Positions 1 to 64,000 of a stretch of 64,000 nt of DNA are shown here, in pieces. Both the position numbers and the translations under genes were made by a program. This stretch comes from Branchiostoma floridae (lineage: Eukaryota > Chordata > Leptocardii > Amphioxiformes > Branchiostomatidae). A model generated the notes under the pieces. The model made no database searches and was not told the origin of the DNA. It was given only the letters and a program-made list of their open reading frames with translations. The DNA lies in contig NC_049988.1 of NCBI RefSeq assembly GCF_000003815.2, positions 3,697,971 to 3,761,970 of the forward strand, read 5' to 3'. The stretch's first letter is position 1, and each line of letters begins with the position of its first letter.

Positions 1-392
1 TTGCGGAATTGTGCTTTACTGTCTCAGAACTTGTGCTACTGAAAATGCATTTGCTGTCTCTTGTGAATGTTACTTAGCTTTGGAAATAAGAAAGTTTTGA
101 CGTTATCTAGAAGACATTTGTAGATTTCTTATTTCTCAACCAAGCATAGCATGAAACTTGTCTCGACCCAACATCTTTGGCAAGTGATCTTGTGTCATCA
201 TAATGTATAATGTCATCATTTCAAGACCCACTTACCAAGTATTAAAACAACCCATCCAGGAATTCTCGAGTTATCGTGTTGACAGATACAGACACACACA
301 ACGACGACCAGAATATAACCTTCGTGGCGATGGTAATGAGAGTTCTGTGAAATTACAGTACCTCTTAGCAGCAACTCTTTTTGTTCACACAG
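1..392. other. Intronic sequence upstream of the first visible ROCO exon
   Basis: No coding exon is recognised. It ends in a splice acceptor at 391-392, directly before an ankyrin-repeat exon, so it is read as an intron of the ROCO gene whose earlier exons lie outside the window. Confidence 0.5.
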
Positions 393-3300
393 AATTGCAC
401 CGCGCTGATTGTGGCAAGCAGGTGCGAGCAGATTGAGGTGATGGAGCTGCTGATAGAATACGGCGCTGATGTCGAAGTGAGGGACAAGGTACGTACAGAT
501 AATCACCTTGTATATCTAAGATGGGGGGGGGGCTATTTCTAAATGCCTTTTTTCCTTGGATACCTTCTGTCATTTTTGTACCCATTAGGTATATCATACG
601 AGTCAATTTGAAAGTTTTAAATTCTATCTCTAGGGAAATAACGACTCAAGGAAGTATGGTGTATGAAGTAAATAATCCTACCTTAACCTTAGTTTGCTTC
701 TATATTAAAAATCTCCATCATGTAAACGTGCATGCACTTACTTATCATTTTGGACTGCTCATCGAATACAATACATACATGCATAAACACATATAATGTA
801 ATCATGATTTGACTCAACTAATGACAATCTACTATTATCAATGTTGGGCTATATTACATTTTACAAAGGGATACATCACTCTGTTTTGCATAATCAAATC
901 CAGATTTAACGTTTCTTTCAATTGCCATCGTACACAGGATGGGATGAAACCTACGGATTACGTGAAAAACCAACGCCGTCTTAAGGTAAGTAGATGTCTA
1001 AATCATCTTAATGTCATTTTCTCAAGAAAGTTGAAAAGGAAATTTGGACGTACATTTTCGGCTGAACTGTACAAATCCTCCTATCATGCCTCGATATTGA
1101 AGAATCCAAAACCAAGGGAACCTATTTCTCTACGACATCTCATGCCAAAATCTAAAAAGCTTCCTATAGTGGCGATAAATCAATCTCCGGATCTGATTTC
1201 TCGCATATGCAACACTATAGTCCCATTCGCACCGGTACACGAAGGGGGTGGCTCCGAAGCCACACATTTGTCTGCCGGATACCACGCGCGGTACCTCTCG
1301 GAGTTTTCACGCGAAGATCACAGTGTCAATTTTCGCCGCCTCCCGGGTTAATTTTGATTGCGATTTAAAAAAAGATCCAGGGGGTCCACCGTGCCTCAAA
1401 ATAGTCCAGTACCTGCAAGGTGTCCCAATGAGCCACGTAGGGGACGCCCGAAAGTGCAGAAAACGGCCCGTAACTACCCGCGGAGGGGAGCCTTTTTCAA
1501 AATTATGGCACCGTAGCATTAGTATTATGATTTCTAGGCATACCAGTATATATGACGGTTTGTATATTTGGGCTTATTCGTTTGATACACGAACATGAAC
1601 GAATAGGGTATACTAAGTACATGTACATAGGACAAAACTATAATCTGTCTCTCTCCCTCTCTCTCTCCTCTCTCTGTACATATAATAGTTTTGTGGTTTA
1701 CGTGCGCTAAAATTGCTTTAGTAGTACTTCAGAAAGGCGACACGTTTGAATAAGACAAAATGTGTGTCTTGCATTGGTCATGCAGAACTTGATTACGGAG
1801 GTGTCCTACCACAAACTGATGAAACAGTCCGGTGGGGTGAAAGTCAACAGGTTTAAACTCTGCATCTGCGGACCACAGGAAGCTGGCAAATCTACGCTGA
1901 AGGAAAGTCTTCAAACGGTACGATATTTACTTGTAGGTTCGTGAGCTGGCGAGAGGTCTTCACTGGTAGAATTGAATTGACCAATCAATATCATTCAAGA
2001 CTTGGCTTTATTCTGGTTGGCGATTAGGATAAACAGTCACGAAAGCCCACTCACTTAGATATAAAGCACCATCATCATCCGGTTTAGATAGTCATGGAGT
2101 TATGTACAATCCCCGCTATTGATTCATCATAATTCTTGTATTTCTTGTATAGGGATCCTTCGCGGCCATCGTCCGGGATAGAATGGCTCCAGACAATCAG
2201 CCGCATGAGCCCACCCCTGGTGTGAATGTGGGAACAACCACTATTCCCGGTGTGGGGGAGGTGAGCGTGTGGGACTTCGCTGGACAGTCGGAGTACGCGG
2301 TCACCCACAGCATGTTCATGGATGCAGAGAACACAATCTTCATTGTGATGTACAACATCATGTCCAATGCCAAAACACAGAGGAAAGAGGTGACTATTTG
2401 TAGCGCCACCAGTTTACCGTAATAAGCTATATCCGTTGTATTTTTTTTAAACAGGGTATTTACATGTATTGATATCAAGTCGATGGACGGAGGTTTCGAA
2501 CTATATTTTGAAAATGAACGGATACAGGCTACCCCCAATATATGAAGATATTACAGTTTGATAGAACAATGGATATAGGTTACCTAGCCGTTAATCGTAA
2601 ACTAAATAGCGTTACGTAGATATAAAAAAGATAATTTTGCTCGTAGATTGTATTGGATAACAACTTACCCGTTCATTGCAGGTGCACTGGTGGCTGAGTT
2701 TCATCAAGTCCTGCAACACGAAGAGTAAGCCTAACGTCATCCTACTCGCCAGCCACGCAGACCAGACTGGCACAGGTACATTGTTTTACCCACCAAATAC
2801 TCACTGTAGACGAGTTTAGCTGCCTAATAAAAGTCAGTCATAGTTTACTTTAAGTCACTACAACAGTTTCCTATGTATCTTTTTCTTCCATATCTCTTTC
2901 GAACACTTTCTGGTCTGACCTAGGCGTGGTATTTTTTATTTTTTTTTTTTGCAAACAGGGCATTCACAAGCATCTTCCATCATTGAGCTGATGACGGCAG
3001 AGTTCAAAGATCATCTGAACATCTCTGATGAAGTGTTCCTGCTTGACTGTAGGAAGACTCGTAAAACTGATATGAGGCGTCTTAAGGAACTTTTGAAGGG
3101 AATGAAGACACAGCTTCTAGCAGTGAGTTTTGTCCCCTTATAAAGTTATCGATACCAAACATTCAATTAATGGTATTCATATAAAAGCGGTGTTATGTAC
3201 GAGATATTCAGATGTTTCATCTAAATATCTCGTACATAATAACATCCCTGTTGTATAAACTAGATATTGTGTATGTATACGACACAGTATCAACGCTTGG

Positions 3301-6173
3301 ATTTGCATAACAGCGTGAACGCCATCGATTGTATCACCACTGTTGTCGTGAACACAAGGTCATCTAGGTACGGCTATGTTGATAATTTTATGCTTATATG
3401 GATGACATTCGCGTGCCCATCAATTTTCGGTCGTTTCCAAAAATACACGTTTTCCACCATGCTTTGAATCGTGCAAAGCAGCTGTAAGAGAATCAAAATT
3501 TTTTGATTCACACGCTCGCATCAGTTTTGGAAATACATAGGACGCCATTCATATAATCAAATCAACATAGCCTAATATTGTTTTAAGTAATTGTGACACT
3601 TGCACTTTAAAAGTATCCTATAAATGGAGCTAGTGTAAACTATCACGGCTCGATCTGACCCTTTAGTTGTGATGTACACATGGGGAAACGGGGTAGGTTT
3701 CGTCACTCTTTTTGACAATCTTGCTACTAACCTCCTGACAGTTGCTTTATGGCTGAGGAAGCCTGGTTCGATAGTTACATACGGCCCTAATTAGAACTGT
3801 TCAATTCCCCCATACAGCATCAGCGAGACATACCCAAGCTGTGTGCTAAGATCATAAAGCGCCTGCCAAAATGGACCAAGGAAAAATGCCCAACGTGTCC
3901 CGTCTTAAGATGGGCAGAGTACAAGGAAGCGGTAAAGGAAATCGACCGCTTTGTCAGTGAGGATTTTCTCAAGACGTCTTCACAGTACCTGGACCATCTT
4001 GGAGAGGTATGAATGATTCAGCCATGTCAGTGTTGTGTAAATGCAGTGCGTATTCCAATATTGCAAGAAGAAATCTACACAGAAGTTCGAAGACCTCATA
4101 CCTCCCCGAAACATATACTAGACTTAATGCACATATCTATATTTATCTTGTGACATTGATCGATTGAGAAATCTGAGGACTTAGACTGGTCTAACACACC
4201 AACAATTCATACAAATCCAGTAACACAATATTGAGTTACAGCGCAAACATACAGGCAACATAGGGGTCAAAAACAATCTTTCTATGGTGCCACAGCACTT
4301 TTCTATGGCTCACAATGAGCAACGTAAAGTCATGTAATAAACACTTGCTATTCTCATGTAAATACGTCCATCACTGGCCACTGAATGAGGTCGCTATTAT
4401 ACAATTATTATGGACAAAAATAACGACATCCACAATACCGTATGTAAAGATCAGAACATTTTTAACGAATTGTCACACAAACATCTTTCTCATCTATTGT
4501 TCAAGATCTTGTTCGTCTCCTCACCAACTGCTGACCCCATTGTTGTTTTGGAATCCAACTGGCTCTGCACGGATGTCTTCGGCAAAGTTATGGCGCCTGA
4601 AAACTTCCCAATCACACATCTAAGAACTAGCGAAGACATCGTCACGAAGGAGGAGATTCAGCGAGTGTTCAAAGGTGTTGGCGATGTCGATGTCCTCATC
4701 ATCTTGCTGCAAGAGTTCCAGCTCTGCCATACCTATGACGGGCAGGAGTTCATCTTCCCCGGGCTGCTGACACAGAGCATGCCCCCAGAAAAGTGGCAGC
4801 CGACAGTAGACCCAACTAAATCCGTGTACTTGGGCAAACAAATTCAGTGTGCCGACACCACCGACATGTTCTCCTCCGGGTTCTTTCCCCGAGTGCAGAC
4901 CCGCCTGATGAGGCAGCTGAAGAATCGCCCGCTGCTGTGGAGAGACGGAGCCAAGTGCTTTGACTTCAACGTGGAAAGTCTCATCAAGCTCTCTCCAGAT
5001 GGTCGTACGGTCAACGTCTGCGTGCGAAGCGAGCAGGGCGATAAGCTAAGCTGCCGACAGATGCTCCATCAGGCAGAGAGCATCTTGGTCAGCGTGCTCG
5101 GTGAGTGCAGTCCAGGCACCAACATAGTGGAGAGGGTGCTCAGTGCTCGTGCACTGAGGGAACACAGAGAAGAAGTCTACTCCTACAACATGGATCAGAT
5201 CGACGTGGCCAAAGCAGAGGACGGCATCGTCTATCACGACACCCTTGGCTTCTCAGAAGACGTCGATGACCTCCTGTATGGCGGAAGAGACGACGAGGAA
5301 GAGGAGCAAGAAGCTGTTGGAAACACAGTCCAACAGACGAACGTGTACTCGGGTGGTAACTTCTTTCTCACAACAGGTGATCATTCTCACTTCGACATGA
5401 GCGATATTCCAAGAATCATGCAAGGTGACTTGGGACAACTGCAGCTAGAAGGCAATGCATCTGGGAATCATCTGGGACAGTTACAGATCGACGAGAATGT
5501 GCCTGGTGACTTGGGACAGCTACAGTTGGAAGAGTACGCCCCTGCTGTCGTGGGACAGCCAGAGATGGAAGAGGACGCGCCTGCTGGGGTGGGACAGCCA
5601 GAGATTGAAGAGGATGCGCCTGCTATCGTGGGACAGCCAGAGATGGAAGAGGATGCGCCTGCTATCGTGGGACAGCCAGAGATGGAAGAGGATGCGCCTG
5701 CTATCGTGGGACAGCCAGAGATGGAAGAGGACGCGCCTGCTGGGGTGGGACAGCCAGAGATGGAAGAGGATGCGCCTGCTATCGTGGGACAGCCAGAGAT
5801 GGAAGAGGATGCGCCTGCTATCGTGGGACAGCCAGAGATTGAAGAGAACGTGCCTGCTGTCGTGGGACAGCCAAAGTTTGAAGAGGACGCGCTTGCTGTC
5901 GTGGGACAGCCAGAGATGGCAGAGGACGCGCCTGCTGTCGTGGGACAACCAGGCATTGAAGAGGACGCGCCTGGTGACCTGGGGCAGCCAGAGATTGAAG
6001 AGGACGCGCCTGCTATCGTGGGACAGCCAGAGATTGAAGAGGACGCGTCTAAAGTCGTGGGACAGCCAGAGATGGAAGACGTCGCGCCTGATGACCTGGG
6101 ACAGCTAAATGTACAAATGGAAGATGTACCTGTTGACCAGAGCCATCCACAGACTGGACGACAGTTGTTCTAA
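393..6173 (+). CDS. Ankyrin repeat-Roc-COR (ROCO family) protein, 5' partial
   Basis: ROCO proteins are large multidomain GTPases. The Roc domain binds GTP and the COR domain mediates dimerisation. Exons by phase-consistent splicing: 393-488, 938-985, 1786-1917, 2153-2389, 2682-2775, 2959-3122, 3818-4006 and 4506-6173 (876 codons including stop). The first two exons encode an ankyrin repeat (NCTALIVAS, LLIEYGADVEVRDK, DGMKPTDYV). Exon 1786-1917 has the P-loop GPQEAGKST. Exon 2153-2389 has the switch II motif DFAGQ. Exon 2682-2775 has a G4-like ASHADQT. From 3818 the sequence is COR-like (YLDHLGE joined to ILFVSS, then VVLESNWLCTDVFGKV). The C-terminus (5425-6115) is a 13-residue acidic repeat and the stop is at 6171-6173. 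No kinase or death domain is seen in the visible part. The domain order resembles the ankyrin-Roc-COR part of DAPK1-like proteins, but the N-terminus is missing, so orthology is open. Downstream it converges on ABCB8. Confidence 0.85.
986..1785. other. ROCO intron, no gene seen
   Basis: Bounded by donor GTAAGT at 986 and an acceptor ending at 1785. Long open frames here are read-through from the flanking exon and show no domain. A short self-complementary stretch occurs near 1250. The other long ROCO introns (489-937, 3123-3817, 4007-4505) likewise show no gene. Confidence 0.6.
1640..1677. repeat. CT-rich microsatellite
   Basis: Run of CTCTC units inside the ROCO intron before the P-loop exon. 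Confidence 0.8.
3191..3247. repeat. Near-perfect hairpin inverted repeat in ROCO intron
   Basis: Left arm contains TTATGTACGAGATATT and the right arm contains AATATCTCGTACATAA, with a loop of a few bases around GATGTTTCATC. About 25 bp of stem. Probably a collapsed inverted-repeat transposon remnant. A small-RNA precursor cannot be excluded from sequence alone. Confidence 0.7.
3372..3572. mobile_element. Short inverted-repeat element (MITE-like)
   Basis: Ends in the perfect 12-base inverted repeat GGCTATGTTGAT / ATCAACATAGCC, with further imperfect inward matches. About 200 bp, no coding capacity, inside the ROCO intron before the COR exon. No clear target duplication. Confidence 0.5.
5425..6115 (+). 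repeat. In-frame 39-bp tandem repeat, ROCO C-terminus
   Basis: About 18 copies of a 13-residue unit of the type VGQPEMEEDAPAI. The first three and the last copies diverge (LGQLQ). Because the unit is 39 bp, all reading frames and the opposite strand stay open, which makes several spurious ORFs here. The encoded tail is strongly acidic and proline-containing, and probably disordered. Confidence 0.95.
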
Positions 6174-8298
6174 GGGTGACATGGAAATGCTTTCCCTGGA
6201 GTAGGACATTGGATGCGTGCCTATTTGATAAGGAGTAGAACATAAATCATTCAGTGTGCACAACTGCCATGAACTGTAATCATTATTTTGTTTTGTGTTG
6301 CATACCCGGTGAGCCATGCCATGGGGAGTTACACATTAGGTTTGTGCTGAAGAGCACAGTCTGCATATCGAGACGGATTTATCACATATATGTGCACCAG
6401 GAAAGGCATCTACTCTTTTCGATATTATAGTGCGGTGTGTTCTTTTATCTGCTCGAAGTGTGGCTCTCCTAAACACCGGACCTCCATGTAACGTCCTATC
6501 ACTGGTCGTGACAGAGAAGACAGATGCTATGTACGTATTTACTGGTTCAATGTGCAAGGAAATTCCTCCAGCTCTTCTTGACAAGCAGTGCACAATAAAC
6601 AGCTGAGCATACCACAGCTACCGACTGTAACCTATTCCGGTAGCGTGCATTGTCGGTTAAGTGGCACTAGAACTCACGGCTTCTAGTTTCAGAGGCAGTG
6701 TCGCTAACCACTAGACTGCACAAGCTAAACTGGCAAAATGAAAAAAAAAGCCACACCATATAGGAAGGCAGTCCTTTTATCATGTAACAGAAATACACAA
6801 TTTTAAGATTTCAAACAAATGGTGTATCAGAAGATTGGAGACACAAACATGAAGTATGGTAGATATTGTGTACTATTTTACCTACTAGTAGTACCTATTT
6901 CACACTGTGACAATGTATTACATTCAACACCCAATTATGATACCATAAAGTGATATCTTAAAAGGACAACAATATGTTCAGCTTTCTTATCAATTTCAAA
7001 GAGAAATGAAGGAAAATGTTAAGTATAACATGAGAGACAAATTTTTAAAAGTTTCCAAATGAATTTTATACTAATTACTCTTACTATCATTTAAGCACAG
7101 TTCCACAAACTTCCTTAAGATGGAAGACTTTGCAGGAAAAACTACAGTGCAAGATATATGCTGATTTACTAAAAATGGCATCTACTCTAAAACGAAAATG
7201 TCATATTAAGACTAAAATGACATGTAAATGATGTACAATGCATGTAGTATCCAAGACTAAAATGACTTTCTAATGCACAATGCTGCCATATTATGCAAAA
7301 AGACCAACACAAAACCACACGTATAGTTCTCGATCATTATGTAAAGATGTCTGTGAATGCAATATTGTACATGTATTTTTTTTACCGGTACTGCATTGTC
7401 ACTGTATTGAAAAGACATAAAGTCTTTTGAACTTCTCTCATTATGATAGCTAAAATGTTCTCACCACATTTAAAACTCAGCAACGTCAAAAACACATAAA
7501 ACCTCAAATGAATCTTTTAACAATTAAAATGAACACAGTGTTTGCATATATCATTCAATGAAATCAAGTTTGCGTAACCTAAATCTAGCCTGCTATCCAT
7601 CTTATTCTTAACAGTCTGGTAACTCTTTACTGGACCTTTTATCGGCTCTCGGCAAAAGACATCCATCAAACGAGAAACAATTAGTTTGCATTTGAATATT
7701 TTCCTGAAATATACGCGTGTAAATATGATTGTCTCCAAGTCACACAGTCCTTGTAACGGCATAGTAACAGGGTTCAAACATAGCCTCCTATGCAGACTTG
7801 CAGCCTGGCGCATCTATTTTTTTTAAGAGCGCTGAGCTAAGGTTCTCTATGCCGGGAAAAGGAGCATAGAGCCTGAACCCAAGTTGAAATTACGAAAGGC
7901 GGGCTATATACTTAAGTTCGATTTCCATGCATGAGCTATGGTTGCTGTGCGGGAAAAAGGCGTCTAGTTTTAGCCGAATGTTGAAAATCTTGATCCAGCG
8001 CTCCCCCCTAAAAAAAAAACAACACTGCTACTGCCAAAGTCTGCAAAGGAGGCCAGTTCAAATAGGCATTCAAATAGTTTCATTCCTTTACAATGCTCCA
8101 GAGAAATATTAATATTTTGATAATAATGCAGGACGTATGGACCAAACAATTTCAAATAAATTGTCAGAGTCCTGAGGAATCAGACTATAAGGAATCTTTA
8201 GCAAACTGTTACAGGAACAAGAATGAGATAACTACCAGGCTATCATAACTCCAGCTATTGCACAGAGAAGCAAGCAGCATCATGCAGCTGTGTAACTA
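6174..8298. other. Convergent spacer between ROCO and ABCB8
   Basis: Holds the 3' ends of two tail-to-tail genes. A possible poly(A) signal, AATAAA, for the ROCO gene is near 6595. A degenerate SINE-like piece lies at about 6440-6725. The rest is AT-rich with no coding signal; open frames here show no recognisable domain. Confidence 0.6.
6440..6725 (-). mobile_element. Degenerate tRNA-type SINE fragment
   Basis: The stretch around GGACCTCCATGTAACGTCC matches the SINE body seen at about 23250-23290. The 6700-6725 end resembles a decayed tRNA-like head on the minus strand. Heavily diverged; boundaries approximate. Confidence 0.5.
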
Positions 8299-11200
8299 CT
8301 ACAGGCGGTTCCCGTTCTCGGTCTGTCTGCGGATGAGGTCGGCATACATCCCTCCCTTCCTCTTCAGCTCGGAGTGCGTGCCCTGCTCCACAACCCTGCC
8401 CTTGGACATGACCACGATCACGTCTGCGTTCTCAATGGTGCTCAGTCTGGAGATGTCAAAGCAATAAGACATTATATAGTATCATATACTTTTGTAAAAA
8501 TTCATGAAGGAACATGGATAAATAAGAATCGAATAGATGAATTTTTATGATAAATATGAAATGATAAAATGTGTATTTCTTTGCTCATAAGCATTAACAA
8601 AATGTGATAAATGGTCATATTTTAGGAAAAAATTTCATTGAAATCAAGAGGTTTTTCTACATTTACAAGACAATATCATTGCAGTTTAGCACCAATATGC
8701 AAGAGGTCATTTTTCCCATGACCATTAAGCATATAGTCAATAGCGCATCATTCCACCACATATGTGATGTATTCAATATATGTATGTAGGGGAAACAAAT
8801 GACTACATGTATATTGACTAAACTACTTGGCAGATACATTAAATTTTGTAATAGTAAGGTAATACATCATGATCACATATTGAGAAAAACTAAAAGAATA
8901 TTCTCAAATCAAGAACATTACCTGTGAGCAATAATCAGTACTGTCCTCCCCTTCATCACTCTCTCTAGCGCCTCCTGCACCAACCGTTCAGAGTCTGCGT
9001 CCAGCGCGCTCGTCGCCTCATCCAACACCAGCACCGACGGATTCTTCAACAAGGCACGCGCGATGGCGATACGCTGTTTCTGTCCGCCAGACACAGTGAT
9101 CCCTCGCTCGCCAACGACCGTGTCGTAGCCTTCAGGAAAGTCTCGGATGAAGCCATCCGCGTTTGCCAGTTTGGCGGCTTCGTAGACTTCCCGGTCAGTG
9201 GCTGTAGGCTTGCCGTAGCGAATGTTCTCAAGGATACTGGTGGCAAACAGAACCGGCTCCTGTAGAAAATAAGGGCAATAAACAGATTTGGATTTAAATG
9301 TATGATCAACACAATATTACGGAATAGGATATCAAAAATGATTTTATGTTTGCAGTTCATAAAACTACAAGCTTGAGCGGAAACTGATTGGGTTGAGTAA
9401 CAGCTTTATGCAGTGTGCATACCAGACTGTTCATCCATCAATCCTATCCATGGATCCATAGCCTGGGTACCATCTGGATAGTATTGATGTTTATTATACA
9501 TTTATATACAGTTGCCTCTTTCTCTGTACTTTTATCGTACACTATGTACAGTTGCTTCTCTGCTATTCCGTCTGGTTACTTGGACAATTGTCTAACGTCT
9601 GCAATCGTCAAAATTCAGGATGAGGGTACTGATTGGTACCTACACGAGCGAGCGAATTAAGGAATGAGTTCAAGCGCTCGTTCCAACAGGTGTTGCAACA
9701 CCTGAAACACCCTTCGTCCGCTTGTGGAAGGGCCTGTTGTCATCAAACGCAAACTCTAAAACCCATACCTTAAATTGCTCATTAACTCACAATCGCATCA
9801 CTATTGAAAAGATCCATCCCTCCCTCCATCCATCCATCCATCCTCTCATCCATCCACCTATCCATCCATCTCCCCATACCTGGTGAATAAATCCGATGAC
9901 CCTCCCCCTGAGCCATGTAGCGTCCATTTCTCGGATGTCCTTCCCGTCCAGCCGGACACTGCCCCCCTCCACATCGTAGAAGCGCTCCAGTAGTGCTGCA
10001 ACTGTGGACTTCCCAGCGCCGGACATCCCGCACAGAGCTACAACCTGACAAAATATCTGGGTAAGTAACTATCTCTCATAACTTGAAAAGTTTCATTGTA
10101 CAAGATGCACACTCATGATCAGAGGCTCGAAGAGTACTAGTAAGCTTTGGTCTACATCACATTTGGTGTAAAATGTGAAATGTCATAATTATCATTATAA
10201 TTATAGCTAATTTCTAAGGAGATACTGCATTCAATTTCAATTTCTTTGAAGATTCTGATTAAAGATATGAAATGTGACCATACAATTTGGATTGATGAGA
10301 GAGTTGCTGAGTGCACCGAATGTCATTGTCTCTTTTGCAGGCCTAGAACTTCTAGACTTAACTTTACAGGATTATATATGTCTGGTTTATGAAAATTCCT
10401 CCCAAAAATCATAAAAAGTAGCGAGGTTGAAGAAACTAAAACTTGGTTGTTCTCGAAGAGGGATGAAGGGATAACCTTCATTTCCATACATTGCTTTTCT
10501 GCTTCTCAGAAATCTGATGTATTTCCTGGAATAGACAATTGCAAGAATTGAGGGTGTACAGCTTCAAATTGAGACCCCAAATAAAGATGAGCACAAGCCC
10601 GTAGTTTAGACACTGACCTTGCATGGCGGCAGCACGAGGTTGAAGTTGTTGAGCACCTGTTGGTCCGGACGTGTTGGGTAGGAGAAACTGACGTCCTTAA
10701 ACTCAACTGTACCAAACAGACTGTGGAATGGAATCTTCCTGCCCCCTGTTCTGGGAATGGTAGGTTCCAGCTGCATGTACTCCAATACTCGTGCACCTGA
10801 TTGACACATTGTAAATCGGACTTGTAAGTCATTGTAAATCAGACATTGTAAAACAATCATCTACCCAAAGTTGGACAAAGCTGGAAATTAGCCAAATTGA
10901 CAGTGTTTAAAGTCTTTTGATACACATGCTGTCTTATGCCAGTCGGGTAAATCTGCTTGGAGATTACAAAGTCAATACTAAATCACAGATCTGTGACAGT
11001 ATTCTTCACCAGTAGAAACATTAAGAGCCAGAACTAACTGGGGATGTTGCAGAAGTTTCATGCTTCCCTTGATGTTGTGTAAAATTTCATACATTAATTC
11101 TGTGAATGTGACCTTGAATTTTACAGTTCACTTCTAACCATAGACAGTATATGATTATCATAAGACAGTAACAGTCTTCAGCACCAAGGACAAGCCTGCT

Positions 11201-14200
11201 CCCTGTGTGTAAACAGTCTTCAGCACCAAGGACAGGCCTGTTCCCTGTGTGTAAACGGTCTTCAGCACCAAGGACAGGCCTGTTCCTTGTGTGTAAACAG
11301 TCTTCAGCACCAAGGACCGGCCTGTTCCCTGTCTGTAAACAGTCTTCAGCACCAAGGACAGGTCTGCTCCCTGTGTGTAAACAGTCTTCAGCACCAAGGA
11401 CAGGCCTGTTTCCTGTGTGTTAACAGCTTTCAGCACCAAGGACAGGCCTGTTCCCTGTGTGTAAACAGTATTTAGTACCAAGGATAGGCTTGTTCCGTGT
11501 AAAAACAGTCTTCAGCACGAAGGACAGGCCTGTTCCCTGTGTGTTAACAGTCTTCAGCACCAAGGACAGGCATGTTCCCTGTGTGTAAATAGTCTTCAGC
11601 ACCAAGGACAGGCCTGTTCCCTGTGTGTAAACAGTCTTCAGCACCAAGGACAGGCCTGTTCCCTGTGTGTTAACAGTCTTCAGCACCAAGGACAGACATG
11701 TTACCTGTGTGTAAATAGTCTTCAGCACCAAGGACAGGCCTGTTCCCTGTGTGTTAACAGTCTTCAGCACCAAGGACAGACATGTTCCCTGTGTGTAAAT
11801 AGTCTTCAGCACCAAGGACAGGCCTGTTCCCTGTGTGTAAACAGTCTTCACCACAAAGGACAGGTCTGTTCCCTGTGTGTTAACAGTCTTCAGAACCAAG
11901 GACAGGCCTGTTCCCTGTGTGTAAACAGTCTTCAGCACCAAGGACAGGCCTGTTACCTGTGTGTGAACACAGTCTTCAGCACGAAGGACAGGCCTGTTCC
12001 CTGTGTGTTAACAGTCTTCAGCACCAAGGACAGGCCTGTTTCATGTGTGTAAACGGTCTTCAGCACCAAGGACAGGCCTGTTCCCTGTGTGTTTTTCAGT
12101 CTTCAGCACCAAGGACAGGCCTGTTCCCTGTGTGTTTTTCAGTCTTCAGCACCAAGGACAGGCCTGTTCCCTGTGTGTTTTTTAGTCTTCAGCACCAAGG
12201 ACAGGTCTGTTCCCTGTGTGTTGACAGTCTAAAGGACTGAGGACAGGCCTGTTCCCTGTGTGTTGACAGTCTTCAGCACCAAAGACAGGCCTGTATTTTA
12301 AAAGGATGAATCCATCACTTACCTGCACTAACACCACGTACAGCCTGCCCAAACAGGATGGACACGGACGCCAGCGATCGCTGGATCATCTGTGCTGCGG
12401 CGAGGAACGACATCAGGTCTCCCGCCGACATGTCATTGGTGGAGAGCATCAGTCCTCCGGAGAACAGCACGCCCAACACGATACCGTTCAGCACGAAGTT
12501 GGCGGCGCCCTGGAATACGCCGATGCCGAGACCTAACATCTCGTTCAGCCTGCCAGCCTTGTTCACCTCATCTGCATAAAGTCTGGGGATCAGGTAGTGC
12601 AACATTATTATATGTTAGATTGGGTGCAATTTGCTAGCAACTTGTATTTGATAAAATAAAAGGTTGAATTATTATTACCATATCAGTGCTATACTCTTGA
12701 ATATTATGTGTACAGTACACATAATATAAGATGTCAGATTGGGCCCAATTTGCTAGCAATTTGTATTTGGCATAATATGTATTAAGTAGCTGCCAATTCT
12801 ATAGGTCCTTGAGTTACTAATAAGAGTTGTAGGAAAGAAAAAAATGCATCTCTTAAAATTAAACCCAGCTTAGTTTTCCTACCACTTCTTGTGATATGGA
12901 GCAGAAGGTTCGCAAATATGGTCATCAACATGATGACCTAAAGCTCAGTCAGACTCAGTAAAGCTTCATTTCACCTGGACTCTTTTTCCTCCATTGCAAA
13001 TGCCCGGACTGTTCGGATGTTTCCCAGTGCCTCATTAGCAACAGCTGTACCCTTAGCAACCTGCAATGAAACAGAGCTACTAGTAACAAAGAGCACTGTA
13101 GACTAGTCATTCTTCACAACTGGCAAGCCTCTAAAGAACATTGAATGGCATAAATGCCGTCATCATAAACACGAAAATGTAGAACAAAAATTGCTAAATG
13201 ATACCAATAATAAATAATTATGTTTTTCTAATGATATGCTATTACCACCCATGCTACAGGAAAATGGATTGCAAGATGAGTATAGCACATTGTACATTGC
13301 AGACGGTCCTATGTAACTGTTGTATGGTAGATTTTCAGGTAAAAGATCAATTTTTTTAAATTGTAGCACAAATATTTACATCAATTAGCAATTTGGAGAA
13401 TACAGAAAGAGGAACATTCACTATAAACAGTTACTGTAGTACAGCTAGCACCATGTATAAGTCTGTCCTTGGTGCTGAACAGAACGTCTACCAACAACTA
13501 ATACATGACTGTACAAATCAGATAGTCCCCTAAACCCCATACTTTGCCATTAGTTTTGCTGGATTTTTTGGGTGATTTTGAAATTTGGCATTGTCTGGCC
13601 TGGGGTGTATTTTTGGCAGAAAGATATGATAGAGTGACTACAAAATAATATCACTGACATTCAATTTGGTAGATTTTCAGGCAGAAGATATTTAGAAATT
13701 TTGCAATCTTATGAATGATCAACTGAGATTGTATATTTGATGTTCCCCTCACCTGTTCCTGTGCCGCCCGTGACAGGGTCCTGAGTCCTGATCCGATCAT
13801 GCCTCCCCCCGCCACCACAGTGGGCATGACCAGCACCAGGAGACCTGTCAGCTTAGGTGAGATCAGGTACAGGGATACAAAACAACCTGTAACCTGGGAG
13901 GACATACATGTAGCATCATCAGTACAGGAGACCTGTCAGCTTAGGTGAGATCAGGTACAGGGATACAAAACATCCTGTAACCTGGGGAAATACATGTAGT
14001 ATCATCAGTACAGGAGACCTGTCAGCTTAGGTGAGATCAGGTACAGGGATACAAAACAACCTGTAACCTGGGAGGACATACATGTAGCATCATCAGTACA
14101 GGAGACCTGTCAGCTTAGGTGAGATCAGGTACAGGGATACAAAACACCCTGTAACCTGGGAGGACATACATGTAGTATCATCAGTACAGGAGACCGGTCA

Positions 14201-17200
14201 GCTTAGGTGAGATCAGGTACAGGGATACAAAACATCCTGTAACCTGGGGGGACATACATGTAGCATCATCAGTACAGGAGACCGGTCAGCTTAGGTGAGA
14301 TCAGGTACAGGGATACAAAACACCCTGTAACCTGGGAGGACATACATGTAGCATCATCAGTACAGGAGACCTGTCAGCTTAGGTGAGATCAGGTACAGGG
14401 ATACAAAACATCCTGTAACCTGGGGAAATACATGTAGCATCATCAGTACAGGAGACCTGTCAGCTTAGGTGAGATCAGGTACAGGGATACAAAACACCCT
14501 GTAACCTGGGGACATACATGTAGCATCATCAGTACAGGAGTCAGCTTAGGTGAGATCAGGTACAGGGATACAAAACAACCTGTAACCTGGGAGGACATAC
14601 ATGTAGCATCATCAGTACAGGAGACCTGTCAGCTTAGGTGAGATCAGGTACAGGGATACAAAACACCCTGTAACCTGGGGAAATACATGTAGCATCATCA
14701 GTACAGGAGTCAGCTTAGGTGAGATCAGGTACAGGGATACAAAACACCCTGTAACCTGGGGACATACATGTAGCATCATCAGTACAGGAGTCAGCTTAGG
14801 TGAGATCAGGTACAGGGATACAAAACACCCTGTAACCTGGGGAAATACATGTAGTATCATCAGTACAGGAGACCGGTCAGCTTAGGTGAGATCAGGTACA
14901 GGGATACAAAACATCCTGTAACCTGGGGGGACATACATGTAGTATCATCAGTACAGGAGTCAGCTTAGGTGAGATCAGGTACAGGGATACAAAACATCCT
15001 GTAACCTGGGGAAATACATGTAGTATCATCAGTACAGGAGACCTGTCAGCTTAGGTGAGATCAGGTACAGGGATACAAAACACCCTGTAACCTGGGGACA
15101 TACATGTAGCATCATCAGTACAGGAGTCAGCTTAGGTGAGATCAGGTACAGGGATACAAAACACCCTGTAACCTGGGGAAATACATGTAGTATCATCAGT
15201 ACAGGAGACCGGTCAGCTTAGGTGAGATCAGGTACAGGGATACAAAACATCCTGTAACCTGGGGGGACATACATGTAGTATCATCAGTACAGGAGTCAGC
15301 TTAGGTGAGATCAGGTACAGGGATACAAAACATCCTGTAACCTGGGGAAATACATGTAGTATCATCAGTACAGGAGTCAGCTTAGGTGAGATCAGGTACA
15401 GGGATACAAAACATCCTGTAACCTGGGGGGACATACATGTAGTATCATCAGTACAGGAGACCTGTCAGCTTAGGTGAGATCAGGTACAGGGAAGCAAAAC
15501 ATCCTGTAACCTGGGGGAACATACATGTAGTATCATCAGTACAGGAGACCGGTCAGCTTAGGTGAGATCAGGTACAGGGAAGCAAAACAACCTGTAACCT
15601 GGGGAAATACATGTAGCATCATCAGTACAGGAGACCTGTCAGCTTAGGTGAGATCAGGTACAGGGATACAAAACATCCTGTAACCTGGGGAAATACATGT
15701 AGTATCATCAGTACAGGAGACCGGTCAGCTTAGGTGAGATCAGGTACAGGGATAGAAAACATCCTGTAACCTGGGGAAATACATGTAGTATCATCAGTAC
15801 AGGAGACCGGTCAGCTTAGGTGAGATCAGGTACAGGGATACAAAACAACCTGTAACCTGGGGAAATACATGTAGCATCATCAGTACAGGAGACCGGTCAG
15901 CTTAGGTGAGATCAGGTACAGGGATACAAAACACCCTGTAACCTGGGAGGACATACATGTAGCATCATCAGTACAGGAGACCTGTCAGCTTAGGTGAGAT
16001 CAGGTACAGGGATACAAAACATCCTGTAACCTGGGGGGACATACATGTAGCATCATCAGTACAGGAGACCTGTCAGCTTAGGTGAGATCAGGTACAGGGA
16101 TACAAAACATCCTGTAACCTGGGGAAATACATGTAGCATCATCAGTACAGGAGACCTGTCAGCTTAGGTGAGATCAGGTACAGGGATACAAAACACCCTG
16201 TAACCTGGGAGGACATACATGTAGCATCATCAGTACAGGAGTCAGCTTAGGTGAGATCAGGTACAGGGATACAAAACATCCTGTAACCTGGGGAAATACA
16301 TGTAGCATCATCAGTACAGGAGACCTGTCAGCTTAGGTGAGATCAGGTACAGGGATACAAAACATCCTGTAACCTGGGAGGACATACATGTAGCATCATC
16401 AGTACAGGAGACCTGTCAGCTTAGGTGAGATCAGGTACAGGGATACAAAACACCCTGTAACCTGGGGAAATACATGTAGTATCATCAGTACAGGAGACCT
16501 GTCAGCTTAGGTGAGATCAGGTACAGGGATACAAAACAACCTGTAACCTGGGAGGACATACATGTAGCATCATCAGTACAGGAGTCAGCTTAGGTGAGAT
16601 CAGGTACAGGGATACAAAACATCCTGTAACCTGGGGGACATACATGTAGTATCATCAGTACAGGAGACCTGTCAGCTTAGGTGAGATCAGGTACAGGGAT
16701 ACAAAACACCCTGTAACCTGGGAGGACATACATGTAGCATCATCAGTACAGGAGTCAGCTTAGGTGAGATCAGGTACAGGGATACAAAACATCCTGTAAC
16801 CTGGGGGACATACATGTAGTATCATCAGTACAGGAGACCTGTCAGCTTAGGTGAGATCAGGTACAGGGATACAAAACACCCTGTAACCTGGGAGGACATA
16901 CATGTAGCATCATCAGTACAGGAGTCAGCTTAGGTGAGATCAGGTACAGGGATACAAAACATCCTGTAACCTGGGGGACATACATGTAGTATCATCAGTA
17001 CAGGAGACCTGTCAGCTTAGGTGAGATCAGGTACAGGGATACAAAACATCCTGTAACCTGGGAGGACATACATGTAGTATCATCAGTACAGGAGTCAGCT
17101 TAGGTGAGATCAGGTACAGGGATACAAAACAACCTGTAACCTGGGGAAATACATGTAGCATCATCAGTACAGGAGACCTGTCAGCTTAGGTGAGATCAGG

Positions 17201-20200
17201 TATAGGGATACAAAACAACCTGTAACCTAGTAAACAATAGCATCATCAGTACAGGAGACCTGTCAGCTTAGGTGAGATCAGGTACAGGGACACAAAACAC
17301 CCTGTAACCTGGTAAACAATAGCATCATCAGTACAGGAGACCTGTCAGCTTAGGTGAGATCAGGTACATGTACAGGGACACAAAACACCCTGTAACCTGG
17401 TAAACAATAGCATCATCAGTACATTAGATTAACATAATAATGATTATACCTCATAGTAGTTACTGTAGTTGTGTAGTATACATAATTTTTTATATTAGAA
17501 CAGTAACTGTAGCAGCAGAAGTTGTAGTACATGTTTATGGTAGGAGTAGTACTAAGTAGTGTACAAAATGTGGTCAGTAGTAGACTGGTTACTACTTAGT
17601 AGTCATACAAATGTAGTTGTAGCAGATAGTAATTATACATTGTAGCTATTACAGTTTGTAGTAGAATAAGAAATCTAGAAATTTGGAGAACATACTGTAT
17701 CGATATCATTGTGTCTTTTGTAAAGTACACATTGATTTTGTGAATATAAGAATCTTGTTCATTTATCAGATATTTCATTATGTAGCTTTGTGTTCTGTAC
17801 ACCATTAAATTTTGTAAAATCTTGTTAAAGTTCTCAATGAGTACTTGAATTTAGACACCAGATGATAGTCATAAAATACCGGTACATTTAACACGCACTG
17901 TAATAAAGACAAACACTTATTCAAAATGTGCATACCTGAGTAACACTACGCAGTCCCTGAGAAATACACAGCTTGAAGGAGCTCTTGAAGTCTTGTACAT
18001 CTGAGGTTAACCTGAAAATAATAATTAAATTTTGAAGTTAATTTGTTTATTTGAATTCATCACAAAATGATGGGGAGGGCAAAACAGGTCCGAATGACCT
18101 TTACAAGTTGCCCACCTTCAGGGCACAATGTATTGGTGCTACTAGACAACAGACTATCATCATTATGATTTGTTAGTTCGTAATACAAAACACATGTACT
18201 ACAAACTGAAGACATAATATTTTCCGGTCTTCAGTGGCATCTTTCTAATACCCCCCCCCCCCAAAAAAAAAAACTAAGTTAAACTTTATATTCCATGGGG
18301 CAAGCAAATTTTTGCTAGTTAAGTTTTCGAGAAGAAATGAGATTTGTTTTCTTGTATTTCCAAAAATGCTTTTTCTTGTTTATCTCGTTTTGCTTCGTCA
18401 CAGAAAATTTATCTTCCAGGAAGAAAAAAATTCTTGTATTTCTTAAGAGTTGAATCTGGTAAGAAAAAAACAAGAATTTCTAGAATTTTTTTCTTGCATT
18501 ATAAGAAAAAATAAGAAGATTTTGCTTAACTGTCTAGAAAATTGTAGTTTCTCGTTTTGCTTGAATTTTATTCTACATTTTCTTCCTGCAAGAATATTGT
18601 CTTTATTTTTATACAAGAATTGTCCAGGGGGTAAGCAAAATTAGAAAAAAATCATTTTTGGTAGTGTAACTGGTTAATTTGTAACTGCTTCCAACTGTAA
18701 TCCATCCAATGATAACTCCCACCTGTCTACGAGCTGGCCTGTCATGTGACTGTCGAAGAACGCCATGTCCTGTTGTACCAGGTTCTCAAACAGAGCGACC
18801 CTCATGCGTGCTGCCATGCGCTCTCCTACAGCAGCCAGCAGCCAGATGTAACCAAAGGACAGGACTCCCTGGAAAACATTGAATACTCAGCATATCGGTA
18901 TCCTGAATCAAGTAACATATAAAAGGCTATTAATAATAGTAAATATATATCCAGATGAAGTTCGCCAATTAGCGGCCCCCATTTCCTATGGGTTATTAGG
19001 CTGTAACGTCAGAAGTGTGAGGTTATTCTAATAACCGCACACTTTTTGGACCGCACCATTACAGAGGGGACATATGCATATCGTGTCAACAGCTTATTCG
19101 TCAATTCGAACAAAAGAATCGCAAGCGCGCAACCGCAGTTGTTCGAATTTTTTATGACCGCGCACGCGTTTATTTGGTGGTTATCGCACCTGACCAGGGA
19201 TTATCTTACCGTATACACCGAGGATAAGGCGTGGCATTAACCCTTTATTATCATATAGCCAGGCGCTGTGGACCAATCAAAAGGCCCTGTTCCATGTTGG
19301 GTATGACGCCGTAACACATACATGTAGATTCTGTCTAGGCCGGTGTGTATCACTCCTTCTGATTGGTCAGAATGAATTGACACCGGCACCAGTATCGATA
19401 TGCATCGACACCGGCACAACTAGGAGGATCAGAAACAGGGATCATACAGGGCTATGGACACTACAGCATGTACAGAAAATACTTTACTGACCTGTAGAGC
19501 ATAGACAGCCATGAGCCTGGAGGCAGGTGGTACGATCATCTGTAGATAGTTCTGCTGCTGGTCTGCCATACACTCTGACACCACGTTCACCACAGAACCC
19601 AGCATCAGGGGGATCTGTATGTTCAGTAGGGCAGAGCCCAGAGCCAGCTGGGGAGAGATCAGGAAATAAAAAGAGATAGTTCAGTGCACTTTAACGTAAA
19701 ATAAACTTACTAGTCTAAGTAACTATCTACATGAAAAATAGAGAATATCATTAGCTACGGCTGCGTGGCGCATTAGATACACTCGATCCCTGGATCTCAA
19801 AAGTTAAGCAACGCGCGGTCCGGACAGTTCTTGGATGGGAGTCCCCCAACCAAGGACGACCAGATGCTAATGTAGCAGCCAATAAGGATCCCCTGGGGAT
19901 TAGTCTAAATTGTTATAACTGTACATAATTATGCATGGTTATGCATAAGGTTACAGGGTTATACATTTTATGCATAAGGTTTCAATGGTTATCATAATTA
20001 TGCATAGTTTATGGCAGGTGGAACATTTAAAGATACAAAGATACCAATTATGCAAATAAGTACTTCATTTGCATAATTAATGCAATAGTGCCATAATTCT
20101 TATAACAAGTACAAAATGTAAAATGATCAAACTTTCAACATGCATGTTGACCTGACAGGTGTAGTTATGATGCATATAATGAACCATAGATTATGTAGAT

Positions 20201-23200
20201 ATGGAAGTCATTTGCATATTATTATTAATCAAAATATTTCATGGAGATATGAGGTCTCTGAACTCTTGTTGGGCAAGCATTTTACATGGTAGTACCTAAG
20301 ACACAAGGTACACATGTATTATGTTTCCCTCCAGAAAATCTTGCTACAACTTTCACGAATGCCTCAAATATTATCTGAGATTTAGATTCTTTTTTTTTAA
20401 AGGTCTTTTAAGTAGATCTTCTTAAATACGAGCAATCGCGATGATGTCACGGTGACGCAGTGGTAGGCAAAAAGCAGGTGTTTGGCAAACAATTAATTTA
20501 CATATCAACTGGTAAATTGATTTGCTAATTCAAATGTCAATTTTCAATCCAATCTGCTGACGTCCTGGTAGGCACCAACCGCCGAATACCCAGGATATAA
20601 ACAACAACAGCGATCGCTCGTATTCATTGCTTATTTATTTGGCGGTATTACGATTAGTGGTGGTATTGATTATGGTAATAGATGTTACATGAACAAGTCA
20701 GAATGTTATGTACATGCAGAAAACGAAACTACAAATTAATAAGATTAAATTATTAAAAAAAGCTTAGTTTGCTTATTTTTGTCAGTCTGCTTATTTTTCT
20801 TGTAACAAATTGTCTGTTACACAAAAAAATGAAAGTAGATGATAACAGGAACTAATTTAAAAGACATTAATCTTCAACCATTTAGCCGACACAAGCAACC
20901 ATTGTTACAACAGTTCATAGGGCATATTGTACAGATTTTATCAAGAGTGGTCAAGGTACATAATGTAACATTGTACAGTTTCACCTGTCTGACGCAGGAA
21001 GTAGTAGCCAGAGCACATAATCGGCTTAAGAAAACAACTTCACTGCAAACTGTGGCTTCAAGACAACTTATTAGGAGTTGACTTCAAAGGTAAGTTTTTA
21101 TATACAGAATATTCTGTTAAACCAAGGAGGTTGAAAAGAGGACCTCTTTTTAACCTCCTTGGTTAAAGGCAGTAGACAGGAAACATGAACCCTCACAATT
21201 CTGCCAGGTACCCTAAAACTGCCACATTAAAACAGTTTTATCGAGATAGAACACCTGGATATTTAACGTGTGTATATACTCAGTTAGAATCCTTTAAATT
21301 CACTTATTTCTAAATGTGGCAGTCTTACTGACCCAGCAGAATTACAATTTACATGTATGTGAGTTGATGTAACAACAGTTACATTGTATCATGTATGTCA
21401 AGACTTGTGTACCTTGTAACTTACCATACAAAGAACTTGAAACTTGAAATACTGATAGCTCCTTTTGTCCTTAGAAAAATGGCAAGAACCTATTCTTCTT
21501 CCGTGTCTACCAGGTGAAACTATTTTGTAGGCTTCCCCTTTCTCCTTAATATATAGGAAGAGCTGTTGTGCCTTGTGGCAAAGAAAAGACACAACTTCCC
21601 TCTTTGTTTTTCATTTTGAGGAACTTACTTCCTGAACATTGCATACACACTGGGCTTAAAATACTATTATAGATACAGGTAAAATTGGAGCTGCACTAGT
21701 CCATGTAAAGGGTTTTATACATAAATGTCCTGTGATGAGGGTGTATGTGGATTGTTATCAGCTGCATTGACTGTTACCACCTATATCAAGAATAAGAGAA
21801 AAAATAGCAATGATTCCTGAACAATTTTAGTATGATCCATACTTCCCAAGTTCAGAGTGGTGTAGGTAAACTTTGTCTGGTGTAGTAATTTGCAATGTTA
21901 CCTGCACCAGTGCAGGCATGGAAAAAAAATCATTTTGAGCCTGATACATGTATTATATTGATAAATAATTAATAAATAAATTGGGTGGGCCGACTACTCA
22001 CTCTTTGCAGCCAGGGGCTGAATTGCGAGGAGCTTACAATAGGCGGGGCTAACATGATCGCAAGGGTCTGGAGCGAGCTGCCATTCGGCACCACTCAGGT
22101 GACCTCAATGAGGGCCCCAATGGGGGGGTCCCGACAACGCTCTACGTAAAATTCTGATGGCCGGCTACGTATTACGCTGAATTCAGGAAGCCTCTCTACG
22201 CTCTACGCTAAATTCGAAAGCTTCCCCACACATTATGCAGAACTCATCACCGAGCGACTGAGCGTTTGTGTCAAAGATGGTACAAAAGTTGAGTTAAAAG
22301 TACTCATGGTAACCGGCGGCAGAGGCGGCGGCAGCAAATTTCTAACTCGGGGGCGCAAAAACTATATTGCTGACCGAATTTTTATCATCTTGAGCGCCTA
22401 AGGCGCGACCATCCAAGAGGGGTCCGGGGGCATGCTCCCCGGGAAAATTTGAAATCTTGATCCTCTAAAACGCCATTTCCCGCGTTTTGACGGGCAAAGT
22501 TTGCTGCCAGACCGAGGCGCTCACAACAACATGGTGAGTTAGGGAGGTCTGGAGAAAATTTTGAAATCTTGACCGTCTAAAACATTATTTCCTGCATTTG
22601 GGGGCCACATTCTGCCTGTAAATTTACTCAATTAAGTAACTGGATATGATTTTGCTGGAGTAACTGTTTTGACGTATCTTATTACCTGGATGTCTAACCT
22701 TCATGACGAATCTTTAATGCCATTTCTATCAAAATTACAGTTTGAGTTTTTGAGCGCAGATTGTGCGGGGCGTCGCAAAGGAGGTCCACGGAAATTTTGA
22801 AATCTCGACCCTCTGAAACGCAATTTCCTGCATTTTGACGGGACTAAGGGCAATTGTTAGGGCAGGTTTGATTACGCTATACGCACAATTCATCCATTAC
22901 GTTTTACGGTAAATTCCGGGGAGCTACAACGCATTACGGAGAATTAAAAGAGTCAATTACGCTCTACGCAAAATGCACCGATTACGCTCTACGTTGAATT
23001 AAGCGATCCGTCTACGCTCTACGTAAAATTAAAACGGCCGATTACGCTCTACGCAAAAGGGCATTGGGGCCCTCCTCAATACGACTGTCGCAAGTGTCTG
23101 GAGCGAGCTGCCATTCGGCGCCACTCAGGTGACCTCAATACGACAGTAATTGCCTCAGGTGCGGCCAAGGTACTGTAGGTTTTGAACCGCTCACACCGCA

Positions 23201-26200
23201 ACATCGCACATGTGGCGGGTTCTTTAACGTGCCCGGGGTATGGCTCTCCCCAGACACGGGACCTCCATTTAACGTCCTATCCGAGGGACGACTCATTTTC
23301 ACTTGAGTAAAGTGAGGAAAGTCGTGTAAAGTGCCTTTCCCAAGGGCACAAGATCGGCAGCACTGCAGGCGGATTCGATCCCGCAACCTCTCGGTCACGA
23401 GGCAAACACAATACCACTGTGCCACGCGGTCTTCACTGATGCTAGTCCACCTTTACCCATTGGGTAACCTATATCCGTTGCTTTTTAAAACACTGGTATT
23501 TAGGCACGCCAAATTGATGGGTGGTAGTTTTAACCTACAATATCCTGAAAATATTGCAAATATGAATTTGAAATTAACGCCTGTCAACGTAATATCCCAA
23601 AATATTCTGTTTTTAAAAGCAATGGATATACTAGGTTACCCAACGGATAAAGGTGAATTAGCGTTAGATGGTTACATGTAAATTTTCTATGACTTCTTGT
23701 GTCTATATGATTATACTATAAATGTGCAAAATTGACTGACTTTGACATTGTACAGTTGAATATTACATGTACATGTATGCATGGTACACAATTAGAGAGC
23801 AGACCTGGAGTTTTATTGGCCTCCGTGAATTAAGACATGGGTTTAGTCAGTGTCGTATTGTTTTATAAACACAATGTTTCACCACAAGTGGAATCCTGGA
23901 AAAGTCAGCTGATTGTGTTTGTGATATTGGAAAATAACACTCCAGGACCCGCTTCTGGAGTTTAGTGCTGTATCCCTTTAATGCCCTCAACATAGAATAA
24001 ATAACATTGGACAGGTACATTTCCTCTTGATTGAGGCCTTAAAGGAACATTAAAGGTCACTAAGTGGTCATTGAATATACAGCCCCAGTCAATGGTTTCC
24101 TATATGTAAGAGGAGAAAGCAACTGTTACTGTTAACTAGAAATTAAGGCAACATTTTCGCGAAAATGCAGCAAGTCTTTCCCGTGGCTTTTGTCAAGCCA
24201 CTCACATACAAAAGGAACCATTTTGTTATTATACCATTAGGTACCCCCTATAGTAGTACTGTGTACCTAAGCTGAAATTCATGATCAAATTCAGGTCCAG
24301 ACTCAAGTCCAGACTTTCAGGTTCAGGCCCTGGTCGTGAAATGGGTCGGGAAATCCGAGAAGCAACAAATTGAATTGGTGACACTGGATTTCCGTTAGGT
24401 TGCACAGGGCGGTTTGTCATCTGCGTTTTCATTGGATACCGGTTTGAGCAAGCATTTTGCTGGTTAACCTGTGACGTGTCCCAGAGAAAGGCATACTTTT
24501 GGCCAATCCAAAAGCTGGAAACGTGCAGAGCATGTTACAGCACCCAGTTGTTGTTTTTTTCAGAGAGAGAATGTTGACTAAAACAATAAGTCTTTTGGGG
24601 AAAGACTTAATAATAACTCAACCTTCTGAATGTTCCTGACATCAATCATGTAAATTAGTTTCATATTTACATAATCAGTCAGGAAACACTAAAATGGGCT
24701 TTGTTACGATAAGACCTGTGCCTCTTGGATAGAGAGGATGATAAACCGAGACAAATGATGCATAATCAGGACGTTATTTACATAATTAAATGAAAAAAGT
24801 TATAAATACTTCACTAAAAAAAAACTCGAACCATTTGGCGAAGGTATGGGGTCGTGGAAATCTTGTATGAAAACTTTTATCAATTCATTTATGAGATTAC
24901 ATTCTCTGAACCGTGACCAGGGCCTCCACCAACTCCCCCCATCTACAAGACACTTGTCTAGTCACGTGACCTTAGAGAGAGTGACCTCCAAGCCTCAGGT
25001 CACGTGACCCTTCAGAGCCAAATCGAAGAAACCATGATGGCTGATGCCAGATGAAAGCTTCTCATCACAAGCCTTTTTCGTTGTGAGTACCAGTTTAATC
25101 GTTTCCTATAATATTTACCAGGTTTTCTTGTTATCATAATGTATAATGCTATCTAATATATTGTGTTTGTATATATGTTTCCATAATGATTGCTTCATAG
25201 TCAAGAAAAGTTATGACATACATACATGTGTATATATTAAATGGCAACAGGTCATAAGGTGGGGTCAAGCTAGGGTTTTCTCAGGCTCTCAGCATTCCAC
25301 CCCCTCAGCGTTCTACCCTCTTAGCAAACATTACTCATTCAGGTCACATACAGTAATGTTATTTTGTTAATAATCAATAAAATGGAGGGCGGGACTCTTA
25401 CTTTTTCTCCAAGTACTAGAAGACTTAGTGCTAAATTTCATTTTGGGTGACTGTGACTTTGATGTCAAAACACCATGTACACATACATGTACAATGCCAG
25501 TCCTCCTCATTAACATCCTGTCAAGGGAGCAAGTATCTTCATCATAGACATTGTCAAGTTGCAGCTTATAGAAGAAATTCAGGAACCATTTGCACAATCC
25601 AGGAAGATTACTGGCATGCCCTAGGGCACGTCACTAAAATGTATTTTCAAAAAAAGTGTCACAATAATTCCACATAAAACACTATATTACATGACATTGT
25701 AACACTGTATTACATGACATTGTAAAACTGTATTACATGACATTGTATTTCAACTGAAACTTTGCTGAAAGGTCATGAATAGTCAATTGTTAATGAATTC
25801 CATTTCTCCATCAAAGAGGTATTACCACTTTTTAAACTGCCAGGTAATGACAGCTAGTGTAATTAAAGGAATTATTAGAAAAAATGCTGAAATAAAGATT
25901 GAGTTAAACTTTCCTGTTTGTTGCTCAGACAGGCCTGAAAAGATTTAAAGAAAAATGGACAACATTATACTGAAAGACAGCAAACAAAGCTAAAGATTAA
26001 TTGATATTCAAGAAGGAATTGGTCAACAAAACCATAATTTTGCACATTGCATTGATTGTGTGGTCAAGGTACAAAAAGTTCATAGGGTGGTCAAGGTACA
26101 AAACTATCTTGCCACCAATTCACCAGAGTCCGCAATCCAAAAATTTTAAATAACTTTACTGCAGATGACTTCAAGACATTCTGACTGAGTTTTATAATAA

Positions 26201-29200
26201 AGGTACATTTCTTATAGACACCAGCCAGGTTAATGTAAATCATCAAAATTTTGCCACATACAAAATGTTTCCTTCGACTGCCACATCAAGCCACTTTTTA
26301 AAAATGGCATTTATCAAGTTCTTTTAGTGCGTGTGATGCAAAATGTAGACTCTTGTTTTTTTAAACACTGTACTAAACTTTGTACACCCAGCAGAATTAT
26401 GAGTCATGTTCTACTTAAGGTACTAGTAAGTATTTTTAAGGAATGAGAGGATGTACTAAACTATACACTTCCTGTAACAGTTATATCAACTGTATAAAAA
26501 TTCAAACTTTTAAAGATCACAACTTCATGACATAATGTACAATCATGTGTTTTATCTGTCACTACGTGCAGTGCAGCAGTCCTAGAACCATTTAGATCTA
26601 AGGCAGTGGAACCAGGAGCTCAACTTGAAGAAAGGATACCAAAGAGGCAAGTTTGGCTAAAAAAAAGTTGTTTTTTTTTAATTCACTGGGCTCAGTGCAG
26701 CAATCGCAGCAAAAAAACTGAGTTGTGTCAATTTGACTTTCCTTTGCATGAGTTAGCTCTGTATGAATAATGAGCATTCAATCAATGTCTTATAAGTGGT
26801 CCATGAAGAAAACAGAAAGTTGAGTTATCCCAGATGTACAATATACAATAAAAAAAATAAGGTCTTTTCATCGATGATGATACTGCTAATTGTCTCATTT
26901 TTCTGGACAACTTTCAGCCTCTTTCATTGTCCTCTATTTATAGTATTAATTTTATTAATCTTTTAAGACAAACAACATGGCAAGAAAGCTACATAAACAA
27001 CACATGTGGATCTTCCTCATCATCATCCTGAAGGAGCTCCACATGCCAGAAGCAAGCTGTAGCACTAGCAGCTGTTCATCTACCACATCCTGCACCTGTG
27101 ATGACATGCAGCTCACCAATGTCCCCAAGAACTTATATTCATCCATCACTAACTTGTACTTGAGACAAAATCTAATTAGCACTTTACGTCAGTCAGACTT
27201 TTCAAGGTACAGGAGCTTAAGGATCTTATCTTTACAAAATAACCGTATCTCAACAATAGATCATCAGGCATTTCAACATCAGTCTAGCCTGATTGACTTA
27301 GCCCTTGACCACAATGAGTTGACCAGCCTAACAGCTGACATGTTTGTAGGACTTAGCAACTTGGAGCACCTTGACCTAAACAGTAATGATATCAGTAGTA
27401 TTGAGGAAGAAACTTTCACTCCGGCTCAACAACTGAAACACTTGTACTTATATGGAAATAACCTGGAATCCATCCCACAACTTGTCCTTAATCGCCTGGA
27501 TCATCTCCAGAACTTGTATGTCAATGATAGTCACATGAAGGTTATTGTCTCTAACACTTTTGCTAATCAACAGCAGCTTGTAGAGCTGCATCTTTACAAC
27601 AATGAGATCAGCTCTATCCCTCAAAGTGCTTTTGTCAACTTGCCCAAGCTCCAAGAATTGTTCCTGTACTCAAACCAAATACGTAATATTGAGACTCTTG
27701 CATTCTCAAACTTGCCACAACTCCAGGTCCTACGGCTGGATGGCAACAAGCTTGAAACAATTGACCGTGGTTCGTTTAAAGGCCTCGGTAACTTACAAGA
27801 GCTGCAACTACAGAACAATCTCTTCGTCAGCATCCAAACTGTACAATATCAGTTTCCAGTCCTCACCCATCTGTACCTGAACAACAACAGTATCACAGGT
27901 ATTCCTGACGATGCATTCTCAAGGCAACCTAAACTGGTCACTCTACATCTCCACTCAAACAGAATTTCAACTCTTTCCACAACAGCTTTCAAAGAACTGA
28001 CCCAACTGAACACACTCTATCTCTACAACAACCACCTTACCAAGCTTCCTGAACATCTATTCACTGGACTGTCTGACCTTCGTGACCTTAGGCTAGATAA
28101 CAATCTCATCTCAGACATTTTCCTCAACAGTTTCACAGGCATGTCAAATCTCTCCTTCTTTTCCTTGTCAGAGAACAAAATCACATCTTTTCCTATTGGA
28201 GCTCTGTCAAAGATTCCATCAATCTCTGCTCTTGACCTTCAAAACAACCAAATGCAAGTCCTTCCCCTGTCAGCTTATGACAAGCTGGCATCTATCTCAA
28301 CTGTGAACATTGAAAACAACCCCTGGCACTGTGACTGTAGGATGGTTCCCTTCAGGCAAGTGATGACTGGGTCACGTTCATTTGAAAACCAGATCACATG
28401 TCAGGAGCCTAGCAGTTTTATTGGAAAAAAGCTTAAAAATATCAGTCCTGAAGATCTGATCTGTGAAGACCCAACAATTGTGAGATTTGAGAGAAGTGAT
28501 GATGTCCAATTGGTACATGTACAGGTGGAGACACTCCATTTGGTGTGTGAAGTTTCAGGAATCCCCACACCAGATATCATTGTCTATCTCCCGTCAGGGC
28601 AGAATGTCACTTTTGAATCAGGTGGGAGGGTGACTATGGGGGTTGATGGTACCATCACTATAAGAGATGTTACCACAGCAGATGCTGGTCTGTACATCTG
28701 TATTGCGAAAAGTAGTGCTGGTTCCACATATGCACTTCTGTCAGTTGGCCCTTCATCCCTACCTCCTATCCAACAATCCCAGTCTGTATCTAATTCTGAA
28801 ATAGCTGGTTGGAGCCTTTTTGGTCTACTACTATTAGCTGTTATCTTATTTTGCATCAGATTTTTCTGGTGCAAGGAGGTACCTACATGTACATGTACAT
28901 GTAGGTGTCCTCCAGCTTCCCCTGACAATACTACATGTACTAACACTAGATCTGAAGTCAGGGATGACACACCTTTGAAAGAAACAACTCCGAAGGAAAT
29001 TTGTGAACAACTTCAATCCAACAATGACCCCACAATTCAATCCCTTACCAGTCAAGACCAGATAGCAGACAGCAGTGATCATTCCGCATGGCCCAGCTCT
29101 GAGTTTTCTGGACCGAGGGAAAGCTACACGTCATATGACAATCAGTAAGTTTGTAAAGTCTGACGTGCAACATGAACCTCGTCATACAATTGTATCACTT

Positions 29201-32200
29201 CCTTTACCAGTTTAGGTTGCTTTGACACAATTCAATTTCAACTGGACTCATTCTTACAAACATGCACAAACAGCATCATCGATAACATGAAAGCAGCCGA
29301 GTATCATTGTATCACCCCAGATGCTGACAAATTAAACAATCATCATTAACAAAACACATTTGGGACCATAAAACTTATTATAAGAACAATAGCCCCGACA
29401 GAGACTAGCTAGCAATGAAAATTAAAAAATCAGGCCCTGAAAATGGTCATGACTCCAGCTTTGTTGCCATTATGTGGTGAACCATCCTGAAGTATATCTG
29501 AAAGGACTGAATTGACACAAACTTTAAGGTTAAATTGCCTCTTTCTAAAAGAACTGTAATTTATCTGAGACTCTGGAGAGTGTGGAGGTTCAATCAACTG
29601 AGAGTAGGGAGAGAGGAGTTGAATGTGTTTCATCAACTTTATTCCGTGGTTTCATGAAGAGAGAAACAAGGGTTGACGTTTTATGTCTATCTATTTTTTT
29701 TACGGTAATCAAGAGTAAAAAAATAACACACAGCTGGCAGACTGTGACAGTCTGAGCCTAAAAATCAATGGAACTCAAAAGTTAGCTTTAACAAACTTTT
29801 GACACTTTGGCTACGACGTTGGGTAATACAATACCTAGTACATGTCATGAAATTTTGTACAATGTAATACAGTACAAGTCATTTAGTTGCACACCCCATT
29901 TGCCAGTGTTTTTCATGCAATTATTCGGGCGGTGCAATAATGCAAAGTTATAATTCAGCTGGACCGCAACGGTTTGGGACTTTGGGATTCAGTGCAATCA
30001 ACAGAAATGTGCAGTAATCTGTTGTGCAATTAACTGGCTTTTACTGTATAAAATATGTGTTTCAACTCTATCAAATATGATGCAATTAACAATGTGGCAT
30101 TTCAGCCATGGAGGCCATGTGAAACAGGGTCCCCAGTCTTTATACTCATGGTAATCCAATAGTTATACTCTAAATCACTTGTTTCATTGCTATTGTGCAC
30201 ATGCAATGTTGTTAAGTACTGCATTAGGATGAAGTCAGAAAAAATAAGCCATCTTTTAAAACTAATTTAAAGATAGAACAAACTTTAAGCAAGATGGAAT
30301 TATACTAAGTAGTTTTGCAATGTTTGGCCAAATGTAATTTTTGATGGATTAACAATTTCATAATAACTTCAAGATATGTAACTGATTAGAAGAGAATACT
30401 TGTTATATTGAATATGTTTGTTAGCTGATTTAATCAGTCTGATAGCATAATATAATTATAGAATATTGGACAATAACTTATGACTATGAGTAATGATCAT
30501 GGTATACCTCCTCTGTATAATTACAAAGACATGGCGACTGAAGTTGCTTGGTTGAAAGTAAACAATACACTTTAAGAAATCTAAACATCTTTTTTTTTAT
30601 AGATTTTTTTATAGATTATTGTAATCAGGTTCAACTTGAAAGAGGTAAATTCTATTTGTACTTCAAGCAATGGGCCTTAAAATGCAATTATTGCACAATT
30701 ATGTTGTCTTGAATTACAAAATTGTGAATAACGGACGTTGTTTGGAAAGAGAACTACGTCTTACTGTACTTTTTCTATAATTTGCGCTAATCTTCAAATA
30801 TTTAGTAGACTTACTAAGAATTATACTATATAGTAGTACACACTCTCCAACAATTTTCTGAACACTGATAGTTACTGTAACATTACGAACATGTGCAGGG
30901 TTTTGCAAGTATGGAACATACAGTACGAGGGGAGATCAATAAGTTCTAGGCCTCACTCAGAAATGATAAGCACAACTCAAATTTTGCGGCCAGATCTTTG
31001 TAGTATGACGTTTTTAAATATATATATCAATATCCTCCAAATTTCAAATCATTGCAATCATATAATTTCCAGGCAACGTCTTCTTGAAAGTCAGTAGGTA
31101 ATTATAAGTTCAACTTGCGAGAAAAACAAGGCGTGAACTGTGATCAGACGTGTGGGTTGAATTCCCGGGATGCTGTAAATTCTTCGAAGACTGATTGTAA
31201 AAATGTTTGATTATCATAATGATTCCCTTCGTATTTTCAAGTAGAAAGGAGTGGGTGTCTGACTTTCAGCAGAGCAAGTTGACCCGCACACCAAAGGTGG
31301 CTCAATTGTCCATGTTTTTTTCCTTGTCTTGTACCTACGTAATATAATACTGTTACTGATGGGTGTCGCCTGCAAAGTAATGATCCCAATAATTTGAATT
31401 TTGGTACAAATTCATAATTAAATTTATGCTTATTCTACTCCTCGAAATTTGAGTTGTGCTTATTATTTCTGGGTGAGGCCGAGAACTTATTGATCATTCC
31501 TCATATGCCTGGTAGAAGGTATCATTTAATGAATGGACAGACTCTAGCGAATTGTAAGAAATTTGATATTTTGTGTATAGACTCATAGTTCTGCCAGTGG
31601 GTAGACAACTTAATTGGCTGTAATGATCACAATCTGATCATCTAATCAAATAATTATACCAATTTTTGTCAAGTAAACATATCCTTTCTAAGCTCTTAGC
31701 TCGACCAAGCAAACACTGGCAAGCCATTGTTCCTGTCCTGCTTGACAACATTTTATTATCATCACACATGTACAAACAGCGTAAAGCTGACAGTATATAA
31801 TAAAAGATTGAATTCTGAAATTGAGAGTGATGTGGCAGTACAATGTGTAATTTGACATTTACATGTAGGCTAGTGAAGTAATTAGTTATTTTTTTTCTCC
31901 TCTGTACTGAAGAGCATTGCGTTACTTAGATTTAGATTTATTCTGTTACTTATATATGATAGTATGGCATTGTTCTTGTTTCCTGTGAGGATAGCTGTAT
32001 CTAGCGCAATGCAGCTCAGCATTATTGTCACAGGAAATGTGCTTAATGCACTGATTGCGGCGGCTTGACTAAAAAATCATTCCGAAAAAAATGACATTGC
32101 TAACATCAAAAAACTCTTTATATATACTAGTTACTGGGAATTATCTTTGACATCTCTCAATTAAGTTTCATTTTCATAGACGGTCTATATCATATCAAGA

Positions 32201-35200
32201 GTGTTATAAATTTTTGGAGACTTCACGGCCACACTCCAGTGGGAAAACAGCGACAGTGATGTTTATGTTGTTTTTCTATGGTCGGCATATCTACTCAACA
32301 AACATTTGAAGACCCATACATGTAATTTGTTTTGTTTTGTGAAGGTTTATTTCTTAATGTGTATGATATTGATAATTGAGTGACACTGACAATCTGCAGG
32401 GTAGCTATATATCGTGAGAACAGAACAGCTGCATATTAAGAAATTAATCTTCGAGATTGACTCAGTCAACACAAAACAATAATTTGTATACATTGTGTTT
32501 ATCATTGTATAAATTGTACAAAGTTCGTCCGGTGGTCAAGGTACATTTTGTACAGTGCACTAAAGAGTACCGTACGTAGCCAAAAAGTAAATGACAGCAT
32601 GAACATACTTTTTAACGGTTGGAAATTCCCTTTTATCCATTCCAACTGATGTCAGGTGTCAAACTGAGGAGAACTTGTTTGTAATATTATATTACGATAG
32701 CTTGATTTATGTGTTTCTGCCATTCCATCAATTTAAATGGTTTAGAACAGACTACACAAAAATTAAAGTAAACTAGAGTTCCACGAACACATCCCTTCGC
32801 CAAATAATCATGCCTTTATTCAAGACTTAATAATAAGGTCTTAGTCATGTGTTACTAAAGAGTACCTACATGTACCCCAATAGCAAACGACTGCATGAAC
32901 GTTCCCCACAAACCCACAAACGCTACCAAACATAACTTTCTTGGCGAAGATGACAATGATTATGTACACTGTTGTGATACTTTCCAGCGCAACTTTCATA
33001 GTGCTTTGTCAAAATCATGTAGTGACTAATCTACCAGACTCTGGCCTGGCCAAATAGTAAATGATGATAGGCCTGGCTTTGACCAAGTGTCTATTGACAT
33101 TGAGGTCGTCATTTGCATAATTAACATGTATTGACATTTCTCTCTTTCTCAGTTACATATGTGACAAGTTTAAAAGTCCTATCATGGAATGCAGTGGATT
33201 TATAAACTTTCCTAATTAATTATGCAAATTAGCTGTTGATTTGCATAATAAGTATTACATTATGTAAGTCATCACTTAGGCTATCTACATACCAAAAATC
33301 ATGACGATCCGTCAACACGTTCTCGAGTTATTCTCGTTCAAAGTTTGAAAGGAAATCTGTGCCTGCAGTTCCAGAAAAGCCACTAGGAGGTCCAAACTCA
33401 CAGCACTTACTCTCTGTCCTAATGGCTATCTATCACTAAAAAATTAATCTCCAAGCAGATCTTGCGGTGGTTTAAGACAGTAACATAAGCTGGGGAAGGA
33501 GTTTAGCCAGGAGAGAAGTTTTATTCCACCGCGAAGATCTGCAGCAGAACGCAACCGCTCAAAGGCTATTATCAGGCAATCAAACTGCGTTAGGAAGAAG
33601 GTGCTAATTACCCCGGGTGTGCGGGGCCAGGAATCCCGTCACGGGTCAGCTGCAAGAGTTCATTATGTTTTCTGTGACATTGGGAGCTTTTTTTTTTCTT
33701 CTTTGTTGTCAATAACTGACGTCAATAGCAAAACATCAGCACGATGCGACAGGACGCAAGTGCAGTGGGGAGGGAGACGCTGACGTCGATTTCCCCAACA
33801 TTTCACGATCAAATCCACGGCGACTGTGTTTGTCTGAGATCGTCGCCGATCGCCATTAAAATCAATTCAAATCAGCTTCGCTGCAAATGCTGATTATGTG
33901 GATATCTTTCCAAAATTTTAAGTTCGAATCTGTCTACATTTTTACACGCTGATCTCTGTCCGTCAAAAGTGACGAGCGTGGGTCCTTGAACCGAACCCAA
34001 GAGTATATGATCGGTACAGATTCTAAGTTGCAGACAAGATAAAATGACGCAGGAAGTGTTAAAACACAGCAGCTTTTATTGCGAAATATAGTCAAGTAAT
34101 GACAATAAATCGTTATTTGTGTACAACTGATAATTTCATATGTCGATACGTTGTCTTCGTGCGCTATGATGCGGTCTGCTCCAGCGATCTCGGGGGGAAG
34201 CCCCCGCTGTGAACTGGCATGGCTCGCCGCGTTTGTCCCAGATACTGGCTCGGAAAGGTTGTAAAACGATAATCCCGGCCAATATTCACGTTGGAGATAA
34301 GTGGGCACTAGGAGGAGCAGAAACACGTTTCTGAAAAGATTGCCCCTCCCAGTGCCTTTGAGCGGTTGCGTTCTGCCGCAGATCTTCGCGGTGGAATATA
34401 ACTCCTCTCCCGGCTAAACTCCTTCCCCAGCTTACTTTACTGTCTTAAACCACCGCAAGATCTGCTTGGAGATTATACTCAAAAATCACAACCACAGCAT
34501 GTTCAGAACACGAGATGTCAAAATGGAAGTTTTGCTGCAGTACCTTAGGAAGCCGCTAGGGGGCCCATTATCGAACTTGACCTTCATTTTCCTGACCCCT
34601 ACCTACCTACCAAATATCATCAGGATCCATTCAAGGCTTCTCAAGTTATGCATTCCACAAACAAACGGACGGACACACTCTGCCCACTCTGACGAAAAAT
34701 GCTAGTCGCCAACCATTTTCGAACTCGACTTTTCGCAACCGCTACTCAAATACCAAATATCATGAAAATCCATACTCAGCTTCTCGAGTTATATGCTGTT
34801 GACCTACATATAGAGACACAACAGCATGCCATAACTGAAAAGAAAACCTTCTTGGCGAAGGTAATAACAGGGTGTGAACAGCAGAAATTAATCTTCAACC
34901 ATTAGTCAACACAACCAAACATTGTACAGGTACACATACATGTACATGTACATGTATATTGGTCAAAGTCTGGCAGGTGTTCAAGGTGGTCAAGGTGCAC
35001 AATCACTGCACGTACAAAATATAAGTACAGCAGTTAGCGCCTGTCTGTGACGCAGGAAGAATTTATTTAGCCAGACTACATAATCGCCGACGTTAACAAA
35101 ACGACTTCAACACAAAAAGAACTGACTTCAAAGGTAAGTCTAGATCTCCTATTACATGTACATTAGCTCTGGATGCTTTTAGACAAACATATTTCAAAAC

Positions 35201-38200
35201 TTGATAAGGTCACCTGGATATCTGAAGTGTGCATACCATGCGGATTACAAAATACAACAGTTACTGTAACAGTTACAGCAACAAATTAGCCCTCTGTCAG
35301 ATATATCTAAACTCAAAATGAAGACATTTTTCCATCTTCATCTCAGGTTCAAAGAATATTTGAAAGAAAGTTAACATCTGCAAACAATCAAAATTTCGCC
35401 CGACCGACGGGTGTTTGCCTTTCAATTTGTGGCCGATGATCAATAAGTCGGTCTATACTTGCCCGACACCTCAAATCTTAGTATAATGCAACCTCAAAGA
35501 TCACCGGCGACTAGTCGCTGATGTTAGGAACACGTTTTGGGTTACAGTGAGCATTGGACGACTCCAAAAAATCGCTGACGATCACTAAAAATCATGCGTT
35601 GATCGAGGAAAACACAGCAGTGCATGTACATGTATATAACTGCTGACAATGTCAGTTCCAGCTAACAGACTCATCGTTCCATCGATTTCCGCGCAATGTG
35701 AAGGGGGTATGAACACACTAAGTACATTGTACATGCATCTACTGAAGGCAGCAAGACAGCAGACAAGTTACACGTAGTAGTATTACATGACTTGTACGAG
35801 ATACACATGTGCATGCATGACCTTACATACTACATGTAATATGCCACGGCTTCAAGTTGACTGTAATCTTATATGGCATGGAACTCCAGAATTCGAAATG
35901 TTGGCAGTTCTTGTCATCCTTAAATTGTCAGTAGCATGTACAATGTACTTTTCTTTCTATCATTCTGTAATACAATTCGTGTACTATTATATAATAGTCA
36001 AAACACAGATTTTCTTATTTCCAACAAGAGGAACCATTGTGACATGGAAAGACCAATTTTGACACACTTACTTTGGTTCAAAATAATTTTCTGTGGCACT
36101 GGGATTTGGTATATCCCATACAAAATGTAAAATATTTTGAATCAAAATTATCACTGATAATATACAGAACACAGTTGTAAGAGTTTCCATGGTGAAATTC
36201 AGGCAAACTGGCATGACAATTTGGTACATGTACTAGGAGGGGTGATCAATAAGTTCCCAGCCTCACCAAGAAATAATAAGGGTCACAACCTAATTTTGAG
36301 GCATATTATTTACATCATAATAGTACAAACTTAAGGGGGCACACCCCAGTTTATTTGGAGTTTCAATTGGAGGTGGCACACCCTCAAGTCTAGCAATCTC
36401 ACAAAATCCAGATTTTTTCATTGGTTAAAACACATGATTCTCCGGCAAACGAAACTGATATTGACAGAAAGAGCAAAACATAGCGAGTAATCGAGCCAAA
36501 ATTATAGAAAATTCTTACTTCAGATTTTTAAATCATCCACGGCGCGCAGCATTGCAACATCGCTTATACAGCACCTCAGAGGTCAATCTAGGTCAGGGAG
36601 CTTTACCTTCAAGGCGTAGGGATATCCGGAAATGAGGCGCAGACCAAAACACAATTTGCACCAAAAACACACCACTTCCTACGCATTTCAGCCATGTAAA
36701 TAGCATTTAATGTCATTTGAACTTGTTTCGCAGTAAATAATGAGAAATGTAAACTTAAAGCTAGACCATCAAAACCCTTTCATCACTTTTTTTGTCGCAC
36801 ACTACTGTCGGGACCCCGGTTGCGGAAGAACTGGGATGTGCACCTTTAAGCTTAAATTATGCAATATCTACCAAAATCTGTACCAGTACCTGTACCTAAA
36901 ATTTCTTTAGGTCATGTACACAGTGATTGTGGTCAATACTTTAATTTACAGATGACACCCAGTAATGTTAGGTGAGAGAGAGAAAAAATCGGACAATTGA
37001 GCTGAGTGAACTGAGGTGTGCACTGCCAGGTAAACTTGCTCACCTGTAAGTCAGATATCTAGTACTTTTTTTCTAGATGAAATATGACCTGAAATTTCAT
37101 GACATGAAAACACAACCCCAACAGCTCTGATCCTACTTTACCCTACTTCCTTTCCCATCACTTGCCTACTGATTTTCACAAATTAAAGAACTCTGTTAAG
37201 CATAATGACCACAATGCCTTGAAATTTGGTGGATAATTGATAAAAGGTAATCACACTTAATATGTAAATCTGTGCCCCAAAATTTGAGTTTGGGAGAGGC
37301 CAAAAACTTATTGAACACCAGTAATACTTGATGCGTCACCAGCTTTGGTGCTAAATGTGTAGCAAATAAAGCAGAAGCAGAGTGTACAAACAATAAACGT
37401 GATTATACAGGACAGTCACGTTTGGAGATTACCATTTCCTAAGGAGGTGTACGTTTATATTTCTACACTAAATCTTACATGCAGTGAAAACCACAGTAAC
37501 TGTAAGAGACACTTTTTCTAGATGTCATATTACATGTTGAAATATAGTCCCTTGAACTAAAATTTGATTTTAATGATGATATAGATTGAAGGAAAAAGAG
37601 TACATTATTCTGTATTTTAATATTGCACTAAGTCTTGAAAAAAGAACTAATTAAGTCTTGATACTGCACTGATACAAAGAAATACATTGTAACATTACAT
37701 GTATTATATCATATAGGGTCCATGATTCAAAGCAATTTCTAATAGGCAATACAGAATCAAATTTTCAAAACCACTTTTCAACAGCGTTGTACCTGCCCAA
37801 GGTGTAGCAGCCCTACAACTACAAGACTGGTGCCAATTCAATCAGTTGTATCAATCTTCATAAAGGAATTGTAAAAAAGGTAAGATTGGCTGAAGACATT
37901 GACTGATGTGAATAATATTTTGCTATGTGCATAGTCTAGTAAGTTCATAATGCGCCGATGAAAGGTCAAGGTTACTACTACTACCCTCGACTACTTGTGT
38001 GCAAAATATCTTCAAGTTGGCACTTGCTTTATATACAAAATGTATGCATGTTGGCCTTATAAACATTTCCATATATTAAACATACAGGTCTGTGCAGTTT
38101 GTGCCCTATAAAGCACATCATGAAGACTATTCAGTCATCCCCTTCTCCCAAAAAGTTGTTTCCGGTAGAATTTTGTGAGTGACTGTGTGTATTGTGCATG

Positions 38201-41200
38201 TTGTGGATGGACAGCATATAATGTGTTACTGGAGATTTGATGGGTCTGATGTATTGAAATTATTTGGTAAGTGAGCAGGTCTTGATGAGACCTTCGAATG
38301 ATTATAGATTTTGGGCTCTCTAGCTGCTTGTTGCGGAACTGCAGCAGAACATATGGTTTTGATATCATCAGTTCTGGACATGCTATCATCATATTGGTCA
38401 TGACTTTTGAATGGTATATAGCTCTGAGACTCTTATTAAGTAAATTGATCACAATTCAAATTCTATCCCCAGCATTTGTCTATTCGCCAAGACAGTGCAG
38501 TAGTCTACATGTTCAGCTTGTATCATTCCCGTTACTTGTTCTTTTCAGGTGACAGTACAATATGTTAAGAAAGCTGCAAGACATGCTGATTTTCCTTCTC
38601 ATCATCCTGAAGGAGCTCCACATGCCAGAAGCTTACTGCAGCTGTACATCATCTTCATACTGCTCCTGCAACAGTCAAGGACTCACCAGCATTCCTCAGA
38701 ACTTTCGCACATCCATCACTACCTTAATATTAAGAGATAATGGAATTACAGCATTAGATCAGTCAGATTTCTCAAGGTATAGGAACTTAAGAACTATAGA
38801 TTTGGGAAGGAACCAAATCTCAACAGTAGATAATCAGGCATTTTATTACCAAACCAGCCTAACCAGTTTAGACCTTCAGCAGAACCAGCTGCCCAGCCTT
38901 CAAGCTGGCATGTTTGTAGGACTTAGTAACCTGCAATCTCTTCATCTGCAAAACAATTACATCAGTAGTATTGAGGCAGGAACCTTCAGCCCAGTTCGAC
39001 GATTACAAATTCTGTACATAAATGGAAACAACCTGACATCTATTCCAAATAGTGTCTTTGTCAATCTGCCCAATCTTCAATCGTTGTACCTGTACTCAAA
39101 CTACATAGATAGCATTCAGCCTGATGCACTTTCAAATCTGCCACAACTCCAGAACCTACGACTGGATGACAACAAGCTTCACACGATCAGCCCTGGTTCG
39201 TTTAGTGGCCTAGGTAACTTAAGGCAATTGCAGCTACAAAACAACATTCTCACTGAAATTCCAACTGTACAATATCAGTTTCTAGAATTAACCCTCCTAT
39301 ATCTGAACAACAACAGTATTACGTACATTCCTGACCATGCATTCTCCAACCAACCTAAACTGTCCACCCTTCATCTTCATGAAAACAAAATTTTAACTCT
39401 CTCTGTAACAGCATTCACCCGACTGGATCAACTCAACACACTCTATCTGTATGATAATGCCCTTGAAGAGATGCCTGACTATCTATTTGCCGGGATGTCT
39501 AATCTTCGTGATCTTAGGCTGCAAAACAATGCCATCTCACAACTTTTCCTCAACACTTTCACAGGAATATCTAGTCTCTCTTTCTTCTATTTGTCTAACA
39601 ATGGTCTTCAGTCTTTCCCTGTTGCTGCTTTGTCAAAGATTCCGTCTATTTCCGGTCTTTATATCCAGAACAACCACATGCAGGTCCTTCCATTGACAGC
39701 TTATAACAAGCTGGCATCTATTTCTACTGTGAACATTGAAAACAACCCCTGGCAGTGTGACTGTAGGATGGTTCCCTTCAGGCAAAAGATGACTGGATCA
39801 CATTCATTTGAAAACCAGATCACATGTCAGGAACCAAGCAGTTTTCTTGGGCAAAAGCTTAAAAATATCAGTCCTGAAGATCTGATTTGTGAAGAACCGA
39901 GAATCGTGACATTTGAGCGGAGTGGTGATAATATATTGTTAGAGGGGGAGACACTTGATTTGCTCTGTGAAGCTTCAGGAATCCCAACACCTGACATCAC
40001 AGTCATTCTCCCATCTGGACTGAATGCAACTGCTGAGTCAGGTGGGAGGGTGACTGTGGGAGAGGATGGTGTCATTGCTGTAATGGAAATTACTCTAGCA
40101 GATGCTGGTCTGTACATATGCATTGCAGAAAGTCCCACTGGTTCAACATTTTCAGCACTGTCTGTTACAACGATTATCACATCAGCAACTTCCAATCACA
40201 CTGAATCTGCTTCTGGACCTACTTTCTCCCAAGGTGATATTGTTGGATCTGTTCTTGGGACAGCAGCTTGCACTACTATCCTTATTGGGAGTATCATTTG
40301 TGTCATCTGGTACAAAAGGAGGTATAGTCATGACTCACCAGGCTATGGTCTTGCTTCCAGAAACAGAAATGCTGCACCTCCTTGTGATTCAAATGTCTAT
40401 GATATGTGCGCTTGAGCTTAAAGAAAAGCATATTAAGTTGAAAATTTGTGTAAGGATATTCTCTATAGAATGAAAGTTGAGGAATAATGCTGATGATAAT
40501 TTTTTTTGACAGACTTAGTCTGTGAGTTCAACAATCTTTATCTTAAAATTTTGTTACATAATTAGTTGTTTTCAAGAGACCGTTCATTTTAGATGACAGA
40601 ATGCATGCAAATTAAATGTCACCACAGAAAATGGTTGTTACATACTGTATGGTATGAAATTCACAACTTAAACGCTTCATACTGAGGTCAAAGATGTTAG
40701 CTGCTAGTGCGATGCGGCTTTGCTATTACTGCTAAATGTATTTAACCAACACACTAGGTCACTCCTCTTCTCAAGACTGGAAATAAAAATGTAATTGCCA
40801 TGGCAGTAGTTGAGGTGAAAATCAATACAACTGCCAGGGAAGTTCCAGTTGATTCCCNNNNNNNNNNNNNNNNNNNNNNNNNNNNNNNNNNNNNNNNNNN
40901 NNNNNNNNNNNNNNNNNNNNNNNNNNNNNNNNNNNNNNNNNNNNNNNNNNNNNNNNNNNNNNNNNNNNNNNNNNNNNNNNNNNNNNNNNNNNNNNNNNNN
41001 NNNNNNNNNNNNNNNNNNNNNNNNNNNNNNNNNNNNNNNNNNNNNNNNNNNNNNNNNNNNNNNNNNNNNNNNNNNNNNNNNNNNNNNNNNNNNNNNNNNN
41101 NNNNNNNNNNNNNNNNNNNNNNNNNNNNNNNNNNNNNNNNNNNNNNNNNNNNNNNNNNNNNNNNNNNAATCAACTGGAACTTCCCTGTCACATCCCTGGC

Positions 41201-44200
41201 ACAATTCAATGGCCAACATACATGCAATCATGTAAACCTACAGCCAGCAGAAATGTACTATCCCTGGTACATGTAACAAACCAGCCCCCAGGAATGCAAC
41301 CCTTTCAAACATGGGGTCATGCATCTTTTTGTTTGGCATTTATTTCTTACATAAATGTCATTTCCTTACGATAAGTAGTATCTTGATATAAGTAATTTTG
41401 ACATTGACTCACACGTAAGATTTTATGGTTTACTGAGAACAAATTATTGGCTTGTTTGAAATTTATACAGACAATGCCATGTAGAATAAATTTTGCATGA
41501 AATAAATGGTCTCACCAAAACCTTAATTACTGTCAGAAATCATTTTTCTACATCTTCAAAATGACATTGTGTTGTCAGGTCAATTTGTAATGAAGAGTTC
41601 TGTTTCTTTTCTTAGAGTCCTACTTAAAAATAAAGGCACTTCTTTAAAATTTACCTGGTGAACACCTTTTGGAATAATTACACTGATGGCAGCTAAAATG
41701 AACTGGGAGTGGCCAGCTGAAGAACATTAGACTTCAACCATTGTCAATGGTCACTACGCAACAAAATAATGTTAAATATGCAATATTTACTTTGTTTATC
41801 TGGTGGGCATGGTACACAGTACTTGTTCAGACCTGTTTGTGACGCAGCAAAAATTACCTGCTGATCATGCATGATTATCCCAACAACACAACACAACTCC
41901 ACCTTAGATTGTGAAAAATTTCTGTCCAACATGAAAAGAATTAATTTCAAGTATCTCTTTATGTTATGTTATTTACAATATGTGTCAATCATGACTTTGT
42001 TTACATATTCACAAAGTTTGGTGTCAGGTGGTTGGTGGTCAAAGGTACACCTGTTTGTGACACAGAAAGAATTCAGCCAGAGCACAATACGGTTAACAAA
42101 TCCATTGCAAACTGTGACTCCAAGACAGTCTAGCATAAACTTTTAAGGTAAGTCTCTTAATGCCATTATATAGCAAATGCCACTCAGAAGCTTTTCAAGC
42201 TTACCTCATTTATGTGTTCAGTTTAATTTCCTTACTTTAAATGTAAGTCTCCTAATATATACAATAAACACTCATGACCAGGTACCCATTTACGTACTAG
42301 TAAGACAACCATACATGTAAGTAAAAAAAAAAAAACATCTAAAATATATAGATAGAACTTTATTGCTCGACATTTGTACATGGTACAAAGTATGGCAGCG
42401 ACTGTTACACAAGGTACAAAATAGGTGTAGAGAATAAGACTTAATATCCTAATTAACGTAACAAGAAGGGTATATATCACATCTGAAGTATGCATATTGT
42501 GGAGATTACAACTGAGCAACAAATAGCCTCTGTCACACACAAAGCTCAAAATGAAGACATTTTGTCCAACATCAAAGGTACAATCTGTGTGTAATTATTA
42601 TTTTTTTTCTGTACTGGTACCCACCCCTAGGTGTGACTGTTAAACTTTCTGCAGTGCAGTTTTTTAATATTCTGCCAGAGGGTGTTAACTGCAAATGGGG
42701 TGAACTCATCAACTTTGTTTTGAAGAAGTCAACTCAAAGATGATTTGTACATGTACATCTTTCAAATGAGACTGTGCTGCCAAGTGAATTGTTAATGAAG
42801 ACTTCAATTTCCTTAATGATGCTAAAATAGAGAGTTCAGTCTCCAAATTTAAAGACTACAAGGTAATGGAGTGTTAAACTTTATACAATGTACTTAGTCT
42901 GATGGAGGGTTTAAAAAAATGTCATCTTAAAAAAAATTGCAAGCATGCTTAAAAATGATAGTTTGATTGTTTCTGTCTGTTGTTTGATAAGAACTCTGAA
43001 TTGATCATGACTACCACTGCAAAAGAAATTTGAAGAAACTTTGTACCATGCACTTATTGGTAGAAGTTTGTCACCTGTGGTCATTGGTCAAGGTACACAA
43101 TGATGTAACCTCAGTAGCTTGTACTCTGTACATGTCTGTGACGCAGGAAGAATCTAGAAGCTTGGACAAATAATCCTCTCAACAAAACAAGTCCACAGCA
43201 AATTGTGACTTCAAGACAATCTGACCTGTAACCATAAAGGACTGGACTTCAAGTTTAAAGGTATTTGGTCTTTCATAAATAATGTCCTGTTGAGGCATCA
43301 GAGAGGTAACAAGCATTAACTCTTGTACATCAAGACCACCACAGCAAGAACTTACATGTACTTCATGATGAAGTGAGTTTCTAAAAATTCAAAGATTCAA
43401 TTCAAAGTTCTTCTGACTGTATAGTATTAGAAGAAAAGAAAACTTTCATTAATTTTAAATTCATTTTGTGATTATAGTAAATAACAGTAAATAAATATCC
43501 AAAGCAATTTTAGCACAAAAGTTGACAGCACTCAGAGAGTTCTTTGTGTACATATGTCCATTAAAGAGGTCTAATTCAGTTTTTATCCTGAGGCCTAGGT
43601 GTACATGTGCGCATGTTCAGATATCCGGACAACCTTGAGAAGGCCTCAGTAACGCCATTTTCCGTAAGGACACAGCATGTTTAGTCAAGTCTATTGGCTG
43701 GCCCAATTGCCCCTGGCAAGTTAGTGCTGATTTGTCAAGTGCATGTATGTCCTACATGTGCATACGGGTATAATACATTGTACAGTACTGGCCAAATACC
43801 GGGCCAGTGCGATTTTTAAATGGATGCAACTTTTTGGTCAGTTTGTGGGTAGATATCAATTCACTAGCCTGACTACATGTAAATCACACTCCCAGTGGCT
43901 TGCACCCAATTGCAACAAAAGGGCAGCCCTGAATGTTTGTCAAATGCCCACAAACTAGTTAAAGATGCTTCTCCAAGACATTAGATAAGTGTAGATCTTG
44001 TAACTTAAAGCTGGTTTGAAAGTAAATCAGAAATGATTAAAGTAAATTGTACATCTTTCAAATGACTGTGCTGCCAGGTGGATTGAATTGAGTTCCATTT
44101 CCTCCATGATGCTAAAATCTAGAGATAAGTCTTCAACTTTAAAGACTTAGTCTATAAGTTAAATGGAGCGTTTCTACGCTGTAAAAAATGTCAGTGACAC

Positions 44201-47200
44201 CTTTCAAAAACAACAAATTTCAAAGCATGCTGAAAAATGATCGTTGATTGTTTCTGTTTGTTCTGTAATAAGACATCAGAATCGACTACCACTGCAGCTG
44301 ACAAAGTTAATCTTCAACCATTTAGTCATCAAAACTTTGTACCATGCACTTATTGGTTAAAGTTTGTCAGGTGGTCATTGGTCAAGGTACACAATGACAA
44401 AAGCTCATCAGTAGCTTGTCTGTACATGTCTGTGATGCAGGAAAAATCAAGAAGCTTGGTCATGTACTGTAATCTTTCAGCAAAACAAGTCCATAGCGAA
44501 TTGTGACTTCATGACATTCTGTCCAACTTAAAGGACAAGGGTAAGTCTGATGATAATAATGCTCTCAAACTTAAATGCACCGGAGAGGCAATATATTATC
44601 TTCAAGTTGGTTGCATTCAGGTACAAAAATATACGCTAAGACCACCACATCAAGAAATGGTGTTACCGAGGCCTTCTCAATATTGTCATCTGAACATGTA
44701 TACCTACACCCCAGGATTGCTGACACCATGACAGCGTTACACCTTCTAGTGGGTGCAGACATCACTTTCAAGGCATAAGCCTTAGGGCAGATATCAAACT
44801 TAGGGCTGTCCATAGGAAAGCATGACTGTTAAACTAGAGAGGCAACATTTTCGCGAAAATGCAAAATGTTTCCCGGCGGTTTTAATTAAGGGTCACTATA
44901 GCTAGTCGACCGCTAAATTTTCATTGTAGCAACTTTTTGATTTCACAAATCCACCTCCGTCACCCCCTCCCTCTTACCGCGGCACTAATTACTACTATGA
45001 TCGTACATTCACAAGCAAGCTGTTTCTTTAAAAAAAAATGCAGAACATAAAAAGTCTGAAATGCAGGTTTTGATGTTGTAGTCGCAAGACAAATTAGTAT
45101 TGTTATATCAAATGTATATTTCTACTAAAAGGAAAAAAAAGACAACTGTCTATCTCCTTGGATTCGAACCCGGGTCGATCCAGCAACAAAAGCGTACGAA
45201 TCAAATACTCTGCCATTTCGGCCACTAGCCGCACAACTACATTCGGGATTTTTTAACAGGTATACAAACAAATTGCAACAGGTCCGTTCATAATTTCCAA
45301 GGTCCAATTTTCTGAAGATAAATGTTTTTGTGTGAAAAGTTAGTGATCTCGTTCGTTCCATAGCGGGCAACTTCTTCCTAGAGCGCCTGCTTGGTTTGCT
45401 GGAAGGCATGGCCGATTGGCTGACGCCCGAGGTTTTCGCTGCCATAATGAAAACAATGCCGAGTTCCATTTTGTGTCCTTTGCGTTGATAGGTTCAATTC
45501 TGACGTATCCCCAAGAAAGCCAGATTTTAGCCAATCAAAAAGCTGGAAACGTAGACTGCATGTTAAATCTTCCATTTTTTCTGAGTTTTGATTGGTCTGG
45601 TTGGAATATGCAAATATCTGTACAGATGCTATATGTTTCTCCTTCGGGAAACATAAATATGCGATTGGCTCAAACTCTGAGGAATGCAGCTCTATGAAAA
45701 AAAACTCACCTCTGATCCCAGTTTTCTCCTGATACCACCCAATGGCATACAACAACTAAAATCCTTCCGCACGCCACCTAAATTGCCAAACTGAGCAAAT
45801 TTTGACCACAATGGGAAAGCTTAGACCCTACCTGTTCCTTCTACATGTAACACAAAAATTCTCCAACATTACGCAAACAGGTCACACGGCCCATTGCGTG
45901 ATAGAACTCGATGCAAAAAATTGGGGAGGTATGGGCCTACACTAAAGCTATCACTAGGGGTGGGTACCGAATTAAGGTCCGGGTTCAGAGGATCAGGTCA
46001 AGGAACCTGGAACAATTGTTTGTAAATTGCCAATGGGTGAAACTCAAAACAATGGCGCATTTTGCCACAAGGAATGTGTTTGCTTGAGTATCCTATCTTC
46101 ACATAAATAATGCTAACTGCCTAGTCTGACTGTAGAAGCTTGGTAAAAATGACAGTGACAACTCTCCTCTACTTTGCTCTTGTTATTTTCTTGGAACTAA
46201 AAGCCTCAAAACATGTGAATGCCTGCTGCTGTATTCAGTCTGTATAATTCTTTTTCTATTAAATCGGTCCAACGTCCGGTCAATTGAATTTTTTCAGCGG
46301 GTTTGCATGGGGGGTCCTGACAACGCTTTACGCTAAATTCAGAAAGGTCGGCAACGTTTTACGCTAAATTCGGAAAGGTCGGCAACGCTTTATGCTAAAT
46401 TCCAGAAGGCTGGCAACACTCGGCAACATACAGAGGCAGCAGCAAATTTTGGATTTTGGGCGAAATATTGCTCATATACGGCATGACAATCCACAGGGTT
46501 CCGGGGGCTTGCTGAGCAGCTCCTTGAAATTTTGAGTCTGTCTGAAACTCTATTTCCTGCACTTTGAGGGGAAAACTTTGCTGACAGACAAAGCTAAGTT
46601 TAATGGCATATTTAGTAAGATGTCCAAGGGTTTCGGCCTCAGCAACTCTTTGTACCTTTTTGAGGATGACATGTGCACAAGTGAGGTCCAGGGCAATTTT
46701 GAAATCCCAACCCTCTGAAACACCATTTCCTGAGTTTTTCTGGGCAAAATTTTGCTGGCTATCATAAAGCTAAATAGAATGACATTTCTATATACGCCCC
46801 ACTTTATCCTACCCGAAACGTATTTCAGCATCTGGAGCGCCGGATTGGGCGAGGAGTCGCAAGGAGGCCTAGGAAAATTTTTAAATCTTTCTCCTCTAAA
46901 ATGCTGTTTCCAGCATTATCATGGGCTAATTTTGCTGGCAGACTTAGCTAAGTTCAATTACATTTCCATTATAAAAAAAAGACTTCTGAGGGCGATGCCC
47001 ACCTAGTAGACATATTTTCAACATGTCGATGGCCGAAGGCAAAAGGTATCCCAAGCGAGGTATGGTGAAGTTTTGAAATCTTGTCCATCTCAAACCCTAT
47101 TTCCTGTACATGTATTTTGAGGGAGGAATTAGCTGTAGCAGTTAGACTACGCTAAAACTTACGAAAATCAATTACGATTTACGGAACATTTTTAGGCTTG

Positions 47201-50200
47201 ATTACGTTTTACTGGGACATTTTAGGCTCAATTACCCTTTACATCAAATGTACTGGCTACGGTTTACGGTAAATTTTCCCACTCTCACTACGAATTACAT
47301 AAAATGAAATGGCCTCCCTACGAATTACGAGAAATTAAAAAGGCTACCCTGGATATCAGAGTACAACTTAGCCGGCTAAAAGGCGTATGTCGCCGGGCCG
47401 GCTAATTCGATTTACGGGGCTATGTTGCTAGCGGCCCGGGAAAGAACTGTAGCCGCGAGCGCTGTTCTCTGGATACTGCGCGGGGCATATGTCGCCGGGT
47501 CGGCTAATTCGATTTACGGGGCTATGTTGCTAGCGGCCTGGGAAAGAACCGTAGCCGCGAGCGCTGTTCTCTGGATACCAGGGTATAAAAAGGCCTGCCC
47601 ACGCCTTCCGGAAAAAAGCATGCAGGCCCTTTTTTCAGGTTGTTTTTCTGGACCGGTCCAACAAGAAAAAAAAACGGTTTTGTACTGGTATAGCTATCAC
47701 CATTCTCCGCTATAGCGATGGTCAGGTTAGGGGTCTTTTACCCAGCCCCATCTGTCAAGCATCCGCCTGTTCCTGTTAGCAGGTACAATCTTATTAATCT
47801 TTAGCTGTTTTTGAGTTTTCTCTGCCACTGTAAAATCCTGGGTAATAGTACTAAATTACTATGCTCTAATGAACTGGGTGGGCGGGCTACACTCTCAGCA
47901 CTACTTAGAGATGGAGGCAAACTCCTGTTCCATTATAAGACTATTGCAACATGTGACATCGGTAACTAAGAAACAGATTGAAGAATATAATTTTGTTAAA
48001 TAAACATCATGCACGTAAAGACCTGTTTGACATAATCAATGAGAAAATGCTAATTCCATTGTACAGTCTGTGGTAGATGATGAGAATTTCATATTTGTGG
48101 CATTGGAAGTTATGAACAGGTGAAGATCACTTAACATTAATTATGCAAATGAAACCTCATTTGCAAATGATGACCTGATTTGCACAAATTATCAGAAAAT
48201 GTAAAAGCATTATTTTTTTAACATAGATGCATACAATCATATACATTTCTTATTTAGGTGGAGATGATTAATTAAAATATAATCAATGCAAATTAGGGTC
48301 TTATTTGCATAATAGATGACAAAAAAACACAATTGATACATCAGTTGTAACGGTTAAAATCATTCGGTGAAGGTATGTGGTCGTGGAACTCTAGTTACAG
48401 CTTCATTTTTGTTGACCAACAGAAACCAGGAAGCAACGGCCAAAAGATGTAAGCTCCAGTGGTTCGGCCATGTGACACACCACGACAACATGTCTAACAC
48501 TTCTGCAGAGCACTGTGGGAGGAGGTAGACTTCAGTCAAAGTCCTTGATTCAGAGCCAGAATTCTTTGGAAGAGGAGTGAAGCTCAGGCTGTGTACATCC
48601 GCGCCCACTGTCCATCGCTGAATAGAGACGGGGGGCGACACAGGTTACATTGTATCTGCGCATTTACAACCCTCTGCTGCAGTCACATGTCTCTAAGTCT
48701 AACGTCACGTTCCGGAAGCTTCAACAGAAGGGTTCATTCCGTGAACAAGGCTAACGGAGTCGGCTGAAAATCTGGGGTAAGCTATCCCAATCATGAATTT
48801 CAGTGTTGGTTAGTTAAAGTAAAGTTTATCCATAATTCAAAAAGGGAATAAGGCGAGTCAAGAAATGCAGATCTAGACTTGTCTTGTGTTCACTGGGCTA
48901 TCAGCAAAATGATAGTCTTGTGGTTCAGAATGTAAATAACAATGACAGCCATCTTATATTTCTAAATGAATTGTCTCTGTTATAAGTATTCATCAAATAT
49001 TAGTGGGGGTTCAGAATGTAAATTCCAATGACAGCCATCTTATATTTTTAAATGAGTTGTCTCTGTTTCTGCGTAATATAACCGGCTGCTGCCTCGCCGC
49101 GTGCTTGCGAAGCTGGTGTGTTATGTGGGAGGGCGGTTATACCGGCTATATAAATACAGAAATTTCCCTGGTATGCACACTTCAAACACGGATGTGTTCA
49201 ACAAATTCTTACAAGGACAGCAAGACAACAGAATACAACAACATGAAACATTTTCAGTTCTTATTTGGGCAGGCTAGCACGTCATGGAAAGAACATACAA
49301 TCATGTACATTTGTATACCATATGCCGGATCTGAAGATAATGGTACCACATGCTCAGAATGATAATTCAACAGCAATCTTCAATTTCTGTTGCTTCAGCT
49401 TGTTCTGTTTTGTTGCTTCTGTTTGCTTCAACATTTCCCCCTACTTATGTGTACACTGTCTTGTCCTTTAATCCATACATGTAGGTCAACATGGGACAGA
49501 AACTACAGCACATGCTGTTCTTCTTCTTCCTCATCATCCTGAGAGAAGCAGCCACGACAGAGGACTTCTGCAGCTGTTCATCTGACACATCCTGCAGCTG
49601 TGAAAATATGCAACTTACCAGTGTTCCCCAGAACCTAAATGCATCCATAACCGAATTGTACCTGGGACACAATCTAATCACAAATATAAGTCAGTCAGAC
49701 TTGTCAAGGTACAAGAATTTAAGAATCTTAGACCTACAAGATAACCGTATCTCATCAATAGATGATCAGACATTTTACTACCAGTCCAACCTAACCAGCT
49801 TGTATCTTTCCAAGAACCAGTTGACCACCCTCACAGATGACTTATTGCTTATGGGACTTGGTAACCTGGAGTACCTTGACCTGTCCAGGAATAACATTAC
49901 TAGTATTGGAGAAGGAACTTTCACTCCAGCTCCAAAACTGCAACACTTGTACATGCAACAAAACAACTTGACATCCATCCCCAAGTCTGTCTTTGATGGT
50001 CTGAATTATCTTCAGTACTTGTGGGTTAATGACAATCACATAAATGCTATCCCGCCTAACACTTTTGCTAATCTCCCATTGCTTGTAGAGCTGCATCTTT
50101 ATAACAATGAGATTAGCAACATTCCACAGAGGGCATTTGTTGACCTACCCCAGCTACAACAATTGTCCCTCTACTCAAACAAGATTGTAAGCCTTCAGTC

Positions 50201-53200
50201 TGGGGCCTTTCTAACCTTACCGCAACTCCTGTGCCTACGACTGGATGACAACAAGCTTTACACAATCAGATCTGATTCGTTTAGAGGCCTGGGTAACTTA
50301 CTGGAGCTCCAGCTACAGAACAATCAATTCCCTAATGTTCCAACTGCACTTAATCAGTTTCCAAAACTTACTAATTTGTACTTGAGCAACAACAGTATCA
50401 CTGACATACCTGACCATGCATTCTCAATCCTGCCTGAACTGTCCATTCTTCACCTCGATACAAACAAAATTTCAACTCTTTCCATGACAGCTTTCAAAGG
50501 ATTGACCCAACTGAACACACTTTACCTCAATGATAACTACCTGAAGGAGATTCCTGAGTATCTGTTTGTTGAACTGTCCAACCTTCATGATCTTAGGCTA
50601 CATAACAATATCATCTCACGCATTTTCGATCACAGCTTCACAGGCATATCCAGTCTCTCTTTCCTTTCCTTGTCTAAGAATAGCATCAAGTCTTTTCCTA
50701 TTGAAGCTTTGTCACAGATTTCATCCATTTCTCAGCTTGATCTTCAGAGCAACCTAATGCAGGTCCTTCCAATGTCATCTTACAGATTTCTGTCAGCAAT
50801 TTCTACAATCGACATTGACCACAACCCCTGGAACTGTGATTGTAGGGTGATTCCCTTCAGGCTAATCATGACTGGGTCACATTCGTTTGAAAATCAAATC
50901 ACATGTCAGGAGCCTAGCAGCTTTCATGGCCAAAAACTCAATGAGATCAATCCTGAAGATCTGATCTGTGAAAAGCCCAGAATTGTGAGGTTTAGTATTA
51001 CAAAGCATGCTAATAATAACACACTGTTTCAGGGGCAAAAACTCGATTTGGTCTGTGAAGCTTCAGGAATCCCTAAACCTTACATCACAGTCGTTATGCC
51101 GTCTGGACAGAATGCAACTGTTGAGTCTATTGGGAGGGTGACTATGGATATGGAAGGTCACATCACTATACCTGATGTTACGACAGCCGATTCTGGTCAG
51201 TACATCTGTATTGCGGGAAATAATGATGGCTATACATTTGCCACAGTGACAGTTACAGTCACTGTGTCACAAGTAACTACACAACCACTTACACCAACCA
51301 CAATCGCTCATACTTCAGAACCCAGCAGCGATCACACAACACCAACCACAATCACTCATACTTCAGAAACCATCAGTAATCACACATGTGTTGACCCTTC
51401 TCTAAAACCTTCTAGTGACCAACCTGAACGTGCTCTAATGTCTAAAGACATTATTATAATAATAATTTTTATTTCGTGCACTTTTTTTGCCACAGTAATT
51501 GCTGGAATTCTTATTTCTTTCTTTTTCAGTTGGGTAAAAAAACTATGTACAAGACGTGGAACTAAGCACTACAATCATCTTGAATTAACTGAATTTCCCT
51601 CCCCAAACCCCCAAGCCCCTTCACCATATGGTGCTGGTAACACAGCAGGTGCCAAAACTGGCCCCTCCTCAAACCTCCAAGTTCCTTCACCACATGGTGC
51701 TGGTAACACAGCAGGTGCCAATACTGGCCCCTCCTCAAACCTCCAAGCCCTTTCACCACATGGTGCTGGTAACACAGCAGGTGCCAATACTGGCCCCTCC
51801 TCAAACCTCCAAGCCCTTTCACCACATGGTGCTGGTAACACAGCAGGTGCCAATACTGGCCCCTCCTCAAACCTCCAAGCCCTTTCACCACATGGTGCTG
51901 GTAACACAGCAGGTGCCAATACTGGCCCCTCCCCTAACCTCCAAGTTCCTTCACCACATGGTGCTGGTAACACAGCAGGTGCCAATACTGGCCCCTCCTC
52001 AAACCTCCAAGCCCTTTCACCACATGGTGCTGGTAACACAGCAGGTGCCAATACTGGCCCCTCCTCAAACCTCCAAGCCCTTTCACCACATGGTGCTGGT
52101 AACACAGCAGGTGCCAATACTGGCCCCTCCCCAAACCTCCAAGCCCCTTCACCTGCACATGGTGCTGGTAACACATCAGGTGCTAATACTGGCCCCTCCC
52201 CAAACCCCCAAGTCCCTTCACCACATGGTGTTGGTAACACAGCAGGTGCCAATACTGGACTTCTCAGCCTTGATCCCCAAGTCCCTTCACCACATGGTGC
52301 TGGTAACACAATTTCAGGTGCTAATACTGGCCCCTCCCCAAACCTCCAAGTTCCAGCTGGTAACACATCAGGTGCTAATACTGGCCCCTCCCCAAACATG
52401 GGCTATATTGTTCCTTCACCACATGGTGCTGGTAACACATCAGGTGCCAATACTGGCCCCTCCCCATACATGGGCTATATTGTTCCTTCACCACATGGTG
52501 CTGGTTACACATCAGGTGCTAATACTGGCCCCTCCCCAAACATGGGCTATATTGTTCCTTCACCACATGGTGCTGGTAACACATCAGGTGCCAATACTGG
52601 CCCCTCCCCATACATGGGCTATATTGTTCCTTCACCACATGGTGCTGGTTACACATCAGGTGCTAATACTGGCCCCTCCCCAAACATGGGCTATATTGTT
52701 CCTTCACCACATGGTGCTGGTAACATATCAGGTGCCAATACCGGACTTCGGGCCAACCAAACCCATTCCCAAGGTCCTTCACCACCGGGTGATGATGTAA
52801 CTGCCACCAATCATCATAGTTGTTCCATAACAAACCCCACAAGTAGTGATAATGATCACCGCACATCAAGCCAGAATACTGGTTTCTCAGACAATTTTAC
52901 AATCAGCCATCATTATCCACAAAATACTATGAGTATTGACCCCTCAAATGACACAGTCCCTAAGACACTGAGTGATTCACAGACTGATAGTGGTTTTTCA
53001 GGCAGCCACTTTCCAGTTCCTTCACCACATGGTGCTGGTAACACACCAGGTGCCAATTTTGGTAGACTTACACTTACAACTGGTGATGATAACGAAACAC
53101 CACATGCAAATAGGGGTTTCTCAGACAATTTTGACCCTCCAGTTTCTGCACCATCTAGTAGTGGTGATGACCACACATCAGGTGCAAGTCCTGGTCCATC

Positions 53201-56200
53201 CCACCTAGACCCCACACTTAACCTTCCTGTACCCACGGCACGAGTCAACCCCTACTGTGATGGAGAAGAAAGACCAATACAATTCATTAATGAACATGCC
53301 CAAGAGCCAAGTGACAATTTATATAGAAGCTCTGAAGCCTGAAAAACTAAACATTTAGAAAATCTGACATCTCTGTGAAATATCTAGAGTTTCTATGTCT
53401 TATTACTATGTCTAGTAATAATTACAATTCATTAACCAAAAACCTTGTAAAGTTAAGGTTTTGATGAACACTACATATTAAGCATGTTTTCATTGGTTCC
53501 TCTGCAAAATATTGTGGGTTCTGGAGGGTCCAGAACCCAAAATAACCCTAGGGTTCACTCACTGGGTGAACCCAAAATAACCCTGAGAGTCTTGTCTGAC
53601 CGATGAACCCTCTGGAACCCTACTGAACCCACGTCAAAATGGGTCTAAGGGTTGAAGTGGGTGAAAGTGGGTCCATTTGGGCCGTTTTAACCCACTTTAA
53701 CCCACTAAGACAGACCAAAAACAATTCATAATAATTATATTATACCTATATACCGGGTAGAAGCCTCCTGGGATTTAGTGTAGTTAAGCCTTTTCCATTG
53801 TCCCCTTGCCCTAAACTTTCTGTTGTCACCCCTAATCAAAGGCTAAGTTCTATCACCCTATGAATGCTGTACTGTCTACTATCAGTCTGATCTTTGCAGT
53901 GTCGACTCCACCTCTGTCTACATAAAAACTAAAAAAGAAACACATAAAAACATTTATCTGCCAATCCTTCTTTTCACTGTGGCATCCTTCACATCTTCAA
54001 CAAGCTATACTGTCACAGTACACAGAAGACACTATTATGCTGTAGGAAATAACCAGGGCCTAGTAAATTGGTTGCACAGAATTTTACATTTTGTAATCCT
54101 AGAGATCTTAAGTAATTGTTTGGATAGAGCTAAGGACAGTTACAGAAATACTCCACTGGTTTCATTGCTATACATGTACTATATATATTACTTTGAATTA
54201 CCTGTATTAACTAATGAGGAATTTTAAAAATGTTGTTTAGAAGTAGTGTCAAGTAGGCATTGGAATGGTTCAAGATTTTTCTGAGGCTGCCACTCAGAAA
54301 TCTTCTGAGAGTTTCTGACTTGAAATCCACAAAAATCTGCTTTTAAAGGGTTGCAATCCTTTCCTCTTTTACTATTATCATTGTACGCTCCAAGCAGAGG
54401 TTGATGGGGAAAATCGTGGCGTTGTCTGACAGAAAAAGATGGCCTACGAGAAAAAGGTCAACATTTTCTCTATCAACCTATGCTTGGAAAATAATCTCTC
54501 TGAGGAGTCCAGTGGCAATCTTAAACCAAGTTTGAATCATGATTTTAGACACACAGAGTGGTACAGTTCAATAGGCCTGAACCCGTTCGGGACACGAGTT
54601 TCGATTTCCTTGACAATGTGTGTTTGTAAATATACATATGCTAAGAATTTTAAAAGCTGTTATACGGAGCTTGTCTGTATCAGTGAGCTACTGATTTTGG
54701 GAGGGCAGTGTTTAGTAAGTGCCACTCATGCATGTACAAACGCTCTACATAATTTTATACAATTGAATTTTAGAGCCTGTAGTAGCAGCTGTATTTTTTG
54801 TACTCATCTATTATAGCTTAATTTTGATAGTCTGTAAGTATTTTTGGTAAGATCATGAAAAATCCTGACCTTGCATTATAGCTGTACAGGTTGCATTTGT
54901 GATAGAATTTGATTAAGACCAAATAGGTCATTAGAGTATAGTATTACATAAGAGCATTCTAATTTCTAGAGAGAGGAATGAGACTTTCTGTAAACAGTTG
55001 TTCTTGCAATTGTAGTGTGCTTTCAAGTAAAAATGAAGAAATCGAAGATAACAGAGTTGGATTTAGCTCAGTCAATGTGTGTAGCATCCAAAATAAGGTA
55101 CATGATCTGTGATAATGAAGCACTATAATGTACATATGTGTACAATGGCCGTATCAGAAACACATTTAGACAGCACAATAACAGATGGACAGGTGTACAT
55201 AGAAAGTAACCTGTTGAGAAGAGACAGGAATGGTTCTGGGAGGAGGTGAAGTCTTGTGTACTGCATACTAAACCTTTCCTAGTCGTACAGTGTTGTAACA
55301 ATCCATTGAAAAAGGCTAATACATGTACCAGTAGCCAATAAATTTGATTCAGAAAAATCATAAACTGTTTCATTTGTAATTTTTAATCCAGAAGGCAATG
55401 AAACAGCTGCCTTTTAAGTGACTTTTGTTGTTAAATCTAATTCAAAATCAAAACCTTACTAAAAAAAAGACAATAAAAATCATTTTAAACTTTTCAGTTT
55501 CCTTCCTTCAGTTACCAAAATAAAGAAACATGCAGATACCAACGTTTAAAGAAAAACAGTTACTCCTAGTGGGAAACAAAACTTAAACCATTATGACATT
55601 ACAATATTCTTTACCAACCTTTACAAGTTACAAAAAGAGAAAAAGAAAATACCAATTGGAGGTCACGTGTAATGCCAAACATGCCGTATACATACATGTT
55701 CCACACCGAAATGCAGCAAGATGATGATGATGATGATACATACCACAATAGCAGCCAGTAGCTGCCATATCTCAGGCCGTAGGAACTGCCAGATGAGCCA
55801 CCAGTCCAGCTCCTGCTCTTCCTGCACATCCTGGTCCCTCAGCAGTTCCTCTGCTAGTGTGTCCTCCTCCTGACACTGTGCTCTCTTCACACCAACTCCC
55901 GCCAACCCACAACATAACAAACTACCTGCGACAATCCTCGTAGGATGGCAAGCCAGTAGCACTGCAATGTGGAAACCTCTTTGGCAAGACTTTTGCGATG
56001 TGCCAGAGAAAAATGCTCGGCTGACGGCATATCTTCGAGATATTGTGTTTTGTATGTATTGGAGGAAGGTAAGATTTTGTTTGGGATGGTTGCTGCTAAA
56101 TCTTCTAGCTGATTGGAAAAGGCTGTTTGACAGCTGATATTGAGATGATGTTGTGTTGTTGGGTTTGAGGGTCTGGGATACTCTGAAAGTAAAAGACAAC

Positions 56201-57594
56201 AAAATAGGTAGTTAATGACACTGCATTACAGTTAGGTTTTATAAATTTAAATGCTAGTCAGACTGCAATATTTTTTTTCAATCATGATAAAATGTAGTTA
56301 GTATATAACTTTGTACTAAAGTATATTTTATTGCTAGGAAGTAAATTTTGGTAACTTGTGTGAAGAAATTAAATCAAATTTTTAGTTGTAAGAATTTGAG
56401 GCCCGCTGCTCTACAGGAGTTTGAGAAATGTTACAAATTTCAGAGAGAAGCAAATAATTAGGTCCTTAATATGCATTTTGTAGGGTCCTTATTCATATAA
56501 ATCATAATAAAACAATGTTCATCTTCACATAAGTTCCAAAGTATGAAATACCACTATGGAATTATAGCATTTTCATATTGATTTTAACATTTTGAATTCT
56601 TATCATTGATTATCATTGGTCTTTATTTGCATAATTTTCATCAATCAATGTTTTTCTCTTTCTCAGTTACATATATCACAAGTTCAAACAGTGAGTTCTG
56701 GAATGGGGCAGGTTTATAAGATTACCTAATCAACAATGCAAATTACTTTCTGATTTGCATAATTACCATTTAATTATATCAAGCATTACTTACATTATCT
56801 ACAGACTATTCAACCCCTTAATTGAGTTATTCTCTGTCAAAGTAAACTGGCTTTTGGAGTTTAAAAAAAAGCCGCTAGGGGCCCAAACCTATCAACTGTC
56901 AACTTACTCTCTGCCTGAAAGACTATCTCAAATCAAACATCATGACCATGGGCATGGCATGTCCAGATCTTTCGATATCAAGTTCAGGAGTTCCACTGCA
57001 GTACCATAACAAGTTGCTAAGGGGGGCCCCAAATCTAATAATTTTTGGGACTTCTCACCAAGGCATACCCACGTACCATTACAAATATCAATACACCAAT
57101 CCAGGCCTTCTGGAGTTAAGCTGTCCATCCATGTGCATATACACACACGCCCACATAACCAGCTTGGCCAAGGTAATAAATCACACCATTGCATTGGGAC
57201 AGAAAAATATTCAGACATGTCCCCCCACACCTTTCTGAACTGCCCCTAACAAAACTTCTAACGCCCCCTCATTATTAGCTGTAACATGATCACTTACAAC
57301 GGTTAACCGTTAAAACTGACGTTCAACTTGGTATACTAGTGGACTTACTCTCCAAGCAGAGGTTAGGCTCCGCCTGCTTTTTGACGTTTTTTAGGCGTTT
57401 TATCGGGTTTTCTATTTTGTACCGTTTTCTTGATGTCTCGCGGCCTTGAGTAAAAACTGAAAGCGATAGAAAGTCCGATGAAAACGCCTAAAAACGTCAA
57501 AAAGCAGCCTAACCTCTGCTTGTAGAGTACAGTGAACTCACCTTCCGAACGTTTGTGCCCGCCAAACCCTGCATATATTCGGTCTAAAAGCCAT
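8299..57594 (-). CDS. ABCB8: ABCB8 mitochondrial ABC transporter (half transporter), complete
   Basis: Inner-membrane mitochondrial half-ABC transporter, known in vertebrates as mitoSUR and linked to mitochondrial K-ATP channel and iron export. Minus-strand exons in gene order: 57542-57594, 55744-56182, 19492-19647, 18723-18868, 17936-18011, 13753-13893, 12975-13060, 12323-12582, 10618-10796, 9880-10044, 8922-9259, 8299-8446. These total 2187 bases, all phases agree, giving 728 residues, close to the vertebrate length. The start ATG at 57594 gives an Arg-rich presequence ([17 protein letters not shown]). The other start, 56202, would lie inside a good polypyrimidine acceptor. Transmembrane domain about residues 150-430; A-loop Tyr in SFSYPTRP; Walker [10 protein letters not shown] 518-526; signature VSGGQ 623-627; Walker B VLVLDE 643-648; H-loop His679. 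LIWQFLRP and GDLMSFL favour ABCB8 over ABCB7 or ABCB10. Intron 2 is 36 kb and hosts three opposite-strand genes. Confidence 0.95.
8447..8921. other. ABCB8 intron 11
   Basis: AT-rich intron between the exon ending in the H-loop and the last exon. No repeat or gene recognised. The flanking splice sites split the AHR arginine codon after two bases. Confidence 0.8.
9812..9873. repeat. (CATC)n microsatellite
   Basis: Tetranucleotide CATC/CCTC tract in ABCB8 intron 10 (9260-9879), ending only a few bases from the splice donor of exon 10. Confidence 0.9.
10045..10617. other. ABCB8 intron 9
   Basis: Lies between the exon ending LPPCK and the Walker A exon. AT-rich; nothing recognised in it. Confidence 0.75.
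11160..12295. repeat. 42-bp minisatellite in ABCB8 intron 8
   Basis: About 27 copies of a roughly 42-bp unit containing TCTTCAGCACCAAGGACAGG and CCTGTTCCCTGTGTGTAAAC. Occasional variants (TTTTTCAGTC in three adjacent copies near 12090-12185). Because 42 is a multiple of three, long meaningless ORFs arise on both strands. Confidence 0.95.
12583..12974. other. ABCB8 intron 7
   Basis: AT-rich, with an internal duplication of a short segment reading AGATTGGGTGCAATTTGCTA near 12615 and a similar one near 12735. No gene. Confidence 0.6.
13061..13752. other. ABCB8 intron 6
   Basis: No gene. It contains, near 13465, CTGTCCTTGGTGCTG, the reverse complement of the core of the intron 8 minisatellite unit. 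It also has two similar segments around TGGTAGATTTTCAGG (13326 and 13668). Confidence 0.6.
13837..17420. repeat. Minisatellite made of ABCB8 exon 6 acceptor plus 5' exon sequence
   Basis: About 42 copies (roughly 75-92 bp each, counted by the core GTGAGATCAGGTACAGG), starting with the real exon 6 and running through intron 5. On the minus strand each unit carries a pyrimidine-rich stretch, an AG acceptor and up to 57 exonic bases coding [19 protein letters not shown], followed by about 25-35 intronic bases. Two main subtypes differ by a 5-base deletion (AGGAGACCTGTCAGC versus AGGAGTCAGC). The last few units (17160-17420) are the most diverged. Confidence 0.95.
17421..17935. other. Remainder of ABCB8 intron 5
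   Basis: AT-rich single-copy intron sequence with many TAGTAGT-type short repeats between the minisatellite and exon 5 (17936-18011). No gene. Confidence 0.6.
18012..18722. other. ABCB8 intron 4
   Basis: Contains a C-run followed by an A-run near 18249-18272, and a T/A-rich stretch with many TTTCTTG / CAAGAA words that can pair with each other (18290-18660). No gene. Confidence 0.6.
18869..19491. other. ABCB8 intron 3
   Basis: Unlike its AT-rich surroundings, 18960-19420 is moderately GC-rich with unusual CG content (for example CGCAAGCGCGCAACCGCAG). It may be a decayed mobile element, but I recognise no family. Confidence 0.45.
19754..19876 (+). pseudogene. 5S rRNA-derived sequence (pseudogene or SINE head)
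   Basis: Starts GCTACGGCTG and contains GATCTCAAAAGTTAAGC and TTCTTGGATGGGAGTCCCCC, then ends ATGCTAATGTAGC. These correspond in order and spacing to the 5' end, the internal promoter region and the 3' end of eukaryotic 5S rRNA. There are too many changes for a working gene. No clear tail is seen, so a 5S-headed SINE or a retro-pseudogene are both possible. Confidence 0.8.
20425..20621. mobile_element. MITE-like element with AATACGAGC termini
   Basis: Ends AATACGAGCAATCGC and GCGATCGCTCGTATT form a 15-base terminal inverted repeat with one mismatch around about 170 bp of non-coding DNA. Confidence 0.55.
20863..21089 (+). promoter_or_regulatory. Leader cassette 1 (candidate promoter/5' UTR exon)
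   Basis: Shares ordered blocks with the other cassettes: TTAATCTTCAACCATTTAG, GTGGTCAAGGTACA, CACCTGTCTGACGCAGGAAG, GCCAGAGCACATAATCGG, CTGCAAACTGTGGCTTCAAG. It ends ACTTCAAAG before a GTAAGT donor at 21090. Plus strand, about 5.9 kb upstream of LRR-Ig gene 1. Function is inferred from conservation and the donor only. Confidence 0.5.
21118..21166. repeat. Perfect-stem hairpin (AACCAAGGAGGTT palindrome)
   Basis: AACCAAGGAGGTT, A/G-rich inner arm, then CCTCTTTTTAACC and CCTCCTTGGTT pair almost completely with no real loop. Located 30 bases after the leader-cassette donor. Looks like a foldback repeat. Confidence 0.75.
21975..23432 (-). mobile_element. tRNA-derived SINE, interrupted by a MITE
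   Basis: On the minus strand it starts near 23432 with a tRNA-like head (box A-like TGGCACAGTGG; box B-like GGGATCGAATCC) and continues with a body containing GGAAAGGCACTTTACACGAC and AAATGGAGGTCCCGTGTC. The body is interrupted at 22111-23073. A degenerate copy lies at about 6440-6725. Confidence 0.7.
22111..23073. mobile_element. Non-autonomous DNA element with AGGGCCCCAATG termini
   Basis: Perfect 12-base terminal inverted repeats AGGGCCCCAATG / CATTGGGGCCCT, flanked by CCTCAATG and CCTCAATA (7 of 8 bases identical), consistent with an 8-base target duplication. Both subterminal regions contain arrays of a TACGCTCTACGxxAAATT motif. The middle has repeated blocks with GAAATCTTGACC and ATTTCCTGCATTTTG. 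No ORF. Confidence 0.8.
24130..24560. mobile_element. Dispersed repeat shared with 44.8-45.7 kb
   Basis: GGCAACATTTTCGCGAAAATG recurs at 44839, and CCAATCCAAAAGCTGGAAACG near 24505 resembles CCAATCAAAAAGCTGGAAACG near 45532. So two diverged copies of one unclassified element are present in the same intron. Confidence 0.6.
25680..25749. repeat. 26-bp tandem repeat
   Basis: Nearly three copies of a unit containing CTGTATTACATGACATTGTA. Confidence 0.85.
26029..26201 (+). promoter_or_regulatory. Leader cassette 2 (degenerate)
   Basis: Contains GTGGTCAAGGTACAAAA twice, then GATGACTTCAAGACATTCTGAC and AATAAAG before GTACAT at 26202. It lacks the full TGTGACGCAGGAAG block and has a weaker donor. 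Lies 0.8 kb before LRR-Ig gene 1. Confidence 0.4.
26977..29148 (+). CDS. LRR-Ig transmembrane receptor 1
   Basis: Single-exon coding region, 723 residues, type I membrane protein of the LRRIG class expanded in amphioxus and often proposed as immune or adhesion receptors (function here inferred). Order: short signal peptide (MWIFLIIIL), Cys-rich LRRNT (about 25-45), 16 leucine-rich repeats of the LxxLxLxxNxIxxI type, LRRCT (about 447-498, NPWHCDC), one Ig domain (Cys near 523 and 573, motif DAGLYICIA), TM about 607-630, cytoplasmic tail about 90 residues. Just inside the membrane is an unusual Cys-Thr run ([11 protein letters not shown]) encoded by an ACATGT microsatellite. An AG acceptor lies 9 bases before the ATG (TTTTAAG then ACAAACAAC), suggesting a 5' UTR intron. 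Nested antisense in ABCB8 intron 2, next to two close paralogues. Confidence 0.93.
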   Translation: MARKLHKQHMWIFLIIILKELHMPEASCSTSSCSSTTSCTCDDMQLTNVPKNLYSSITNLYLRQNLISTLRQSDFSRYRSLRILSLQNNRISTIDHQAFQHQSSLIDLALDHNELTSLTADMFVGLSNLEHLDLNSNDISSIEEETFTPAQQLKHLYLYGNNLESIPQLVLNRLDHLQNLYVNDSHMKVIVSNTFANQQQLVELHLYNNEISSIPQSAFVNLPKLQELFLYSNQIRNIETLAFSNLPQLQVLRLDGNKLETIDRGSFKGLGNLQELQLQNNLFVSIQTVQYQFPVLTHLYLNNNSITGIPDDAFSRQPKLVTLHLHSNRISTLSTTAFKELTQLNTLYLYNNHLTKLPEHLFTGLSDLRDLRLDNNLISDIFLNSFTGMSNLSFFSLSENKITSFPIGALSKIPSISALDLQNNQMQVLPLSAYDKLASISTVNIENNPWHCDCRMVPFRQVMTGSRSFENQITCQEPSSFIGKKLKNISPEDLICEDPTIVRFERSDDVQLVHVQVETLHLVCEVSGIPTPDIIVYLPSGQNVTFESGGRVTMGVDGTITIRDVTTADAGLYICIAKSSAGSTYALLSVGPSSLPPIQQSQSVSNSEIAGWSLFGLLLLAVILFCIRFFWCKEVPTCTCTCRCPPASPDNTTCTNTRSEVRDDTPLKETTPKEICEQLQSNNDPTIQSLTSQDQIADSSDHSAWPSSEFSGPRESYTSYDNQ
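30926..31503. mobile_element. Mariner-like non-autonomous element
   Basis: Flanked by TA on both sides. Left end CGAGGGGAGATCAATAAGTT and right end AACTTATTGATCATTCCTCA are inverted copies, with similarity running about 60 bases inward (CACAACTCAAATTTTG / GAAATTTGAGTTGTGC). The GATCAATAAGTT end is typical of mariner-type TIRs. No transposase frame. Confidence 0.75.
32448..32570 (+). promoter_or_regulatory. Partial leader cassette relic
   Basis: Has AATTAATCTTCGAGATTGAC, CAGTCAACACAAAACAATAA and GGTGGTCAAGGTACATTTTG in the cassette order, but neither the GACGCAGGAAG block nor the donor is recognisable. Confidence 0.35.
33447..34473. mobile_element. TA-flanked DNA element with 120-bp inverted arms
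   Basis: Arms 33447-33566 and 34354-34473 are reverse complements with few mismatches (outer end ATCTCCAAGCAGATCTTGCG). TA lies on both sides. Core about 790 bp without a transposase frame. Inserted into an older dispersed repeat whose uninterrupted copy is at about 56620-57180. The end sequence TCTCCAAGCAGA is shared with the small element at 57348. Confidence 0.85.
34886..35133 (+). promoter_or_regulatory. Leader cassette 3 (candidate promoter/5' UTR exon)
   Basis: Full set of blocks: AATTAATCTTCAACCATTAG, TGGTCAAGGTGCACAATC, GCGCCTGTCTGTGACGCAGG, ACATAATCGCCGACG, ACTGACTTCAAAG, with a GTAAGT donor at 35134. Sequence after the donor (around 35210-35345) also matches 42470-42570, so the duplicated block extends past the exon. 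Lies 3.4 kb before LRR-Ig gene 2. Confidence 0.55.
36236..37321. mobile_element. Mariner-like element, second copy type
   Basis: TA-flanked. Left end GGAGGGGTGATCAATAAGTT and right end AACTTATTGAACACCAG match in inverted orientation and resemble the ends of the 30926 element. About 1.1 kb with no intact transposase. Confidence 0.65.
38562..40415 (+). CDS. LRR-Ig transmembrane receptor 2
   Basis: Single-exon coding region, 617 residues, paralogue of the genes at 26977 and 49491. Signal peptide (MLIFLLIIL), Cys-rich LRRNT, 14 LRRs, LRRCT from about 395 (NPWQCDC), one Ig domain (Cys near 468 and 517, DAGLYICIA), TM about 558-583, then a short basic tail of about 34 residues with two Tyr contexts (SPGYGLA and NVYDMCA at the C-terminus). 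Relative to its paralogues it lacks exactly two adjacent LRR modules (48 residues) after the fifth repeat. A strong acceptor (TTCTTTTCAG, ending at 38548) is 13 bases before the ATG, implying a spliced 5' leader. Ligand unknown; immune or adhesion role inferred from family. Confidence 0.93.
   Translation: MLRKLQDMLIFLLIILKELHMPEAYCSCTSSSYCSCNSQGLTSIPQNFRTSITTLILRDNGITALDQSDFSRYRNLRTIDLGRNQISTVDNQAFYYQTSLTSLDLQQNQLPSLQAGMFVGLSNLQSLHLQNNYISSIEAGTFSPVRRLQILYINGNNLTSIPNSVFVNLPNLQSLYLYSNYIDSIQPDALSNLPQLQNLRLDDNKLHTISPGSFSGLGNLRQLQLQNNILTEIPTVQYQFLELTLLYLNNNSITYIPDHAFSNQPKLSTLHLHENKILTLSVTAFTRLDQLNTLYLYDNALEEMPDYLFAGMSNLRDLRLQNNAISQLFLNTFTGISSLSFFYLSNNGLQSFPVAALSKIPSISGLYIQNNHMQVLPLTAYNKLASISTVNIENNPWQCDCRMVPFRQKMTGSHSFENQITCQEPSSFLGQKLKNISPEDLICEEPRIVTFERSGDNILLEGETLDLLCEASGIPTPDITVILPSGLNATAESGGRVTVGEDGVIAVMEITLADAGLYICIAESPTGSTFSALSVTTIITSATSNHTESASGPTFSQGDIVGSVLGTAACTTILIGSIICVIWYKRRYSHDSPGYGLASRNRNAAPPCDSNVYDMCA
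40835..41187. other. Assembly gap flanked by a perfect 20-base inverted repeat
   Basis: Bases 40858-41167 are N. The left flank CAGGGAAGTTCCAGTTGATT (40835-40854) is the exact reverse complement of the right flank at 41168-41187. The gap probably covers a foldback or TIR element. Open frames spanning the Ns are meaningless. Confidence 0.95.
41731..41858 (+). promoter_or_regulatory. Partial leader cassette 4
   Basis: ACTTCAACCATTGTCAATGG, then GGCATGGTACACAGTAC and AGACCTGTTTGTGACGCAGC follow the cassette order. Downstream part and donor are not recognisable. Confidence 0.35.
42007..42147 (+). promoter_or_regulatory. Leader cassette 5
   Basis: GTCAGGTGGTTGGTGGTCAAA, ACCTGTTTGTGACACAGAAAG, CAGCCAGAGCACAATACGG, CATTGCAAACTGTGACTCC, then CTTTTAAG before a GTAAGT donor at 42148. 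Confidence 0.5.
43040..43260 (+). promoter_or_regulatory. Leader cassette 6
   Basis: CATTGGTCAAGGTACACAATG, ACATGTCTGTGACGCAGGAAG, CAAATTGTGACTTCAAGACA and a weaker GTATTT donor at 43261. About 73% similar by eye to cassette 7, with which it forms a local duplication of roughly 1.3 kb spacing that also includes the preceding 300 bases. Confidence 0.45.
43587..44715. repeat. Inverted repeat pair enclosing leader cassette 7
   Basis: The left arm 43587-43653 (CATGTTCAGAT ... GAGAAGGCCTCAGTAAC) is the reverse complement of the right arm 44662-44715 (GTTACCGAGGCCTTCTCAA ... ATCTGAACATG) with some gaps. May be the TIRs of a DNA element or an inverted duplication. Confidence 0.6.
44306..44540 (+). 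promoter_or_regulatory. Leader cassette 7
   Basis: GTTAATCTTCAACCATTTAG, GTCATTGGTCAAGGTACACA, ACATGTCTGTGATGCAGGAA, GCGAATTGTGACTTCATGAC, and AAGGACAAGG before a GTAAGT donor at 44541. Nearest full cassette to LRR-Ig gene 3, 4.9 kb away. Confidence 0.5.
44833..45720. mobile_element. Dispersed repeat, second copy
   Basis: Diverged relative of the 24130-24560 repeat (same GCAACATTTTCGCGAAAATG start and the AAAGCTGGAAACG block), with extra sequence including a tRNA-like segment in between. Confidence 0.5.
45156..45234 (-). tRNA. tRNA-like sequence, probably a SINE head or tRNA pseudogene
   Basis: On the minus strand it reads GTGCGGCTAGTGGCCGAAATGG at its start and carries a near-consensus box B, GGGTTCGAATCC, near its end. 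Length about 79 bases. The acceptor stem does not close well and the D-arm is irregular, so a working tRNA is unlikely. Confidence 0.4.
46280..47340. mobile_element. Second element with TACGCTxTACG subterminal arrays
   Basis: The left part repeats ACGCTTTACGCTAAATTC several times (46310-46400), the middle repeats AAATTTTGAAATC and CATTTCCTGxxTTTT blocks, and the right part repeats GATTACG / TTTACGGT motifs. Same architecture as the element at 22111-23073, but its outer ends are not clearly preserved. A third end-fragment (GCATGGGGGTGCC TTGACAATG) is near 58578. Confidence 0.6.
47384..47576. repeat. GC-rich two-copy tandem duplication
   Basis: Two copies about 105 bases apart of a block containing CGGCTAATTCGATTTACGGG, GCTATGTTGCTAGCGGCC and TAGCCGCGAGCGCTGTTCTC. 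Far more GC-rich than its surroundings. Confidence 0.85.
48447..48700 (+). pseudogene. Retroelement C-terminal remnant (LINE- or Penelope-type)
   Basis: Conceptual frames give [15 protein letters not shown] and, after a frameshift, [20 protein letters not shown]. Both are typical of C-terminal parts of retroelement polyproteins; the second resembles the end of GIY-YIG-bearing Penelope-like elements. Frames are broken and no RT core is visible. Family assignment is by memory of motifs only. Confidence 0.45.
49147..49156 (+). promoter_or_regulatory. TATA-box candidate upstream of LRR-Ig gene 3
   Basis: TATATAAATA, 335 bases before the ATG at 49491, in a locally less AT-rich block. An acceptor-like ATACATGTAG precedes the ATG by 6 bases, so a leader exon starting about 30 bases after this TATA and spliced to 49485 is possible. 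Confidence 0.4.
49491..53342 (+). CDS. LRR-Ig transmembrane receptor 3 with long repeat-rich cytoplasmic tail
   Basis: Single-exon coding region, 1283 residues. The ectodomain is the same as its two paralogues: signal peptide ([10 protein letters not shown]), Cys-rich LRRNT, 16 LRRs, LRRCT about 444-495 (NPWNCDC), one Ig domain about 503-592 (DSGQYICIA), then a Thr/Ser-rich stalk (593-650, with two similar TPTTI-HTSE units). TM about 651-681 is unusually Ile/Phe-rich. The cytoplasmic part is about 600 residues: 17 tandem Pro/Gly/Asn/Ser-rich repeats of 22-24 residues, one isolated extra copy near 53020, and a final acidic/polar segment with repeated GFSDNF. Five repeats end in MGYIVPSP, placing a Tyr-x-x-Pro motif every 24 residues. 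No TIR, ITIM or kinase domain is seen. Nested antisense in ABCB8 intron 2. Signalling role is inference. Confidence 0.93.
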   Translation: MGQKLQHMLFFFFLIILREAATTEDFCSCSSDTSCSCENMQLTSVPQNLNASITELYLGHNLITNISQSDLSRYKNLRILDLQDNRISSIDDQTFYYQSNLTSLYLSKNQLTTLTDDLLLMGLGNLEYLDLSRNNITSIGEGTFTPAPKLQHLYMQQNNLTSIPKSVFDGLNYLQYLWVNDNHINAIPPNTFANLPLLVELHLYNNEISNIPQRAFVDLPQLQQLSLYSNKIVSLQSGAFLTLPQLLCLRLDDNKLYTIRSDSFRGLGNLLELQLQNNQFPNVPTALNQFPKLTNLYLSNNSITDIPDHAFSILPELSILHLDTNKISTLSMTAFKGLTQLNTLYLNDNYLKEIPEYLFVELSNLHDLRLHNNIISRIFDHSFTGISSLSFLSLSKNSIKSFPIEALSQISSISQLDLQSNLMQVLPMSSYRFLSAISTIDIDHNPWNCDCRVIPFRLIMTGSHSFENQITCQEPSSFHGQKLNEINPEDLICEKPRIVRFSITKHANNNTLFQGQKLDLVCEASGIPKPYITVVMPSGQNATVESIGRVTMDMEGHITIPDVTTADSGQYICIAGNNDGYTFATVTVTVTVSQVTTQPLTPTTIAHTSEPSSDHTTPTTITHTSETISNHTCVDPSLKPSSDQPERALMSKDIIIIIIFISCTFFATVIAGILISFFFSWVKKLCTRRGTKHYNHLELTEFPSPNPQAPSPYGAGNTAGAKTGPSSNLQVPSPHGAGNTAGANTGPSSNLQALSPHGAGNTAGANTGPSSNLQALSPHGAGNTAGANTGPSSNLQALSPHGAGNTAGANTGPSPNLQVPSPHGAGNTAGANTGPSSNLQALSPHGAGNTAGANTGPSSNLQALSPHGAGNTAGANTGPSPNLQAPSPAHGAGNTSGANTGPSPNPQVPSPHGVGNTAGANTGLLSLDPQVPSPHGAGNTISGANTGPSPNLQVPAGNTSGANTGPSPNMGYIVPSPHGAGNTSGANTGPSPYMGYIVPSPHGAGYTSGANTGPSPNMGYIVPSPHGAGNTSGANTGPSPYMGYIVPSPHGAGYTSGANTGPSPNMGYIVPSPHGAGNISGANTGLRANQTHSQGPSPPGDDVTATNHHSCSITNPTSSDNDHRTSSQNTGFSDNFTISHHYPQNTMSIDPSNDTVPKTLSDSQTDSGFSGSHFPVPSPHGAGNTPGANFGRLTLTTGDDNETPHANRGFSDNFDPPVSAPSSSGDDHTSGASPGPSHLDPTLNLPVPTARVNPYCDGEERPIQFINEHAQEPSDNLYRSSEA
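51598..52760 (+). repeat. 66/72-bp coding tandem repeat in LRR-Ig gene 3
   Basis: Copies 1-8 are 66 bp units ([20 protein letters not shown] type); later copies vary, and the last five are 72 bp with MGYIV added. Copies 2-8 are almost identical at DNA level, indicating recent expansion. Length polymorphism between alleles is likely. Confidence 0.95.
53343..55743. other. Distal part of ABCB8 intron 2
   Basis: 3' flank of LRR-Ig gene 3 and then AT-rich intron up to the donor of ABCB8 exon 2 (55742-55743 on the minus strand). Half of a CTCCAAGCAGAGGTT element end lies at about 54388. An open frame at 54439-54816 has no recognisable domain and is not called. Confidence 0.7.
53514..53706. repeat. 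GGGTT/AACCC-rich inverted-repeat block
   Basis: Begins GTGGGTTCTGG and ends TTTAACCCACT, with many internal GAACCC / GGGTTC words in both orientations. Probably a foldback element. Not telomeric TTAGGG repeats. Confidence 0.55.
56183..57541. other. ABCB8 intron 1
   Basis: Contains a diverged copy (56620-57180) of the dispersed repeat that is also found split at 33.10-33.44 and 34.48-34.87 kb (shared TTTCTCAGTTACATAT and GCCGCTAGGGG blocks), then the small element at 57348-57527 close to the exon 1 donor. Confidence 0.7.
57348..57527. mobile_element. TA-flanked MITE next to ABCB8 exon 1 donor
   Basis: 180 bp, TA on both sides, ends CTCTCCAAGCAGAGGTTAGG / CCTAACCTCTGCTTGTAGAG with one mismatch; the inner arms also pair (TTTTTGACGTTTTTTAGGCG with CGCCTAAAAACGTCAAAAA). 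The right edge is 14 bases from the end of ABCB8 exon 1. Confidence 0.85.
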
Positions 57595-57730
57595 CTCTAC
57601 TCGCCCTAAAACCCAAGCCGACAACATCTTCCAAATCGCACAACCAGACTTCTGATCCTTCCCAAATAATAACAATTTTGAGCTCCCAAAAGATTTAGCG
57701 TGGTGAGTTTTCCCACGCTTCTAAACCGGC

Positions 57731-57802
57731 AGGTCAGAGGTTAAAGGTGAATGGTAGTGACGCAATAGGTCAAAGGTGAGAAGGTCATCCCAGTGACGCA
57801 AT
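57731..57802. promoter_or_regulatory. Nuclear-receptor half-site and TGACGCAAT cluster
   Basis: Within 72 bases: AGGTCA-g-AGGTTA-a-AGGTGA (57731-57750), AGGTCA-a-AGGTGA (57767-57779), AGGTCA (57782-57787), and two identical TGACGCAAT boxes at 57758-57766 and 57794-57802. DR1 arrangements are classical sites for HNF4/RXR/PPAR-type receptors. TGACGCAAT resembles ATF-C/EBP composite sites. Located about 140-210 bases upstream of the ABCB8 start codon. Confidence 0.6.
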
Positions 57803-58901
57803 AGACTGTTTTGATCAGTGGTCAGGGCGGGGGAAAAAACTGCCGATCTTGTGTTGTTGTCCTTGGATTTTCTACTAAAATTGGCCGCTCGACAACACTA
57901 CTGACGATGTGAGAGCTCAGATACGGAGTTAAGAGAGTAACTTTAGGGAGGGAAATGTGCAGGAGGTTTTAGATTCTTCGGAAAAGGCGGAATTTTGAGG
58001 TTTGTGTTTACTGTTTTGCTTGTACAGTTGACATGGGGGGGGGGGGGGGTAACATTATTAGGATTTTCGATGATTCATAAGGTTGATGTTTCCGAAGACG
58101 ACAGAGGATGTGGTATGTGTCAGTCTCAAGTTCATCGGTATTCTGTTAGAGCACAGGCAATGGTTGTTATTCTAAAGAAAATCAGCTCTTTCGCATTTAT
58201 AGATTTGATGACTGAATTTCTTTTGTTTCTTCTATGCAAGTCAAACAAAGATTGTAATTTGATTGCAAACGAAAATTCAACACGTCAGCTTTTGTTTCTA
58301 AATAGCCTATGCTGCTAGAATATAGGAACACCAAGTTGCATTTATTATTTGCTGAATTCTGAGTTATTGTAGTCTCTTAGATTGATGTCAAAGTTTACCT
58401 GAACAGGTGTTCAACAATATCCTTTGTTCTGTGTGTCTGTTGTGTAACAATGGGCATTGTAATTTCAGTGTGACATCTTCAGTTCTTCATATATTGTGTA
58501 TTACATGTACATCCAGTTGTCAGTAGATGAGTCATGTCTAGAATCAGGCACACAGTCATCACATAAAGGAGGGTCTGCATGGGGGTGCCTTGACAATGTT
58601 TTACTCCAATTACAGAAAAGAACGTGTGTATTTTGCAAAATTGAGGTAGACACTTTCACAAAATTTGCTCACCTTCATCACTACAAATTGTACGTGGACA
58701 AGATGGCTTTCCCACGTACAAATTTTGCTGGAAATCAAAATCGGCTAATGTTACGGTTAAAACCAGGGGCATGCAGCCCATCATTGTCATGATAAAAGGG
58801 ATATGCAATTTGCATGATTTACATTTAATAGCATGATACTACAACGAAATATCCTCAAGGTATCCTCAAGGTACTATGATTTAGGTAAGCTGGGCACAGA
58901 A

Positions 58902-59085
58902 TACTGTAAATGCATTTAAAATCTGGATTTAGTTTCGCAGTGGTTTTAATTTCGCAGTAGCATTATGTAATGTAGTCTCTTAATGCCATGGAAAAATGTT
59001 TGCAGTGGTTTTAATGTCATGGTAAAGTGTCCACCGTGAAAACCGCGACCATTAAACCACCGTGAACATTTTTGCATTTACAGTA
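58902..59085. mobile_element. MITE with TACTGTAAATGCA termini
   Basis: 184 bp bounded by the perfect inverted repeat TACTGTAAATGCA / TGCATTTACAGTA; inner motifs TTTCGCAGTGG and CCACCGTGAA also pair. Fits a TA target site. Confidence 0.8.
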
Positions 59086-60497
59086 CCACTGGATGACCTA
59101 CATACTATTAACTATTTTTGGATCTTGACTAGTATTAAATCTGAAAGCCATTGGAAAAGTTCATACATGATGTTCATCCAAATTGCCCGTAAATTTCAGG
59201 GAAAGATAGATTCCTGGCATTTTCATTTTATAATGTCATCGTTAGAACAAGAGATTTGTCTCCATTGTGCTTTATCTTAAGAGCAGTATATATGTTATTG
59301 CTTTAACCTATTATTGAATGTAGAAGTGATGATTTCAAGTCTCAAATGATATACAATTTGGACTAATGATACAGTTCTTGTTGACTGAGAATGAAAATAC
59401 AAAATGTGCCACTTGAGCAAATGGAGTTGTGCATGGGGCCCTTAAATAAACTGTGATTTGTAGGTCCCAACCACTGAAATTTGGGCCCTTACACTGCGTT
59501 TCAAATAATGGGTGTAGGTTTTTCTCTGTTGTTTTGTAAATTGTAACAAAGGGGAAAATGTTGGCTTCATTTTATCTAAATTGGCCTTCAAAATGCAGGA
59601 AATATAGTATTTCTGAGGGTTATAAATTACCCTCAGAACCCCCGCACCCCCCACAACACACACACAATGCTTATGCCTACACCGCCTGCCTTGTGGCTTT
59701 TTAAGCTGTGAAAAAAAATCCTTGTGAGAACCATAACTTGAATCCGAAATCAAACCTGTCTGCCATGTAAGTTCAATTTTTCTAGTTACCTTTAACAACA
59801 TTTGTTACTTCTATGTTAGCCTTTTGGAGATCGTCTCATAATATGGTAAGACCAAAATGAAGAATGAGGTTGCAGCTGTTGGTTGACATGTGATATACAG
59901 GTGACAGGTGTGGAAAATGGCATAAATCACCTGATCTGGCAGGTGGCATTGCACTGCTTAGCTAAGGCCTGCTTTAGACAGGTGTCGGTTTAACAGTCAA
60001 GTGTTGACAGTTAACTGTTGCTTCTAATCCACCTTGATATATACTGAAATTAACTTCTAATGATTAATACACCATGATAGATATATTTTCATGCTGATAA
60101 TTAGGCCAGATTTATTTGATATTGATGAAATTGTGCAAAGCAACTGCAAAATGAGCAAGGATATGTCATAAGATTGCAAAAGAAATAGGTTTGTATCTGA
60201 AAACATGGACTAATGTCGTAGAATAGTAAGGTCAATTCCAAGGTCGTTAAAGAAGATGAAGAATCTAGTGTTCGGTATATATACTCCGTCATCTGTTCAA
60301 CCTTCCTGACCACTTATATATAAGTTATAGTCTCCTAATGAAGGCAAGTTTTTGGGGGTGCCCAACCTTTTTTTCTTCACACGCTAGCATTAGATTTGAG
60401 CTTCCCAGATGATGTCATCCATGTTGTTAAATCAACATGGCCCTTACATGTAGGTGTTTTAATTATTCCATTGTTTGTACAGATCTAAAGATCAAGG

Positions 60498-62766
60498 ATG
60501 GCGCAGCTCGAGACGAGCTACCGGCGGCTGGACTCCTTCTACGATGAAGAGATGGACAGTCCGCCCAACGAGAGGGAACTTCTGGTGCACGCTGTGGACA
60601 GCAACAAGGGTACATAACACCGTTACAGCATGCAGTATCAGCTAAATTATAGAGCTGTGCACTACACAAATTTTAGGTACAGGTACAGGTGTACGGGTTT
60701 AGGTACAGGTCCGGACCTATATCTGTAGCTGATCATGAATTACTTTTTCAAATAATATGGTTGATCTTACCAATAAAACATGTTGTGGTAGACACATATG
60801 CATGATACAACAAAAATTTGACCCTTTCAGAATTCAGAGACAGATCATAGTAATTTTACGGTAATTTTATCTGTTAAAGTGGCCATCCTCTGACCTGTTA
60901 TCCTTCCTGGCTTGCACTTATTTAGTTATTAGATACATGTCCAGTATGGTACACCAGTGTTCCAGTATTTTGGAGCTATACCTAATTGATTGTACTAGTA
61001 CTGCCTTGGTACAGTGTACTGGTACACATCTCTAGCTAATACGTTATTTCATACCAAGTGCCAAATTAGTCAGTATAGATTCTCATTCACAATTTTTCCC
61101 CAGCGTCTGCCTGTCCATCTTTTGTTGGAATGAGTCTGTTGATGGACAAAATTTATGAATAATAATTATTCTATCAATTATTTGACACATGGAATTGTCA
61201 TTTTTGACATGAAAGAAGAATTTGTATTTAGAATTAGGCCAAAGCACTGCAGGAGGTTAGCATGAAATGAATAGAGATATTATGTAAAGTACTTGCACTG
61301 TGGCTGTATTGTGTGTATTTTGTATCTGTGAATCAATCATCTTTTGTTCCCATCATATCATAACATATAAAACGGCTAAAAATGTATTTAGGGGGTAACC
61401 TAATGTCAAACTCACCAAAGATGCTGTTGCACACAAATTGGTTACTGTGCGCCAAAAATAATGTTCTAAATGTTTAATGTTGCTGATTACTAGTATTGTA
61501 AAACACTGACACTTTGGTCTGACATAAAACAGAAAGGGAAGACATGACAATGTATACAGTCAACGGGAATACGGTCAAGTACGAGTAGTAGCTAATTCAG
61601 TATGAGTAACTGTAAAATATCAATCATACTACATGTATGATGGTTTCATATTAAATGTATTTCTCTTAATAATATATCTTTGTTTTCTTTTCTGAACAGC
61701 TCATCGTTGGAACCACATTGAAAACTTGGATGACTTCTTTACAAGGATATCCTTTCTGTTCAACAAGAAGCTCAACCTATCAAAATCATACATATTATTA
61801 GAATGTTGTGTATCAAGCTTTTATTACTGTTACTGTACATGCGTATATGCACTGTACACAATCTTCTTTTTCAGGGCTCGAAATACCACAATGTCATGCA
61901 TATGCAAGTTTGTGCATGTAAAATTGGTGTGGTGCAAGTAAGTTTGGACCAAACTTGCACCAGTGCAAGTTACTTTTATCCACTAATACCTGACTTTAAA
62001 AAAAGCTTACACACACCAAGAATATTGTCTGCCATTGAAAGGTAAAAGAAAACAACACTGAATAAAAAAATAGCCTAAATTTGTTATTTCTAAACTTGGT
62101 TAGACATCCAGGTAAACAAAATTTGAAGACAATTCCATCTCTATAATGCTAATAATTCCTATGGTGTTGTCTTACCTTGATTTGCATATGAGTAAATACA
62201 TTTTGCATACAATTTAGTGACTTTGATATGATCAACTGGATTTTCCAGTTATATGTGTTTGTATTGAGTTGTTCTAGCGATGGTTAAGAATAGTGATATA
62301 TATCGATGGAAGTCACTCGAAGAGTCCAGAAGAAATCTATTGATCTTATCAAGTAGTAGACATTGAATTGTCTTAAATTAAGCCTAAATTCACATTTGTT
62401 GTACAATTTGAAATCCAAAATAAAATACGCTTTGGAAAACAAATATCCAAACATGTGGTCTTTATGTATCCCCATATATTTGCAAATTTTCAGAAGAGAA
62501 TAAAGGGTTAACAGTTCACTATTTTGGGTTGTGCAAGTAAGTTTCTTTTGGTGCAAGTTACCTTTGGCTTAACTTGCACTGGTGCAAGTTGACTGAAAAG
62601 TGTATTTCGAGCCCTGTTTTTCCTTACACTTTCCCAGTAAACATTTTTTTATATCAACCCAAGAGTTATATAATTCAGTAATACTTTTTTGGTTCTCTGT
62701 GTACATACATTAACTTTGTATAATTTGTTTCTTTGATTCATGTGTGTCACTGTGAGTGTGTTTGTG

Positions 62767-62805
<39 letters not shown>

Positions 62806-63888
62806 AACTTTGAATATGTGTACATTTTTTATTGTGCTAAAATGTATGTTTGTATGTACCCCCCCTGTACAATGTCGTATACAATTGAAATAATTTGTAT
62901 ATTGGGTATGTACATGTACATGTGTGTGTATATGTGTCTGTGTATACACGTGTGTAAATTTTTTTTATTTAAAACATACAAATCCTCAGTTCTGCTATTC
63001 TGTCTGTGAGCCTGATAGTATTATTAATATCAAAACCGTGTACTAGTAGTAGTATTAAAGGGGTAAAGTGTGCTATCTCTGTTGGACTGAAAAGGTTTCA
63101 AAACAGCATAAGGTTTTAGTAGAATCAAGAAGTCTGCCATCCACAACGTTCCCTGTATTATCCCTAACCCCTGTGAACGTGTACCAGTACCATCAGCGCC
63201 ATGGCTTCCTCTGTATGATGCTGGCTGAGATCCTAGAGTTACTGTAAGTATCATAATTACTATGATCATGCTACTTACTACAGGTAACTGTAAGTAAAAT
63301 GCTTTATAAGTCAACTGCGGCCTACTGTACCCGTGTGTCAGGGATCCCAGCAGCAGTATAATAAAATGCACAGCCCGGGATACTACTGCAACTATACTTC
63401 TACTATAGTTATGCCAATTCAAAAATCATTGCTGCAGAAATGTGTGTATTTGTAGATGCTTCATTTGTATAACAGTACTATAGCAGACAATATTACTGGC
63501 TTTTAAGTAGCCTATTGAACTGTTCACATGTCTTGGCAGTAAAAGAAGTGTAATTCTAAACACAATCCTTTTTTCCTAAATGATGAGTACAAATGTAACT
63601 ATGTAACCCTAACAAAATTAATGCACAAAGCCAGATAGTTATGCAACTCGTTTTAATCTGATAAATCAGCAAACAGAAATGCTGGCATTTCAATTTGACA
63701 TTATTCAGAAATTCCATCTTGTCTTGGGTTTTGAGAAATCTATACTAATTGAATTATAGACACATGCTGATCTCTAATCCATGTTAACTTGGTTTGTGTG
63801 TTTCTCTTCCAGGCAATTCATCTTTGTTTTACTTTTCACCACGTTCCTGCTACAGTGTGTGCATTACGATGTGCTGTTTGGGGACAAG
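60498..63888 (+). CDS. ATG9: Autophagy-related protein 9 (ATG9), first four coding exons, 3' partial
   Basis: ATG9 is the multispanning lipid scramblase of autophagy vesicles, supplying membrane to the growing phagophore. Exons: 60498-60609, 61700-61746, 63179-63243, 63813-63888 (continuing beyond the window). The start ATG gives MAQLETSYRRL and SPPNERELLVHAV. Exon 2 gives HRWNHIENLDDFFTR, exon 3 VYQYHQRHGFLCMMLAEI, and exon 4 the first transmembrane segment (FIFVLLFTTFLLQCVHYD). All match the ATG9A/ATG9B N-terminus as I remember it. Introns 1 and 3 are GT-AG. The intron between exons 2 and 3 (61747-63178) begins ATATCCTTTC and ends AC, the signature of a U12-type AT-AC intron. Its start codon faces ABCB8's, 2.9 kb apart. 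Confidence 0.93.
60610..61699. other. ATG9 first coding intron
   Basis: Ordinary GT-AG intron in phase 1, AT-rich. Near 60675 there is a short GGTACAGGTACAGGT run. No gene. Confidence 0.8.
61872..62616. mobile_element. hAT-like non-autonomous element inside the AT-AC intron
   Basis: The perfect 15-base TIR CAGGGCTCGAAATAC / GTATTTCGAGCCCTG has the CAGGG start typical of hAT ends. Both subterminal regions repeat GTGCAAGTAAGTTT and CTTGCACxxGTGCAAGTT. Flanks are T/C-rich, so the expected 8-base duplication cannot be confirmed (5 of 8 match). First base is A in the left copy's last TIR position, giving near-perfect rather than certain boundaries. Confidence 0.75.
62741..62803. repeat. (GT)n microsatellite
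   Basis: Dinucleotide GT tract with few interruptions inside the ATG9 AT-AC intron. Confidence 0.95.
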
Positions 63889-64000
63889 GTAAGGCTATAC
63901 CAGTTTAATTTATTGCTTCTCAGATTTTTTTCAGAAAAATATTGGGGTGGTCGGTGGAAAAAAATAAAACAGATAAAGATTTGCAAAAAGTCTGGGGTGA

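Follow-up and report, generated by a model that had tools for sequence, protein, structure and literature searches.

Eight short related segments, all on the plus strand, accompany three tandem LRR-Ig genes of Branchiostoma floridae, and six of them end at a GT splice-donor sequence. These cassettes are probably the proximal promoters and untranslated first exons of a small LRR-Ig subfamily, copied together with the genes and also separately from them. The window, that is, the whole stretch of DNA analyzed, was the 64 kb of contig NC_049988.1 (C10) from 3697971 to 3761970, in a genome of 513 Mb on 431 contigs; the positions below are those of the window.

The LRR-Ig genes each consist of one coding exon:

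26977..29148, plus strand: LRR-Ig gene 1, 723 aa; acceptor AG at 26966-26967
38562..40415, plus strand: LRR-Ig gene 2, 617 aa; acceptor AG at 38547-38548
49491..53342, plus strand: LRR-Ig gene 3, 1283 aa, with a repeat-rich tail; acceptor AG at 49483-49484

All three matched Pfam LRR_8, Ig_3, and I-set, the LRR array being followed by the Ig domain, and hydropathy revealed in each a hydrophobic segment that is probably transmembrane. Judged by their sequences, genes 1-3 carry the features of an LRR-Ig transmembrane receptor (LRR array, Ig domain, and membrane segment). The aligned ectodomains were 51-61% identical (blastp). NG86 estimates for the coding exons (dS 0.61-0.72 and dN 0.23-0.28) suggest that these exons have been kept by selection. 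The initial annotation had placed each ATG 6-13 bases past an AG acceptor, and the distances from AG to ATG were found to be 9, 13, and 6 nt for genes 1, 2, and 3, respectively. A stop codon lies 2-6 codons upstream of each main ATG.

The LRR-Ig cluster appears to lie antisense inside a 36-kb intron of a minus-strand ABCB8-like gene. The frame at 19429-19680 matched mitochondrial ABCB8 (PDB 5och, E 6e-5), and six of eight pieces tested at 18.9-9.0 kb and beyond matched ABC transporter families. The N-terminal piece ends in LLAAIV, with the donor GTATGT following at 55743; CCCCAG at 19647 precedes the next exon, and phase 0 holds at both sites. Because this N-terminal piece had no relevant database match, its link to the ABCB8-like exons rests on the frame and the splice sites.

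The cassettes are about 135-250 bp long and are named after their start positions in the initial annotation:

20862..21089, plus strand: cassette 20863, canonical for gene 1; four boxes; donor AAG|GTAAGT with GT at 21090; 5.9 kb to the ATG
26008..26202, plus strand: cassette 26029, second for gene 1; weaker donor AAG|GTACAT (26203); 774 bp to the ATG; GGTCAAGGTACA box present twice, last box kept, no TGACGCAGGAAG box, first block diverged
32440..32546, plus strand: cassette 32448, a putative relic lying between genes 1 and 2; retains just the first two boxes and lacks a donor
34883..35133, plus strand: cassette 34886, canonical for gene 2; donor AAG|GTAAGT with GT at 35134; 3.4 kb to the ATG; last block diverged
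41725..41914, plus strand: cassette 41731, a putative relic after gene 2; boxes A, B, and C, without the last block and donor
42012..42147, plus strand: cassette 42007, canonical for gene 3; boxes B, C, and D, no box A; donor AAG|GTAAGT with GT at 42148; 7.3 kb to the ATG
43046..43260, plus strand: cassette 43040, extra for gene 3; donor AAG|GTATTT (43261); within the duplicated unit 42752-43226
44307..44540, plus strand: cassette 44306, extra for gene 3; all boxes; strong donor AGG|GTAAGT (44541); upstream ATGs

Cassettes 42007 and 34886 have an intron block in common, and the TTCAACC block is missing from 42007 and 43040. The latter cassette and 44306 lie in two copies of a unit of about 475 bp (42752-43226 and 44048-44524, respectively) spaced 1.3 kb apart.

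To establish homology, a profile of seven cassettes was used to search for the eighth with nhmmer. The left-out copy was found on the plus strand in 8/8 tests, with E values from 4e-8 to 1e-31: 4e-24 for 20863, 3e-10 for 26029, 4e-8 for 32448, 2e-24 for 34886, 7e-9 for 41731, 3e-14 for 42007, 7e-28 for 43040, and 1e-31 for 44306, the last two tests not being independent since these cassettes are close duplicates of one another. The best non-cassette match had an E value of 0.0018 (28950-29020) in one run and at least 0.59 in the other seven. All eight same-strand segments of the initial annotation were thus recovered at their sites. The blocks described as shared keep their order, but the full set is not present in every copy. 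In the alignment, a GT stands at the right edge of six of the eight copies, and no donor was found there for 32448 or 41731. The four segments said to end exactly at GTAAGT do so (21090, 35134, 42148, and 44541); the remaining two donors read GTATTT (43261) and GTACAT (26203). The 9-mer AAGGTAAGT occurs four times on the plus strand of the 64 kb and never on the minus strand, and three of these occurrences are the ends of 20863, 34886, and 42007, giving one perfect-donor cassette (AAG|GTAAGT) per gene. With the extra copies included, donor sequences number two for gene 1 (21090 and 26203), one for gene 2, and three for gene 3 (42148, 43261, and 44541). Among the five extra copies, the donor is strong in 44306, weaker in 26029 and 43040, and absent from 32448 and 41731. 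The two donorless copies also have the longest branches in a tree of the cassettes. The tree did not sort the cassettes cleanly by gene; 26029, which precedes gene 1, grouped with 32448, which precedes gene 2, at 88-93% support, and this pairing suggests two cassette lineages older than that gene duplication.

We then examined how far the cassette spreads. The two-box pattern GGTCAAGGTRCA-25..50-TGAYGCAGGAA matched the 513-Mb genome at four places, every one of them within the window on the same strand, and its reversed control had no match. Cassette 43040, used as a DNA query against the genome, matched only itself and 44306. The same query missed 20863, which is 72% identical to it (blastn), indicating that the search reaches to about 80% identity. 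CTGTCTGTGACGCAGGAAG occurred once, in 34886. The LRR-Ig family has at least 51 matches in the genome at E values up to 1e-60, including the three of the window, and four near paralogs outside the window (56-61% identity) lie on contig C4. The initial annotation had asked whether copies precede other LRR-Ig genes, and none was found in the upstream DNA of these four paralogs (27.2 kb in total; best E 1.8 with nhmmer and 0.004 with blastn, the latter a short match to a stretch of 34886 rich in ACATGT). A set of 31 loci, which included four from the window, was searched with short flanks; the cassette turned up at two of the window loci only, and two other loci gave weak matches (E 0.12 and 0.44). 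In the searches made, the cassette is restricted to this cluster.

In the explanation that we favor, RNA polymerase II would start within a cassette or just upstream of it, and the leader would be cut at the donor at the cassette 3' end and spliced across an intron of 0.8-7.3 kb to the acceptor 6-13 nt before the ATG. The cassette behaves as a first exon with its promoter would, in that its copies share a donor, are restricted to the cluster as far as the genome was searched, and can be aligned across genes, unlike the pre-ATG and post-stop DNA of those genes. The start of each gene would most likely lie in or near its canonical cassette. Tandem duplication would have copied the cassette with the genes, leaving one canonical copy for each (20863, 34886, and 42007), and the extra cassettes would have arisen separately, the 475-bp duplicated unit with 43040 and 44306 being the clear example, and may now stand at differing stages of decay. 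Besides its canonical cassette, gene 3 has a strong extra candidate head, 44306, which is the leading choice for a working second promoter, and a weaker one, 43040; the extra candidate head of gene 1, 26029, is also weaker. The first-exon and promoter part of the initial reading was supported, but its proposal of a promoter-choice system is weakened by the absent or weaker donors and the long branches. The four candidates assigned to gene 3 come down to two good ones, both with GTAAGT; of the others, one has GTATTT and one is donorless.

Selection on the boxes was assessed in the youngest pair, 43040/44306. Boxes conserved elsewhere were kept identical at 97 of 122 columns, compared with 92 of 123 other cassette columns (p 0.23), and the other eight thresholds gave p values of 0.30-0.86, so this pair showed no excess conservation of boxes over other cassette columns. 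The check for such an excess proposed in the initial annotation gave a mixed outcome: conserved columns were clustered in some sets of copies, but the 43040/44306 pair was negative. On ungapped columns, the four GTAAGT copies taken as a set showed no significant clustering (380/2000), and neither did 20863 with 34886 when judged by the maximum (1026/2000). Divergence among cassettes 20863, 34886, 42007, and 44306 (p 0.27-0.39) was close to that at fourfold sites of the coding exons (0.31-0.36), implying that overall constraint is modest. By the TATAWA and Inr motif definitions, TATAWA was absent from the 300 bp upstream of each of the six donors and Inr-like matches before them were sporadic; core-promoter motifs were not consistent. 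No Rfam match at gathering scores and no tRNA (ARAGORN) was found in the window.

The putative leaders, counted from box C on, contain no upstream ATG in 20863, 34886, and 42007, one in 43040, and four in 44306. The last 100 nt were free of ATG in 4/6 donor-bearing copies versus 14% of 3632 background windows, and the last 130 nt in 2/6 versus 8%. We give ATG avoidance little weight because shuffled versions of these sequences reproduce a good part of it and because the copies are homologous. A cassette-encoded peptide was considered and rejected: short frames run from the box C ATG in 43040 and 44306, but that ATG is absent from the canonical copies. With this absence and with stops before the main ATGs, the cassettes do not resemble the coding first exons of UGT1, the protocadherins (Pcdh), or sDscam.

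It is possible, though somewhat doubtful, that several cassettes of one gene, chiefly of gene 3, are used as alternative promoters by tissue or after challenge. This would extend the favored explanation and is not exclusive of it. The two GTAAGT donors of gene 3 (42148 and 44541) and its GTATTT donor (43261) could all reach one acceptor, and the 26029/32448 pairing points to cassette lineages older than the gene duplication. On the other hand, two of the eight copies are donorless with the longest branches, and the weaker donors of 26029 and 43040 leave only 44306 as a strong second candidate. The negative box test in 43040/44306 also speaks against promoter choice, as do the upstream ATGs of these two putative leaders, which the canonical three lack, the statistics for the ATGs being weak. 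The opposite extension, in which all but one copy per gene are dead relics, unselected by-products of local duplication, has a little less than an even chance in our estimation. It accords with the state of 26029, 32448, 41731, and 43040, whose donors are weaker or absent or which lack boxes, with the long branches of 32448 and 41731, and with the lack of excess box conservation in 43040/44306. However, 44306 retains all boxes and GTAAGT, having diverged about as far as the genes themselves.

Other readings would replace the promoter and first-exon explanation. Enhancers, or regulatory DNA of another kind that is not transcribed as a first exon, might also present short conserved boxes, copies standing 0.8-7.3 kb from the genes, and no conserved coding potential; we consider this unlikely, since the right edge in the alignment coincides with a GT donor in 6/8 copies, with three perfect AAG|GTAAGT sequences, one per gene. 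The excess of cassettes (eight) over genes (three) could reflect the loss of tandem LRR-Ig genes through deletion of their coding exons, the alternative offered in the initial annotation. It went unsupported: apart from the genes themselves, tblastn with the three proteins picked up no coding remnant anywhere in the window (best E 0.25), and the 1.3-kb spacing of the 43040/44306 units is too tight for a 2-4 kb coding exon as the copies stand, which makes this origin quite improbable. A mobile element or another commonplace dispersed repeat could likewise place many similar copies within a short stretch. The genome-wide scatter by which the initial annotation would have recognized a transposon was not seen, however: the two-box copies are confined to the cluster (all four matches in 513 Mb), as are both matches of the DNA query, all copies share one strand, and the window lacks an Rfam match. 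We rejected a transposon for close copies (at least about 80% identity or the two-box pattern), whose genome matches lie only in this cluster, and regard this reading as scarcely credible overall.

Alternative first exons are known from other genes. The glucocorticoid receptor gene NR3C1 has, according to an excerpt of PMC4730588, untranslated first exons 1A-1I, with promoters ahead of them, that are spliced to one exon 2 acceptor. The amphioxus genes are similar in having, by sequence, an acceptor AG just before each ATG, to which the putative untranslated first exons would be spliced. The amphioxus cassettes differ in being recognizable copies of each other that recur before three tandem genes; the first exons of NR3C1 are not known to be mutual copies. 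In the portions of the sources consulted, chelicerate sDscam is described as an Ig-superfamily receptor with tandem duplicated 5' cassettes and alternative promoters (PMC5775551), and UGT1 as having tandem variable first exons (PMC1885805). The sDscam cassettes, as that portion describes them, encode Ig domains and alter the protein, whereas the amphioxus ones are non-coding and would alter regulation only. UGT1 and the clustered protocadherins join coding first exons to shared constant exons, whereas in the amphioxus cluster every gene has a complete coding exon to itself.

The amphioxus LRR-Ig (LRRIG) receptor repertoire has been published. The present genes resemble it in their LRR and Ig ectodomain, transmembrane segment, and large family, and stand apart from their four near paralogs on C4, which have no cassette in the upstream DNA searched. 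The portion of PMC5787515 consulted does not name LRRIG, and no description of such an array appeared in the titles and abstract beginnings among the matches listed, which cover the subscription literature thinly.

We tentatively propose, as a speculation that may well prove wrong, that the family diversifies by duplicating non-coding heads apart from coding bodies. On this view gene 3 (perhaps gene 1 as well) would have gained paralogous promoter and first-exon modules, and with them several independent control inputs to the same receptor, as a regulatory counterpart of the coding arrays of sDscam and the protocadherins. If the heads are unused, the locus is an unremarkable trace of local duplication next to tandem genes. 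If they are used, it combines cassette duplication with non-coding heads, each known separately elsewhere. If at least two heads are used, this would be a clean natural instance of an immune-type receptor whose number of promoter copies changes while its protein does not, with one to three donor-bearing heads per gene among these neighboring paralogs. Whether duplicated promoters divide the labor or decay could then be tested within a single locus of 33 kb.

The entire cluster of three LRR-Ig receptor genes, all on the + strand, appears to lie antisense inside one intron of about 36 kb (19647-55743, - strand) of a gene for an ABCB8-like mitochondrial ABC transporter. The putative exon pieces of this gene lie as follows:

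55.7-56.2 kb, - strand: exon piece of the ABCB8-like gene
19.7-8.9 kb, - strand: exon pieces of the ABCB8-like gene

Within the cluster, self-complementary sequences were detected beside the duplicated putative promoter/untranslated first exon cassettes of gene 1 (cassette 20863) and gene 2 (cassette 34886):

21117-21167: self-complementary stretch of 51 bp (90% self-complementary), about 27 bp past the donor of cassette 20863
33445-34475: inverted repeat with 122 bp arms (95% complementary) spaced 787 bp apart, immediately upstream of cassette 34886

The inverted repeat may be a non-autonomous mobile element. A stray TGACGCAGGAAG was also found inside it, at 34045. The N run at 40832-41190, which is bordered by inverted copies of one 23-base sequence, is an assembly gap and is perhaps located at a foldback repeat. 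In L034 and L035, on contig C4 of the same genome, minisatellite-like arrays were present upstream of near paralogs, with 15-bp steps in both and 28-bp steps in L034; aligned pieces of the upstream regions of these paralogs were 75-94% alike.

The open frame at 4389-6173 (+ strand) gave weak COR-A/COR-B matches, under the Pfam cut-offs, and ended in a 'VGQPEMEEDAPA' repeat tail; its sequence suggests a Roc-COR family gene.

The tails of the three LRR-Ig proteins were unequal in length, with about 96, 35, and 610 residues C-terminal of the hydrophobic, probably transmembrane segment in genes 1, 2, and 3, respectively. The gene 3 tail is made up of coding repeats of 66 bp (16.9 copies) and 72 bp (5.4 copies), located at 51597-52741.
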